A stretch of DNA of 50,662 bases. It comes from Mitsuaria sp. GD03876. GTDB lineage: Bacteria > Pseudomonadota > Gammaproteobacteria > Burkholderiales > Burkholderiaceae_C. The notes under the pieces are model-generated. The model was not told the DNA's origin, did not search any database, and saw only the letters and a program-made list of their open reading frames with translations. Shown piece by piece: positions 1-50,662 of this stretch. The stretch covers positions 1 through 50,662 of the forward strand of contig NZ_JAOCCU010000045.1 of the NCBI RefSeq assembly GCF_029840635.1, in the 5' to 3' direction. The position numbers were made by a program, and so were the translations under genes. Position 1 is the stretch's first letter. The number at the start of each line of letters is the position of its first letter.

Positions 1-56
1 CCGCACCATGGCTTCCTCCCGGAATTTCCACGCCGATCCATCGACGGCGTCTATAT

Positions 57-923
57 ATGTCGGCCGCCAAGCTCCGCGCCTTCCTCGCCGTCGCCCGCCA
101 TGGCAGCTTCAGCGCCGCCGCGCGGGCCTTGGGCCTGTCGCAGCCCACGCTGACGACGCAGGTCCAGGCGCTGGAGCTGCAGCACAAGGTCGCGTTGTTC
201 CATCGGCGCGGCCACCGCATCGAACTGACCAGCGTCGGCCATCAGCTGCTGCCGATCGCGCGGCAACTGGCCGCGCTGGAGGTCGAGGCCTACAACCTGC
301 TGCATGACTGCGGCGAACTGACGCGGGGCCAGTTGAAGCTGGGCGCGGTCGGCCCCTTCCACGTGATCGAGATGGTCGACGCCTACCGCCAGCGCTATCC
401 GAAGGTGGACGTGTCGATCCGGCTGGGCAACTCCGCGCAGGTCTTCGGCGACCTGGAGAACTACGTCATCGACGTCGGCGTGCTGGCGCGTTTCCACGAC
501 GCGCCCGGCTTCGAGACCATGGCCTACGCGCGGCACGCGATCATCCTGTTCGTGCACCTGGGCCACCCGTTCGCGACGCGCGAGACGGTGACGCTGCAGG
601 ACCTGGCCGACCAGCCGCTGCTGCAGCGCGAGGACGGGTCGAGCACGCGGCGCGCGCTCGAGTCCGCACTGCGCCAGGCCGGCGTGACGCCGCGCGTGGC
701 GATGGAGATCGGCAGCCGCGAGGCGCTGCGCGAGGCGGCCGCGCGGGGCATCGGCATCGGCGTCGTGTCGGAGGCGGAGTTCATCCCCGACGCCCGCTTC
801 CGCCCGGTCCGCATCCAGGGCGATCCGGCCTACACCGAGACCCATCTCTATTGCCTGAAGGAACGCCGGGACAGCCTGCTGCTGACCTCGTTCTTCGACG
901 TGGCGCAACAGCTGCGGCGCTGA
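57..923 (+). CDS. LysR-family transcriptional regulator
   Basis: A 288-residue protein of normal LysR length. Residues about 4-62 form the winged helix-turn-helix, with the typical 'GSFSAAARALGLSQPTLTTQV' region, and the rest is a periplasmic-binding-like effector domain. The start at 57 is the first in-frame ATG giving a complete helix-turn-helix; no good ribosome site precedes it (only ATATAT-like sequence), so the exact start is uncertain. It is co-oriented with the ABC transporter genes that begin 143 bases downstream and is the natural candidate to regulate them; that link is inferred from position only. The effector cannot be named from the sequence. Confidence 0.9.
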   Translation: MSAAKLRAFLAVARHGSFSAAARALGLSQPTLTTQVQALELQHKVALFHRRGHRIELTSVGHQLLPIARQLAALEVEAYNLLHDCGELTRGQLKLGAVGPFHVIEMVDAYRQRYPKVDVSIRLGNSAQVFGDLENYVIDVGVLARFHDAPGFETMAYARHAIILFVHLGHPFATRETVTLQDLADQPLLQREDGSSTRRALESALRQAGVTPRVAMEIGSREALREAAARGIGIGVVSEAEFIPDARFRPVRIQGDPAYTETHLYCLKERRDSLLLTSFFDVAQQLRR

Positions 924-1066
924 CAGACTCGGGCCAGACACCGGACAGGTTTCTGAAGGGCCGCCCAGGCATCCTGCGCAGCTTCGCCGGGGGGCCTGGG
1001 AGGCCGTCTGTTTCCAGGGGAGCGATGTCCTGCCCCCCCGAATCCATGCACGACAAGAGAGCAGCC

Positions 1067-2794
1067 ATGGATCGCCGCCACTACTTTCCTCGTCCGTCCA
1101 TCGAGGCCGGCACCAACCGCTGGGACTGGGCGCTGCTGCCGCTGGTGCTGGGCCTGCTCGTGCTGCTGGCCTACGGCGCCGCGCAGATGGCCCGGCCGTT
1201 CGCGCTGGGCGACCCGCTGCCGCTGTCGCTGGACCCGTCCCACCTGCCCTACTACCTGCTGCGCACCAACCTGCGCATGCTGGCGGCGATGGCGCTGGCG
1301 CTGCTGTTCAGCGCGGTCTTCGCGGTGCTCGCGGCCAAGGTCCGCGCCGCGGAGAAGGTGCTGGTGCCGATGCTGGACATCCTGCAGTCCATCCCGATCC
1401 TGGGCTTCCTGTCGATCACGGTGACCGGCTTCATCGCGCTGTTCCCCGGCAACCTGCTGGGCGTGGAATGCGCGGCGATCTTCGCGATCTTCACCTCGCA
1501 GGCCTGGAACATGGCCTTCAGCCTGTACCAGTCGCTGCGCACGGTGCCGTCGGAGCTGGACGAGGCCGCGCGCGTGTTCCAGCTCTCGGGCTGGCAGCGC
1601 TTCTGGCGGCTGGAGCTGCCGTTCGCGATGCCCGGGCTGCTGTGGAACATGATGATGTCGATGTCGGGCGGCTGGTTCTTCGTCGTCGCGTCGGAGGCGA
1701 TCTCGGTGTCCGACCAGAGCATCAAGCTGCCGGGCGTGGGCTCGTACATCGCCATGGCGATCGAGGCGCGCGACCTCGGCGCGATCGGCTGGGCGATCGT
1801 GGCGATGCTGGTGGGCATCCTGATGTACGACCAGCTGGTGTTCCGCCCGCTGGTGGCCTGGGCGGACAAGTTCCGCTTCGAGGACAGCGGCACCGACACC
1901 GCCCCCAACTCGTGGATGCTGAACTGGCTGCGCCGCACCGCGCTGACGCGGCGCGTGGCGGCCTGGATCGTGGACCGGCTCGAGGGCAGCCTGGTCTGGT
2001 TCCGCCGCCACCATGACGGCACCTCGATCCGCGCCCGGCCGCGCATCGCCGGCGCGACCTGGCAGCGCGCCTGGGATGCCGTCATCGCCGCGGCGGTGAT
2101 GGTGGCGCTGTACCACCTGATCCGTTTCGTCCACACCGAGGTCGGCTGGGGCGAGGCCGGCCATGTGTTCGGCCTGGGCCTGCTGACGCTGGTCCGCGTG
2201 CTGGTGCTGATCGCGCTGGCGGCGCTGGTCTGGGTGCCGGTGGGCATCTGGATCGGCCTGAACCCGCGCTGGTCGGGCCGGCTGCAGGCGGTGGCGCAGT
2301 TCCTGGCGGCGTTCCCCGCCAACTTGCTGTTCCCGGTGGTGGTGGTGCTGATCGTGCGCTGGAAGCTGAATCCGGACGTGTGGCTGTCGCCGCTGATGAT
2401 CTTCGGCACGCAGTGGTACCTGCTGTTCAACGTGATCGCCGGCGCCTCGAGCATCCCGGCCGAGCTGCGCCACGCGGCGCGCAACCTGGGCCTGAGCGGC
2501 TGGCTGAAGTGGCGACGCTACCTGCTGCCGGCGGTGTTCCCGAGCTTCGTGACCGGCGCGATCACCGCCAGCGGCGGGTCGTGGAACGCGAGCATCGTCG
2601 CCGAGTACGTGTCCTGGGGCGACACCACGCTGAAGGCCCACGGGCTGGGCAGCTACATCGCGGAGATGACGGCGAGGGGCGACTTCCCGCGGATCGCGCT
2701 GGGCATCGGCGTGATGTGCATCTTCGTGATGGGCCTGAATCACTTCGTCTGGCGCCGCCTGTACCGGCTGGCCGAGGACCGCATGCACCTGTGA
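1067..2794 (+). CDS. ABC transporter permease, two fused membrane domains
   Basis: A 575-residue inner-membrane protein in which two binding-protein-dependent transport permease domains are fused. Each half has its own EAA-type loop: 'ELDEAARVFQLSGWQRF' near residue 163 and 'ELRHAARNLGLSGWLKW' near residue 465, both followed by a conserved LP-x-PG/S segment. These loops dock on the ATPase. About twelve hydrophobic segments are visible, with a polar linker around residues 290-350. The reading frame is open upstream to 851, but the ATG at 1067 is preceded by AAGAGAG at suitable spacing and starts just before the first membrane segment, so it was chosen; 1046 is an alternative. The EAA loops and the partner ATPase resemble nitrate/sulfonate/taurine-type importers. 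The substrate is unknown and no binding protein lies in the window. Confidence 0.9.
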   Translation: MDRRHYFPRPSIEAGTNRWDWALLPLVLGLLVLLAYGAAQMARPFALGDPLPLSLDPSHLPYYLLRTNLRMLAAMALALLFSAVFAVLAAKVRAAEKVLVPMLDILQSIPILGFLSITVTGFIALFPGNLLGVECAAIFAIFTSQAWNMAFSLYQSLRTVPSELDEAARVFQLSGWQRFWRLELPFAMPGLLWNMMMSMSGGWFFVVASEAISVSDQSIKLPGVGSYIAMAIEARDLGAIGWAIVAMLVGILMYDQLVFRPLVAWADKFRFEDSGTDTAPNSWMLNWLRRTALTRRVAAWIVDRLEGSLVWFRRHHDGTSIRARPRIAGATWQRAWDAVIAAAVMVALYHLIRFVHTEVGWGEAGHVFGLGLLTLVRVLVLIALAALVWVPVGIWIGLNPRWSGRLQAVAQFLAAFPANLLFPVVVVLIVRWKLNPDVWLSPLMIFGTQWYLLFNVIAGASSIPAELRHAARNLGLSGWLKWRRYLLPAVFPSFVTGAITASGGSWNASIVAEYVSWGDTTLKAHGLGSYIAEMTARGDFPRIALGIGVMCIFVMGLNHFVWRRLYRLAEDRMHL

Positions 2795-2804
2795 GGAGAC
2801 CGGC

Positions 2805-4130
2805 ATGACCGCATCCATCATCGAACTCCATGGCGTCGGCAAGCGCTTCCGCTCGGCCGACGGCCATCCGCGGCCCGTGCTGGAGGACGTGGACTTCCAC
2901 CTGCGCCAGGGCGAGATCGTCGCGCTGCTGGGGCAGTCGGGCTCGGGCAAGAGCACGCTGCTGCGCATCATGGCCGGGCTGGTGCCGGCCGACGCCGGCC
3001 AGGTGCGGTACCGCGGCCAGCCGCTGTCGGGACCGGCGCGCGGCGTGAGCATGGTGTTCCAGTCGTTCGCGCTGTTCCCGTGGCTGACGGTGCAGCAGAA
3101 CGTCGAGCTGGGGCTGGAGGCGCGCGGCGTGCCCAAGGCCGAACGCGAGGCCAAGGCCGAGGCGGCGATCGCGCTGATCGGGCTGGGCGGCTTCGAGGGC
3201 GCGCTGCCGCGCGAGCTGTCGGGCGGCATGCGCCAGCGGGTGGGCATCGCCCGGGCGCTGGTCACCGATCCGGACGTGCTGCTGATGGACGAGGCGTTCT
3301 CGGCGCTGGACGTGCTGACCGGCGAGCGGCTGCGCGAGGACATCCTGGAGCTGTGGGACGGCGGGCACATGCCGACGCAGGCGATGCTGGTGGTGTCGCA
3401 CAACATCGAGGAGGCCGTCATGATGGCCGACCGGGTGCTGATCTTCGCCAGCGATCCGGGAAGGATCCGCTGCCAGCTGTCGGTGCAGCTGCCGCGGCCG
3501 CGCGATCCGGAAAGCGCCGACGTGCGGGCGCTGATCGACGAGGTCTACGCGCTGATGACGGCCGGCGCGACGCGGCCGGCGCGCGCCGCGGGCACGGCGG
3601 ACGCGGCGGCGGCCCCGGCCCCGCTGGCGGAACGGCTGCCGGCGGCCGACGTCGCGCGGATGGACGGCTTGCTGGAGCTGCTCGCCGAGCCGCCTTTCGA
3701 CGGCCGGGCCGACCTGCCGCAACTGTGCGAGGAGGCGGGGCTGCCGGACTCGGAACTGCTGCCGGTGGCGCACGCGCTGGCGCTGCTGGGGCTGGCCCAG
3801 CTCGATCACGGCGACCTGCAGCTGACGCCGCTGGGACGGCGCTACGTCGAGGGTCCGCACGGACTGCGGCGCGACCTGTTCGGGCAGCAGCTGATGACGC
3901 ATGTGCCGTTGATCGCGCACATCCGCCACAGCCTGGAGCAGGAACCCAACGGCGTGATGCCGGACAAGCCGGTGCTGCGCCTGCTGAGCGAGCACCTGGA
4001 CGACACCGAGGCCGATGCGGTGCTGCAGACCGCGGTGACGTGGGCGCGGCATGGCGAGGTGTTCGAGTACGACTACAACACCGGCGCGCTGCGGCTGCCG
4101 ACCGGCGAGGACGAGGCGGCGACGCGCTGA
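2805..4130 (+). CDS. ABC transporter ATP-binding protein with AAA-associated C-terminal domain
   Basis: A 441-residue ATPase of the nitrate/sulfonate/taurine importer class. Visible motifs are Walker A GQSGSGKST (43-51), Q-loop Gln86, signature LSGGMRQRVG (138-147), Walker B VLLMDE (158-163) and switch His199. The ATPase domain ends near residue 250; a low-complexity Ala/Pro linker (about 256-280) leads to a C-terminal domain of about 150 residues that matches the AAA-associated C-terminal family in its helical, winged-helix-like character. The family is known to carry such an extension, whose role is unclear. It starts 10 bases after the permease stop with a GAGGAG ribosome site and is surely in the same operon. 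The two genes give a complete membrane and motor unit lacking only a binding protein. Confidence 0.92.
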   Translation: MTASIIELHGVGKRFRSADGHPRPVLEDVDFHLRQGEIVALLGQSGSGKSTLLRIMAGLVPADAGQVRYRGQPLSGPARGVSMVFQSFALFPWLTVQQNVELGLEARGVPKAEREAKAEAAIALIGLGGFEGALPRELSGGMRQRVGIARALVTDPDVLLMDEAFSALDVLTGERLREDILELWDGGHMPTQAMLVVSHNIEEAVMMADRVLIFASDPGRIRCQLSVQLPRPRDPESADVRALIDEVYALMTAGATRPARAAGTADAAAAPAPLAERLPAADVARMDGLLELLAEPPFDGRADLPQLCEEAGLPDSELLPVAHALALLGLAQLDHGDLQLTPLGRRYVEGPHGLRRDLFGQQLMTHVPLIAHIRHSLEQEPNGVMPDKPVLRLLSEHLDDTEADAVLQTAVTWARHGEVFEYDYNTGALRLPTGEDEAATR

Positions 4131-4172
4131 GGTGGGTAGAGTCGGGGCTTCGCGTCTGCGAGGTCGCCTCCG

Positions 4173-5039
4173 ATGAAACGCTTCGTCCGTCACCGGCTGA
4201 GGTCCGTGAGCACCGATCAGTTGCTGCGCCACGCGCTGCGGCATTGGCATGCCGATGCCGGATGGCGCGCGGTGCAGGAGCTGCAGATGCGCGGCTCGCC
4301 GGCGCTGCTGGCGACGATCACCGCGATGTGCGCGAGCCCGCGGGCGCGGCGACGCGCGGTCGGGCTGTCGGTCGCGGGCCAGCTGATGCATCACGCGGAC
4401 GGCGAGTGCGCGATGTACGCCGAGGAGGCGACGCAGCAGCTGTTGCTCCATGGATTGGCGGATCCGCATCACGACGTGGTCCGGGCGGCGGTGAGCGGCC
4501 TGGGCCACCGCCCGCATGCGGCGAGCGTGCAGGCGCTGCTGCGCTTGTCGACGAGCGGCGACAGCCAGATGCGCTGGCAGGTGGCGGTGGCGCTCGGGTC
4601 CTACGAGGAGCCCGAGGCGATCGAGGGCTTGATCCGGCTCTCCTCCGATCCATCGAACGAGGTGCGGGACTGGGCCACCTTCGGCCTGGGCACGCTGCGC
4701 GACGACGACTCGCCGGAGATCCGGGCGGCGCTGCGCCGCAACCTGAGCGATACCGACCAGGACGTGCGCGGGGAGGCGCTGGTCGGGCTCGCCCGACGTG
4801 GCGACGACGGCATCGTCGAGACGCTGATCACGCTGCTGACGCCGGATTGCCACGTCTACGAACTGGATGCGGCGGAGGCGTTGGCGGATGCGCGCCTGGT
4901 CGCACCGCTGCAGGCGCTGTCGAAGACCGCTGGGCCGTCGTCCGGGAACGCGTACTGGCAGGCGAGGCTGGATGAAGCGTTGGAGGCGTGTGTGACTCAG
5001 GCCGTGCCCGTCGGAATCCAGCAGAGCAACGCCTCCTGA
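4173..5039 (+). CDS. HEAT-repeat domain protein
   Basis: A 288-residue protein, probably cytosolic, made of helical repeats of about 31 residues. Repeat-like units with the hydrophobic, Asp/Arg and Val pattern of HEAT repeats are visible at about residues 90-125 (DPHHDVVRAAVSGLG), 155-180 (DPSNEVRDWATFGLG) and 190-215 (DTDQDVRGEALVGLA). HEAT repeats form protein-binding scaffolds, so a partner-binding role is likely, but no partner is identified. No signal peptide or catalytic motif is seen. The start ATG lies 42 bases after the ABC ATPase, with only weak ribosome-site sequence. The last 43 bases overlap the 3' end of the opposite-strand DUF4411 gene. Confidence 0.8.
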   Translation: MKRFVRHRLRSVSTDQLLRHALRHWHADAGWRAVQELQMRGSPALLATITAMCASPRARRRAVGLSVAGQLMHHADGECAMYAEEATQQLLLHGLADPHHDVVRAAVSGLGHRPHAASVQALLRLSTSGDSQMRWQVAVALGSYEEPEAIEGLIRLSSDPSNEVRDWATFGLGTLRDDDSPEIRAALRRNLSDTDQDVRGEALVGLARRGDDGIVETLITLLTPDCHVYELDAAEALADARLVAPLQALSKTAGPSSGNAYWQARLDEALEACVTQAVPVGIQQSNAS

Positions 5040-5587
5040 CTGTCCGCCGCCGTCTGTTGTTCCGGATCGACATGCGCCCAGCCAGAACCTTCATAGGGCT
5101 CATGGACGGGGCCGAGGACGAAGCGGGCTTGCAGTTCGCGCAGCATCACATGAGGTTTGATGCAACGGACATTGAAGTCCTCGCAGGCATCCGGGATCTT
5201 CACCTTCTTCTTCGACCCGGACGAACGCTCCATCGTCACCACGACATGCCCGTGCGCCATGGCATAGGCGACCAAGGCGATGTCGGCTGACTTCAGGAAC
5301 TCTCGCATGGCCTCTGGCGTGTACTGCATGTCGCGGGCCCATAGCTCAATGGCCTGACGTGCGCCGACAGCCTCTGGATCCGCTGCCAAGAAGAAGTCCG
5401 GCGACTGGACCGCCACCCAAGGGGAAATCTCGGGATCGGTCAGTTCATTTCGAACCTCGACGACGCTGAATACCCTGCCGCCCGCGTGGCTCTCGCTCAG
5501 CCATCGCCAGAAGGCAGGACAGAAGTCCATGCCGTAGTGCTGGTTCTTCGCTTCCAGAAGTACGTTGGCGTCCAGGAGATAGGCCAT
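4997..5587 (-). CDS. DUF4411 family PIN-like protein
   Basis: A 196-residue protein matching DUF4411, a PIN-fold family often encoded just after an XRE/ImmA gene and suspected to be a toxin-type nuclease. The N-terminus MAYLLDANVLLEAKN and the 'GMDFCPAFWRWL' segment are characteristic. Acidic residues expected for a PIN metal site are present: Asp6, Glu48 and Asp102. After the usual domain end (ARFVLGP, about 160) there is an extra tail of about 36 residues. Its ATG follows the stop of the ImmA-like gene by one base (TGACATG), so translation is probably coupled. Its 3' end overlaps the HEAT-repeat gene tail to tail. The family assignment is firm; nuclease activity is inferred. Confidence 0.88.
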   Translation of the reverse strand: MAYLLDANVLLEAKNQHYGMDFCPAFWRWLSESHAGGRVFSVVEVRNELTDPEISPWVAVQSPDFFLAADPEAVGARQAIELWARDMQYTPEAMREFLKSADIALVAYAMAHGHVVVTMERSSGSKKKVKIPDACEDFNVRCIKPHVMLRELQARFVLGPVHEPYEGSGWAHVDPEQQTAADSQEALLCWIPTGTA

Positions 5588-5588
5588 G

Positions 5589-6419
5589 TCAGATCTCGAT
5601 ATCCAGTGATCGACCGATCGCGTTGAAGGCGTCGGTGGAGTTGATGCCCAGCAAGCGGAAGGCCTCTGTGAAGGTCGTCCGCCCCTCCAGCGTGTGGTTG
5701 ATCAGTGACCAGGTGAATCGGCGGCTCGCCCGCGAGACAACGCGCGCGCAGAAGTCCACCTCGGGTGGCCGCTCCAGGAGCAGTTCCCTCTTGTCCACCA
5801 GCCTGCTCAGCAAGTCGATCGCCTCGTCAGCCACGCTGTCGCACCAGCGGCCGACTGCATTGCCGGCCTCGGCCGCGCCGCCGGACCGGCCGACCGCGGA
5901 GACACCCAGCCACAGGAGAGCGAGGTGCCTCGCCAGGACACGCAGTCGCACGGCAGAGGGCAGCCCTTCATTGACAAGGATCGTGGGCGCCCATCCGTCA
6001 GCCAAGGTGATGCCGTGGACAGAGCGCGCGTCAGGCATCTCTCGCACGTCGTCCGACATCACGGGGCCGACCATCACCAGGATGCCGGCGGACTCAGCCA
6101 GTTCTACAACGGCCTCGAACAGGTTTCCACGCCGCTGCGGGCCGTACAACGAGCGTCCGGACGCGCTCAGCAAGGCCCGGATCGATCCGGCCGCGAGGCC
6201 AGGCCGGGCACCCAGCGTCACGCTCCCCACGAATCCGAGTCGATCCTCGTCCGTCTCGGCCAGATAGTCCCGATACCACTCCTGACGCACCTCGCAGCGA
6301 TGCAAGGTGGCTTCCAGCCTTCGTTCCAGACTCGGTCGAACACTCGCTGGCGTCGCGACGGCGTGACCGAAGGTCCAATGCGAAGGGGCTGCTTGTTGAA
6401 TGCGCTGCATGACGCCCAT
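5589..6419 (-). CDS. ImmA/IrrE-like protein with degenerate HExxH motif and no HTH domain
   Basis: A 276-residue protein that aligns by eye with the C-terminal part of XRE-ImmA/IrrE regulators: 'RRLEATLHRCEVRQEWYRDYL', 'AGILVMVGPV', 'LLWLGVSAVG', 'WCDSVADEA' and 'FTEAFRLLGI'. These proteins normally have an N-terminal helix-turn-helix of about 65 residues and a zinc-binding HELAH motif. Here the motif site (residues 164-168) reads RHLAL, so both zinc-ligand histidines and the catalytic glutamate are lost. No helix-turn-helix is recognisable before residue 20 or in the upstream DNA in other frames. The start at 6419 (or 6410) is the nearest ATG to the recognisable domain; the frame stays open far upstream, but that part looks like non-coding shadow. 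It is coupled to the DUF4411 gene. It may be a decayed gene or a non-catalytic variant. Confidence 0.7.
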   Translation of the reverse strand: MGVMQRIQQAAPSHWTFGHAVATPASVRPSLERRLEATLHRCEVRQEWYRDYLAETDEDRLGFVGSVTLGARPGLAAGSIRALLSASGRSLYGPQRRGNLFEAVVELAESAGILVMVGPVMSDDVREMPDARSVHGITLADGWAPTILVNEGLPSAVRLRVLARHLALLWLGVSAVGRSGGAAEAGNAVGRWCDSVADEAIDLLSRLVDKRELLLERPPEVDFCARVVSRASRRFTWSLINHTLEGRTTFTEAFRLLGINSTDAFNAIGRSLDIEI

Positions 6420-6662
6420 TGCACAGCGCCATCGTCCGCGAGGCGATCCTCTATCCATTGAGACTTTCGCTTCGGGCACCGAATGCAGATTCGAGTGGAA
6501 GACGACAGCCGCCATCCCCGATCGGAGCGGTGTCGACTGGCTTGGTCCCGCCATGGCTTCGCCCCCCGGACCGGTTTCGGCGAACACTCTTGATCGCCGA
6601 CACGCCACCGCCGTCCCGGCGCCCCTCCTCAGAACCTGCACCCCGCCTTCGCTGCCCGCACA

Positions 6663-7616
6663 ATGGACGGCTTCCGCCACCGCGCGCCCGCCGCACCGCC
6701 CATGCTCCCCCGCATCAGCGAAGAGATCACCTTCCGCAAGCTCGAGATCCTGATCACCTTCCTCGAGAGCGGCAGCCTCGCCCGCGCCGCGGAGCGGCTG
6801 GGCACCAGCGCCGTCAGCGTGCACCGCGCGCTGCATTCGCTGGAGGCCGGCACGCGCTGCGCGCTGTTCCGGCTCGAGGGCCGCAACCTGCAGCCCACCG
6901 ACGCCGCCCACGCCCTGGCCGACGTCGCCCGCGAGATCCTCCAGCGCATGGACGAAGGCATCAACGCCACCCGCGCCATCGCCGGCTACGGCGCCGAACG
7001 CATCCGCATCGGCTCGCTCTACTCGCTCACCAGCGGCACCGTCCCGTCGATGATCATGGCGCTCAAGGCCCGCAAGCCCGACGTGCAGGCCGAACTGATC
7101 CTGGGCTCCAACTCCGACCTCACCCAGCGGCTGCGCGACGGCACCCTCGACGCCGCCGTCATGGGCCAGCCCGAGTCCGCCACCGACCTCGAGACCCACG
7201 CCCTGTTCGAGGACACGATCTACTTCGCCGCCCCCGCCCAGTCGCCCTACGCCAGCCGCGAGGCGATCGACCTGCGGGACTGCGCCGAGGAACGCTTCGT
7301 CAGCCTCCAGGAAGGCTTCGTCACCTACAGCCGCTTCGTCGACGCGTTCCGCATCGCCGGCTTCGAACCGCAGATCGTGATGAAGACCAACGACATCTTC
7401 TCGCTCATGAACCTGGTCGGCGGCGGCATCGGCTGCACCCTGCTCCCCGGCCGCGTCCGCGGCGTCCTGCCGCCCAGCGTCCGGCTCATCCCGCTCGAGG
7501 ACCGCTACGCCGTGCGCCAGACCATCGCCCTGTGCTTCCTGCGCGCCCGCGAGCGCGACCCCAACCTGCTCGCCCTGCTCGCCGCCAGCCGCACGCTGCG
7601 CCTGGGCGGCGGTTGA
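6663..7616 (+). CDS. mdcR: LysR-family regulator of malonate utilisation (MdcR-like)
   Basis: A 317-residue LysR regulator with the N-terminal helix-turn-helix at about residues 20-80 (FRKLEILITFLESGSLARAA) and an effector-binding domain after it. It lies immediately upstream of and co-oriented with a full malonate decarboxylase operon, the usual place of mdcR in gamma- and betaproteobacteria, so it probably senses malonate or malonyl-CoA and activates the operon. The ATG at 6663 gives 13 residues more than needed; 6702 (MLPRISEEITF) is an equally plausible start since neither has a clear ribosome site. A spaced element found before both mdcA and matC is its most likely target. Confidence 0.87.
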   Translation: MDGFRHRAPAAPPMLPRISEEITFRKLEILITFLESGSLARAAERLGTSAVSVHRALHSLEAGTRCALFRLEGRNLQPTDAAHALADVAREILQRMDEGINATRAIAGYGAERIRIGSLYSLTSGTVPSMIMALKARKPDVQAELILGSNSDLTQRLRDGTLDAAVMGQPESATDLETHALFEDTIYFAAPAQSPYASREAIDLRDCAEERFVSLQEGFVTYSRFVDAFRIAGFEPQIVMKTNDIFSLMNLVGGGIGCTLLPGRVRGVLPPSVRLIPLEDRYAVRQTIALCFLRARERDPNLLALLAASRTLRLGGG

Positions 7617-7721
7617 CCCGTCGACGACCGCCCATCGTCGTCCTGGCGCCCTCGCCTTCGCCTTCGCCTTGGCCATCACCGCGGCGCGCGCTGTCGCCGC
7701 CATGACGCGACCGTTCCGCCA

Positions 7722-7777
7722 CGCGTAAGCGTCGGACGCCCGGGTTGATTGATCCGCCCCGGGCGGGCCCGTACCGT
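7722..7777 (+). promoter_or_regulatory. Shared malonate promoter element before mdcA
   Basis: The arrangement CGCGTAA-N16-TTGATTGA-N19-TACCGT occurs here and, with exactly the same spacings, before matC at 14454-14509. TTGATT could serve as a -35 element. The last block ends only 8 bases before the mdcA ATG, so the mRNA leader must be very short or the true start of mdcA lies slightly downstream. It is probably the MdcR-controlled promoter; this is inference from repetition and position. Confidence 0.6.
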
Positions 7778-7785
7778 CCACGTCC

Positions 7786-9465
7786 ATGGACCGCATGAAC
7801 ATGGACACCAAGGCCCGCGACCGCGCCGACCGGCTCGCCGCGGCGCGCGAGGCGCTCGGCGCGCGCCTGTCCGGCAAGCGCGTGGACACCGACGCGATCG
7901 TCGACCTGCTGCACGCCGTGCTGCACCCTGGCGACCGCGTCTGCCTGGAGGGCAACAACCAGAAGCAGGCCGACTTCCTGGCCAAGGCGCTGGTGCGGCT
8001 CGACCCCGCACGCATCCACGACCTGCACATGGTCCAGTCGGTCATCGCCCTGCCCGAGCACCTGGACGTCTTCGAGCGCGGCATCGCCAGCCGCCTGGAC
8101 TTCAGCTTCTCCGGCCCGCAGGGCGCCAGGCTCGCGAAGCTGCTCTCCGCCGGGCAGTTGCGCATCGGCGCCATCCACACCTACCTCGAGCTGTTCGCCC
8201 GCTACTTCGTCGACCTGACGCCCAAGGTCTCGCTGATCGCGGCGCAGGCGGCCGACATCCACGGCAACCTCTACACCGGCCCCAACACCGAGGACACGCC
8301 CGCGATCGTCGAGGCCACCGCGTTCTCCGGCGGCCTGGTCATCGCGCAGGTCAACGAGCTCGTGCCCGAAGGCACCGCCCTGCCCCGCGTGGACGTGCCG
8401 GCGGACTGGGTCGACGTGGTCGTGCTGGCGCCGACGCCGCATTTCATCGAGCCGCTCTTCACCCGCGACCCCGCCCAGATCAGCGAGATCCAGGTGCTGA
8501 TGGCGATGATGGCCATCAAGGGCATCTACGCCGAGTACGGCGTGCAGCGCCTGAACCACGGCATCGGCTTCGACACCGCCGCGATCGAGCTGCTGTTGCC
8601 GACCTACGGCGAATCGCTGGGCCTCAAGGGGAAGATCTGCCGCCACTGGGCGCTCAACCCGCATCCGGCGCTGATCCCGGCGATCGAGGCGGGATGGGTC
8701 GAATCGGTGCATTCGTTCGGCTCCGAGCTCGGCATGGAGGACTACCTCCGCGCGCGCTCCGACATCTTCTTCACCGGCCCCGACGGCAGCCTGCGCAGCA
8801 ACCGCGCGTTCTGCCAGGCGGCGGGGCATTACGCCTGCGACCTGTTCATCGGCTCCACGCTGCAGATGGACCTGCAGGGCAACAGCTCGACAGCGACGCT
8901 GGGCCGGATCGCCGGCTTCGGCGGCGCGCCCAACATGGGCGCCGACGCCCGTGGCCGGCGCCACGCCAGCCCCGCCTGGCTCAAGGCCGGCGAGGAGGCG
9001 CGGCGCCACCAGACCGGAAGCGCGGCAACGCCGCGCGGCCGCAAGCTGGTCGTGCAAATGGTGGAGACCTTCCGCGAGCACATGCAGCCGGCGTTCGTCG
9101 AACGCCTGGACGCCTGGGAGCTGCAGCGCCAGGCCGGCCTGGAACTGCCGCCGATCATGATCTACGGCGACGACGTCACCCACGTCCTCACCGAGGAAGG
9201 CATCGCCAACCTGCTGCTGTGCCGCGACGACGAGGAACGCGAGCAGGCGATCCGCGGCGTGGCGGGCTACACGGCAGTGGGACTGGCGCGCGACCGGCGC
9301 GCCGTGGAGGACCTGCGCGACCGCGGCGTCATCCGGCGTCCCGAGGACCTGGGCATCGACCCGCGCGACGCCACCCGCAACCTGCTGGCCGCGCGCTCGA
9401 TGCGCGACCTGGTGCGCCTGTCCGGCGGCCGCTATCGGCCACCGAAGCGCTTCCGCAACTGGTGA
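7786..9465 (+). CDS. mdcA: Malonate decarboxylase subunit alpha (malonate:ACP transferase)
   Basis: A 559-residue cytosolic enzyme, the usual MdcA length. MdcA moves the acyl carrier protein MdcC between acetate and malonate: it forms malonyl-S-ACP and releases acetate in the biotin-independent malonate decarboxylase cycle. Recognisable family segments include 'GDRVCLEGNNQKQADFLAKAL', 'HTYLELFARYFVDLTPKVSL', 'DIHGNLYTGPNTEDTP' and the C-terminal 'YRPPKRFRNW'. The ATG at 7786 has no ribosome site; in-frame ATGs at 7795 and 7801 are alternatives. It is the first gene of the mdcACDEGBH operon and follows mdcR by 169 bases. Confidence 0.97.
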   Translation: MDRMNMDTKARDRADRLAAAREALGARLSGKRVDTDAIVDLLHAVLHPGDRVCLEGNNQKQADFLAKALVRLDPARIHDLHMVQSVIALPEHLDVFERGIASRLDFSFSGPQGARLAKLLSAGQLRIGAIHTYLELFARYFVDLTPKVSLIAAQAADIHGNLYTGPNTEDTPAIVEATAFSGGLVIAQVNELVPEGTALPRVDVPADWVDVVVLAPTPHFIEPLFTRDPAQISEIQVLMAMMAIKGIYAEYGVQRLNHGIGFDTAAIELLLPTYGESLGLKGKICRHWALNPHPALIPAIEAGWVESVHSFGSELGMEDYLRARSDIFFTGPDGSLRSNRAFCQAAGHYACDLFIGSTLQMDLQGNSSTATLGRIAGFGGAPNMGADARGRRHASPAWLKAGEEARRHQTGSAATPRGRKLVVQMVETFREHMQPAFVERLDAWELQRQAGLELPPIMIYGDDVTHVLTEEGIANLLLCRDDEEREQAIRGVAGYTAVGLARDRRAVEDLRDRGVIRRPEDLGIDPRDATRNLLAARSMRDLVRLSGGRYRPPKRFRNW

Positions 9466-9541
9466 CGCGACGAGCCGAGACACCCCGCGACGCCATCGCC
9501 ATCGCCAGAGCCAACGCCCACGACAACGCCCGAGACAGCCC

Positions 9542-9865
9542 ATGACGCCCATTCCTCCGGGTCTCGAGACCCTCGACTTCCGATTCGCCGGCACCGCGGC
9601 GGTGCCGCCATTCGCGCCGGTGCTCGTCGGCGTGGTCGGCTCCGGCAACCTCGAGGTGATGCTCGAGCCCGAGACCGGCGGCGACTGCGCCGTCCGCGTC
9701 CAGACCTCCGCGCGCGGCTTCGCGCCGATCTGGCGCGCGGTGCTCGACGACTTCCATCGCCGCCACGGCCTGGCCGGCGTGCGCGTCTCCATCAACGACA
9801 TGGGCGCGACGCCGGCCGTGGTCAGCCTGCGCCTCGACCAGGCCGTGCAGGAGCTGCGTCCATGA
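9542..9865 (+). CDS. mdcC: Malonate decarboxylase acyl carrier protein (delta subunit)
   Basis: A 107-residue acyl carrier protein. It carries the 2'-(5''-phosphoribosyl)-3'-dephospho-CoA arm on which acetyl and malonyl groups are bound during malonate decarboxylation. The attachment serine is expected in 'VGVVGSGNLEVML', here Ser34. The rest matches MdcC: 'CAVRVQTSARGFAPIWRAVL' and 'SINDMGATPAVVSLRL'. It follows mdcA by 76 bases, and its stop overlaps the mdcD start (ATGA, 9862-9865), giving coupled translation of subunits needed together. Confidence 0.95.
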   Translation: MTPIPPGLETLDFRFAGTAAVPPFAPVLVGVVGSGNLEVMLEPETGGDCAVRVQTSARGFAPIWRAVLDDFHRRHGLAGVRVSINDMGATPAVVSLRLDQAVQELRP

Positions 9866-10890
9866 CGACGTCCCACACGAGTGCCCACGCGGTGTCGTAC
9901 GCCGAATGCGCCGCGCGCGAGCGCGTGGCGCGCTTGCTCGATCCGGGCAGCTTCCATGAATGGCTGCCGCCGGCGGAGCGATTGACCAGCCCCCACCTGG
10001 CGCAGCTGGGCGTGCCGTCGGCCTTCGACGATGGCGTGGCGATCGGCCGCGCCACGTTGGCCGGCCGACCGGTGTTCGTCGCCGCGCAGGAAGGCGCCTT
10101 CATGGGCGGCGGCGTCGGCGAGGTGCATGGCGCCAAGCTCACCGGACTGCTGCGGCGCGCCGCGCGCGACAAGCCGGCGGCGGTGCTGTTGCTGCTCGAC
10201 TCCGGGGGCGTTCGACTGCATGAGGCCAACGCCGGGCTGATCGCGGTGTCCGAAGTGATGCGCGCCGTGCTCGACGCGCGCGCCGCCGGCGTGCCAGTGA
10301 TCGCGCTGATCGGCGCGGACAACGGCTGCTTCGGCGGCATGGGCATCGTCGCGCGCTGCACCGACCTCGTGGTCATGAGCGATGTCGGGCGGCTGGCGAT
10401 GTCCGGGCCCGAGGTCATCGAGGCGTCCCACGGTGTCGAGGAGTTCGACGCCCGCGACCGCGCGTTGGTCTGGCGCACCACCGGCGGGAAGCATCGCTGG
10501 CTCACCGGCGACTGCGACGCGCTGGTCGAGGACGACGTGGCCGCCTTCCGCCAGGCGGCGATCGATGCGATGACCGCGTTGCCGGCGGCACGGTCCGTCA
10601 GCGTCGAGGCGCTGGAGGCGGAACACGCGTTGCTGGCGCGGCGCCTCGCGCTGCTTGAAGCGCCCGACGACAGCCCAGTTGCGGGACCGGCCAACGGCGG
10701 CGGCGGCAGCAGCGGCAGCAGCGGCAGCAGCGGCAGCAGCGGCAGTAGTGGCAGCGGAGGCGGAGGCGGCGGCGACGGTCGTGGCGATGACGCGATCGCG
10801 CTGTGGACGCGGATGGGCGTGGCGGACGCGGCACGCGTTCCGGACCTCGACGTGGCTGAGGTCGTGCCGCTGCGCGCATTGGCGCGCTGA
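9862..10890 (+). CDS. mdcD: Malonate decarboxylase subunit beta, with an inserted Gly/Ser linker
   Basis: A 342-residue carboxyltransferase-fold subunit that, with MdcE, decarboxylates malonyl-S-ACP to acetyl-S-ACP. Family segments are 'VFVAAQEGAFMGGGVGEVHGAK', 'LLLLDSGGVRLHEANAGL' and 'GADNGCFGGMGIVARCTD'. Such crotonase-like segments supply the oxyanion hole. The family is usually shorter; here a Gly/Ser stretch of about 25 residues (about 279-304) separates the main domain from a C-terminal part with 'ALWTRMGVADAARVPDLDV'. The insert is encoded by a 9-base tandem repeat and probably forms a flexible linker. It overlaps mdcC by four bases. Confidence 0.95.
   Translation: MTTSHTSAHAVSYAECAARERVARLLDPGSFHEWLPPAERLTSPHLAQLGVPSAFDDGVAIGRATLAGRPVFVAAQEGAFMGGGVGEVHGAKLTGLLRRAARDKPAAVLLLLDSGGVRLHEANAGLIAVSEVMRAVLDARAAGVPVIALIGADNGCFGGMGIVARCTDLVVMSDVGRLAMSGPEVIEASHGVEEFDARDRALVWRTTGGKHRWLTGDCDALVEDDVAAFRQAAIDAMTALPAARSVSVEALEAEHALLARRLALLEAPDDSPVAGPANGGGGSSGSSGSSGSSGSSGSGGGGGGDGRGDDAIALWTRMGVADAARVPDLDVAEVVPLRALAR
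10696..10776 (+). repeat. 9-bp tandem repeat encoding a Gly-Ser-Ser linker in mdcD
   Basis: Four perfect copies of GGCAGCAGC (10705-10740) and one variant copy follow a GGC run and are followed by more Gly codons. Because the unit is nine bases, changes in copy number alter the length of the linker without shifting the frame. Confidence 0.85.
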
Positions 10891-10983
10891 CGCCTGGCGA
10901 TCGGGCCGCGCGCCGAAGCACGCGAACGACACGAGCATTTGCCAAAGGCATCGACCACACGAGGACATCTCGGAGAACGGACC

Positions 10984-11685
10984 ATGGACTGGAAGACCCT
11001 CGCCACGACGCTGTTCGGCACGGCCGACACCCTGACGCTGGACGGCGATTTCCTGCACGGCAGCGCCGAGCTCGACGGCCAGGCGATCGCGGTGATCGGC
11101 ACGACGAACCACGCACCGATCGGCGTCGCGCTCGCGCTGGCGCAGGCGCGCGTCGTGCTCGACACCGTCACCACCCATCCGGGCCGGCCGATCTTGCTGC
11201 TCATCGACACGCAGGGCCAGCAGCTGCGCCGCCGCGACGAGCTGCTCGGCATCAACCGCGCGATGGCGCACCTGGGCATGACGATCGACTTGGCGCGCCG
11301 GCGCGGTCATCGCGTGCTGGGGCTGGTTTACGACCAGGCGCTGTCCGGCGGCTTCATCACCTCGGGCCTGATCGCCGATGCCTGCGACGCGCTGCCCGAG
11401 GCGGAAATCCGCGTCATGCGCATTCCGGCGATGTCGCGCGTGACCAAGCTGCCCGAGGAGATGCTCACCGCGCTGTCGGCGTCGAACCCGGTGTTCGCGC
11501 CGGGAGTCGAGAACTACGTCGCCATGGGCGGGGTGCGGCGGCTGTGGACCGGTGACTTGCGCCAGGCCTTGCGGGAGGCGCTGGCCGATGCGCCGGTCGA
11601 CGACCGTCGGGCGCTGGATGGCGCGGAGCGTGGCGGGCGGCGTCTGGCGGCGTCGGTCATGCAGCGCGTGCTCGACGCGGCCTGA
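10984..11685 (+). CDS. mdcE: Malonate decarboxylase subunit gamma
   Basis: A 233-residue subunit that pairs with MdcD to form the malonyl-S-ACP decarboxylase. The N-terminus 'MDWKTLATTLFG' and the segments 'AVIGTTNHAPIGVALALA', 'ILLLIDTQGQQLRRRDELLG' and 'GLVYDQALSGGFITSGL' are typical. The frame is open back to 10939, but the ATG at 10984 has GGAG about ten bases before it and gives the usual family N-terminus. It lies 93 bases after mdcD, a longer gap than elsewhere in the operon, with no sign of a terminator. Confidence 0.95.
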   Translation: MDWKTLATTLFGTADTLTLDGDFLHGSAELDGQAIAVIGTTNHAPIGVALALAQARVVLDTVTTHPGRPILLLIDTQGQQLRRRDELLGINRAMAHLGMTIDLARRRGHRVLGLVYDQALSGGFITSGLIADACDALPEAEIRVMRIPAMSRVTKLPEEMLTALSASNPVFAPGVENYVAMGGVRRLWTGDLRQALREALADAPVDDRRALDGAERGGRRLAASVMQRVLDAA

Positions 11686-11697
11686 TGGAACGACGAC

Positions 11698-12378
11698 ATG
11701 ACCCGCCTTCATCGCCATCAACTGGTCCATCCGACGCCGGCCGCCTGGGACCGGTTGCGCGCGATCGCGCGTGACGCCACCGAGCGCGACTGCCTGACGC
11801 TGTGGGCGGCGCGTGGGCTACCGCTGGTGGTGACGCAGCAGCGTTGCGACGCGAGCGCGCAGCCGGAGTGGATCGCGATGGGGCTGTCCGCGCCGCTGCG
11901 TTGGGAAAGCCGCCGCATCGGCGTCAGCGTCGCGCGGCGCGAGGTGATGTTCTTCGACGAGTTCCCGGCCGCGCGTGCGATCACGAAGCTGATTCCCGCC
12001 GCGTCGCGCGTGGCGTGGGACACGCTGTGTCGCGATGCGGGCGCCAGCGGCGTCCAGCCACGCGTGTACGGCAGCTACGGGTGGCAGGCCCTGTCGGCGA
12101 TGGCGCATGTTCGGGCGGACTCCGACGCGGATCTCTGGATGGGGGTGAGCGGCGCAGAGCAGGCGGACGAAATCGCCGCGCTGTTGGCCAACGCCGACAT
12201 CCCGGGAATGCGGCTCGACGGCGAGCTGGTCTTCGATGGCGACAGCGCGGTGTCGTGGCGCGAGTGGCTGACCTGGCGCGCGGGCGGAACGCGCTCGATC
12301 CTGGTGAAGTCGATCGGCGGCAGCCGGCTCGCGAGCGAGCTCGGCGAGATCGTGCGCGACGTCAGGGCGGCGGCCTGA
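11698..12378 (+). CDS. mdcG: Malonate decarboxylase holo-ACP synthase (phosphoribosyl-dephospho-CoA transferase)
   Basis: A 226-residue nucleotidyltransferase. It attaches the phosphoribosyl-dephospho-CoA prosthetic group, made by MdcB, to the serine of MdcC. The nucleotidyltransferase core is visible as 'RVYGSYGWQALS' followed by 'DSDADLWM', the GS-x10-DxD arrangement of the fold, with the aspartates at about residues 145-147 as metal ligands. It starts 12 bases after mdcE, so both are probably translated from one transcript. Confidence 0.93.
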   Translation: MTRLHRHQLVHPTPAAWDRLRAIARDATERDCLTLWAARGLPLVVTQQRCDASAQPEWIAMGLSAPLRWESRRIGVSVARREVMFFDEFPAARAITKLIPAASRVAWDTLCRDAGASGVQPRVYGSYGWQALSAMAHVRADSDADLWMGVSGAEQADEIAALLANADIPGMRLDGELVFDGDSAVSWREWLTWRAGGTRSILVKSIGGSRLASELGEIVRDVRAAA

Positions 12379-12401
12379 AGACGTGGCATGAAGGGGATCG
12401 C

Positions 12402-13370
12402 ATGAACAACGCGGCGGTTGCTTCGCGATCAATGACCCCGTCGGCCACCGACATCGGCCGCGCGGCTGCCGTCGCGCTGCACGACGAGCTGGTGCTGTCG
12501 CCGAAGCCGGGCCTGGTGACGCTGACCAGCACCGGCAGCCATCGCGACATGGACGCGCGCACCTTCATCCGCAGCATCTCGTCGCTGCGCGGCTACTTCG
12601 TGCGCATCGCCCATCTCGGGATGGGCGATGCCGCGTTCCCAGCGCTCGAGCGCGCCGGCATCGAGGCCGAGGCACGCATGCTCGAGGCCACCGGCGGCGT
12701 CAACACGCATCGCGGCGCGATCTTCCAGTTGGGGCTGCTCTGCGCGGCCGCGGGCGCGGTCGTCGCATCGGGCCGAACGATGACACCGGCCGCGATCCGG
12801 TCCGCGCTGATCGCGCACTGGGGTGAGGCGCTCAGGCACAGGGCGCAACGGCCATCGACGCTTCCGGGTGGCATCGCGGCGCGCCGGCTCGGACTGCGCA
12901 GCGCGTCCGAAGAGGCGGCGCTCGGCTTCCCGGCCGTCTTCGAGGTCGGCGTGCCGGCGATGCGCGCGGCGATCGCTCGTGGGCTGACACGCGAGCGGGC
13001 GCAACTCGACACGCTCTTCCACCTGATGGCCGCGCTCGACGACAGCAACCTTGCGCATCGCGGCGGACTCGAAGGCTTGCGCTTCGCGCAGCGTGCCGCG
13101 AAGGCGTTCCTCGAAGGAGGCGGCGCGGCGCATCCGGCAGCGATCCATCGCGCCGAGGCAATCGCACGCGACTTCGAGGCGCGAAGGCTCTCGCCGGGCG
13201 GGTCCGCCGACATGCTCGCGGCGGTTTGCTGGATGCAGCGACTCGGCGCGATCGAGATGAACTCGGACGGCACGGCCGAAGCACGCGCACCCGCACCCGC
13301 ACCCGCATCCGCATCGGCATTCGCATCGGCATCGGCACCCGCATCCGCATCGGCATCGGCATCGGCATGA
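12402..13370 (+). CDS. mdcB: Triphosphoribosyl-dephospho-CoA synthase
   Basis: A 322-residue CitG/MdcB-family enzyme that joins ATP and dephospho-CoA to make the precursor of the MdcC prosthetic group. Recognisable parts are 'LHDELVLSPKPGLVTLTSTGSHRDMD', 'EATGGVNTHRGAIFQLGLL' and 'DDSNLAHRGGLEGLRFAQ'. The frame is open upstream, but the ATG at 12402 has AAGGGG seven bases before it. The last 29 residues are an Ala-x repeat encoded by hexamers and look dispensable. In many operons mdcB directly follows mdcA; here it sits after mdcG. Its stop overlaps the mdcH start. Confidence 0.94.
   Translation: MNNAAVASRSMTPSATDIGRAAAVALHDELVLSPKPGLVTLTSTGSHRDMDARTFIRSISSLRGYFVRIAHLGMGDAAFPALERAGIEAEARMLEATGGVNTHRGAIFQLGLLCAAAGAVVASGRTMTPAAIRSALIAHWGEALRHRAQRPSTLPGGIAARRLGLRSASEEAALGFPAVFEVGVPAMRAAIARGLTRERAQLDTLFHLMAALDDSNLAHRGGLEGLRFAQRAAKAFLEGGGAAHPAAIHRAEAIARDFEARRLSPGGSADMLAAVCWMQRLGAIEMNSDGTAEARAPAPAPASASAFASASAPASASASASA
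13281..13370 (+). repeat. Hexamer array at the mdcB 3' end
   Basis: Fifteen consecutive units of the form GCANNN (mostly GCATCG, GCATCC and GCACCC) run to the end of mdcB; the last unit, GCATGA, contains both the mdcH ATG and the mdcB TGA. The array therefore fills the place where an mdcH ribosome site would be. Confidence 0.85.
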
Positions 13371-14356
13371 GCGTCGCCATCGTCTTCAGCGGCCAAGGGA
13401 ACCAGCATGCCGCGATGCTGCCTTGGTTGCTCGACGACCCGTTGATCCACCAGATGACCATCCTGCTCGGCTTGGTCACCAGCGCCGAGAACGGCGGCTC
13501 CGCAGGTGCAAGTGCAGGTGCAGGTACAGGAGTTGGAGCCAACGGTGGCGACTGGCGCGAGGCGCTTGGCGATGCGGCCTGGGCGCGCGCGAATGCGCAT
13601 GCGCAGGTGGTGATCACCGCGACCGGGCTCGCCGCGTGGGCGCAGCTGTCCCGCGCGTTGAGCGCCGCGGCGGTGGAGGTCGACGCGGTCGCCGGCTACA
13701 GCGTCGGCGAAGTCGCGGCCTGCGCCGCGGCGGGCGTCTTCTCCGCGGACGACGCGATCGCCCTCGCGCGACGTCGCGCCGCGCTCATGGACGAGGCGGG
13801 CCGGCAGGCGGCAGGCGGGCTCTGCGGCGTGACCGGCCTCTCCTCCGCGGCGTTGGAGCCGTTGTTGACCGGATCGCCGGTGAGCATCGCCATCCGCAAT
13901 GGCGAGGACAGCGTCGTCCTCGGCGGACCGCTGGAGGCACTCGATCGCGTCGAGGCCATCGCGGCGGCGCGTGGGGCGCGATGCACGCGGCTCGCCGTCG
14001 CGGTGGCTTCCCATACGCCCTTGATGCGCGACGCCGCGGAGGGCTTCGACGCGGCGTTGGCATGCGTGCCGATGCAGGCGCCATCGCGGGTGCTCATCGA
14101 CAGCCGCGGCAATCGCGTCTGGCGCGCGCAGGATGCTCGCGCGGGCCTCGCGCGACAGATCGCGAGCACGGTGCGCTGGGACGAGGTGATGGACCAACTC
14201 GCCGCGCGCGGGCCGTCGTGCGTGCTGGAGATCGGCGGCGGCCAGGCGCTCGCGCGGCTGTGGCAGTCGCGCCATCCGGCAATCCCCGCGCGCTCGGCGG
14301 ACGAGTTCCGCACCCTCGACGGCGTGGTGGACTGGATCGCGCGATCGACGGCGTGA
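13367..14356 (+). CDS. mdcH: Malonyl-CoA:ACP transacylase of the malonate decarboxylase system
   Basis: A 329-residue acyltransferase of the FabD fold. MdcH starts the cycle by transferring malonyl from malonyl-CoA to MdcC. Visible motifs are 'VFSGQGNQ' near the N-terminus, the nucleophile elbow 'GYSVGEVAACAAAG' with the catalytic serine, and 'ASHTPLM' with the partner histidine. The frame is open to 13226, but that part is the mdcB hexamer array in another frame; ATG 13367 overlaps the mdcB stop by four bases and gives the usual N-terminus. No ribosome site precedes it, so translation likely depends on mdcB. Residues 43-61 are a Gly/Ala-rich insert not usual for the family. Confidence 0.93.
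   Translation: MSVAIVFSGQGNQHAAMLPWLLDDPLIHQMTILLGLVTSAENGGSAGASAGAGTGVGANGGDWREALGDAAWARANAHAQVVITATGLAAWAQLSRALSAAAVEVDAVAGYSVGEVAACAAAGVFSADDAIALARRRAALMDEAGRQAAGGLCGVTGLSSAALEPLLTGSPVSIAIRNGEDSVVLGGPLEALDRVEAIAAARGARCTRLAVAVASHTPLMRDAAEGFDAALACVPMQAPSRVLIDSRGNRVWRAQDARAGLARQIASTVRWDEVMDQLAARGPSCVLEIGGGQALARLWQSRHPAIPARSADEFRTLDGVVDWIARSTA
13493..13549 (+). repeat. Gly/Ala-rich simple-repeat insert in mdcH
   Basis: A run of GGT/GCA-type codons (core GCAGGTGCAAGTGCAGGTGC) encodes a stretch rich in Gly, Ala and Ser at residues 43-61 of MdcH. It lies in a surface position between the first helix region and 'DWREALGD', and is the third such insert in this operon. Confidence 0.75.
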
Positions 14357-14453
14357 GCGCCAGCGCCGCAATGGCATGTCCGGCGACGGGTGCGGGCGCA
14401 TCCGCGTCGCGCGCGCGGTGGCGCGCCCGGGTTCACCCTCGATCGTTGCGGCG

Positions 14454-14509
14454 CGCGTAACGGTCCGCGCGACTGCTTGATTGAAGCGCTCCGTCTCCCC
14501 CGATACCGT
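14454..14509 (+). promoter_or_regulatory. Shared malonate promoter element before matC
   Basis: A second copy of CGCGTAA-N16-TTGATTGA-N19-TACCGT, with the same spacings as the mdcA copy. Here TACCGT ends 64 bases before the matC ATG, leaving room for a normal leader with an AGGAG ribosome site. The element suggests that matC has its own promoter under the same control as mdcA. Confidence 0.6.
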
Positions 14510-14573
14510 GCGCCCCAACCGATAACGAGGCGGCCGACGCTCGACAGCCGGACCGCCGCAACAGGAGACAACG

Positions 14574-15947
14574 ATGACCGTTCACTGGATGTCGATCCTT
14601 CCGCTCGCCGCCATGTTCGTCGTGGCGACGGCGCTGCCGATCAACATGGGCGTGCTGGCCTTCGTCGGCGCGTTCCTCGTGGGCACGCTGGTGGCCGGCA
14701 TGAGCGCCAAGGCGATCATGGCGGGCTTCCCGGCGGAACTGTTCCTGACGCTGGCCGGCATCACCTACCTGTTCGCCTTGGCGCAGAACAACGGCACGAT
14801 CGACTGGCTGGTGCGGCTCGCGGTGCGCGGCGTGCGCGGCCGGATCGCGGCGATCCCGTGGATCATGTTCCTCGTGGCGGCGTTGCTGACCTCGGTGGGC
14901 GCGGTCAGTCCCGCCGCGGTCGCGATCATCGCGCCCATCGCGCTGGGCTTCGCCGCGCGGCACGGCATCAACCCGTTGATGATGGGCTTGATGGTCATCC
15001 ATGGCGCGCAGGCGGGCGGCTTCTCGCCGATGAGCATCTATGGGGGCATCACGAACCGGATCGTCGCCAAGGCGGGGCTGCCGCTGAGCGAGGTGACGAC
15101 GATGCTGGCGAGCTTCGGCGTGAACTTCGCGGTGGCGCTGGGCTTGTTCGTGGCGCTCGGCGGCGTGCAGCTGCTGCGCCGCGGCCGGGTGCGGGAGGAC
15201 GAGGCGGACATCGCGCCGATTCCGCCGGTCGCGCGGCCGCAGGGCGGTCCGCAGGTCTTCGGCGGCGCGGAGGCGGAGTCGTACGGCGAGGGTCGGCGCG
15301 TGGCGGCGAGCAGGAGCTCGATGCTGGGCCAGGTGCAGACGCAGACCTTCCCGCGGACGGATTTCCATCAGGTGGTGACGGCGCTGGGCTTGTTGCTGCT
15401 GGCGGTGCTGACGCTGGGCTACAAGTTGGATATCGGGTTCGTGTCGATCACGATCGGGCTGGTGCTGAGCCTGATGCAGCCGCGGTTGCAGAAGAGCGCG
15501 CTGGGTCAGGTGTCGTGGCCGGAGATCATGTTGATCGTGGGCGTGAGCACGTACGTGGGGGTGATGGAGAAGATGGGGACGATCGACTACGTGGGGCACA
15601 GCGTGGCGAACCTGACGTCGCCGTTGATGGCTGCGCTGCTGCTGTGTTTCGTTGGTGCGGTGGTGTCGGCCTTCGCGTCGTCGACCGCGGTGCTCGGATC
15701 GCTGATTCCGCTGGGTGTGCCGTTCCTGACGGGTGACAACGCCGGCATGGCGATTGGTTTCATTGCTGCGATGGCGGTGTCATCGACGATTGTCGACGTG
15801 AGTCCGTTCTCGACGAATGGGGCCTTGGTCCTGGCGAATGCGAAGGGCATGGACCGCGACCGTTTCTTCCGACTGTTGTTGCTCTACGGAGCTGCCGTGA
15901 CGGTGATTGCGCCGGTGGTGGTCTGGTTCCTCTTCGTAGTCCTCTAA
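14574..15947 (+). CDS. matC: MatC-type malonate/dicarboxylate carrier
   Basis: A 457-residue inner-membrane protein with about twelve hydrophobic segments, of the MatC branch of the ion-transporter superfamily (anion:cation symporters). It presumably imports malonate. MatC-like features are the N-terminal 'LPINMGVLAFVGAFLVG', 'HGAQAGGFSPMSIYGGITN' and the C-terminal repeat-like 'STIVDVSPFSTNGALVLANA'. A polar loop of about 60 residues (about 205-263) divides the two halves. An AGGAG ribosome site precedes the ATG. It lies 217 bases after mdcH with its own promoter element, so uptake and breakdown are encoded together. Confidence 0.9.
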   Translation: MTVHWMSILPLAAMFVVATALPINMGVLAFVGAFLVGTLVAGMSAKAIMAGFPAELFLTLAGITYLFALAQNNGTIDWLVRLAVRGVRGRIAAIPWIMFLVAALLTSVGAVSPAAVAIIAPIALGFAARHGINPLMMGLMVIHGAQAGGFSPMSIYGGITNRIVAKAGLPLSEVTTMLASFGVNFAVALGLFVALGGVQLLRRGRVREDEADIAPIPPVARPQGGPQVFGGAEAESYGEGRRVAASRSSMLGQVQTQTFPRTDFHQVVTALGLLLLAVLTLGYKLDIGFVSITIGLVLSLMQPRLQKSALGQVSWPEIMLIVGVSTYVGVMEKMGTIDYVGHSVANLTSPLMAALLLCFVGAVVSAFASSTAVLGSLIPLGVPFLTGDNAGMAIGFIAAMAVSSTIVDVSPFSTNGALVLANAKGMDRDRFFRLLLLYGAAVTVIAPVVVWFLFVVL

Positions 15948-15979
15948 CGGAGGACCCTAGCGATCTGCTTCGAGGGCGA

Positions 15980-16107
15980 GGCCGGGGCCGGCGGCGAAGC
16001 CGAAGCCTCCAGGACTGACCAGGCGCGTTCTGTTTGAACGGAGCGAGCCGGAGGTGAGCGGAGTGAGTTGAGCGCCGAGGGCTTCGGCTTCGCCGCCGGC
16101 CCCGGCC
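15980..16107. repeat. Long inverted repeat, 28-bp perfect arms
   Basis: The arms 15980-16007 and 16080-16107 are perfect inverted copies of 28 bases, separated by 72 bases that contain a GAGCGAGC/GGAGTGAGT-rich segment. It lies between the convergent matC and DUF3331-like genes. It could act as a two-way transcription terminator, but its size and internal pattern look more like a dispersed extragenic element of Burkholderiales. Confidence 0.8.
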
Positions 16108-16127
16108 TGGCCCGGTGATCGCAGACG

Positions 16128-16502
16128 TCAAGCGTCCACGTACGCCACCGCGATCATTTCCCCGGCGTTGATGGGCGAGGGTTCATCCACCCGAGGCGTG
16201 TAGATCATGTCCCCGACGCGGATGGTGCTGCCGCTGAGCACGCAGGTCCCATCGCGTTTGGAGGGGAGCATGTCCCAGATTTGGTAGCCGTAGTGGCAGG
16301 CGCCGGGGTCGGACCAGGAGATGGCGGCGGTGCGTGGCGTGGGCCGGTCGAGCACGTGGATGGTTGGGGCGATGCGTCGGGCGGAGTTGGAGGCTGGTTG
16401 GGGTTGGGGTTCGGGAATGCCGCCGTTGCCGAGCCAAGAGACTGTGCGGAGCCAACCGTCGCGGGTTGGGTCGCTTGCGAGATCCGAGTGCATTTGCCGC
16501 AC
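16128..16502 (-). CDS. DUF3331-like small protein
   Basis: A protein of 124 residues (GTG at 16502) or 121 residues (ATG at 16493). The second half resembles DUF3331 proteins of Burkholderia-type bacteria: 'AISWSDPGACHYGYQIWDM', a 'CVLSGSTIRVGDMIY' stretch with the LSG-x-P/T-I-x-x-GD pattern, and a closing 'NAGEMI'. The two cysteines and conserved aspartates suggest a small metal or nucleic-acid binding domain, but no function is known. It has its own 82-base upstream region shared with the divergent TetR gene. Confidence 0.65.
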   Translation of the reverse strand: MRQMHSDLASDPTRDGWLRTVSWLGNGGIPEPQPQPASNSARRIAPTIHVLDRPTPRTAAISWSDPGACHYGYQIWDMLPSKRDGTCVLSGSTIRVGDMIYTPRVDEPSPINAGEMIAVAYVDA

Positions 16503-16584
16503 CGCCTTTCACGTCCGCCGACAATCCGGCGTCGAAGCCTGAAATAATTCAACGGGTGATGAATATAGCAAAGGCGACCGTCGG

Positions 16585-17289
16585 ATGAACAAGACCCCGA
16601 AGGCTACCGGGGCGCCTCGGCGGCGCGGGCGGCCGAGCGCGGACTGTGCACCGGGCGCGGACCATTTGCTGCGGACGGCGCGACGGATCTTCGCGCTGCG
16701 CGGCTATGAGGCGACCAGCGTGCGGGAGATCGCGCGGGAGGCGGATGTCGACGCGGCGCTGATCGCGCATCACTTCGGATCTAAGGAGGCGCTGTGGCTG
16801 GCGGTGGTCGAGCAGATCAAGGTGCTGCTGGATCCGATGCTGGCGACGGCGGTCGCGCTGCGGGCCGATGCGTCGCTGGGTCCGCGGGAGCGGGTCGAGC
16901 AAGGCTTGCTCGCGTTCATCGACCGGGTCTTCGAGCACCCGGACATCGGGATCTTCTTTTCGACCGCCGCGACCGAGGAAGGAGAGCGGCTGAACGTGCT
17001 GGTGACGTCGATCGTCCGGCCGTTCCACGAGGTCTACCTGCCGCTGTTCAACGACGCGATGGACGCGGGCGAGCTGCACCGGTGCGACCCGGCGCTGCTG
17101 TTCTCGGTGCTGATGCAGGGCATCAGCAAGACGGTGGCCTACGGCCACGTGCTGCGCGCGGTGTCGACGCTGCCAGACGAGCCGGAACGCTTCAAGCGCG
17201 AGCTCACGGACGTGGCGCTGCACCTGCTGCGCGCCGCCGCGCCGGAGCCACCGCCCCCGCCTGTCACTTCGCGACGTAGAAGTCGTTGA
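16585..17289 (+). CDS. TetR-family transcriptional regulator
   Basis: A 234-residue regulator. The N-terminal helix-turn-helix is clear at about residues 28-72 (LLRTARRIFALRGYEATSVREIA ... DAALIAHHFGSKEALW), followed by an all-helical ligand domain. A basic N-terminal tail and a Pro-rich end frame it. The 3' end overlaps the opposite-strand metallo-hydrolase gene by 26 bases. Its target is not evident; the divergent DUF3331-like gene shares the 82-base promoter region. Confidence 0.9.
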   Translation: MNKTPKATGAPRRRGRPSADCAPGADHLLRTARRIFALRGYEATSVREIAREADVDAALIAHHFGSKEALWLAVVEQIKVLLDPMLATAVALRADASLGPRERVEQGLLAFIDRVFEHPDIGIFFSTAATEEGERLNVLVTSIVRPFHEVYLPLFNDAMDAGELHRCDPALLFSVLMQGISKTVAYGHVLRAVSTLPDEPERFKRELTDVALHLLRAAAPEPPPPPVTSRRRSR

Positions 17290-18268
17290 CGTAGGGCATC
17301 GGGATCCAGCGGTAGCCCTTGCCGTCGGCCTGCAGGTGACCCACCCCCGGGAAGGTGACGTGGTCGCCGGCGACCCAGTAGCCACCCTTGAGCGCGTCCG
17401 CGAAGACCCGCTTGCGCATCGCCATCGCGGCCTTCGGGTCGACGTCGAAGACGACCGTCACCTCCGGATGCGGGAGCTGCACGTCGGCCACGTGCACCAG
17501 GTCGCCGAGGAACACGAGCTTCTCGCCTTTGCTCTCGAGCACGTAGGAGGTGTGGCCCGGCGTGTGGCCCGGCGTCGGCCACGAGCGGATGCCGGGGAAC
17601 AGCGCCGTCTCGCCATGGAAGGTCTTCACCTTGCCGGCGTCGACATACGGCTTGACCTTCGCGACGGCCTGGTCGAAGTAGACCTTCAGACCTTCGGGCG
17701 CCTTGGCGCGCTGCTCGGCGCTCAGCCAGAAGTCGACTTCCTTCTGCTCGAGATGGAGGGTGGCGTTGGGGAAGACCATCCGCGAGCCGTCCATCAGGCC
17801 CCCGGTGTGGTCCGTGTGGATGTGCGTCACCAGGATGTCGGTGATCTGCTCGGGCGAGGTGCCGGCGGCCTTCAGGCTGGCGGAGAGCTTGTCGAGCTTG
17901 GGGCCGTAGAGCTCGCCGGTGCCCGCGTCGATCATCACCAGGCGATTGCCGGCCTTGACGAGGAAGGCATTGATCGAGGCCTCGACCTGCGGGGTCTGGA
18001 AGGCGCGCGCCAGGCTCGACGCGACCTGGCCGGGCTTGGCGCCGGTCAGGACCTGCTCGGCGGGAATCGGCAGCGTGCCGTCGGACAGCGCGATCACCTC
18101 GACGTCGCCGATCTTGAAGTGCTGGTAGCCGGCCTGGATGCGGCTGAGCTTGGGCGCGTTGTCCTGCGCCAGCGCCGGCGCGACGGGCCCGGCGAAGGCG
18201 GCGGCGACGGCCACCGTGAGCGTGAGGAGCGTGGGGGTCAACGAGAAACGGGAGTTCTTGGCGGTCAT
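17264..18268 (-). CDS. Exported metallo-beta-lactamase-fold hydrolase
   Basis: A 334-residue protein with a signal peptide (about residues 1-34, ending ALA before QDN), so probably periplasmic. The zinc-binding motif 'THIHTDHTGG' and the later 'PTPGHTPGHTSYVL', 'LGDLVHVAD' and 'VAGDH' segments give the full set of metal ligands of the MBL fold. Proteins of this type include lactonases and other hydrolases; the substrate is not known. The open frame extends to 18370, but ATG 18268 directly begins the signal peptide. The gene is divergent from a LysR gene that probably controls it. Confidence 0.9.
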   Translation of the reverse strand: MTAKNSRFSLTPTLLTLTVAVAAAFAGPVAPALAQDNAPKLSRIQAGYQHFKIGDVEVIALSDGTLPIPAEQVLTGAKPGQVASSLARAFQTPQVEASINAFLVKAGNRLVMIDAGTGELYGPKLDKLSASLKAAGTSPEQITDILVTHIHTDHTGGLMDGSRMVFPNATLHLEQKEVDFWLSAEQRAKAPEGLKVYFDQAVAKVKPYVDAGKVKTFHGETALFPGIRSWPTPGHTPGHTSYVLESKGEKLVFLGDLVHVADVQLPHPEVTVVFDVDPKAAMAMRKRVFADALKGGYWVAGDHVTFPGVGHLQADGKGYRWIPMPYVNDFYVAK

Positions 18269-18361
18269 GGATGGAGGTCGGTGTTGAGGTCGATGTTGAT
18301 GGCGGGATTCGAGGGAAATGACGTCACAGCCATCCGGATTCACGATGCCTTGATCGACAAT

Positions 18362-18381
18362 CGCCACCATTCATCGTGGCG
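18362..18381. promoter_or_regulatory. Inverted repeat between MBL hydrolase and LysR genes
   Basis: CGCCAC-N8-GTGGCG lies in the divergent region, 94 bases from the hydrolase start and about 110 bases from the LysR start. It may be a binding site for the LysR protein; support is symmetry and position only. Confidence 0.3.
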
Positions 18382-18489
18382 GGAGTCGTCGATGAAACGG
18401 CGTCGTGACCGAGGCCACTCGGCGCATGGCGCCTTCGACGGACCGAAGCGTAGGTCGGACCGGGCCGCGAGCGTGAGTCGCTTGTTTCA

Positions 18490-19503
18490 ATGGGAGGTAT
18501 CGGAATCGTGGATATGAAACGCTCGGAACTGCCGCTGCTCATCTCGCTGGACACCTTGCTGGACGAGCTCAACGTGACGCGCGCCGCGCAGCGCCTGCAC
18601 ATCAGCCAGCCCACGCTGTCCGGCCATCTGGCGCGCTTGCGCGAGCTGTTCCAGGACCCGTTGCTGGTGCCATCGGAAACCGGTCGGGGCATGGTGGCGA
18701 CGGAACGCGCGCTGGCGTTGCATCCCAAGCTCGCGCAGGCCTTGGGGCAGCTGCGCGAGGCGGTGACGAACCCGGAGGGATTCGATCCGGCGACCTCGGC
18801 GCGCAGCTTCGTCGTCGCGGCCAACGACAGCGTGTTCACCATCCTCGCGCTGGACGTGATGGCCGAGTTGATGGGCTACGGCAATCCGGCATTGCGCATG
18901 GCCGTCGTACCGGCCCATGACGACGCGCTGGTCGAGCGGATGGCCAAGGGCGAGGTGGACCTGTTCCTCGGCGACATCCACAAGATCCCGCAGACGCTGA
19001 AGGCGCGATTCCTGCTCAGCGCCGAGTTCGCGCTGGCGCAGCGGCGCGGGCATCCGCGCGGGAAGGCGCCGCCCAGCCTGGACGAGTACTGCGCGCTCGC
19101 GCACGTGGTGGTGTCGTCGCGGGCGGAGTTCTCGACGCCGGTGGACGGGATGCTCGCCACGCTCGGCCGCGCGCGGCACGTCGTCAGCGCGGTGCCGAGC
19201 TACAACCAGGTCGGGCTGGTGCTGTCCGGCACCGACGGCGTGGCGACGCTGCCGCGGCAGCTGCTCGAGCGCTACGCGTCGCTCGTGGACCTGCTGCCCC
19301 TGCCCTTCGAGGTGCCGCCGTTCCAGCTGGCGATGGCCTGGCATCCGCGCGCGCATGGCGACGCGGCCGGGATGTGGCTGCGGGAGCGGTTCCTGCGGCG
19401 GTCGGAGGGACGGTCGGAGGGACGGCCGGACAAGGCGCCGAAGGGGCGCTCGCCGGCGCGCGCGAAGGCCGTGACGGCCAGGAAGAAGCCCGCGGGGCGT
19501 TGA
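18490..19503 (+). CDS. LysR-family regulator next to the exported hydrolase
   Basis: A 337-residue LysR protein. The helix-turn-helix (about residues 16-75, 'LDELNVTRAAQRLHISQPTLS') is of the NodD/NahR type, followed by the effector domain. The last 35 residues form a basic, repetitive tail (RSEGRSEGRPDKAPKG...) not usual for the family. Starts at 18490 and 18514 (MKRSELPLL) are both possible; the second gives the more typical N-terminus. It is divergent from the MBL-fold hydrolase and is the likely regulator of it. Confidence 0.88.
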   Translation: MGGIGIVDMKRSELPLLISLDTLLDELNVTRAAQRLHISQPTLSGHLARLRELFQDPLLVPSETGRGMVATERALALHPKLAQALGQLREAVTNPEGFDPATSARSFVVAANDSVFTILALDVMAELMGYGNPALRMAVVPAHDDALVERMAKGEVDLFLGDIHKIPQTLKARFLLSAEFALAQRRGHPRGKAPPSLDEYCALAHVVVSSRAEFSTPVDGMLATLGRARHVVSAVPSYNQVGLVLSGTDGVATLPRQLLERYASLVDLLPLPFEVPPFQLAMAWHPRAHGDAAGMWLRERFLRRSEGRSEGRPDKAPKGRSPARAKAVTARKKPAGR

Positions 19504-19545
19504 CCGGCCCGCGCCGAGCATCGAATCGTCTTTCCTTCCCCCGCT

Positions 19546-19561
19546 GGATACACAGGCATAC
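19546..19561. promoter_or_regulatory. GGATACAC-N4-ATAC site before the thioredoxin-like gene
   Basis: The site has two ATAC units ten bases apart, one helical turn, as in OmpR/PhoB-type operators. An identical arrangement lies before the response-regulator gene at 21179-21194. Here it is 83 bases upstream of the thioredoxin-like start codon. It is a candidate binding site of that response regulator. Confidence 0.45.
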
Positions 19562-19643
19562 GCAACCCGTATCGCGAATCGGCGCGGACTCGAAGAATCC
19601 ACTCCATCGCAGCTTGCGCTGCTCGACTGGAAAGGACTTCCCC

Positions 19644-20222
19644 ATGCGATCGATCCTCAAGCGTTCCCTGTTCCCGCTGGCGCTCGCCGGCGCCGCCACC
19701 GTGGCGACGGTGCTGTTCTCGCTGCCGCCGATGTCGACCGACGCGGCCGCGGCGTCGCTGCTCGGCGGCGCGGGCATGGACGGCAAGCCCGCGCCGGCCT
19801 TCACCGGCATCAACACGTGGATCAACAGCCCGCCGCTGACGGTCGACGGGTTGAAGGGCAAGGTGGTGCTGGTGGACTTCTGGACCTACACCTGCATCAA
19901 CTGCCTGAACCAGCTGCCCTACGTGAAGGCCTGGCATGAGAAGTACAAGGACCAGGGGCTGGTCGTGGTCGGCGTGCATTCGCCGGAGTACGACGAGGAG
20001 CGCTCCACCGCCGGTCTCAAGGATGCGATCGCGCGCCTGGGCATCCACCACGCGGTGGCGCAGGACAACGACTTCAAGACGTGGAAGGCCTACAGCAACC
20101 GCTACTGGCCAGCGCTGTACCTGATCGACAAGCAGGGCAAGGTCGTCTACTCGCACTTCGGCGAGGGCTCGTACCAGCAGACCGAAGCGAGGATCCAGGC
20201 CCTCCTCCAACAACCCGGCTAA
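19644..20222 (+). CDS. Exported thioredoxin-like (redoxin) protein
   Basis: A 192-residue protein with an N-terminal hydrophobic signal segment (about residues 8-37), so probably periplasmic or membrane-anchored. It has a thioredoxin fold with the active site Cys-Ile-Asn-Cys in 'FWTYTCINCLNQLPYV', and 'VVVGVHSPEYDEE' and 'YWPALYLIDKQGKVVY' with the cis-proline region. The closest type is the redoxin domain found at the C-terminus of DipZ-like proteins. It likely reduces disulfides or peroxides. The ATG at 19644 has AAAGGA at good spacing. The upstream operator-like site ties it to the neighbouring two-component system. Confidence 0.88.
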   Translation: MRSILKRSLFPLALAGAATVATVLFSLPPMSTDAAAASLLGGAGMDGKPAPAFTGINTWINSPPLTVDGLKGKVVLVDFWTYTCINCLNQLPYVKAWHEKYKDQGLVVVGVHSPEYDEERSTAGLKDAIARLGIHHAVAQDNDFKTWKAYSNRYWPALYLIDKQGKVVYSHFGEGSYQQTEARIQALLQQPG

Positions 20223-20230
20223 GCGCCGTC

Positions 20231-20330
20231 GCGCGGTGCCGGAAGGTGGCCAATCCAGGCGCAAAGCACAGCCGTAGCAGCGCTACGGCGAGCATTTGCA
20301 ACGACGAGTGGTCGCCTTCTGGCGCCGCGC
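20231..20330. repeat. Structured intergenic repeat between convergent genes
   Basis: A roughly 100-base imperfect hairpin. The outer arms 20231-20252 and 20309-20330 pair with a few mismatches, several of them G-U in RNA. At the centre is a perfect 8-bp stem GCCGTAGC/GCTACGGC (20271-20278 and 20282-20289) with a 3-base loop. It fills the whole space between the thioredoxin-like and response-regulator stops and may end transcription from both sides. It resembles dispersed extragenic elements of Burkholderiales. Confidence 0.65.
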
Positions 20331-20332
20331 GC

Positions 20333-21079
<747 letters not shown>

Positions 21080-21178
21080 GGCTGGGGCGGAGGGCTTCAA
21101 CGGGATGACGCGCAATGTACCGGCCCAAGCCCGGCCCCGGGCCGCGCGAGGCAATGTTGTGTCTCCGCCCCGCGCCGC

Positions 21179-21194
21179 GGATACACGCGAATAC
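21179..21194. promoter_or_regulatory. GGATACAC-N4-ATAC site between response regulator and isomerase genes
   Basis: The same spaced site as at 19546. It lies 100 bases before the response-regulator start on one side and 91 bases before the isomerase start on the other, so it could serve both divergent promoters. Autoregulation by the OmpR-type protein is inferred. Confidence 0.45.
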
Positions 21195-21284
21195 AAAGCC
21201 GCCCACAAGCGCGCCGCGCCCGCCTATAAACCTGCCTGCGGCGTCCGATGCCGCCCCTCCCCCTCGCTTCCCCCGGAGATTCCC

Positions 21285-21893
21285 GTGAGCCGCGTCATCG
21301 ACTACTTCCTCGCCCCGCACAGCCCCTGGACCTACCTCGGCCATGAGCGCTTCGCCGCCATCGCCCGCGAGGCCGGCGCCACCGTGCGGCTGATCCCGAT
21401 CGACCTGCTCAAGCTGTTCGAGGTCTCCGGCGGCCTGCCGCTGGCCCAGCGCCCGCCGCAACGCCAGGCCTACCGGCTGCTGGAGCTGCGGCGCTTCTCC
21501 ACGCACCTGGGCATGCCGATGCATGTCGAGCCGACCCACTTCCCGGTGGTGCCGCACAAGGCCGCGCGGCTGGTCATCGCGGTCGACCAGGCCGACGGCG
21601 CGGACGCCGCGATGCGGCTCACCGGCGCGCTGCTGCGCGCGGTCTGGGAGCAGCAGCGCGACATCGCCGACGACGCGACGCTGACCGCGATCCTGGCCGA
21701 GCACGACCTGCCGGCCGCGCGCCTCGCCCGCGCGGCGGAGGACGACATCGGCGCCCGGTACGAGGCCAACACGCGGCGCGCGATCGAGGCCGGCCTGTTC
21801 GGTGCGCCGAGCTACGTCATCGACGGCGAGCTGTTCTGGGGCCAGGACCGGCTGGACTTCGTGCAACGCGCGCTGAAGGACGCACGCGCATGA
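21285..21893 (+). CDS. 2-hydroxychromene-2-carboxylate isomerase/DsbA-like protein
   Basis: A 202-residue cytosolic protein of the DsbA/GST-kappa fold. 'VIDYFLAPHSPWTYLGHERF' carries the active-site serine motif SPWTYLG, where DsbA has its cysteines, and 'GLFGAPSYVIDGELFWGQDRLDFV' is the characteristic C-terminal segment. Members use glutathione for isomerisation of aromatic breakdown products, though many act on unknown substrates. The GTG at 21285 has GGAG ten bases before it; no ATG fits. It overlaps the sensor kinase start by four bases, so both form one operon. Confidence 0.85.
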   Translation: MSRVIDYFLAPHSPWTYLGHERFAAIAREAGATVRLIPIDLLKLFEVSGGLPLAQRPPQRQAYRLLELRRFSTHLGMPMHVEPTHFPVVPHKAARLVIAVDQADGADAAMRLTGALLRAVWEQQRDIADDATLTAILAEHDLPAARLARAAEDDIGARYEANTRRAIEAGLFGAPSYVIDGELFWGQDRLDFVQRALKDARA

Positions 21894-23269
21894 ACCAGGC
21901 CGTCCTGCCGGCGCCCAAGCCGCGCCGCTTCCCGCCGCGCACGCTGTTCGCGCGCGTGTTCTGGCTGATGGTGCTGGGCATCGCGATCGCGCAGGCGCTG
22001 GCCTATGTCGCCATCCGGCAGGAGCGCTCGATGGCGCTGCGCGCGCTGATGATGTCGGGCGTCGAGCGCGACATCGCCACCGGCGTCGCGGTGCTGGACC
22101 GGCTGCCCGCGGCCGAGCGCGCCGCCTGGCTGGACCGGCTCGAGCGGCCGAACTACCGCTTCGCGCTCGGCGACGAGATCGACCGGTCCGCCGGCCCGGT
22201 GGACGAGGCCGAGTTCAGTGGCATGTTCGTCGACGCGCTCAAGCAGGCGATGCAGCCGTTCCGGATCGAGCGCACCGCCCAGATCACCGCGCGCCGCTAC
22301 CAGCTTCTGGTGCGGCTGGGCGACGGCTCGCCGCTGACCGTCAACGCGCGCCGCGTCGACATGCCGATCCCCGAATGGGTGACGTGGGTGCTGGGCGCGC
22401 AGCTGATCGTGCTGGCCCTGTGCACCTGGACCGTGGTGCGGCTGGTGACGCGGCCGCTGCATGCGCTGGCGACCGCGGCCGACGACCTGGGCCCGGACCT
22501 GACGCCGCGCCTGATCCCCGAGGACGGCCCGGCCGAGGTGTCCCGCGCGGCCCGCGCGTTCAACGCGATGCAGCAGCGCATCGCCGGCTACACGGCCGAG
22601 CGGGTCGAGATCCTGGCCGCGATCTCGCACGACCTGCAGACGCCGATCACCCGGATGCGCCTGCGGGCCGACCTGATGGCGGACGAGGCGCTGCGCGACA
22701 AGTTCCGCGGGGACCTGGACGCGATGCATGCGCTGGTGCGCGAGGGCGTGACCTACGCGCGCACGCTGCACGGCACGTCGGAGCCGGCCGCCCGTCTCGA
22801 CGCCGACGCGCTGCTCGCGAGCATCGTCGGCGACTACGAGGACGCCGGCGAACAGGTCAGCCTGAGCGGCGAGGTCGGCGCGCCGATCGCGGCGCCGCCA
22901 CAGGCGCTGCGGCGCATCCTGGTCAACCTGATCGACAACGCGCTGGCCTTCGGCGACCACGCCGAGATCCGCGTCGACCGCGATCCCGCGCAAGACCCGG
23001 CCCCGCGGATCAGCATCACCGTGCTGGATCGCGGCCCCGGCATCCCCGAGGACCAGTTGCAGGAGGTCTTCAAGCCCTTCCACCGGCTGGAGACCTCGCG
23101 CAACCGGGACACCGGCGGCACCGGGCTCGGGTTGGCCATCGCCCAGCAGCTTGCCACCGCGATGGGGGGCACGCTCACGCTGCGGAACCGTCCCGACGGG
23201 GGCCTCGAAGCCCGCCTGAGCCTGCCGGCCACGCTTTCCACGACTTCTGTGGACAAGTCTGTTGGCTGA
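21890..23269 (+). CDS. Sensor histidine kinase with HAMP domain
   Basis: A 459-residue inner-membrane kinase. Membrane segments are at about 24-43 and 165-184, enclosing a periplasmic sensor region of about 120 residues. HAMP follows (about 185-237), then the dimerisation domain with phospho-accepting His247 in 'ISHDLQTPITRMRLRADLM', the N box 'LVNLIDNALAFG' and the G box 'GTGLGLAIAQQLA'. It is coupled to the isomerase gene (ATGA) and presumably pairs with the divergent response regulator. The last seven residues (SVDKSVG) and the stop codon are encoded by an intergenic repeat unit that begins inside the gene, so the C-terminus appears altered by the repeat. Confidence 0.92.
   Translation: MNQAVLPAPKPRRFPPRTLFARVFWLMVLGIAIAQALAYVAIRQERSMALRALMMSGVERDIATGVAVLDRLPAAERAAWLDRLERPNYRFALGDEIDRSAGPVDEAEFSGMFVDALKQAMQPFRIERTAQITARRYQLLVRLGDGSPLTVNARRVDMPIPEWVTWVLGAQLIVLALCTWTVVRLVTRPLHALATAADDLGPDLTPRLIPEDGPAEVSRAARAFNAMQQRIAGYTAERVEILAAISHDLQTPITRMRLRADLMADEALRDKFRGDLDAMHALVREGVTYARTLHGTSEPAARLDADALLASIVGDYEDAGEQVSLSGEVGAPIAAPPQALRRILVNLIDNALAFGDHAEIRVDRDPAQDPAPRISITVLDRGPGIPEDQLQEVFKPFHRLETSRNRDTGGTGLGLAIAQQLATAMGGTLTLRNRPDGGLEARLSLPATLSTTSVDKSVG
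23247..23268 (+). repeat. 22-bp repeat with DnaA-box-like core, copy 1
   Basis: The 22-bp unit has the core TGTGGACAAGTCTGTTGG; TGTGGACAA is the complement of TTGTCCACA, a known form of the DnaA box in GC-rich bacteria. This copy lies inside the last codons of the sensor kinase gene and reaches the stop codon. Sequence similarity with copy 3 continues for about 80 bases beyond the unit. Confidence 0.8.
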
Positions 23270-23393
23270 GCGGGCAGGGATGCCGCAAGCCGTTGATTCG
23301 TCACGGAATTCATTGCAGTGCCGCGAAATGAGGCAGTGATCCGGACGGGCCATCCCGCGGCGATTTCCACGGCGGCCGGGCTATCCCCGCCCG

Positions 23394-23415
23394 CTGTGGA
23401 CAAGTCTGTTGGCTG
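23394..23415 (+). repeat. 22-bp repeat with DnaA-box-like core, copy 2
   Basis: This copy is identical over 22 bases to copies 1 and 3 and in the same orientation, 147 bases from copy 1. The sequence after it differs more from the other copies, though a similar GC-rich block and a short hairpin (ATGCCT/AGGCAT) follow. Confidence 0.8.
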
Positions 23416-23620
23416 CCTCTGCAGGGGGACGGCAACCCATTGTTTTCACAGGGGAAACCTTGCCATGCCTCAAAAGAAGGCATCGGGAAAAGCGGGGCGA
23501 GGACCGCGCGCCAGGTCTTGACACCCCCTCCCCGATCCGACAGGCAAGCGGCGTTCCCTGGCTGGAGTTGCTCACAGTGCCCACCGGTTGTGCACCGAGG
23601 GTCCGGACTGTCCACGGCCT

Positions 23621-23642
23621 CTGTGGACAAGTCTGTTGGCTG
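23621..23642 (+). repeat. 22-bp repeat with DnaA-box-like core, copy 3
   Basis: Identical over 22 bases to the other two copies and in the same orientation, 227 bases from copy 2. It is followed by a block closely related to the sequence after copy 1, and preceded by GTCCACGGCC-type sequence also seen in diverged form before copy 1. Confidence 0.8.
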
Positions 23643-23764
23643 CCCGGGCAAGGATGCGGCAAGTGCTTGTCACGGCAAGGAAATGATTGAGATGCCACGG
23701 AATGAGGCACACCCCCTCGCCGGAACGCGTCCGCGCGGTGGATCGCGCGCGGTGTCGACGAGCG

Positions 23765-24250
23765 CTAGGCGTCGCGCAGCAGCAGTTCGCCCTCGATTTC
23801 CACCGGGATGTTGAAGGGGAGTTCCGCCATGCCGACGGCGCTGCGCGCATGGCTGCCGCGTTCCGGGCCGAAGAGTTCGAGGATCAAGTGGGAGAAGCCG
23901 TTGATCACCGCCGGCTGCTGATGGAAGCCCGGCGCGGAATTCACCATGCCGAACACCCGCGACCAGGCCTGGATGCGGTCCAGGTCCCCCAGCGCCCGCT
24001 TCAGGCTGCCCAGGATCGCCAGGCCGGCCAGCTCGGCGGCGCGGTAACCCTGCGCCACCGTCAGCTCCGCGCCGACCTTGCCCAGCGGCCCCGCCACCGT
24101 GCCGTCCGGCTGCAGCGGTCCGTGGCCGGAGATCAGCACCCGCGATCCCTGCACCCGCACGAACGGGAACGGCAGCGCGCCGGGCGGCGACTGGATCGGG
24201 GCGGGAAGCGACAGGCCGCGTTCGGCCAGACGTTGTTCGATCAGGGACAT
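23765..24250 (-). CDS. RidA-family protein
   Basis: A 161-residue protein of the RidA/YjgF/YER057c family, of the longer subtype that begins 'MSLIEQRLAERGLSLP'. RidA proteins hydrolyse reactive enamine/imine intermediates made by PLP enzymes and amino-acid oxidases. 'GHGPLQPDGTVAGPLGKVGAELTVAQGYRAAELAGLAIL' and 'VFGMVNSAPGFHQQPAVINGFSHL' match this subtype. The usual active-site arginine of the main RidA branch is not obvious, so the activity may differ. It lies downstream of the YheO/DauR-like regulator gene and has its own promoter with the TTCAAC-N5-GTTGAA operators 31-66 bases upstream. Confidence 0.85.
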   Translation of the reverse strand: MSLIEQRLAERGLSLPAPIQSPPGALPFPFVRVQGSRVLISGHGPLQPDGTVAGPLGKVGAELTVAQGYRAAELAGLAILGSLKRALGDLDRIQAWSRVFGMVNSAPGFHQQPAVINGFSHLILELFGPERGSHARSAVGMAELPFNIPVEIEGELLLRDA

Positions 24251-24280
24251 GTCCGCGCGCCGCCGGACGGCGCCTCCGTT

Positions 24281-24316
24281 TTCAACACATTGTCATTGTA
24301 TGAACAGAGTGTTGAA
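24281..24316. promoter_or_regulatory. Operator pair A before ridA-like gene (TTCAAC-N5-GTTGAA family)
   Basis: Two sites lie side by side: TTCAAC-ACATT-GTCATT (24281-24297) and ATGAAC-AGAGT-GTTGAA (24300-24316), 19 bases apart. Both match the TTCAAC-N5-GTTGAA palindrome seen at three other promoters. The AT-rich block stands out from the GC-rich surroundings and overlaps the probable promoter of the RidA gene. Confidence 0.6.
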
Positions 24317-24384
24317 CATAGACGCGCCCGCAGGCGCTTCGACGTGCAGACAAACCCTCGGGCGGCGCGATCCGCCGCGCGGGA

Positions 24385-25242
24385 TCAGGAGGACTTGCGG
24401 CGCGCCGCCGGCGCGGGGCCGGCCTTGGCCGCGCGGGGCTTGGCTTTCGACGCGGCGGGCGCGGGCTCCGGCGTCGACGGGGCGGTCTCGGCGCCATCGC
24501 CGTCGCGCTGGCGGATCGCCTCGAGGTAGTTGTAGACCGTGAAGCGCGACACCCCGAGCGCCGCGGCCGCGCGCTCCACGCCGCCCTTCACGATGAACAG
24601 GCCGCGCTTGAGCATCGCCTGCACCGCTTGCGTCTTCTCTTCCTTGTTCATCAGGCTGACCGGCTTGCCCAGCCGCCGGACCGCCTCGTCGATGATCTCG
24701 GCCATCAGCGTGTCCATCGCCGGGCGCGGCGCGGCGACGCCTTCGTCCTGCTGCGCCAGCGGCGCCAGGAACTGCCCCAGCCAGTGATGCGCCGCCTGGA
24801 ACATCGTCATGTCCGCGTTCAGGCACAGCGCCGCGAACGGATCGCCGTTGGCGTCGCGGAACACCACCGTCGACGAGCGCAGCCGCAGTCCGCCGTCGGT
24901 CTCGGTGGCGTAGTTGTCGATGATCGAGTGCTCCGCCTCGCCGCGCTCGGTCAGCTGCTTCTTGGTCTCGACGAAGGCCTTGTCGCCCTTCGGGCCCGCG
25001 ATGATGGAGCTGCCCACCGTCCGGTTGGAGATGTGCCCGTTGGCGATCGCCACGATCGAGTGCTCCGGCCTCATCAGGTCGTGCAGCACGATCTCGATGT
25101 TGGGCCCGACGATGGTGCCCAGCATCCGGACCACCGGCGGCAGCGCCTTCATCACCGTGTCGCGCTCCGCGACGATCTCGCGCGACAGCGAGTCGGGCTG
25201 GATGTGGTCGACCGTCGGCAGGGCCTTGCGCTTCTTCGTCAT
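24385..25242 (-). CDS. YheO/DauR-like PAS-HTH transcriptional regulator
   Basis: A 285-residue regulator. Residues about 25-150 form a YheO-like PAS domain ('LGTIVGPNIEIVLHDLMRPEHSIVAIANGHISNRTVG'), and residues about 210-250 the DauR-type helix-turn-helix ('AVQAMLKRGLFIVKGGVERAAAALGVSRFTVYNYLEAIR'). The known member DauR of Pseudomonas controls D-arginine catabolism. The last 35 residues form a basic Ala/Lys/Pro tail. It lies 61 bases after the MFS gene and may be the last gene of the TonB receptor operon, followed by ridA. It is the best candidate for binding the TTCAAC-N5-GTTGAA operators; this is inference from location. Confidence 0.88.
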   Translation of the reverse strand: MTKKRKALPTVDHIQPDSLSREIVAERDTVMKALPPVVRMLGTIVGPNIEIVLHDLMRPEHSIVAIANGHISNRTVGSSIIAGPKGDKAFVETKKQLTERGEAEHSIIDNYATETDGGLRLRSSTVVFRDANGDPFAALCLNADMTMFQAAHHWLGQFLAPLAQQDEGVAAPRPAMDTLMAEIIDEAVRRLGKPVSLMNKEEKTQAVQAMLKRGLFIVKGGVERAAAALGVSRFTVYNYLEAIRQRDGDGAETAPSTPEPAPAASKAKPRAAKAGPAPAARRKSS

Positions 25243-25303
25243 CGGTTCCGGTGTCCCTAGGGTGGCGAGCGGCGATTCTGCCTGAGCCCTCCCGCCACGG
25301 ACC

Positions 25304-26632
25304 TCAGGCGGAACCCCGCGCGTCGTGCCGGCCGGCGCGCGCGATGTCGGCCAGCAGGAAACGCGACGCGCCCATCAGGCAGGCCCCCGCGGCCAGCGCC
25401 GCCGGCACCAGCACCCACAGCGAGGACTGCAGCGCCAGCGCGCCGCGGGCGGCGAAGAGCGACTCGTTGAGCGTGCCCACGATCAGCGGACCGCAGCCCA
25501 GGCCGAGGCTGGCCACCAGCACGTGCAGCGCGCAGACCTGCGAGCGCAGCAGCGACGGCGCGGTGCACTGGTAGATCGCGTAGATCGGCCCCAGCGTCGC
25601 CGACAGCAGGAACATGCCGATGCCCAGAGCGGCGAAGGCCACCGTCGCCTGCGTCGCGGTCAGGAACAGCGCGAAGACCGGCCCCAGCAACAGCAGCGCC
25701 GCCGCCGGCGTCCACGACTGCCAGCGGTCGTCGCGGCGCGCCAGGCGCGAGGTCAGCCAACCGCCGGCCAGCGCGCCGCCGACGCCGGCGAATCCCTTGA
25801 TCAGCCCGAGCGTGTAGCCGATGCGGGACAGCTCCACGCCGTGCACGCGGGCGAAGTAGCTCGGCGACCAGGCGATCAGCGCCATCAGGATCAGGCCGAC
25901 GAACACGCTGCCCGCCAGCGTCAGCAGGATCGAGCGCTGCCGCGCCACGAAACGCGCCGACTCCCAGGCCGAAGGCATCGCCGCCGGCCGCGCCGGCGCG
26001 GCGGCCGCCAGCACGCCGCCTTCGCCGAGCCGGCGCTCGCGCAGCGTCGCCACGATCAGCAGGCCCAGCAGCAGGCCCGGCACGCCGGCGCAGATGAAGG
26101 CGGTGCGCCAGCCATGCAGGTGGGCGATCCATCCGCCCAGCGCCAGGCCCAGCGAGGTGCCGAGCGACGCGCCGGCGTTGACCAGGCCCAGGATGAAGGG
26201 CCGGCGCGCCTTCGGGTACTGGTCGCCGACCAGCGCCAGCGCCGGCGCGGTGCCGGCGGCCTCGCCGATGCCGACGCCGATCCGCGCCATCAGCAGCGGC
26301 GCGAACGCGCCGGCGAAGCCGCAGGCGACGGTCGCGGCGCTCCAGACCACCATGCCGGAGCCGACCACCAGCGGCCGCCCGACCCGGTCGGCCAGCCGCG
26401 CCAGCGGGATGCCGAGCACCGCGTACACCAGCGCGAATCCGAAGCCCAGCAGCCAGCCGATGTCGGTGTCGGTCAGCTGCAGCTCGGGCTTCATCGGAAT
26501 GATCAGCACCGAGAGGATGGAGCGGTCCAGGTAGTTCAGCGTCATCGCGCCGAAGATCAGCGCGGCGTAGAAGGCCGGCGCGTCGGTCAGGCGGCGGACG
26601 GGAGGCGCGCTCGCATGGACGATCGGGGTCAT
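25304..26632 (-). CDS. MFS transporter
   Basis: A 442-residue inner-membrane carrier with about twelve hydrophobic segments. The MFS signature between segments 2 and 3 is visible as 'GIPLARLADRVGRPLVV', and 'NYLDRSILSVLIIPMK' in segment 1 is typical of the anion:cation symporter/spinster-type families. The central loop is Ala/Pro-rich. Its ATG overlaps the stop of the S10 peptidase gene by four bases, so the two are translated together. In this operon it probably imports the small peptides or amino acids made by the periplasmic peptidases. Confidence 0.9.
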   Translation of the reverse strand: MTPIVHASAPPVRRLTDAPAFYAALIFGAMTLNYLDRSILSVLIIPMKPELQLTDTDIGWLLGFGFALVYAVLGIPLARLADRVGRPLVVGSGMVVWSAATVACGFAGAFAPLLMARIGVGIGEAAGTAPALALVGDQYPKARRPFILGLVNAGASLGTSLGLALGGWIAHLHGWRTAFICAGVPGLLLGLLIVATLRERRLGEGGVLAAAAPARPAAMPSAWESARFVARQRSILLTLAGSVFVGLILMALIAWSPSYFARVHGVELSRIGYTLGLIKGFAGVGGALAGGWLTSRLARRDDRWQSWTPAAALLLLGPVFALFLTATQATVAFAALGIGMFLLSATLGPIYAIYQCTAPSLLRSQVCALHVLVASLGLGCGPLIVGTLNESLFAARGALALQSSLWVLVPAALAAGACLMGASRFLLADIARAGRHDARGSA

Positions 26633-28170
26633 GGGGACGGGTCCTTGTCGGCGGCATCGAGCATCGCGCGCACGTCCGTCATCAGCGCGCGCAGGCTGCG
26701 TTCGATCGAGTAGGCCATGTGCCCGCCCTCGTAGTAATGCTGCGTCAGGCGGTCCCTGGGCCAGCCGGCCTGCGCCACCGCCTGCTCGGCGGCGCCCACC
26801 GTCGTCAGCGTGTCCGCGTAGCCGTTGCCCAGCACCAGGCGCAGCCGCGGGTTCTTCTCCATCGCTTCCCGCATCCAGGCCATGAAGGGCCAGTCGTCGA
26901 AAGGCGCGCTGCCGCCCCATTGCCAGTCGCTGAAGGACTTGACCGCCGAGTCCGTGATGTAGGGCTCCGTCAGGTCCAGCCCGAGCGACTGCTTCGCGTG
27001 CTCGGCGAAGGCGGCGTGCGCGGCCTTGAACAGCACCTCGGAGCCGTCCGGCAGCGGCCCCGAGGCCGCGGCGGGCGCGGTGTAGCGGCCGTCGTACATG
27101 CCCAGCACCAGGCCCCGGTCCGCGAGCAGCTCGGCGCGATAACGCATCTTGGACACGCGCAGGTCGAGCGCCTCGAAACGCGCGGCCGGCAAGCCGGTGA
27201 GCGCCTCCAGCCGCCGCGCCAGCGCCTGGCGGCGCGACGCCGGCAGCGCCTGGCCGAGGTAGAGCGCCGGCAGGTACTCGTCGCGCGCGAAGCGCCGGGC
27301 CTCGTCCACGAAGGCCTCGAACGAGCGCCCTTCCCGACGCACCTTGCCGTGGTGCCAGCCCAGCGCCGCCAGCGTCGGCAGCGAGACGACGTAGCTCATC
27401 AGGTTGGCCGGCCGCTGCACGGTCTCGACGATGTTCAGCCCCTGCCCGAACAGGAACACGCCGTCCAGCCGCAGCGCCGGCGTGCCGGTGGCCAGCCGGC
27501 GCGCGACCGCGGCCGCGCGCACGGTGCCGTAGCTCTCGCCGAAGAGGAACTTCGGCGACGCCTCGCGCCCATGCGCCGCCGCCCACTGCCGCGCGAAGGC
27601 GACGAACTCCTGCGCGTCGGCGTCGACCGAGAAGAAGTCCCGCGGAGTGCTCGGCGGCGTCGCGCGGCTGTAGCCGGTCCCGACCGGATCGAAGAACACC
27701 AGGTCGGCCCGGTCGAGCACGGTGTCCGGGTTGTCGACCAGGCGGAAGCCGGCCGGGTCGGCGCCCAGGTCGTCGGGCACCGCCACGCGCCGCGGCCCGA
27801 AGGCCATCATGTGCAGGTAGACCGACGGCACGATCGGACCGCCGTTGAACAGGAACAGCACCGGGCGGCGCGCCGGATCGCCGGCGGCGCCGTCGACGCG
27901 GTCGGCCAGGTAGGCGGTCGACACGACCTGCCCCGACGGCCCCGGCGACGGCAGCGCGATCGCGGTGCGCTCGACCAGCGCGGTGTAGCGCACGGCGCGG
28001 CCGCCGAAGCGGCCTTCGTGCTGGGTGCGGCTGATCACCTCGGGCCCGGCCGCGAAGGCCGGCGACGAGGCCGCGGCGAGCAGCATCGCCAGCACACCGG
28101 CGATCGCGCCGGCCAGCACGCCCTCGGCGGCCAGCATCGGCAGGCGTCGTTTCAGGAGACGTCGGAACAT
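26629..28170 (-). CDS. Exported S10 family serine carboxypeptidase (first)
   Basis: A 513-residue protein with a signal peptide (about residues 1-40, ending AFA). Carboxypeptidases of family S10 remove C-terminal residues from peptides. The catalytic triad is visible: Ser213 in 'FGESYG', Asp in 'LVLGNGYADTLTTVG' and His in 'YYEGGHMAYS'; the substrate loop 'LFNGGPIVPS' and 'FFDPVGTGYSRA' are also present. The ATG at 28170 lies 17 bases after the TonB receptor stop, with GAGGA before it; the long open frame upstream is the receptor gene in another frame. Location is probably periplasmic. It is coupled to the MFS gene. Confidence 0.93.
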   Translation of the reverse strand: MFRRLLKRRLPMLAAEGVLAGAIAGVLAMLLAAASSPAFAAGPEVISRTQHEGRFGGRAVRYTALVERTAIALPSPGPSGQVVSTAYLADRVDGAAGDPARRPVLFLFNGGPIVPSVYLHMMAFGPRRVAVPDDLGADPAGFRLVDNPDTVLDRADLVFFDPVGTGYSRATPPSTPRDFFSVDADAQEFVAFARQWAAAHGREASPKFLFGESYGTVRAAAVARRLATGTPALRLDGVFLFGQGLNIVETVQRPANLMSYVVSLPTLAALGWHHGKVRREGRSFEAFVDEARRFARDEYLPALYLGQALPASRRQALARRLEALTGLPAARFEALDLRVSKMRYRAELLADRGLVLGMYDGRYTAPAAASGPLPDGSEVLFKAAHAAFAEHAKQSLGLDLTEPYITDSAVKSFSDWQWGGSAPFDDWPFMAWMREAMEKNPRLRLVLGNGYADTLTTVGAAEQAVAQAGWPRDRLTQHYYEGGHMAYSIERSLRALMTDVRAMLDAADKDPSP

Positions 28171-28187
28171 GGTGGGCGGGTCCTCGC

Positions 28188-30488
<2,301 letters not shown>

Positions 30489-30551
30489 GATTTGTCCCGG
30501 TGGGTCGCTCGTGCGGACCCTGTCACTGGTGTGGAGGAGGCCGACCGTTCA

Positions 30552-30588
30552 TTCAACATTCAGTTGATCGATATGACGATCTGTTGAC
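30552..30588. promoter_or_regulatory. Operator pair B before the TonB receptor gene
   Basis: The strong site TTCAAC-ATTCA-GTTGAT (30552-30568) is followed 20 bases on by a weaker one, TATGAC-GATCT-GTTGAC (30572-30588). This matches the arrangement in front of the RidA, M61 and class V PLP-enzyme genes. It lies 64-100 bases upstream of the receptor start. Confidence 0.6.
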
Positions 30589-30657
30589 ATTCTGGTCGGC
30601 GCCCTGGACGAAAACAAGCGGGGACCACTAGGAAGAAACCAGAACTTTGTTGTTTGA

Positions 30658-30674
30658 TTCAACAGTCTGTTGAC
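30658..30674. promoter_or_regulatory. Operator C upstream of the TonB receptor gene
   Basis: TTCAAC-AGTCT-GTTGAC contains a perfect 15-base palindrome (TCAACAG-T-CTGTTGA). It lies 106 bases from operator B, about ten helical turns, and 170 bases upstream of the receptor start, just after the end of the second S10 gene. It could support looping with site B. Confidence 0.6.
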
Positions 30675-30713
30675 AACCAGCCACGCGCCGGCGGTCACCC
30701 GCCGTCCACGCGG

Positions 30714-32306
30714 TCAGCGCTCCTGCAGGAAGCGGCGCACCTCCTTCGAGAACCGCGCCAGGTTCGCGTCGTCGTCGTAGGTCGAGTGGGCCGAGGCGAA
30801 GCGCTCCATCCGCACCCGCGCCATCGGCAGGCCGGCGTGGTCGAGCGCGTACTCCGCCGCCCCGACGGTGGTGGCCATGTCGAAGTAGCCGCCGGTGTAG
30901 AGCAGCCGCACCGCGGGCCGCTCCCGCATCACGTCGGCGATGTGGCGCGTCGGGTTCAGGTAGAGCGTCTCCTGCCCGCCGACGTCGTGCCAGTTCCAGC
31001 GTCCGTTGACGTCGAAGGACAGCGTCACGTACTTGCGGTCGACCGGCACCCGCAGCGTCTGCCGGAAGTACGCGTCCAGCGGCCCGAGCCCCGCGCCGCC
31101 GGCCTGCAGCGACGGGTCGTTGGTCGGCTTGCCCGGCGGCGGCGGCAGGCTGGAGCCGGTCACCCGCGTGTCCAGCCGCCCGAGCCGGCGTCCGGGCTCG
31201 TTCAGCACATGGGTCAGGAAGTATTCGCTGTCCACGCGCAGGCGCCGCGCCTTCAGGTCCTCGACGTCCAGGCCGATCAGCGCGCTCATCCGCGCCGCCA
31301 GCGCGTCGCGGCGCTCCGGCGCCAGGCGCGAGCCGTCCATCAGGGCGGGCAGGTAGTCGCTCCGGACGAAGTCCCGCGCCCGGTCGAAGACCTCGCCGAC
31401 GCTCTCGCCCTGCGCGCGGCGATCGCCGCGGCCATGCCGCCAGGCGGCCACCGCCATCGACGGCAGGTCCATCGCGTACAGCAGCTCGTTGCCCGGCGCC
31501 GGCGTGGACAGGCTCATGTCCAGCAGCGGCGACACCAGCAACAGCCCGTCCAGGCGCGGCAGCTCCTTGGCGTGGCGCATCAGCGAGGCGACGCGGAAGC
31601 CGCCGTAGCTCTGGCCGCCGATGAACAACGGCGAGTCCTCCCGCCCCTGCGCCTTCAGCCAGTGGCGGATCATCGCCAGCGCCGCGCGCGCATCGCCGTC
31701 GATGCCCAGGTAGGGGCTCGGCGCGTCGGTCTTGAGCACGCGGCTGTAGCCGGTGCCGACGGGGTCGACGAACACCAGGTCGGCCGCGTCGAGCAGCGTG
31801 TCCGGATTGGGTTCGAGCTGGCGCGCCGGCTCGCGGCCGGTCCGCTCGATCAGGCGCACCGGGCCCAGCGCATTGAAGTGCAGCGGCGACGAGGACGCGC
31901 CCGGTCCGCCGTTGAACAGCACCAGCACCGGCCGCCGCGACGGCGCGTCCGACGGCACGACGTAGGAGGTCGCGGCGATCGTCGCCAGCGGCGACGCCGA
32001 GCCTTCGGGCAACGGCAGCTCGGTGAATGTCGCCACGTAGGCCAGCGTGCGGCCGTGCAGCGTCATCTCGTGGCGCGTCACGATCGGCCCCGGCAGCAGC
32101 GGCGCGGCCTTGAGTGGAGCGGACGCGCCCGCCGCGAACGGGGCCGATGGGCCAGGCGCCGATGGGGCCGCCGTCGACGCCGCGGGAGCAACGGTCGCCC
32201 CCGGCGAGGCGGCCTGGGCCGGCACCGCGCCCGCGATGACGAACGACAGGCTCAAGGCCGCGGCCGCGGCGGCCACTTCGGAGCGAAGGAGGACGGCGCG
32301 CGTCAC
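30714..32306 (-). CDS. Exported S10 family serine carboxypeptidase (second)
   Basis: A 530-residue S10 peptidase with a signal peptide (about residues 1-32) and an Ala/Pro/Ser-rich linker of about 35 residues before the catalytic domain. Ser233 in 'GGQSYGG', Asp in 'LLYTGGYFDMATTVG' and His in 'FASAHSTYDDD' form the triad; 'LVLFNGGPGASSS' is the family substrate loop. The start is the GTG at 32306, whose GTGA overlaps the stop of the M61 gene; no ATG fits the signal peptide. It differs considerably from the first S10 protein, so it is not a recent duplicate. It probably acts in the periplasm with the M61 enzyme. Confidence 0.9.
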   Translation of the reverse strand: MTRAVLLRSEVAAAAAALSLSFVIAGAVPAQAASPGATVAPAASTAAPSAPGPSAPFAAGASAPLKAAPLLPGPIVTRHEMTLHGRTLAYVATFTELPLPEGSASPLATIAATSYVVPSDAPSRRPVLVLFNGGPGASSSPLHFNALGPVRLIERTGREPARQLEPNPDTLLDAADLVFVDPVGTGYSRVLKTDAPSPYLGIDGDARAALAMIRHWLKAQGREDSPLFIGGQSYGGFRVASLMRHAKELPRLDGLLLVSPLLDMSLSTPAPGNELLYAMDLPSMAVAAWRHGRGDRRAQGESVGEVFDRARDFVRSDYLPALMDGSRLAPERRDALAARMSALIGLDVEDLKARRLRVDSEYFLTHVLNEPGRRLGRLDTRVTGSSLPPPPGKPTNDPSLQAGGAGLGPLDAYFRQTLRVPVDRKYVTLSFDVNGRWNWHDVGGQETLYLNPTRHIADVMRERPAVRLLYTGGYFDMATTVGAAEYALDHAGLPMARVRMERFASAHSTYDDDANLARFSKEVRRFLQER

Positions 32307-34024
32307 AGCTTGCACTCCGCGTCCGCCACGCCCTCGACGCGACGCCATTCGGTGGACGGCACGCCCGCCGAGCGCGGCAGGAAGGACACCGTGCGTTCCT
32401 CGCCGCCACGGCGGTAGGTCACCGAGATCGTCTTCGCCGGATCGTTCTTGACCTCCCGGATCGGCGTCATCCGCACGATCTCGTCGCCGTCGGCCAGCCC
32501 GGCGCGGGCAGCGCCGCTGTCGGACCGCAGCCCGTTCACCGACGCCAGCCGCATCTCGTCGAAGCCGAGGTCGAACGGCACCTCCCGCTTCGCCGCCGGC
32601 GCGAAGCACGGCCCGAAGCTGTTGGGCGGAATCTCCAGCCGCTCGCCGGCCACCATCGCGTCGAAGTCCTTGCGCGCGTCATCGCCGAGGATCGCCGTCA
32701 CCATCGCGACCCACTCCGGGTTGCCGACCTTCTCGCCGGCGCGCTGGCGCCGCAGCACCTGGCGCACCAGGTCGTCCAGGCTCTGCCGTCCGGCGGTCTT
32801 CGCGCGCAGCAGGGCGTCGACGCGCGCCAGGTACATGAAGCCGCGCCCGTAGGGCACGCGCTGCGCGCGCGCGTCCTGCCAGAAGCGCTTGCCGACCTCG
32901 ACGTTGCTGAGCGCCAGGAACGGGTTGGTGTAGTAGCCGGCCGCATGCTCGTTGATCACGCGCTGGAACTTGGCCAGGTCGATCACGCCGGCGCGGCGCG
33001 CCAGCAGGACCGAGTAGTACTCGGCCGTTCCCTCGGAGTACCAGGCCGTCTCCCCGTGCTCGCCGACGTTCATCCGCGGCCAGTTGTGCGTGATCTCGTG
33101 GGCCAGCAGCATCTGCAGGTCGTCCCCGCTGCTGGTCTGCCCGCCGACGCCGTAGCCGAACATGAACGAGCGGTTGCCGGCGGTGCCGCCGCCGGCCGGA
33201 TACGGATTGCCGCGCACGAAGATCCGGTACGGCGCGCCGCTGTCGTCGAAGAAGCGCGCCATGTGGTCGTAGAGCTGGCGGATGTCGCGGGCTAGGCCGG
33301 CCGTGTCGAACGGCGGTGTCGCCAGCCAGTACAGCGCGAAGGCGGTGTCGACCTCGGCGGGCTCGCTGCGCACCGGGCCGGCCGCGAAGTAGCTGAAGCC
33401 CAGCATCTCCGAGGTGGCCTCGGCGGTGCGCGGGCCTTCGCCGAAGCTCGACACGCCGCGCCAGCCCGTCGGCACCCGGTCCAGGTTCCAGCGCAGCGAC
33501 AGGCGGTAGCGCTGCTCGCCCGCGGGAGGCGCGAGGAAGTAGATCCCCGCGCCGACCACGCCGCCGGCCTCCGAGCGCAGGTCGAAGAGCGGCCCGTTGC
33601 GGGTCTTCGCGTCGACGACGCGCGGCGCCGTGCCGTAGCGCAGGCGCACATCGCCCGAGGTGGCGCGCGCCGGCAGCCAGCGGCGGTAGTGGCCGGTGGG
33701 GGTGGGCGGCTCGTCCTCGATGGTCAGCGGCAGCTCGCCCTGGTCGTCCCGCGCCGAGATCGCCCGGGCGTCGTAGGCCGCCGTCGGCACGCCGACGACG
33801 AAGGTCGGCATCCGCAGCAGCGGCTGCCCGGCGGCCACGCGCGGCGCCTGCACCGTCATGTCGACCTCGAGCCGCTCGATCCGCCCGCCGGCGGCCACCG
33901 GCGTCAGCACGACCGTCATCGCCGGCAAGGGCTCCGCGGCGCGCGCGGCGCCTCCCGTCCACAGCGCCATCACCGCGCCCAGCGCGGCGAGCGCCGCGCG
34001 CATCGTTTCCATGCGAGTCCGCAT
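32303..34024 (-). CDS. Exported M61 family metallopeptidase with PDZ-like domain
   Basis: A 573-residue protein of the glycyl-aminopeptidase family M61. A signal peptide covers about residues 1-29 (ending ARA). The zinc site is 'HEITHNW' (309-315) with the third ligand Glu331 in 'WYSEGTAEYY'. The C-terminal 'AARAGLADGDEIVRMTPIREV' region is a PDZ-like domain (about 495-560). ATG 34024 is favoured by GAGG at six bases; 34030 is the alternative. It is the first gene of an operon with the second S10 peptidase. Together they would trim peptides from both ends outside the cytoplasm. Operator pair D lies 46-82 bases upstream. Confidence 0.9.
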   Translation of the reverse strand: MRTRMETMRAALAALGAVMALWTGGAARAAEPLPAMTVVLTPVAAGGRIERLEVDMTVQAPRVAAGQPLLRMPTFVVGVPTAAYDARAISARDDQGELPLTIEDEPPTPTGHYRRWLPARATSGDVRLRYGTAPRVVDAKTRNGPLFDLRSEAGGVVGAGIYFLAPPAGEQRYRLSLRWNLDRVPTGWRGVSSFGEGPRTAEATSEMLGFSYFAAGPVRSEPAEVDTAFALYWLATPPFDTAGLARDIRQLYDHMARFFDDSGAPYRIFVRGNPYPAGGGTAGNRSFMFGYGVGGQTSSGDDLQMLLAHEITHNWPRMNVGEHGETAWYSEGTAEYYSVLLARRAGVIDLAKFQRVINEHAAGYYTNPFLALSNVEVGKRFWQDARAQRVPYGRGFMYLARVDALLRAKTAGRQSLDDLVRQVLRRQRAGEKVGNPEWVAMVTAILGDDARKDFDAMVAGERLEIPPNSFGPCFAPAAKREVPFDLGFDEMRLASVNGLRSDSGAARAGLADGDEIVRMTPIREVKNDPAKTISVTYRRGGEERTVSFLPRSAGVPSTEWRRVEGVADAECKL

Positions 34025-34069
34025 CTTCATCCTCGATTCCGATTCAACGAGCAAGCTCGATCACTGAAC

Positions 34070-34106
34070 AACAACACTAAGTTGCCACGTTCAACTTGTT
34101 GTTGAA
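34070..34106. promoter_or_regulatory. Operator pair D before the M61 peptidase gene
   Basis: The best site of the family, TTCAAC-TTGTT-GTTGAA (34090-34106), is a perfect palindrome. A weaker one, AACAAC-ACTAA-GTTGCC (34070-34086), lies exactly 20 bases away. The block is AT-rich compared with its surroundings. Confidence 0.65.
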
Positions 34107-34257
34107 TCTATGCGAGGTGGCGCCTCCCCCGTACTGGGGTTCACCCGAAAAGCGTTGATATGTCTACGGTATCGTAGTGCAGATCGCCCGGAATGTCCGC
34201 CCCTTGCCTGAGGTGGGCGGTCCACGGCGGCGGCGCGAACGCCGGCACGACTCCGCG

Positions 34258-34845
34258 CTAAGCGGCGCTCTTGCGCCGGCGGCCCTTGGGCGCGGGCGCC
34301 TCGTCCTCGTCGGGCAGGCCGGCGCCGGCGGCCTCCGCGAAGGCCTGCAGCTTCTTCAACGCGGTGTAGAGCCCCTTGCGCTCGGACAGCGTCAGCGCGG
34401 CGAGCAGTTCGGACTGCTTGCGCCGCGTGGCCTCGAAGGCCAGCGCATGCACCTTGCGGCCCTTGGCCGTCAGCTCGACCAGCAGCCGCTGGCGATGCTG
34501 CGGATCCGCCTCGCGCCGCGCCAGGCCGCGCGCCACCAGCGCATCCAGCACGCGACTGATCTGGGCCTTGTCCATCCAGGTCCGGCTGGCGATCTCGCCG
34601 GCCACGCTGCGGCCGTTCTCATGCAGGAAGGCCAGCAGCCGCCATTCCGGCACGCCGAGCTCGTGCGGCTCCAGCGCCGGCCGGGTCAGGTGCCGCTGGA
34701 TCAGCGTCGTGGCGCCGACCAGCAGCACGCCGGGGAAGTCCACCATCGCCAGCGTCTGGCCGTCGGGCGTCGGGTCGCGCCAGCTGTCCGGCACGGTGAT
34801 CGGGCCGGATTCGGGGGATTGGGGGGTGTCGGAGGCGGTCGTCAT
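34258..34845 (-). CDS. MarR-family transcriptional regulator
   Basis: A 195-residue MarR protein. The winged helix-turn-helix spans about residues 60-130 ('LGVPEWRLLAFLHENGRSVAGEIASRTWMDKAQISRVLDALVARGLARRE') with the wing following. A basic C-terminal tail (RRRKSAA) is present. The start ATG at 34845 is clear, with the rest of the open frame upstream being shadow of the divergent gene. Two inverted repeats ACCGWTG-N6-CAACGGT lie in the divergent region and are its likely operators, so it should regulate itself and the enolase-dehydrogenase operon. Confidence 0.9.
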   Translation of the reverse strand: MTTASDTPQSPESGPITVPDSWRDPTPDGQTLAMVDFPGVLLVGATTLIQRHLTRPALEPHELGVPEWRLLAFLHENGRSVAGEIASRTWMDKAQISRVLDALVARGLARREADPQHRQRLLVELTAKGRKVHALAFEATRRKQSELLAALTLSERKGLYTALKKLQAFAEAAGAGLPDEDEAPAPKGRRRKSAA

Positions 34846-34891
34846 GCGGGAAGTAAAGCACGACCTCCCGCCTTTCCGCTCCCTGGCAATC

Positions 34892-34911
34892 ACCGATGAC
34901 GTGACAACGGT
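34892..34911. promoter_or_regulatory. MarR operator 1
   Basis: ACCGATG-N6-CAACGGT, an inverted repeat with one mismatch, lies 46 bases before the MarR start. It has the same half-sites and spacing as operator 2, 65 bases away. Confidence 0.55.
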
Positions 34912-34956
34912 GCGACACCTGGGCGGACGTGTCGATCCAGCGCCATGCTCGCCATT

Positions 34957-34976
34957 ACCGTTGACATCACAACGGT
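34957..34976. promoter_or_regulatory. MarR operator 2
   Basis: ACCGTTG-N6-CAACGGT is a perfect 7-6-7 inverted repeat, with symmetry extending to ten bases per arm at one mismatch. It lies 20 bases before the enolase-superfamily start codon, where binding would block transcription or translation. Confidence 0.65.
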
Positions 34977-34996
34977 TATGCGAAAGCATCCGCGCC

Positions 34997-36175
34997 ATGA
35001 AGATCGTCCAAGTCGAGCAATTCCGCGCGGAGGGCGGCCTCAGGCCGCTCTGCTTCCTGAAGGTCACCGGGGACGGCGGGCTCGCCGGCTGGTCGGAGTA
35101 CAGCGAGCTGCTGGGCGGCGCCGGCGTCGGCGAGCTGATCGCGCGGATGGCGGCTGGCCTGGTCGGCACGGATCCACGCGACACGGCGCGGCTGTCGCAG
35201 CGGCTCGAAGCGCAAACCCGGAGCGCCAGCGGTGGGCTCAATGCCCAGGCGGCGGCGGCGATCGAGAACGCCTGCCTCGACCTGAAGGCCAAGGCGCTGG
35301 ACGTGCCGGTGCATGAGCTGTTCGGCGGCGCCGTCCGCGACCGGCTGCCGGCGTACTGGTCGCACTTCGGCATGCACCGGGTCCGGGCCGCGCACCAACT
35401 GGGGCGGGAGCCGCTGCGCACGCTCGACGACCTGGCCGCGATGCTCGACGAGGCGCGGGACCGCGGCTACCGGACCTTGAAGACCAACGTGATGCTGTTC
35501 GGCGACGCGGCGCCGCGGCTGTACATGCCGGGCTTCGGCCGCGACGCCGGCGGGCCGGGACTGAACCTGGACGGCGCCTTGCTCCAGGCCATCGCGGCCC
35601 AGATGGGCGCGCTGCGGGCGGCGGCGGGACCGGCGTTCGGGCTGGCGCTGGATCTCAACTTCAACTTCAAGCCGTCGGGCGTGCGGCGCATCGCGCAGGC
35701 GCTGGAGCCGATGGCGCTCGCCTGGCTGGAGACGGACCTGCCCGATCCCGCCGCGCTGGCCGCGCTGCGCCAGGCGACGCGCACGCCGATCGCCTCGCTG
35801 GAGACGCTGGTCCACCGGCGCCAGGTGCTGCCCTACCTGACGGCGCAGGCGGTGGACTACGCGATCGTCGACGTCATGTGGGCGGGCCTGGGCGAGGCGG
35901 TCCGCATCGCGGCGCTGGCCGGCGCGCACGACGTCAACCTCAACACCCATGTGTTCAGCAGCCCGCTGGCGACCGCGATGGCGGCGCACCTGGGGGCGAT
36001 CGCGCCGAACTTCCACCTGATGGAGCTGGACGTCGACACGCCGCCGTGGGTGGCGGCGATGTTCCATCAGCGGCTGCAGGTCGTCGATGGCGAGCTGCTG
36101 GTGCCCGCCGGCCCCGGCTGGGGCATCGAGCCCGACGAATCCGCGCTGCGCGTGCACGCGGTGGAGGTCGCATGA
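34997..36175 (+). CDS. Mandelate racemase/muconate-lactonizing (enolase superfamily) protein
   Basis: A 392-residue enzyme of the enolase superfamily. These enzymes abstract a proton next to a carboxylate and eliminate water or epimerise; substrates are mostly sugar acids or amino-acid derivatives. The metal-ligand set appears as Asp in 'LALDLNFNF', Glu in 'AWLETDLPDP' and Glu in 'PIASLETL'. The base candidates are Lys in 'RTLKTNVML' and His in 'NLNTHVFSSP', the latter typical of the acid sugar dehydratases. The substrate cannot be told. It is coupled to the dehydrogenase gene by an ATGA overlap. Confidence 0.9.
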   Translation: MKIVQVEQFRAEGGLRPLCFLKVTGDGGLAGWSEYSELLGGAGVGELIARMAAGLVGTDPRDTARLSQRLEAQTRSASGGLNAQAAAAIENACLDLKAKALDVPVHELFGGAVRDRLPAYWSHFGMHRVRAAHQLGREPLRTLDDLAAMLDEARDRGYRTLKTNVMLFGDAAPRLYMPGFGRDAGGPGLNLDGALLQAIAAQMGALRAAAGPAFGLALDLNFNFKPSGVRRIAQALEPMALAWLETDLPDPAALAALRQATRTPIASLETLVHRRQVLPYLTAQAVDYAIVDVMWAGLGEAVRIAALAGAHDVNLNTHVFSSPLATAMAAHLGAIAPNFHLMELDVDTPPWVAAMFHQRLQVVDGELLVPAGPGWGIEPDESALRVHAVEVA

Positions 36176-37161
36176 TCTCGCTGCTGCTGAGCGCCGCCCG
36201 GGCCCGCGAGCACGCGGACGCGCTGCGCTTCGCGGCGCATGCCGAGGGCGAGACGCTGCGCCTGGTGACGCCGGAGGACGTGGCGCACGTGCCCACGCTG
36301 CTGGAGGACGTCCAGGTGGCCTGGTACACGCTGGACCTGCTCGAAGGCGGCTCGCCGACGGGCCCGGCCTCGCGGCGCTTCTTCGCGCTGCTGCAGGACT
36401 GCCCCGCGCTGCGCTGGCTGCATGTCATGTCGGCCGGCACCGAGCTGCCGATGTACGAGCCGGTGCGCCGGCGCGGCGTGCTCTTCACCACCGGCTCGGG
36501 CATCGCGGCGCAGCCGGTGGCGCACAGCGCGGTCGCCGCGGTGATGGCGCTGTCGCGCGGCTTCGGCCACTGGACCGCGGCCCAGCAGCGGCGCGAATGG
36601 TCGCGGATCCCGCCGGACCGGCTGCCCCGCGACCTCCCCGGCCAGCATGCGGTGGTGATCGGGCTGGGGCCGATCGGGCTGGAGATCGCGCGGCTGCTGC
36701 GCGCGGTCGGCCTGCATGTCACCGGCGTGCGCAGCCGGGCCCAGCCCGCGGACGGCGTCGACCGGACGATCGCGTTCGGCGAGCTGGCCGGCGTCATCGG
36801 CACCGCGGACTGGCTGATCGTGTGCTGCCCGCTGTCGGACCTCACCCGCGGCCTGGTGGACCGGACGATGCTGGCCTCGCTGCCGATGGGCGCGGGCATC
36901 GTCAACGTCAGCCGCGGCGCGGTCATCGACGAGCCGGCCCTGCGCGACGCGCTGACGACCGGCCGCGTCGGCGCGGCCTACCTCGACGTGTTCGAGCAGG
37001 AGCCGCTCGCGGCGGATTCGCCGTTCTGGTCGCTGCCCAACGTGTGGATCTCGCCGCACAACGCCGCCGCGTCGCGCGGCAACGCCGCCCGGGAGCTGCG
37101 GCTGTTCGTCCGCAACCTGGGGAACTTCCTGGCGGGACGGTCGCTCGAGAACGCCCGCTGA
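36172..37161 (+). CDS. D-isomer specific 2-hydroxyacid dehydrogenase
   Basis: A 329-residue NAD(P)-dependent dehydrogenase. The Rossmann motif 'VVIGLGPIGLEIARLL' is at about residues 160-175; the catalytic Arg is in 'IVNVSRGAVIDEPAL', Glu in 'VFEQEPL' and His in 'WISPHNAA'. The N-terminal domain ('LRWLHVMSAGTELPMYEPV') is of the less studied branch with glyoxylate/hydroxypyruvate reductase-like members. Coupling to the enolase-type enzyme suggests that it acts on the keto-acid made by that enzyme. Both are controlled by the divergent MarR gene, by inference. Confidence 0.9.
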   Translation: MISLLLSAARAREHADALRFAAHAEGETLRLVTPEDVAHVPTLLEDVQVAWYTLDLLEGGSPTGPASRRFFALLQDCPALRWLHVMSAGTELPMYEPVRRRGVLFTTGSGIAAQPVAHSAVAAVMALSRGFGHWTAAQQRREWSRIPPDRLPRDLPGQHAVVIGLGPIGLEIARLLRAVGLHVTGVRSRAQPADGVDRTIAFGELAGVIGTADWLIVCCPLSDLTRGLVDRTMLASLPMGAGIVNVSRGAVIDEPALRDALTTGRVGAAYLDVFEQEPLAADSPFWSLPNVWISPHNAAASRGNAARELRLFVRNLGNFLAGRSLENAR

Positions 37162-37252
37162 GGCGCCAGGCGGACGGGCGGACGGGTGGACCGGCGGACG
37201 AGCAACCGAGTATTCGCGCAGTGACGGCGAGCGGCCCCGCCGCCACCGGCCT

Positions 37253-38482
37253 TCAGCGCCGCGGCAGCGCGGCCAGCAGGCGGTCGATGTCGTCCTGGTC
37301 GTTGAACACCGACACGGAGACCCGGAAGCGATTCGCCGAGAGCGTGATGCGGACCTTCGCCTCGCTCAACACCGGCCCCAGCGCCTGCCGCGCGTTGGGC
37401 AGCAGGCCGGCGACCATCGGCGTGCGAGCCTCCTGCGGCGTGAAGACCGGATACCCGCGCCGCGGCAGTTCCTGCTTGAGCCGATCGGTGAGCGTCTGCG
37501 CGTGCGCCTGGATGGCCGGCACCCCGATCGCCTGCAGGTAGTCGAGCGAGTGGTTGAGCATCGCCGCGACGCCGAACGAGAACGTGCCCTGGCCGAAGAG
37601 GCCGATGGCGCCGTCGAAGCGCGTGTACTCGACCACGCCCGGCCCGGGCGGATCGAACGGCAGGTAGTGCGGCGTGAACGACCGGATCTGGTGATACCCC
37701 ATGGACGGCGGACGCAGCATCGCCTGCCGGTCCTTGCGGACGTACAGGAAGCCCAGCCCGAAGTCGCCCATCAGCCACTTGTAGCTGGCGCAGGCGGCGA
37801 AGTCGACGCCGCTGGCATGCACGTCGACCGGGATGCAGCCGGCCGCGTGCACGATGTCCGCATACACGAGCGCGCCCTGGGCATGCGCGATCTCGCAGAC
37901 GCGCCGCAGGTCGTGCTCGAAGCCGTTGATCGTCGAGACCTGCGACAGCGCCACCAGCCGCGTGCCCTTGCGCACGGCGCGCTCGATGTCGTCCAGCGCG
38001 ATGCGTCCGTCGCGGGGCGCGATCCAGGTGACCTCGACGCCGGCCTTCTCCAGCTCGGCGTAGATCGGCAGGGAGCCGAAGAAGTGCAGCGTGTCGGTGA
38101 CGACGTGGGCGCCCTTGGCCGGCAGACCGAGCGCCTGCAGGATCAGGTTCTCTCCGGCGGTGGTGCTCTGGACGAAGGCGATCTCGTCCGCGTCTGCATT
38201 GATGAGGCGCGCGAACTTGGCGCGCACCTCGTCCTCGTCGAAGCCCTTGCGCGGCGGCGCGTCCGAGCCGAAGCCGCGGTAGCGCTGGTAGCGCTCGAGC
38301 GCCTCGCGCGCGCCGCAGCCGATCGGGTGCATCGAGCCGGCATCCAGGTAGCAGGCCGTGCCGAGCGGGAACTCCGCCTTCGCCGGCAGGCCGGGGCGGG
38401 GCGCCTCGACGGCCGCGCGAGCGCCCTCCGCCATCGCCCCGGGCAGCACCGCGGCCGCCGCCAACATCTCGCGTCTGTTCAT
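37253..38482 (-). CDS. Tat-exported class V PLP-dependent enzyme
   Basis: A 409-residue aminotransferase class V protein (isopenicillin-N epimerase/cysteine desulfurase fold). The PLP lysine is in 'FAACASYKWLMGDFG', and the Asp-x-Val-His segment 'LVYADIVHAAG' binds the cofactor ring. The N-terminus 'MNRREMLAAAAVLPGAMAEGARA' is a twin-arginine signal, so the enzyme probably folds with its cofactor and is then exported. ATG 38482 has GAGGAG well placed. Members can be epimerases, lyases or aminotransferases. An operator of the peptide regulon lies 46-82 bases upstream, which suggests a role such as racemising or cleaving D-residues outside the cytoplasm. Confidence 0.88.
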   Translation of the reverse strand: MNRREMLAAAAVLPGAMAEGARAAVEAPRPGLPAKAEFPLGTACYLDAGSMHPIGCGAREALERYQRYRGFGSDAPPRKGFDEDEVRAKFARLINADADEIAFVQSTTAGENLILQALGLPAKGAHVVTDTLHFFGSLPIYAELEKAGVEVTWIAPRDGRIALDDIERAVRKGTRLVALSQVSTINGFEHDLRRVCEIAHAQGALVYADIVHAAGCIPVDVHASGVDFAACASYKWLMGDFGLGFLYVRKDRQAMLRPPSMGYHQIRSFTPHYLPFDPPGPGVVEYTRFDGAIGLFGQGTFSFGVAAMLNHSLDYLQAIGVPAIQAHAQTLTDRLKQELPRRGYPVFTPQEARTPMVAGLLPNARQALGPVLSEAKVRITLSANRFRVSVSVFNDQDDIDRLLAALPRR

Positions 38483-38527
38483 CGGACCCGCTCCTCGCGT
38501 CCGTCGGGCGGCCGTCGCGCATGATTG

Positions 38528-38564
38528 ATGCACAATTCGTTTCCACCATCAACGTATCGTTGAA
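38528..38564. promoter_or_regulatory. Operator pair E before the Tat-exported PLP enzyme gene
   Basis: The strong site ATCAAC-GTATC-GTTGAA (38548-38564) and the weak site ATGCAC-AATTC-GTTTCC (38528-38544) are 20 bases apart. They match the TTCAAC-N5-GTTGAA family found at 24281, 30552 and 34070. Confidence 0.55.
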
Positions 38565-38667
38565 CTCTATCAGAACCAGGCCGCGTTCACGCACGCGCTG
38601 GGACAGTTTCCGGCTTTCCCGCTGAGCCAGTGCCTCCCGGCGTTCGATCGCTCAACTACGACTCATA

Positions 38668-38678
38668 GACTCCGAGTC
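38668..38678. promoter_or_regulatory. GACTC-C-GAGTC palindrome before the NDH-2-like gene
   Basis: A perfect 11-base palindrome, with another GACTC nine bases before it, lies 100 bases upstream of the flavoprotein start. Its core is shared with the site before the Rrf2 gene (40637-40645), so the Rrf2 protein is the likely binder. Confidence 0.4.
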
Positions 38679-38778
38679 AGGCGTACGAACCGTCAATCGG
38701 CGCGCCCTGCCCCCCACCCTCGCGGCGTTCGCGAGCGGTCCCTTCTTTGCATCCCTGAAGTACGAGGAGTTTCTCGAC

Positions 38779-40002
38779 ATGCGCAAACGCATTCTTGTGA
38801 TCGGCGCCGGCTTTGCCGGCATGTGGAGCGCGCTGGCCTCGGCGCGGCTGCTGGCCGAAGTCGGCCGCGACGACGTGGAACTGGTGCTGATCGCCCCCGC
38901 GCCGGAACTGCATGTCCGGCCCCGGCTTTACGAGAAGCACCCGGAAGGCATGAAGGCGCCGCTGCAGGACATCTTCGCGGCGGTCGATGTCCGCTTCGTC
39001 CACGGCCTGGTGCGGCACATCGATGTGGATGCCCACGAGGTCACCTACGTCGGCACCGGCGAAGGTGCCGGCAGCGACGCGCCGGTCCACACGCTCGGCT
39101 ACGACCGCCTGGTGCTCGCCACCGGCAGCCGGCTGTTCGCGCCGCCGATTCCCGGCCTGGACGAATACGCCTTCAACGTCGACCAGATCGCCGACGCGGC
39201 GATGCTGGAGGTCCATCTGAACGGCCTGGCCATGCGGCCGGCGACGCGGGCGCGGAACACGGTGATCGTCGCGGGCGGCGGTTTCACCGGCATCGAGACG
39301 GCCGCCGAGATGCCCGCGCGCCTGCGCGAGGCGCTGGGCGAGGACGCCGAGGTCTCGGTCATCGTGGTTGAGCGCAACGCCGAGATCGGCCCGGACCTCG
39401 GCCCGGGACCGCGGCCGGTGATCGCGCAGGCGCTGGCCGAGCTCGGCGTCACCTGGCAGCTGGGCGTCGGCGTCGCCGCCATCGACGAACACGGCGTGAC
39501 GCTGGACAACGGCGAGCGCCTCGAGGCCGGCACCGTCATCTGGACCGCCGGCGCGCGCGCCAGCAGGCTGACCGAGCAGATTCCCGGCGAACGCTGCGCC
39601 CTCGGACGCCTCCATGTGGACGCGACCCTGAAGGTCATCGGCGTCGAGGACGTCTATGCCACCGGCGACGTGGCCTACGCCGCCACCGACGACGACGGCA
39701 ACTTCGCCAAGATGTCCTGCCAGCATGCGATGAACCTCGGCCGCTCCGCCGGCCATAACGTCGCGGCGGACCTGCTCGGCGAGCCGACGATCCCGTACCG
39801 CCAGCCGAAGTACGTCACCTGCCTGGACCTCGGTCCTTGGGGGGCCGTCTACACCGAAGGCTGGGACCGCGAGGTGAAGCTGTCCGGCGCGGAAGCCAAG
39901 GCGCTGAAAACGAAGATCAACACCGAGTGGATCTATCCGCCACGCGCCGATCGCGCGGAGATCCTGGCACTGGCGGATCCCCGCCGCATCGTCGTCGCCT
40001 GA
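38779..40002 (+). CDS. FAD-dependent pyridine nucleotide oxidoreductase (NDH-2-like)
   Basis: A 407-residue flavoprotein resembling type II NADH dehydrogenases. The FAD-binding motif is 'ILVIGAGFAGMWSALAS' at the N-terminus, the NAD(P)H motif is 'VIVAGGGFTGIETAAEM' at about residues 162-178, and 'VEDVYATGDVAYA' is the second FAD contact. The C-terminal part lacks a strong membrane helix, so it is peripheral or soluble. It would pass electrons from NADH to quinone or another acceptor. The ATG at 38779 has GAGG upstream. The neighbouring Rrf2 gene and the azoreductase operon fit a redox or electrophile stress role. Confidence 0.88.
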   Translation: MRKRILVIGAGFAGMWSALASARLLAEVGRDDVELVLIAPAPELHVRPRLYEKHPEGMKAPLQDIFAAVDVRFVHGLVRHIDVDAHEVTYVGTGEGAGSDAPVHTLGYDRLVLATGSRLFAPPIPGLDEYAFNVDQIADAAMLEVHLNGLAMRPATRARNTVIVAGGGFTGIETAAEMPARLREALGEDAEVSVIVVERNAEIGPDLGPGPRPVIAQALAELGVTWQLGVGVAAIDEHGVTLDNGERLEAGTVIWTAGARASRLTEQIPGERCALGRLHVDATLKVIGVEDVYATGDVAYAATDDDGNFAKMSCQHAMNLGRSAGHNVAADLLGEPTIPYRQPKYVTCLDLGPWGAVYTEGWDREVKLSGAEAKALKTKINTEWIYPPRADRAEILALADPRRIVVA

Positions 40003-40013
40003 TCGGACAGGCA

Positions 40014-40067
40014 GGAAGCATTCGGCCCCGGAGGACCTCGCGGTCGTCCGGGGCCGAGTCGCTTCCG
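40014..40067. terminator. Bidirectional terminator-like hairpin
   Basis: A strong hairpin with an 11-bp perfect stem TCGGCCCCGGA/TCCGGGGCCGA (40022-40032 and 40047-40057) and outer GGAAGC/GCTTCC arms. It lies between the convergent flavoprotein and Rrf2 genes. There is no T-run on either side, so its action as a terminator is likely but not certain. Confidence 0.6.
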
Positions 40068-40114
40068 GCTCCTGGCTTCCGGCTGCGCTGCCGGTGCCGG
40101 AGATGGAATCGGGC

Positions 40115-40630
40115 TCAGGAGCGCCGCGAGGCGGCGCGATCGGACAGCCAAGCCACGACCTGGCCCTTGTAGGCGGCAGGCGCCTTCTTGTCGGTGCGTT
40201 CGGCCAGGTCGGCCAGCGTGTGGCGCTTGAGTTCGTCCCGCATCGCCTTCTCGGCGGTCTGCATCACGGCATGGATCGAGCACACGCCCCGCGTGGCCCA
40301 GCCGGGCGGGCGGTCGTCGAAGACGGCGCAGCGCGAGCGGATCTCGCGGCAATCGAAGAACGACTTGTCGCCTTCGATCGCCACGACGACGTCATGCACC
40401 GTGATCCGGTCCGCCGGCCGCGCGAGGCGGTAACCGCCGCCGGCACCTTCCGCCGCGACCACCAGTTCCGCCTTCGCCAGCTTGGTGAACAGCTTGGCCA
40501 GGTACTCGCCGGAGACGCCCTGCAGCTCCGCCAGCGCGCGCACGCCGGCGTGGGCGCCCTCGTCGGACTCGTCGACCAGGTGCAGGAGGCAATGAAGGCC
40601 GTACTCGACGCCGGTGCCGATGAAGGACAT
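40115..40630 (-). CDS. Rrf2-family transcriptional regulator
   Basis: A 171-residue Rrf2 protein. The winged helix-turn-helix is at about residues 10-70 ('YGLHCLLHLVD...VRALAELQGVSGEYLAKLFTKLAKAELV'). Three cysteines in 'FFDCREIRSRCAVF...GVCSIHAV' (roughly residues 94, 100 and 117) correspond to the Fe-S cluster or thiol-sensing ligands of the family. It presumably senses redox or electrophile stress. A palindrome seven bases before the start codon shares its core with one before the NDH-2-like gene, suggesting control of both. It may be the last gene of the GNAT-azoR-epimerase operon, lying 29 bases after it. Confidence 0.9.
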   Translation of the reverse strand: MSFIGTGVEYGLHCLLHLVDESDEGAHAGVRALAELQGVSGEYLAKLFTKLAKAELVVAAEGAGGGYRLARPADRITVHDVVVAIEGDKSFFDCREIRSRCAVFDDRPPGWATRGVCSIHAVMQTAEKAMRDELKRHTLADLAERTDKKAPAAYKGQVVAWLSDRAASRRS

Positions 40631-40636
40631 GTCAGG

Positions 40637-40645
40637 ACTCGGAGT
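40637..40645. promoter_or_regulatory. ACTC-G-GAGT palindrome before the Rrf2 gene
   Basis: In reverse complement this site reads ACTCCGAGTC over ten bases, identical to the core of the site at 38668-38678. It lies within the 29-base gap before the Rrf2 start codon and would allow autoregulation. Confidence 0.4.
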
Positions 40646-40659
40646 GGGGAAGGCGCAGT

Positions 40660-41385
40660 TTAGAGCCGTAGGTCAGGCGACCAGCCCAGCGCGCGGATGC
40701 GTTCCACCACCAGGGAGGGATTGGGCTCGGCCACGTTGAACGCCCCCGTGCCGCCCTGCCGCACCGCCAGCAGCGCGGCCCAGGCCGCCGCCTCGACGTG
40801 CAGCGGCATGGCCTTGTCCCGCGGGGATTCGCTGCCGGTTCCCGGCCCGTAGAGCTGGCCGTAGCGCAGCACGCAACCCGCGCCCGCCGTGTCCTTGAGC
40901 ACGCAGCGCTCCAGCGCGATCACGCCGCCCACGCTGATCGAGCGCGCGCCCTGCGCGTGCGCGTCGAGCGGCGCCTCCTCGTCCCACGGCTCGCCGCCCG
41001 GCGCATAGGCCCAGGCGATGCTCTGCGCGACGAGGTGCCGCACGCCCGCCGCGTTGGCCGCGGCAACGAGGTGGGCGGAGCCCTCGCGGCGGATGCGGGC
41101 GTTGCGCTGGACGGCCTCGGCCATCGCCGACGGATCGAGGTTGGCGGGCAGGTCGGTGAGCTGATGCACGACGACGTCGGGCTTGATCGCCCGCATCGCG
41201 GCGGTGAGCGCCGCCGCGTCGAAGACATCCGCGATCACCGGAATCGCGCCGGCGCGCCACAGGTCGGCCGCGCGATCTGGAGATCGCGTGAGGCCGAAGA
41301 CCCGGCAGCCGTCGCGGACCAGCAGTCGCACGAGCGGACGGCCGATGGCGCCGGTCGCGCCGGCCAGGAAAACGTTCTTCGTCAT
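40660..41385 (-). CDS. NAD-dependent epimerase/dehydratase-like protein
   Basis: A 241-residue short-chain dehydrogenase of the extended/atypical type. The Rossmann motif 'VFLAGATGAIGRPLVRLL' is at the N-terminus. 'DVVVHQLTDLP' and 'LVAQSIAWAYAPGG' match the NAD-binding and active-site regions, but the Tyr-x3-Lys pair is not clear, so it may be an NAD(P)H-binding reductase rather than a sugar epimerase. The ATG at 41385 follows the azoreductase gene by 72 bases. Confidence 0.82.
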   Translation of the reverse strand: MTKNVFLAGATGAIGRPLVRLLVRDGCRVFGLTRSPDRAADLWRAGAIPVIADVFDAAALTAAMRAIKPDVVVHQLTDLPANLDPSAMAEAVQRNARIRREGSAHLVAAANAAGVRHLVAQSIAWAYAPGGEPWDEEAPLDAHAQGARSISVGGVIALERCVLKDTAGAGCVLRYGQLYGPGTGSESPRDKAMPLHVEAAAWAALLAVRQGGTGAFNVAEPNPSLVVERIRALGWSPDLRL

Positions 41386-41457
41386 CTGGAGTCGTGGAAG
41401 GGCCGGACTCGCCGGCAATAGGGAGGCACCGGGCCCGGCGTCAGAGGAGCGCGCCGC

Positions 41458-42087
41458 TCATGCCGGCATCGCCCCGGCCAGCATCGGTGCCGCCGCGTCG
41501 GCGGCGGCATCGATCGCCGCCAGCGGATCGGCATCGAAGGCCAGCCCCGTGGCGGGGACGAAGGTCAGATCGGTGATCCCGATGACGCCGAACGCCGCCT
41601 TCAGGTAGGGACGGAAGAAATCGGGCTGCCGCCCTTCCTCGACGAACATCCTTCCGCCCGAGGTCACGGCCACCAGCACCGGACGGTCCTTCAGCAGGCC
41701 GACCTTGCCCGTCGGGGTCGCGCGGAACGTGGCGTCGCGCCGAACGACCCAGTCGATCCAGCACTTGAGCGCCGCCGGGATGCCGAAGTTGTGCACCGGC
41801 GATGCGATCAGCACCAGGTCCGCCCGTACCAGTTCGGCGATCAACTCGTCCGAGATCGCCAGGGCCTCCCCGAAACGGCGCGCCGCGTCCTCGCCGGGGT
41901 GCAGCACCGATTCCGCATAAGCGGCTGAGATCGGCGGCGGCGGCTCGACGCCGATCGGACGCCGGGTCACCGTCAGCGCGTCGCCATGGCGCTCGCGCAG
42001 CGCGGCGAGCAGGTGGGCACCGAGTCGCGCGCTCGCGCCGTCGGCGCGCGGACTGCATTCGAGGAACAGGACTTCAAACGGCTTCAT
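41458..42087 (-). CDS. azoR: FMN-dependent NADH-azoreductase
   Basis: A 209-residue flavodoxin-fold enzyme of the AzoR family, which reduces azo bonds and quinones with NADH. 'FLECSPRADGASARLGAHLL' binds the FMN phosphate, 'LVLIASPVHNFGIPAALKCWIDWVVRRDATF' and 'LVAVTSGGRMF' are characteristic. It overlaps the GNAT gene by four bases (ATGA), and the other genes around it (epimerase, Rrf2) fit a quinone or electrophile response operon. Confidence 0.92.
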   Translation of the reverse strand: MKPFEVLFLECSPRADGASARLGAHLLAALRERHGDALTVTRRPIGVEPPPPISAAYAESVLHPGEDAARRFGEALAISDELIAELVRADLVLIASPVHNFGIPAALKCWIDWVVRRDATFRATPTGKVGLLKDRPVLVAVTSGGRMFVEEGRQPDFFRPYLKAAFGVIGITDLTFVPATGLAFDADPLAAIDAAADAAAPMLAGAMPA

Positions 42088-42593
42088 GTCAGATCCATGG
42101 AGAAATGGAGGCCTCGCGCCAACAGGCCCGAGCGGAAATAGAAACGCTGCGCCAGGCAGTTGGCCAGCGCGGTGTCGAGGACCAGCCGCGCGCAGCCCTC
42201 TTCGACGGCGATCCGGCGCAGCGCGACCAGGAGTTGCTCCCCGATGCCCTGCCCGCGTCCGTCGCTCGACGTCACCAGGTCGTCGACATAGAGGAAGTGG
42301 CCGTGGATGAGGTTGTCCAGGCCGCGATACCCGGCGAGCGCGACGGGCACCCCGTCGGCCACGGCCATCAGGAGCCGGTATCCCTGCTCGCGCTGCTTCA
42401 CGACCAGCCGGACGAACTCGTCGACGCTGGTCAGCAGCGGGCGCAACTGCAGCATGACGGGATGGCAGGCGCGGATCTCGTCGATCGTTTCCGCGTGCAG
42501 GAACTCGAGCGGCGCCCGGGGGTGGCGACGAGCCGGATCACTCGGCGTCGAGGCAGTCGTGGGCGGCAGGGAGGCGGTGGCGGTCGATGGCAT
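42084..42593 (-). CDS. GNAT-family N-acetyltransferase
   Basis: A 169-residue acetyltransferase. The acetyl-CoA-binding motif is visible as 'VDDLVTSSDGRGQGIGEQLLVALRRIA' (Q/R-x-x-G-x-G/A type), and the fold continues to 'ALANCLAQRFYFRSGL'. The start is uncertain: 42593 gives a conventional domain with a short Pro/Ser-rich leader; 42611 is also possible. The substrate is unknown. It is the first gene of the operon with azoR and is divergent from the MocR gene, which may control it. Confidence 0.82.
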   Translation of the reverse strand: MPSTATASLPPTTASTPSDPARRHPRAPLEFLHAETIDEIRACHPVMLQLRPLLTSVDEFVRLVVKQREQGYRLLMAVADGVPVALAGYRGLDNLIHGHFLYVDDLVTSSDGRGQGIGEQLLVALRRIAVEEGCARLVLDTALANCLAQRFYFRSGLLARGLHFSMDLT

Positions 42594-42625
42594 GCGGCGC
42601 AGTGTGCGCATCCGCTGGCCTATTC

Positions 42626-42663
42626 GACAGGTCCACTTTTCGACCAAATCATTGGGACAGTTC
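42626..42663. promoter_or_regulatory. Direct repeat between GNAT and MocR genes
   Basis: GACAGGTC (42626-42633) and GACAGTTC (42656-42663) are direct repeats 30 bases apart, three helical turns; MocR proteins typically bind direct repeats. An inverted GGTC-N8-GACC overlaps the first unit. The sites lie in the divergent promoter region. Confidence 0.35.
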
Positions 42664-42760
42664 GCGCGGCCTGGAGCGCGCCGTCCTGGGCGTCCCCACC
42701 CGGGATCGGCGGTGCCAGAATCCCGCTCGTTCGGCGCCGGAGCCGTCCCGTTCGAGGTCC

Positions 42761-44317
42761 ATGACACGCGCCACCGACACCCGCAAAGACATCGCCGCGC
42801 AGACGCTGCACGACCAGATCTGCGCGCGGTTCCGCGCCCTGATCGCCGACGGCCGGATGGCGCCCGGCTCGCGCGCGCCGTCGTTGCGGGCGCTGGCCGT
42901 GGAGCTCGGCGTGGCCCGCGGCACCGTCGAGGCCGCCTATGACCGCCTCATCGGCGAGGGCTACCTGCACGCGCGCGGGACGGCGGGGACCTTCGTCGCG
43001 GACCGTCTGCCGCAACCCTCCGCGAGCACGGTTCCGGCACCGGCCGCCGGCATCGCGGCGGAGAAGGCCTCACCCGATGTCACCGCCGTGTCGGCTTCGG
43101 CGCGCCGCGCCCGTCCGGCCACCTCGCCATCGACCTCGGGAACCACGTCGCCGGAGCAGCCCGCCGTCCAGCTCGATGGCGCCGGTCCCGCACCGCTGCC
43201 CTTCCAACTGGGCGTGCCCGCACTGGATGCCTTTCCACGCAAGGTCTGGGCGCGCCTCGTCGCGCATCACGCGCGGCGCATGGACAGCCTGATGAAGCCC
43301 GATCCGTTCGGACTGCCTCGCCTGCGCGAGGCGCTGGTGGTCTACCTGCATCGCTCGCGCGGCGTCGAGGCGACGGCCCGCCAAGTGTTCGTCGTTCCGG
43401 GCTACGAGCCCGGCCTCGCGCTCGCCGTCGACGCGTTGCTGGCGCGCGGCGACACCGCGATCGTCGAGGACCCCGGCTATCCGCCCACCGCTCACCTGCT
43501 GCGACGCCAGGGCATCTCGCCGGTGCCGGTTCTGATCGACGGCGAGGGCCTCGACATCGCCACGCTGGCGCCGACCGCGTCCGCCGCCCGGCTGGCCGTC
43601 GTGACACCGTCCCACCAGAGCCCCACCGGCGTGTCGCTCGGCCTGCAGCGTCGGCTGGCGCTGCTGGACTGGGCCGCGGCGCGGGACGCGTGGATCTTCG
43701 AGGACGACTACGACGGCGAGTACCGCTATCACGGCCATCCGCTGCCGGCGCTCAAGAGCCTGGACCGGCAGGGGCGCGTCCTGTACGCCGGCACGCTGAG
43801 CAAGGTGCTCTATCCGGGGCTGCGGCTCGCCTATGTCGTGGTGCCGCCGGCGCTGGTGGAGACCTTCGAACGCGCCGCGCGTCGCGCGCCGGCCGGCGGC
43901 TGCCCGTCGCTGATGCAGGAGGTCGTCGCCGACTTCATCGAGCAGGGCCATTTCGCGCGCCACATCAAGCGCATGCGCGCGCTCTACGGTCATCGACGCG
44001 ACTGGCTCCTGGAAGCGCTAAAGCCGCATGCGCGCCTCGGGCTGTCCTGCCAGCAGCATCGCGGCGGCATGCACGTCACGATCGCGCTGCCCGCCGGTGC
44101 CGACGACACCGCCCTCGCCCGCCAGGCGCGCGACGCTGGCCTCGCCGTGCACGCACTGTCGGACTGGAGCCAGCTCGGACGCCATGCGCCGGCGCTGCTG
44201 GCCAGCTTCACCAACCTCGAGTCGCCGGAGGCGGCCACCGACGCGGTGAGGCGCCTGGTGGCGGCGCTCAAGCTCAAGCCGCTCAAGCCCGTCAGGCCGG
44301 TCAGGCCGTCTCGGTGA
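42761..44317 (+). CDS. MocR-family GntR regulator with aminotransferase domain
   Basis: A 518-residue fusion. The GntR winged helix-turn-helix is at about residues 10-80 ('LIADGRMAPGSRAPSLRALAVELGVARGTVEAAYDRLIGEGYL'), a disordered linker of about 60 residues rich in Ala/Pro/Ser follows, and a class I aminotransferase-fold domain fills residues about 150-500 with the PLP lysine in 'YAGTLSKVLYPGLRLAYV'. MocR proteins sense PLP or amino compounds rather than catalyse. The last residues are a repetitive Lys/Pro/Arg tail (KLKPLKPVRPVRPSR). The gene overlaps the TetR gene tail to tail by 17 bases. Its targets probably include the divergent GNAT-azoR operon. Confidence 0.9.
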   Translation: MTRATDTRKDIAAQTLHDQICARFRALIADGRMAPGSRAPSLRALAVELGVARGTVEAAYDRLIGEGYLHARGTAGTFVADRLPQPSASTVPAPAAGIAAEKASPDVTAVSASARRARPATSPSTSGTTSPEQPAVQLDGAGPAPLPFQLGVPALDAFPRKVWARLVAHHARRMDSLMKPDPFGLPRLREALVVYLHRSRGVEATARQVFVVPGYEPGLALAVDALLARGDTAIVEDPGYPPTAHLLRRQGISPVPVLIDGEGLDIATLAPTASAARLAVVTPSHQSPTGVSLGLQRRLALLDWAAARDAWIFEDDYDGEYRYHGHPLPALKSLDRQGRVLYAGTLSKVLYPGLRLAYVVVPPALVETFERAARRAPAGGCPSLMQEVVADFIEQGHFARHIKRMRALYGHRRDWLLEALKPHARLGLSCQQHRGGMHVTIALPAGADDTALARQARDAGLAVHALSDWSQLGRHAPALLASFTNLESPEAATDAVRRLVAALKLKPLKPVRPVRPSR

Positions 44318-44891
44318 GCCGCTCGGCGATCAGCTGAAGACCCTTCACCACCGGCGCCGGATCGTCCGCGAACTGCGCCTGGACGATCGCGCCATCGACG
44401 GCGACCGCCAATGCGGCGGCCACCTTGCGCCGTTGCCGCGACGCCGGCAGCAGCGCCGCGATCGCCTCGGTCATGTCCTCCTTGTGGCGCCGCGTGACGG
44501 CGATCACCTCCGGCAGCGCCGGCCCCATCTCGCCGACGCCGTTGAGGAACGCGCAGCCGCGGAACTCGCCGAGCGCCTGGCCGTCGAACCACTCCGCCAA
44601 CGCCGGTGCCAGCGCCCCGGCGCCCTGCGCCGCGCCGCCGTGGCGCTCGAGCGCGCCGGTGAACCACGTCATCCACCGCTCATGCCGCAGCGCCAGGTAG
44701 GCCAGGATCAGGTCGTTCTTGCTCGGGAAGTGCCGGTAGAAGGTGACCTTGGTGACGCCGGACGCGGCGATCACGCGATCGATGCCCGTCGCGCGGATGC
44801 CCTCGGCGTAGAACAGGTCGTGCGCGGTGCGCAGGATGCGGTCGCGGGCAGGCAGCTCGCCGATGTCCATGCTGGCGTCGGTGTCGTTCAT
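44301..44891 (-). CDS. TetR-family transcriptional regulator
   Basis: A 196-residue TetR protein. The helix-turn-helix is at about residues 17-62 ('RILRTAHDLFYAEGIRATGIDRVIAASGVTKVTFYRHFPSKNDLI'); a single Cys in 'FRGCAFLNG' lies in the ligand domain, as in several TetR proteins sensing electrophiles. Two identical 18-bp palindromes lie between its start and the divergent NTF2-like gene, so it represses both genes by inference. Confidence 0.92.
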   Translation of the reverse strand: MNDTDASMDIGELPARDRILRTAHDLFYAEGIRATGIDRVIAASGVTKVTFYRHFPSKNDLILAYLALRHERWMTWFTGALERHGGAAQGAGALAPALAEWFDGQALGEFRGCAFLNGVGEMGPALPEVIAVTRRHKEDMTEAIAALLPASRQRRKVAAALAVAVDGAIVQAQFADDPAPVVKGLQLIAERLTETA

Positions 44892-44900
44892 GCGGTCATT

Positions 44901-44918
44901 GTAGACAGACCTGTCTAC
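44901..44918. promoter_or_regulatory. TetR operator 1
   Basis: The 18-bp palindrome GTAGACAGACCTGTCTAC (8-2-8) lies nine bases before the TetR start codon. An identical copy lies 37 bases away. Confidence 0.8.
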
Positions 44919-44937
44919 CTTCGCCAGAATGCGGCAC

Positions 44938-44955
44938 GTAGACAGACCTGTCTAC
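44938..44955. promoter_or_regulatory. TetR operator 2
   Basis: A second perfect copy of GTAGACAGACCTGTCTAC, 27 bases before the NTF2-like start codon. The identity of the two copies makes them a clear operator pair of the divergent TetR protein. Confidence 0.8.
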
Positions 44956-44982
44956 ATTCACCGACCGACAAGGACCGACCCC

Positions 44983-45450
44983 ATGGACACCCGCCCGCCC
45001 CTGCCCCCGTTCACCCGCGAGACCGCGATCCAGAAGATCCGCCTGGCCGAGGACGCCTGGAACAGCCGCGACCCCGCGCGCATCGTGCTGGCCTACAGCG
45101 TCGACACGCAGTGGCGCAACCGGGCCGAGTTCCCGCGCGGCCGGGCCGAGGCGCAGGCCTTCCTGGAGCGCAAGTGGGTGCGGGAACTGGACTACCGGCT
45201 GATCAAGGAGCTGTGGGCCTTCGACGGCAACCGCATCGCCGTGCGCTTCGCCTACGAATGGCATGACGACGCCGGCAACTGGTACCGCAGCCACGGCAAC
45301 GAGAACTGGCAGTTCGACGAGCACGGCCTGATGACGCATCGCCACGCGAGCATCAACGACCAGCCGATCAAGGCCGCGGACCGCAAGTTCCACTGGCCGC
45401 AGGGCCGCCGGCCGGACGACCATCCGGGGTTGAGCGACCTGGGTTTGTGA
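44983..45450 (+). CDS. DUF1348/NTF2-like small protein
   Basis: A 155-residue protein of the nuclear-transport-factor-2-like fold, matching DUF1348: '[33 protein letters not shown]', '[13 protein letters not shown]' and '[24 protein letters not shown]'. Most members are of unknown function, and a hydrophobic pocket able to bind small ligands is usual. The ATG at 44983 has AAGGA before it. It is the likely target of the divergent TetR repressor, so its product may deal with the compound that the repressor senses. Confidence 0.88.
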
Positions 45451-45493
45451 GCCACGGGGGCGGGACGTCGGCGAATGGCCGGTGTCCCGCGGC

Positions 45494-46423
45494 TCAGCGG
45501 CCGGCGCCCTGCTCGCGCCACGCGCTCGGCGACTGGCCGGTGTGCCGCAGGAAGAAGCGCGTGAAGTAGGCCGGATCGGCGAAGCCGAGGCCATCCGCGA
45601 TCTGGCGGACCATCAGGTTGGTGTAGCCGAGCTCGCGCTTGGCCTCGAGCAGCACCCGCTGGTGCAGCACCGCCAGCGCGGAGCACTGCAGGTGGCGGCG
45701 GCAGAGCCGGTTCAGCTGCGTCGGCGTGATGCCCAGCGGCGCGGCCAGCTCCGCCACCGGCGGCTGGTGGCGGTAGTGGCGCTCGACCTGCTCGCGGTAG
45801 CGCGCGAGGTGCTGCAGCGATCGGCCCTCGCCGGCGGGATGGTGGGCGGGTTCAGCGGCGCCGAAGCGCGCTGCCTGCGTCGCCAGCAAGGCCACCGCGT
45901 GATCGAGCGCCGGACCGCGCCAGGCGCCGGCACTCGCGTAGTCCTCCCTCAGCGCATGGCCGACGGCGAACAGCGCGCGCGTGACCGTCGCGCCGCGATC
46001 GAGGACGACCAGCCTCGGCTCGGCCAGGCTCTCCAGCAGATCGGGCAGGTGGTCCAGCAGGGCGCACAGCCGCGCCTGGTCCAGCGTGACGACCAGTCCC
46101 TCGGTTTCCGGCGCGAAGCGGAAACCGTGCACCGCCAGCGCCGGCACCCAGACCAGCGCAGGGGCGCGCAGCACGCACTCGGTCTCGTCCATGCGGACGG
46201 TGACGCGGCCGCGCTCGATCAGCAGCAGCTGGACCAGCGCGCCGTGCCGGTGCGGCTGGATCTCCCAATTGTGCAAGCGGCTCCGGTCGGCGATCGACTC
46301 CAGGTGCAGGCCGTCCAGCGCCGGCGAGCGGCCGTCCTCGCCATAGAGCGCATAGACGGGCGTCGCTTCCTTGCGGCGACGGGATCGAGCTTCGGATCCG
46401 GCGGCGGGATCGTCTTGGGTCAT
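45494..46423 (-). CDS. pobR: AraC-family regulator (PobR-like)
   Basis: A 309-residue AraC protein. The N-terminal half is a cupin-like ligand domain ('NWEIQPHRHGALVQLLLIERGRVTV'), and the C-terminal 90 residues have two helix-turn-helix units ('VAELAAPLGITPTQLNRLCRRHL' and 'VRQIADGLGFADPAYFTRFFLRHTGQSPSAWR'). It is divergent from a 4-hydroxybenzoate hydroxylase gene, the usual place for PobR of the AraC type, so it should activate pobA in response to 4-hydroxybenzoate. The start at 46423 is the first fitting ATG. Confidence 0.88.
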   Translation of the reverse strand: MTQDDPAAGSEARSRRRKEATPVYALYGEDGRSPALDGLHLESIADRSRLHNWEIQPHRHGALVQLLLIERGRVTVRMDETECVLRAPALVWVPALAVHGFRFAPETEGLVVTLDQARLCALLDHLPDLLESLAEPRLVVLDRGATVTRALFAVGHALREDYASAGAWRGPALDHAVALLATQAARFGAAEPAHHPAGEGRSLQHLARYREQVERHYRHQPPVAELAAPLGITPTQLNRLCRRHLQCSALAVLHQRVLLEAKRELGYTNLMVRQIADGLGFADPAYFTRFFLRHTGQSPSAWREQGAGR

Positions 46424-46486
46424 GGGTTCGGATTGTGCAAGTCGAGGACGGACTCGTCCATTCACCGCGAGCGGGGCCAGCCGTAG

Positions 46487-47836
<1,350 letters not shown>

Positions 47837-47863
47837 TGGACGCCGCCCGGCGCCCTGCGACGC

Positions 47864-48889
47864 TCAGTCCTCGATCAACCCGAGGAAGTGATCGAGGATC
47901 ACGAAGTGGTCCTCGAACATCGCCGACTCCATCGCCGCGAGCTCGTCCCGGTGGAACCAGCGGGCCTCCTTGACGTCGTCGCTGCCGACGACCTCCGGCA
48001 GCGTGGCCATGTCGCCGAACTTGAAGTGGTGCGCCATCGTGATCAGCCGCCCGCGCGCGCTGCGCAGCGGGTCCTCGAAGGTCGCCACGCCGTGCAGCGC
48101 CGCCAGGATCGACGCGGGCAGCAGCGGGAAGCGCGTCTCCTCGATCAGCTCGCGGATCGCGCAGGCCACCAGCTTCTCGCCGCGGTCCAGGTGGCCGCCG
48201 GGCACCGCCCACAAGTCCTCGCCGAACGGCCCCTTTCGCCGCACCAGCAGCACGTGGTCGCCGGCCGTGACCACCGCGTCGCCGGTCATGTAGGCGACTG
48301 CCGTGTACTTCTTCCGATAGTTCGCGATGGCGGCGTGCTCGGCCTTGCGCCGGCGGTACTCCGGCAGCCGGCTCCACGCCTGCAGCCACGCCCGCACCGG
48401 CGCGCTGACGTAGGGCGACATCACCGTCAGCGCCGCGTCCGGGTCGTCAGCCTCGAAGAACACCTGCCGCATCGCCGTCGCGTCGACGTCGGCCAGCCGG
48501 TTCACCAGCTGCTGGCGCCAGCGCGGGAAGTTGTTCAGGTAGTAGCTGGTGTGGTCCTTCTGATGTCCCACCAGCACGATGTCCGCGCCCTCGCCCGCCA
48601 GCGCGTTGACGCCCATCGTCACCGCGGCGTTCCAGCGCTTGTCGTCGAAGTAGTCCCGCACCGGCAGCACGTGCAGCCGCGCGCGCTGGTCCTCGGTCAG
48701 GTGGGCCATCAGCATCTGGCGGCGCTCCTCGTGCACGAACGGGTTGCGCGGGTCGCGCGCCTTGTGCGACGAGCCCAGCACCGCGATCACCTCGTCGGCC
48801 AGGCCGAAGGCCGCCTGGAACAGCGCCTCCTGGCCGAGGTGCACCAGTTGCCAACGGCCGACGACGACGGCGACGGTCTTGCGGGTCAT
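47864..48889 (-). CDS. nadM: NadM-type nicotinamide-nucleotide adenylyltransferase fused to a Nudix hydrolase
   Basis: A 341-residue bifunctional protein. Residues 1-175 are the adenylyltransferase ('VVVGRWQLVHLGQEALFQAA', 'VIAVLGSSHKARDPRNPF', 'VLVGHQKDHTSYYLNNFP'), which makes NAD from NMN and ATP. Residues about 195-341 are a Nudix domain with box 'GGHLDRGEKLVACAIRELIE' continuing to EET (231-252), expected to hydrolyse ADP-ribose. The arrangement is that of the Synechocystis slr0787 type. The usual HxGH nucleotide-binding motif reads HLGQ (17-20), so the second histidine is replaced. It follows nadE by 73 bases on the same strand, forming a NAD synthesis pair. Confidence 0.92.
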   Translation of the reverse strand: MTRKTVAVVVGRWQLVHLGQEALFQAAFGLADEVIAVLGSSHKARDPRNPFVHEERRQMLMAHLTEDQRARLHVLPVRDYFDDKRWNAAVTMGVNALAGEGADIVLVGHQKDHTSYYLNNFPRWRQQLVNRLADVDATAMRQVFFEADDPDAALTVMSPYVSAPVRAWLQAWSRLPEYRRRKAEHAAIANYRKKYTAVAYMTGDAVVTAGDHVLLVRRKGPFGEDLWAVPGGHLDRGEKLVACAIRELIEETRFPLLPASILAALHGVATFEDPLRSARGRLITMAHHFKFGDMATLPEVVGSDDVKEARWFHRDELAAMESAMFEDHFVILDHFLGLIED

Positions 48890-48962
48890 GCGAGGTCCTT
48901 CCTGATCGAGGAGGCCGGCGGCGGCGCCGGCGAGTGCGTCGGCGACGGGGCCGACGATGGGG

Positions 48963-50662
48963 TCAGCCGTGCACGGCGGCGATCGGCAGTTGCCGCCCGC
49001 TGCCGAAGGCGCGGGCGCGCAGCCGCACGATCGGCGGGGCCTGGCGGCGCTTGTATTCGTTGCGCGCGATCATGCCCGTGATCCGCGCGATCAGCGCCTG
49101 ACCTTCGTCGCTCGCGCGCAGCGCCGCCACCGCGGCCTCGGCGGCGACATGCTCGTCCGCGGCGAGCCGTTCGCCCTCGACCAGCACCTTCAGCACCTCG
49201 TCCAGCACCTCGTAGGGCGGCAGGCTGTCGGTGTCGCGCTGGTCCGGCGCGAGCTCGGCGCTCGGCGGCTTGTCGAGGATCGCGGCGGGGATGAGTTCGC
49301 GGCCGGCGGCCTCGTTGAGGTGGCGGCTCAGCGCGAAGACCTCGGTCTTGTAGAGGTCGCCGATCAGCCCGAGCCCGCCGTTGGTGTCGCCGTAGAGCGT
49401 GCAGTAGCCGACCGCGATCTCGCTCTTGTTGCCGGTCGTCAGCAGCAGGTGGCCGCGCGCGTTGGACACCGTCATCAGCAGCGTCCCGCGCACGCGGGCC
49501 TGCAGGTTCTCCAGCGCGAGGCCGGCCGGGCGCAAGGCCAGCGTGCTGGCCGCCATCGTGTCGCCGACCTGGCGGACGATGTCCTCGATCGGGCAGACGT
49601 CAAGCGCGATGCCCAGGTTGGCGCACAGCGCCTTCGAGTCCTCGACGCTGCCGGTCGAGGAGAAGCGCGACGGCATCGTGATCGCCGCGACCCGGTCGGC
49701 GCCGAGCGCCTCGACCGCCAGGGCCAGCGTCAGCGCCGAGTCGATGCCGCCGGAGCAGCCGACCACGACGCGGTCGAAACCGCAGCGGCGTGCGTAGTCG
49801 CGCAGGCCGAGCACGATCTGCCGGCGGTAGAAGGCCATCGTGTCCAGGCCCGGGCTGGCCGGCGGCAGCGGGCCGCCGTCGCGCGCGGCGAAGGTCCCGC
49901 GGTCGGTCTCGAAACGCAGCGTGACCACGTCCTGATCGAAGCGGCCGGCCTCGAAGACGACGCCCGGTTCCGGCTCGATCGCGAAGGAGGCGCCGTCGTA
50001 GACCAGCTGGTCGTGGCCGCCGACCTGGTTCACGAAGACCAGCGGCAGGCGGTGGCGCCAGCAGGCGGCGCGGAAGACCGCATGGCGTTGTTCCCGCTTG
50101 CCGACGTTGCTGGGGCTGGCGTTGATCGACACGACCAGGTCGGGCGCGGCATCGGCCAGGCGCTGGAAGGGGTTGACCAGGTAGTCCTTGCCGTCGTCGT
50201 TCCAGCCGTCCTCGCAGATCATGAAACCGACCTGCGCGCCGCCGATGCGCAGCACGCGGGCGACGTCCGGGCCGGGCTCGAAGTGGCGGCGCTCGTCGAA
50301 GACGTTGTAGGTGGGGAGGAGCTGCTTGTGATAGTCGAGCAGGATCTCGCCGTCGCGGATCACCAGCAGCGAGTTGCGGTAGGGCTTGCCGGGACCCGGG
50401 TTGCGGGTGGGGACGCCGACGACCCAGTGCAGGCCGGCGACCTCGCGGGTGGCGGCGAGCAGCGCGGACATCGCGCGATCGAGGCGGTCGCGGAAGCGTT
50501 CCTCGTCGAGCAGGTCGGCGGGGTAGTAGCCGGTCAGCGACAGCTCGGGGAAGACGACCAGGTCGGCGCCGTCGTGGCGGGCGCGACGCGCGGCGTCGAG
50601 GTGCAGCGCGAGGTTGCCGTCCAGGTCGCCGATGGTCGGGTTGATCTGGGCCAATGTGATCT
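48963..50662 (-). CDS. nadE: Glutamine-hydrolysing NAD synthetase, partial at window edge
   Basis: At least 566 residues are visible; the true start lies beyond 50662, since the frame continues as I-T-L-A-Q-I-N. The N-terminal nitrilase-type amidase supplies ammonia from glutamine, with Glu in 'VFPELSLTGYYP', Lys in 'LDYHKQLLPTYNVFDE' and Cys in 'VGFMICEDGWN'. The C-terminal synthetase has the ATP loop 'VGCSGGIDSALTLALA' and 'LLTTGNKSEIAVGYCTLYGD'. It makes NAD from nicotinate adenine dinucleotide. nadM follows 73 bases downstream. Confidence 0.95.
   Translation of the reverse strand, partial: ITLAQINPTIGDLDGNLALHLDAARRARHDGADLVVFPELSLTGYYPADLLDEERFRDRLDRAMSALLAATREVAGLHWVVGVPTRNPGPGKPYRNSLLVIRDGEILLDYHKQLLPTYNVFDERRHFEPGPDVARVLRIGGAQVGFMICEDGWNDDGKDYLVNPFQRLADAAPDLVVSINASPSNVGKREQRHAVFRAACWRHRLPLVFVNQVGGHDQLVYDGASFAIEPEPGVVFEAGRFDQDVVTLRFETDRGTFAARDGGPLPPASPGLDTMAFYRRQIVLGLRDYARRCGFDRVVVGCSGGIDSALTLALAVEALGADRVAAITMPSRFSSTGSVEDSKALCANLGIALDVCPIEDIVRQVGDTMAASTLALRPAGLALENLQARVRGTLLMTVSNARGHLLLTTGNKSEIAVGYCTLYGDTNGGLGLIGDLYKTEVFALSRHLNEAAGRELIPAAILDKPPSAELAPDQRDTDSLPPYEVLDEVLKVLVEGERLAADEHVAAEAAVAALRASDEGQALIARITGMIARNEYKRRQAPPIVRLRARAFGSGRQLPIAAVHG

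What the first reader, a model, noticed from the sequence alone, without database searches (positions are those of the whole stretch)
24281..38564. A shared TTCAAC-N5-GTTGAA operator links four promoters into one candidate regulon
AT-rich palindromes of the form TTCAAC-N5-GTTGAA stand in front of the RidA gene (24300-24316), the TonB receptor gene (30552-30568 and 30658-30674), the M61 peptidase gene (34090-34106, perfect) and the Tat-exported PLP enzyme gene (38548-38564). At each promoter a weaker copy lies 19-20 bases from a strong one (24281, 30572, 34070, 38528), two helical turns, as for cooperative dimer binding. I see this motif at no other promoter in the window. The adjacent YheO/DauR-like regulator (24385-25242) is the best candidate binder. 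Neither the motif nor this gene set is known to me as a described regulon.
Basis: partly seen in the sequence, partly recalled or inferred. Interest (0 to 1): 0.78.

Follow-up and report, generated by a model that had tools for sequence, protein, structure and literature searches.

The report
Operator and regulon of YheO-like repressor
A short palindromic DNA signal in front of four genes is very probably the landing site of the neighbouring YheO/DauR-like gene switch; the same signal recurs beside relatives of that switch in distant bacteria, which gives a poorly studied regulator family a testable DNA target.

Summary
The motif is real. WTCAAC-N5-GTTGAW sits where reported. The 6.36-Mb genome has six exact copies: three are the tonB, M61 and PLP-enzyme promoters here, the others look intragenic. 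The weak partner sites are supported at ridA and M61, marginal at tonB and not above chance at the PLP gene.

The two regulators separate. Site A (TTCAAC type) follows the YheO/DauR-like gene into loci with no relative of that MarR, and persists beside relatives down to about 35% identity in Variovorax, rhizobia, enterobacteria and Actinomycetota. Site B (ACCGTTG-N6-CAACGGT) follows the MarR. Of 16 genomes of the genus, two encode the YheO-like protein, and only those two have exact sites A within 10 kb of each other. Paired sites are mostly 19 bp apart; regulators with site A share the helix signature R[FYH][TS][IV]Y[NS].

Best reading: a YheO-family repressor binding as two side-by-side dimers, controlling ridA, tonB-S10-MFS(-regulator), M61-S10 and an exported PLP enzyme. 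Binding, sign and ligand are untested. A new operator and regulon of a known family.

The parts
24281..24316 (.). site A pair before ridA: weak 24281-24297 (3 mismatches to WTCAACN5GTTGAW) and strong 24300-24316 (1), step 19 bp
   Evidence: same pair in R. violae L029:8085/8104
30552..30588 (.). site A pair before tonB: exact 30552-30568 and weak 30572-30588 (4 mismatches), step 20 bp
30658..30674 (.). further site A upstream of tonB (1 mismatch)
34070..34106 (.). site A pair before M61: weak 34070-34086 (3 mismatches) and exact 34090-34106, step 20 bp
38548..38564 (.). exact site A before the PLP enzyme gene; the proposed partner at 38528 (5 mismatches) is not above chance
24385..25242 (-). 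YheO/DauR-like regulator (PAS_6 + HTH_22), proposed binder of site A
   Evidence: Pfam; footprinting
23765..24250 (-). RidA/YjgF-family gene, proposed target
   Evidence: PF14588
25304..26632 (-). MFS transporter, proposed target through the tonB operon (start estimated)
26629..28170 (-). S10-type peptidase, proposed target through the tonB operon (start estimated)
   Evidence: PF00450
28188..30488 (-). TonB-dependent receptor, proposed target
30714..32306 (-). second S10-type peptidase, proposed target through the M61 operon (start estimated)
   Evidence: PF00450
32303..34030 (-). M61-type peptidase, proposed target; perhaps under both regulators
   Evidence: PF05299, weak: 24.3 bits against a cut-off of 22
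37253..38482 (-). class-V PLP enzyme with an apparent twin-arginine signal, proposed target
34258..34845 (-).
34892..34911 (.). site B, ACCGATGACGTGACAACGGT (1 mismatch), upstream of marR and the enolase-type gene
34957..34976 (.). site B, ACCGTTGACATCACAACGGT (exact)
34151..34170 (.). weaker site B (2 mismatches) upstream of M61; counterpart in R. violae L029:17991

Best explanation
The palindromes are operators of the YheO/DauR-like PAS_6-HTH_22 protein encoded at 24385-25242. Two dimers bind side by side, usually 19 (18-20) bp apart, on TTCAACA-N3-TGTTGAA elements whose centres lie about 40-90 bp before the start codons of ridA, tonB-S10-MFS (probably with the regulator gene at its end), M61-S10 and an exported class-V PLP enzyme. 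The most likely action is repression, released when the PAS domain binds a small molecule made or imported by the system (an amino-acid or peptide-derived compound, perhaps an imine or keto acid). Uptake, peptide cleavage, the PLP reaction and RidA imine hydrolysis would then be induced together. Shown by computation: site positions, rarity, clustering with the regulator gene, conservation, the 19-bp step, separation from the MarR, the helix signature. Inferred: binding, cooperativity, repression, operon structure, ligand.
For: Clustering: in R. violae 5 of 5 exact genomic sites and in G116 1 of 1 lie in the cluster; in the genus only the 2 of 16 genomes with the regulator have exact sites within 10 kb. 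Conserved sites before ridA, tonB and M61 in R. violae, G116 and G964. Site A beside YheO-family genes that stand with PLP-enzyme and/or ridA genes in V. paradoxus, V. boronicumulans, Variovorax OV700, Phyllobacterium, R. leguminosarum, Klebsiella sp. PL-2018 and (weaker) R. erythropolis, and beside the gene in Chimaeribacter and Streptomyces NBC_01445. Step: counting from each of 38 strong sites in 15 loci, neighbours with up to 3 mismatches within 45 bp number 13 at 19 bp, 3 at 20, 2 at 18 and 6 elsewhere (a pair of two strong sites counts twice). Spacer: 17 exact sites with N5, 1 with N2, 0 with N3, N4 and N6-N9 in 16 loci. Helix: the 14 regulators scored positive carry R[FYH][TS][IV]Y[NS]. 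Repressor precedent: C. jejuni Cj1387c, a YheO-like PAS6-HTH protein, represses the adjacent L-PSP/Rid-type gene cj1388 (PMC4519771, passages).
Against: No binding or expression data. Loci were found by regulator homology, so regulator, ridA and PLP gene travel together and any of them could formally be the correlate. G139 has only a 2-mismatch site, and none of its 3 exact genomic sites lies in the cluster. In Variovorax OV700 only 1 of 8 exact sites is at the locus. The Nonomuraea and S. chartreusis relatives (34-35% identity) have none within 4 kb. A test confined to 600 bp upstream of the regulator gene found a site with at most 1 mismatch in only 7 of 42 loci, and a permuted motif (TWCAAC) did as well in loci counted. 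The pre-stated helix test met only two rule-positive cases: L090 failed the strict N5 criterion, and L119/L148 passed only through a hairpin-like pair about 1 kb upstream; both have an N4 variant at the expected place, noticed afterwards. No sigma-70-type match was found at the four promoters, so the position relative to transcription starts is unknown.
Confidence: 0.87

Rival explanations
1. The MarR-family protein encoded inside the cluster (34258-34845) binds site A and runs the regulon.
For: It is local, and MarR proteins bind short palindromes (general knowledge). It is present in the window, R. violae and G116, all of which have site A.
Against: Site A is present in G964 and Variovorax OV700, and at 2 mismatches in G139, where tblastn found no relative of this MarR in the DNA taken; G139 is also not among the genomes with a MarR match in the family search. 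The MarR has its own palindrome, site B, upstream of it in the window, R. violae and G116 and beside a second R. violae MarR (72% identity) that has no site A better than 2 mismatches. Against that tidy picture: two more distant MarR relatives (45% and 39%, L086, L087) have no site B, and CCGNTGN6CAACGG is not enriched genome-wide (4+3 matches against 6+7 in the control).
Confidence: 0.04
2. Site A is bound by a third, unlinked regulator (for example of the TetR, GntR or LacI type) that happens to control these genes.
For: Palindromes of this size suit many families (general knowledge); no binding data exist.
Against: Exact sites cluster only where the YheO-like gene is present, and the motif stays beside that gene in several phyla with otherwise different neighbours.
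Confidence: 0.07
3. The palindromes are chance or structural elements (terminators, repeats) without a regulator.
For: Lone matches with 1 mismatch are common in the genome (86 against 12 in the control), and one relative has a hairpin-like pair.
Against: 22 matches against 3.75 in shuffles; conserved positions before orthologous genes; N5 spacer and 19-bp step preferences.
Confidence: 0.02

Closest known systems
C. jejuni CfiR (Cj1387c) and its target cj1388 (PMC4519771, passages read)
   Same: YheO-like PAS6 domain joined to an HTH; neighbour of and repressor of an L-PSP/Rid-type gene; the paper reports that the two gene types are commonly linked.
   Different: No operator appeared in the passages I read ('palindrom' and 'footprint' do not occur in its main text); different physiology (flagella interactions); one known target against four promoters here.
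P. aeruginosa DauR (PA3864), regulator of dauBAR (one passage of PMC7789669; repressor role recalled)
   Same: Same domain pair (PF08348 + PF13309) and a link to amino-acid catabolism.
   Different: No dauBAR-type genes were identified in this cluster; identity to DauR and the dauBAR promoter were not examined; its original papers were not found in the library.
E. coli YheO (b3346)
   Same: Same family (PAS_6-HTH_22 type).
   Different: About 23% identity in the aligned part; helix KHTVYLY; no site A with up to 2 mismatches within 600 bp upstream.

Membership tests
YheO/DauR-type regulators (PAS_6 + HTH_22) | PAS_6 domain followed by HTH_22 | tested here: met
   PF08348 105.2 bits (cut-off 27) and PF13309 72.8 bits (cut-off 29.6)
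YheO/DauR-type regulators (PAS_6 + HTH_22) | frequent linkage to a Rid-family gene | tested here: met
   ridA next to the regulator in the window; also
Pseudomonas DauR (dauBAR repressor) | controls dauBAR and responds to D-arginine (recalled) | not tested
   no dauA/dauB search was made; named only as a family relative
Local repressor with tandem operators (two dimers) | paired palindromes at a fixed step before target promoters | tested here: met
   in the window clear at ridA and M61, marginal at tonB, not supported at the PLP gene
Local repressor with tandem operators (two dimers) | protein binds the sites and lowers transcription | not testable with these tools
   needs EMSA, footprinting and RNA measurements
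MarR-family operator (site A as a MarR site) | the site travels with the MarR gene | tested here: not met
   site A without a MarR relative in the DNA taken, and a MarR paralogue without a good site A

The most novel reading that the evidence does not exclude
A whole clade of YheO-family regulators, marked by the helix signature R[FYH][TS][IV]Y[NS] and found in Pseudomonadota and Actinomycetota, uses one conserved double-dimer operator (TTCAACA-N3-TGTTGAA twice, 19 bp apart; an N4 variant in one sub-branch) to control RidA/PLP-enzyme modules for catabolism of amino-acid or peptide compounds. Specificity in the family would then be readable from a few helix residues.
Probability: 0.7. Interest if true: 0.62.

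Novelty: new member of a known kind. Interest (0 to 1): 0.55.

Why it matters
YheO-family regulators are widespread (36 of 398 Pseudomonadota genomes, the own one included, matched a profile built from seven site-A-positive regulators at E<=1e-25; most of those read lack the helix signature). The paper searches made here gave no operator for any of them, and a sequence search of the PDB found no credible relative of this protein. A concrete operator, a predicted specificity helix and a recurring target set (RidA, a PLP enzyme, transporters, peptidases) make the family's DNA target and physiology directly testable.

Tried and rejected
MarR as binder of site A: rejected.

Chance or a global regulator: rejected on genome counts.

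Test confined to 600 bp upstream of the regulator gene: only 7 of 42 loci had a site A with up to 1 mismatch, and one of 179 permuted half-sites (TWCAAC, a near-copy of the motif) reached 7 loci too, with 8 hits against 14. The test was badly framed: in the window, its close relatives and the rhizobia the sites stand before target operons, not before the regulator gene. It was replaced by +/-4 kb scans, where 10 of 42 loci have a paired site. These still miss sites farther out (Phyllobacterium L053:1935/1954 and R. leguminosarum L054:1945/1964).

Helix rule: derived after the fact from the 42 loci. I had marked 14 as positive (one of them, G139, has only a 2-mismatch site); 15 of 42 fit the rule, the fifteenth being R. 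jostii (L075), marked negative until sites were found around its ridA/permease intergenic region. Later trial (rule written): 5 plasmid loci and 29 genome loci, of which one (L122) repeats L068 of the first set, so 33 new ones. One search gave loci for only part of its matches. Of the 31 new rule-negative loci 0 have a paired site by the criteria used (slightly different in the two calls) and 8 have a lone match with up to 1 mismatch, not inspected. The 2 rule-positive ones are described under evidence against.

Searches with the window protein at E<=1e-50 in order and class samples found only the own genome (1 of 399 and 1 of 369). NCBIfam gave no family for the regulator, Pfam only PAS_6 and HTH_22. 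Paper searches listed no paper with an operator for a YheO/DauR protein that I could recognise. The original P. aeruginosa DauR papers were not found in that library, so an operator published there cannot be excluded.

Full report
WHAT WAS CHECKED. The window is contig C40 of a 6.36-Mb genome; the window itself is 71% G+C. All five reported strong sites are present. With the arms written WTCAAC/GTTGAW, the genome has six exact copies and the reversed control none. Three are the tonB, M61 and PLP promoters of this window. The other three look intragenic: a TonB-receptor-like gene, a phage-tail-like gene (both judged by eye) and, less surely, an ORF in C33. The ridA site (24300) and the second tonB site (30658) have one mismatch to this form.

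GENES. Gene calls: ridA 23765-24250, YheO/DauR-like regulator 24385-25242 (PAS_6 + HTH_22), MFS about 25304-26632, S10-type peptidase about 26629-28170, TonB receptor 28188-30488, second S10 peptidase about 30714-32306, M61-type peptidase 32303-34030 and MarR 34258-34845, all on the minus strand; mandelate-racemase/enolase-type 34997-36175 and 2-hydroxyacid dehydrogenase about 36172-37161 on the plus strand; class-V PLP enzyme 37253-38482 on the minus strand, whose N-terminus reads like a twin-arginine signal (by eye). The close or overlapping ends of tonB, S10 and MFS, and of M61 and S10, suggest two operons (inference). The regulator follows MFS by about 60 bp, so it may be controlled through the tonB operator.

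THE OVERLOOKED MarR. The region between the MarR and the enolase-type gene carries another palindrome, ACCGTTG-N6-CAACGGT, at 34957 (exact) and 34892 (1 mismatch); a weaker copy lies upstream of M61 at 34151 (2 mismatches). The number of matches with up to 3 mismatches in the window is not remarkable (4; 9 of 100 shuffles reach it), and the shortened pattern is not enriched genome-wide (4+3 against 6+7 in the control). What speaks for it is position. In R. violae copies with 2 mismatches stand upstream of the MarR (L029:18779) and of M61 (L029:17991); a third with 2 mismatches lies elsewhere in that locus (8277). G116 has an exact and a 1-mismatch copy (L031:15936, 15960), and a second R. violae MarR elsewhere in that genome has both (L088:2066, 2110) with no site A better than 2 mismatches. 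Two MarR relatives of 45% and 39% identity have none (L086, L087). The element thus goes with close relatives of this MarR, and M61 may be under both regulators.

FOOTPRINTING. In 200 family genomes 15, the own one included, had a match at E<=1e-3, three of the others close (G034 75%, G116 65%, G139 54%); one more of 16 is in the genus (G964, 66%), and Variovorax sp. OV700 has one (48%). G034 is taken to be Roseateles violae and G139 Scleromatobacter humisilvae from matching contig lengths. In R. violae exact sites stand before ridA, tonB and M61, and an exact tandem pair (L030:224, 242; 18-bp step) precedes an operon that I read by eye as 4-hydroxyphenylpyruvate-dioxygenase-like, VOC, fumarylacetoacetase-like and asparaginase-like genes. 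In G116 sites stand before ridA (2 mismatches), tonB (1) and M61 (0). In G964 sites stand before M61 (0), tonB (1) and ridA (0), and tblastn found no relative of the MarR or of the enolase-type gene in the 34 kb taken. In G139 there is one site with 2 mismatches, before a ridA-type gene.

FARTHER AWAY. tblastn against annotated plasmids (204 records; I fetched 19 of the regions and one E. coli chromosome stretch for this part, and 5 more for the later trial) gave relatives from 52% identity down. Site A occurs in V. paradoxus (L051), V. boronicumulans (L052), Phyllobacterium (L053) and R. leguminosarum (L054), each time with a class-V PLP gene and ridA beside the regulator; in Klebsiella sp. 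PL-2018 (L055) before a regulator-ridA-PLP operon; in Chimaeribacter (L058) and Streptomyces NBC_01445 (L059) upstream of the regulator; and more weakly in R. erythropolis (L065). In R. jostii (L075) four weaker sites (two with 1, two with 2 mismatches) lie at 5469-5669, in or at the edge of the ridA/permease intergenic region. In the other relatives tried, E. coli yheO included, no site with up to 1 mismatch stood within 600 bp upstream of the regulator; a few had a lone match elsewhere within 4 kb.

ARCHITECTURE. From 51 sites picked by me, the 33 with up to 1 mismatch give TTCAACA-N3-TGTTGAA, with A at position 7 and T at position 11 in 71% (symmetrised). Counting from each of 38 strong sites in 15 loci, neighbours with up to 3 mismatches within 45 bp number 13 at 19 bp, 3 at 20, 2 at 18 and 6 at other distances; a pair of two strong sites counts twice. 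Only the N5 spacer is enriched: 17 exact sites, against 1 with N2 and 0 with N3, N4 and N6-N9, in 16 loci. In one search, 10 of 42 loci had a paired site within 4 kb, and the expectation from 20 first-order shuffles per locus was at most 0.05 for each locus.

CONTROLS. Among 16 genomes of the genus the regulator is in two. The 14 without it have 1-4 exact sites each, 39 in all, no two within 10 kb on a contig; both genomes with it have such clusters (distances read from the listing; several genomes are in many contigs). In R. violae 5 of 5 exact sites, in G116 1 of 1, in Variovorax OV700 1 of 8 and in G139 0 of 3 lie in the cluster.

HELIX SIGNATURE. The 14 regulators I had marked positive all read R[FYH][TS][IV]Y[NS] in HTH_22; 27 of the other 28 do not, the exception being R. 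jostii. I wrote the rule down and tried 33 new loci (5; 28 new of 29). None of the 31 without the signature has a paired site; 8 of them have a lone match with up to 1 mismatch, not inspected. Of the two with it, the Salmonella plasmid locus (L090) has only a 2-mismatch N5 site, and G1195 has an exact pair that belongs to a hairpin-like perfect palindrome about 1 kb upstream of ridA, possibly a terminator. In both, a version with a 4-base spacer (exact in G1195, 1 mismatch in L090), followed by a repeated half-site, stands upstream of the ridA-regulator operon; this was noticed afterwards. The trial is clean for negatives and only suggestive for positives.

MECHANISM. Site centres lie 39-92 bp before the start codons, with an extra tonB site at 178, as suits a repressor; no sigma-70-type match was found, so this is not proven. 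In C. jejuni the YheO-like PAS6-HTH protein Cj1387c represses the neighbouring L-PSP/Rid-type gene cj1388, and the paper reports that the two are commonly linked (PMC4519771; passages). DauR is listed as regulator of the dauBAR operon (PMC7789669; one passage); that it is a repressor is recalled. The repeated company of RidA and a PLP enzyme points to imine chemistry of amino acids; the uptake and peptidase genes here point to peptides. The ligand is open.

KNOWN OR NEW. The searches showed me no published operator for a YheO/DauR-type regulator; most were seen as listings only, and subscription papers are mostly missing from that library. The system is an ordinary kind (a local repressor with tandem operators) but an apparently undescribed operator and regulon for an under-studied family.

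Noticed in passing
34892-34911, 34957-34976, 34151-34170: A second palindrome, ACCGTTG-N6-CAACGGT, lies between the MarR and enolase-type genes, with a weaker copy upstream of M61; it goes with close MarR relatives in R. violae (including a paralogue) and G116, so it is probably the MarR's own operator.
   Followed up: yes
L030:224-258: In Roseateles violae an exact tandem pair of site A precedes an operon that reads like tyrosine/homogentisate catabolism genes (HPPD-like, VOC, fumarylacetoacetase-like, asparaginase-like), which may hint at the ligand.
   Followed up: partly
L148:8172-8187 and L090:4520-4535: A 4-base-spacer version of site A upstream of ridA-yheO-phzF-brnQ operons, in genome G1195 and a Salmonella plasmid; possibly a sub-branch with a shorter operator.
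   Followed up: partly
L148:7219-7254: Two exact sites A form the core of a perfect hairpin-like palindrome flanked by A- and T-rich tracts; terminator or operator pair cannot be told apart here.
   Followed up: no
L027, L016, L017: YheO-family relatives of about 31-32% identity, one in the own genome (G000:C46) and two in G175 and G069, have different palindromes near their start (TATTTGTC-N8-GACAAATA; CATCTGGA-N7-TCCAGATG), suggesting other operator classes in the family.
   Followed up: no
37253-38482: Class-V PLP enzyme with an apparent twin-arginine signal: an exported PLP enzyme; its NCBIfam matches include pyoverdine-tailoring PvdN, but far below the curated cut-off (38.4 of 650 bits).
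   Followed up: no
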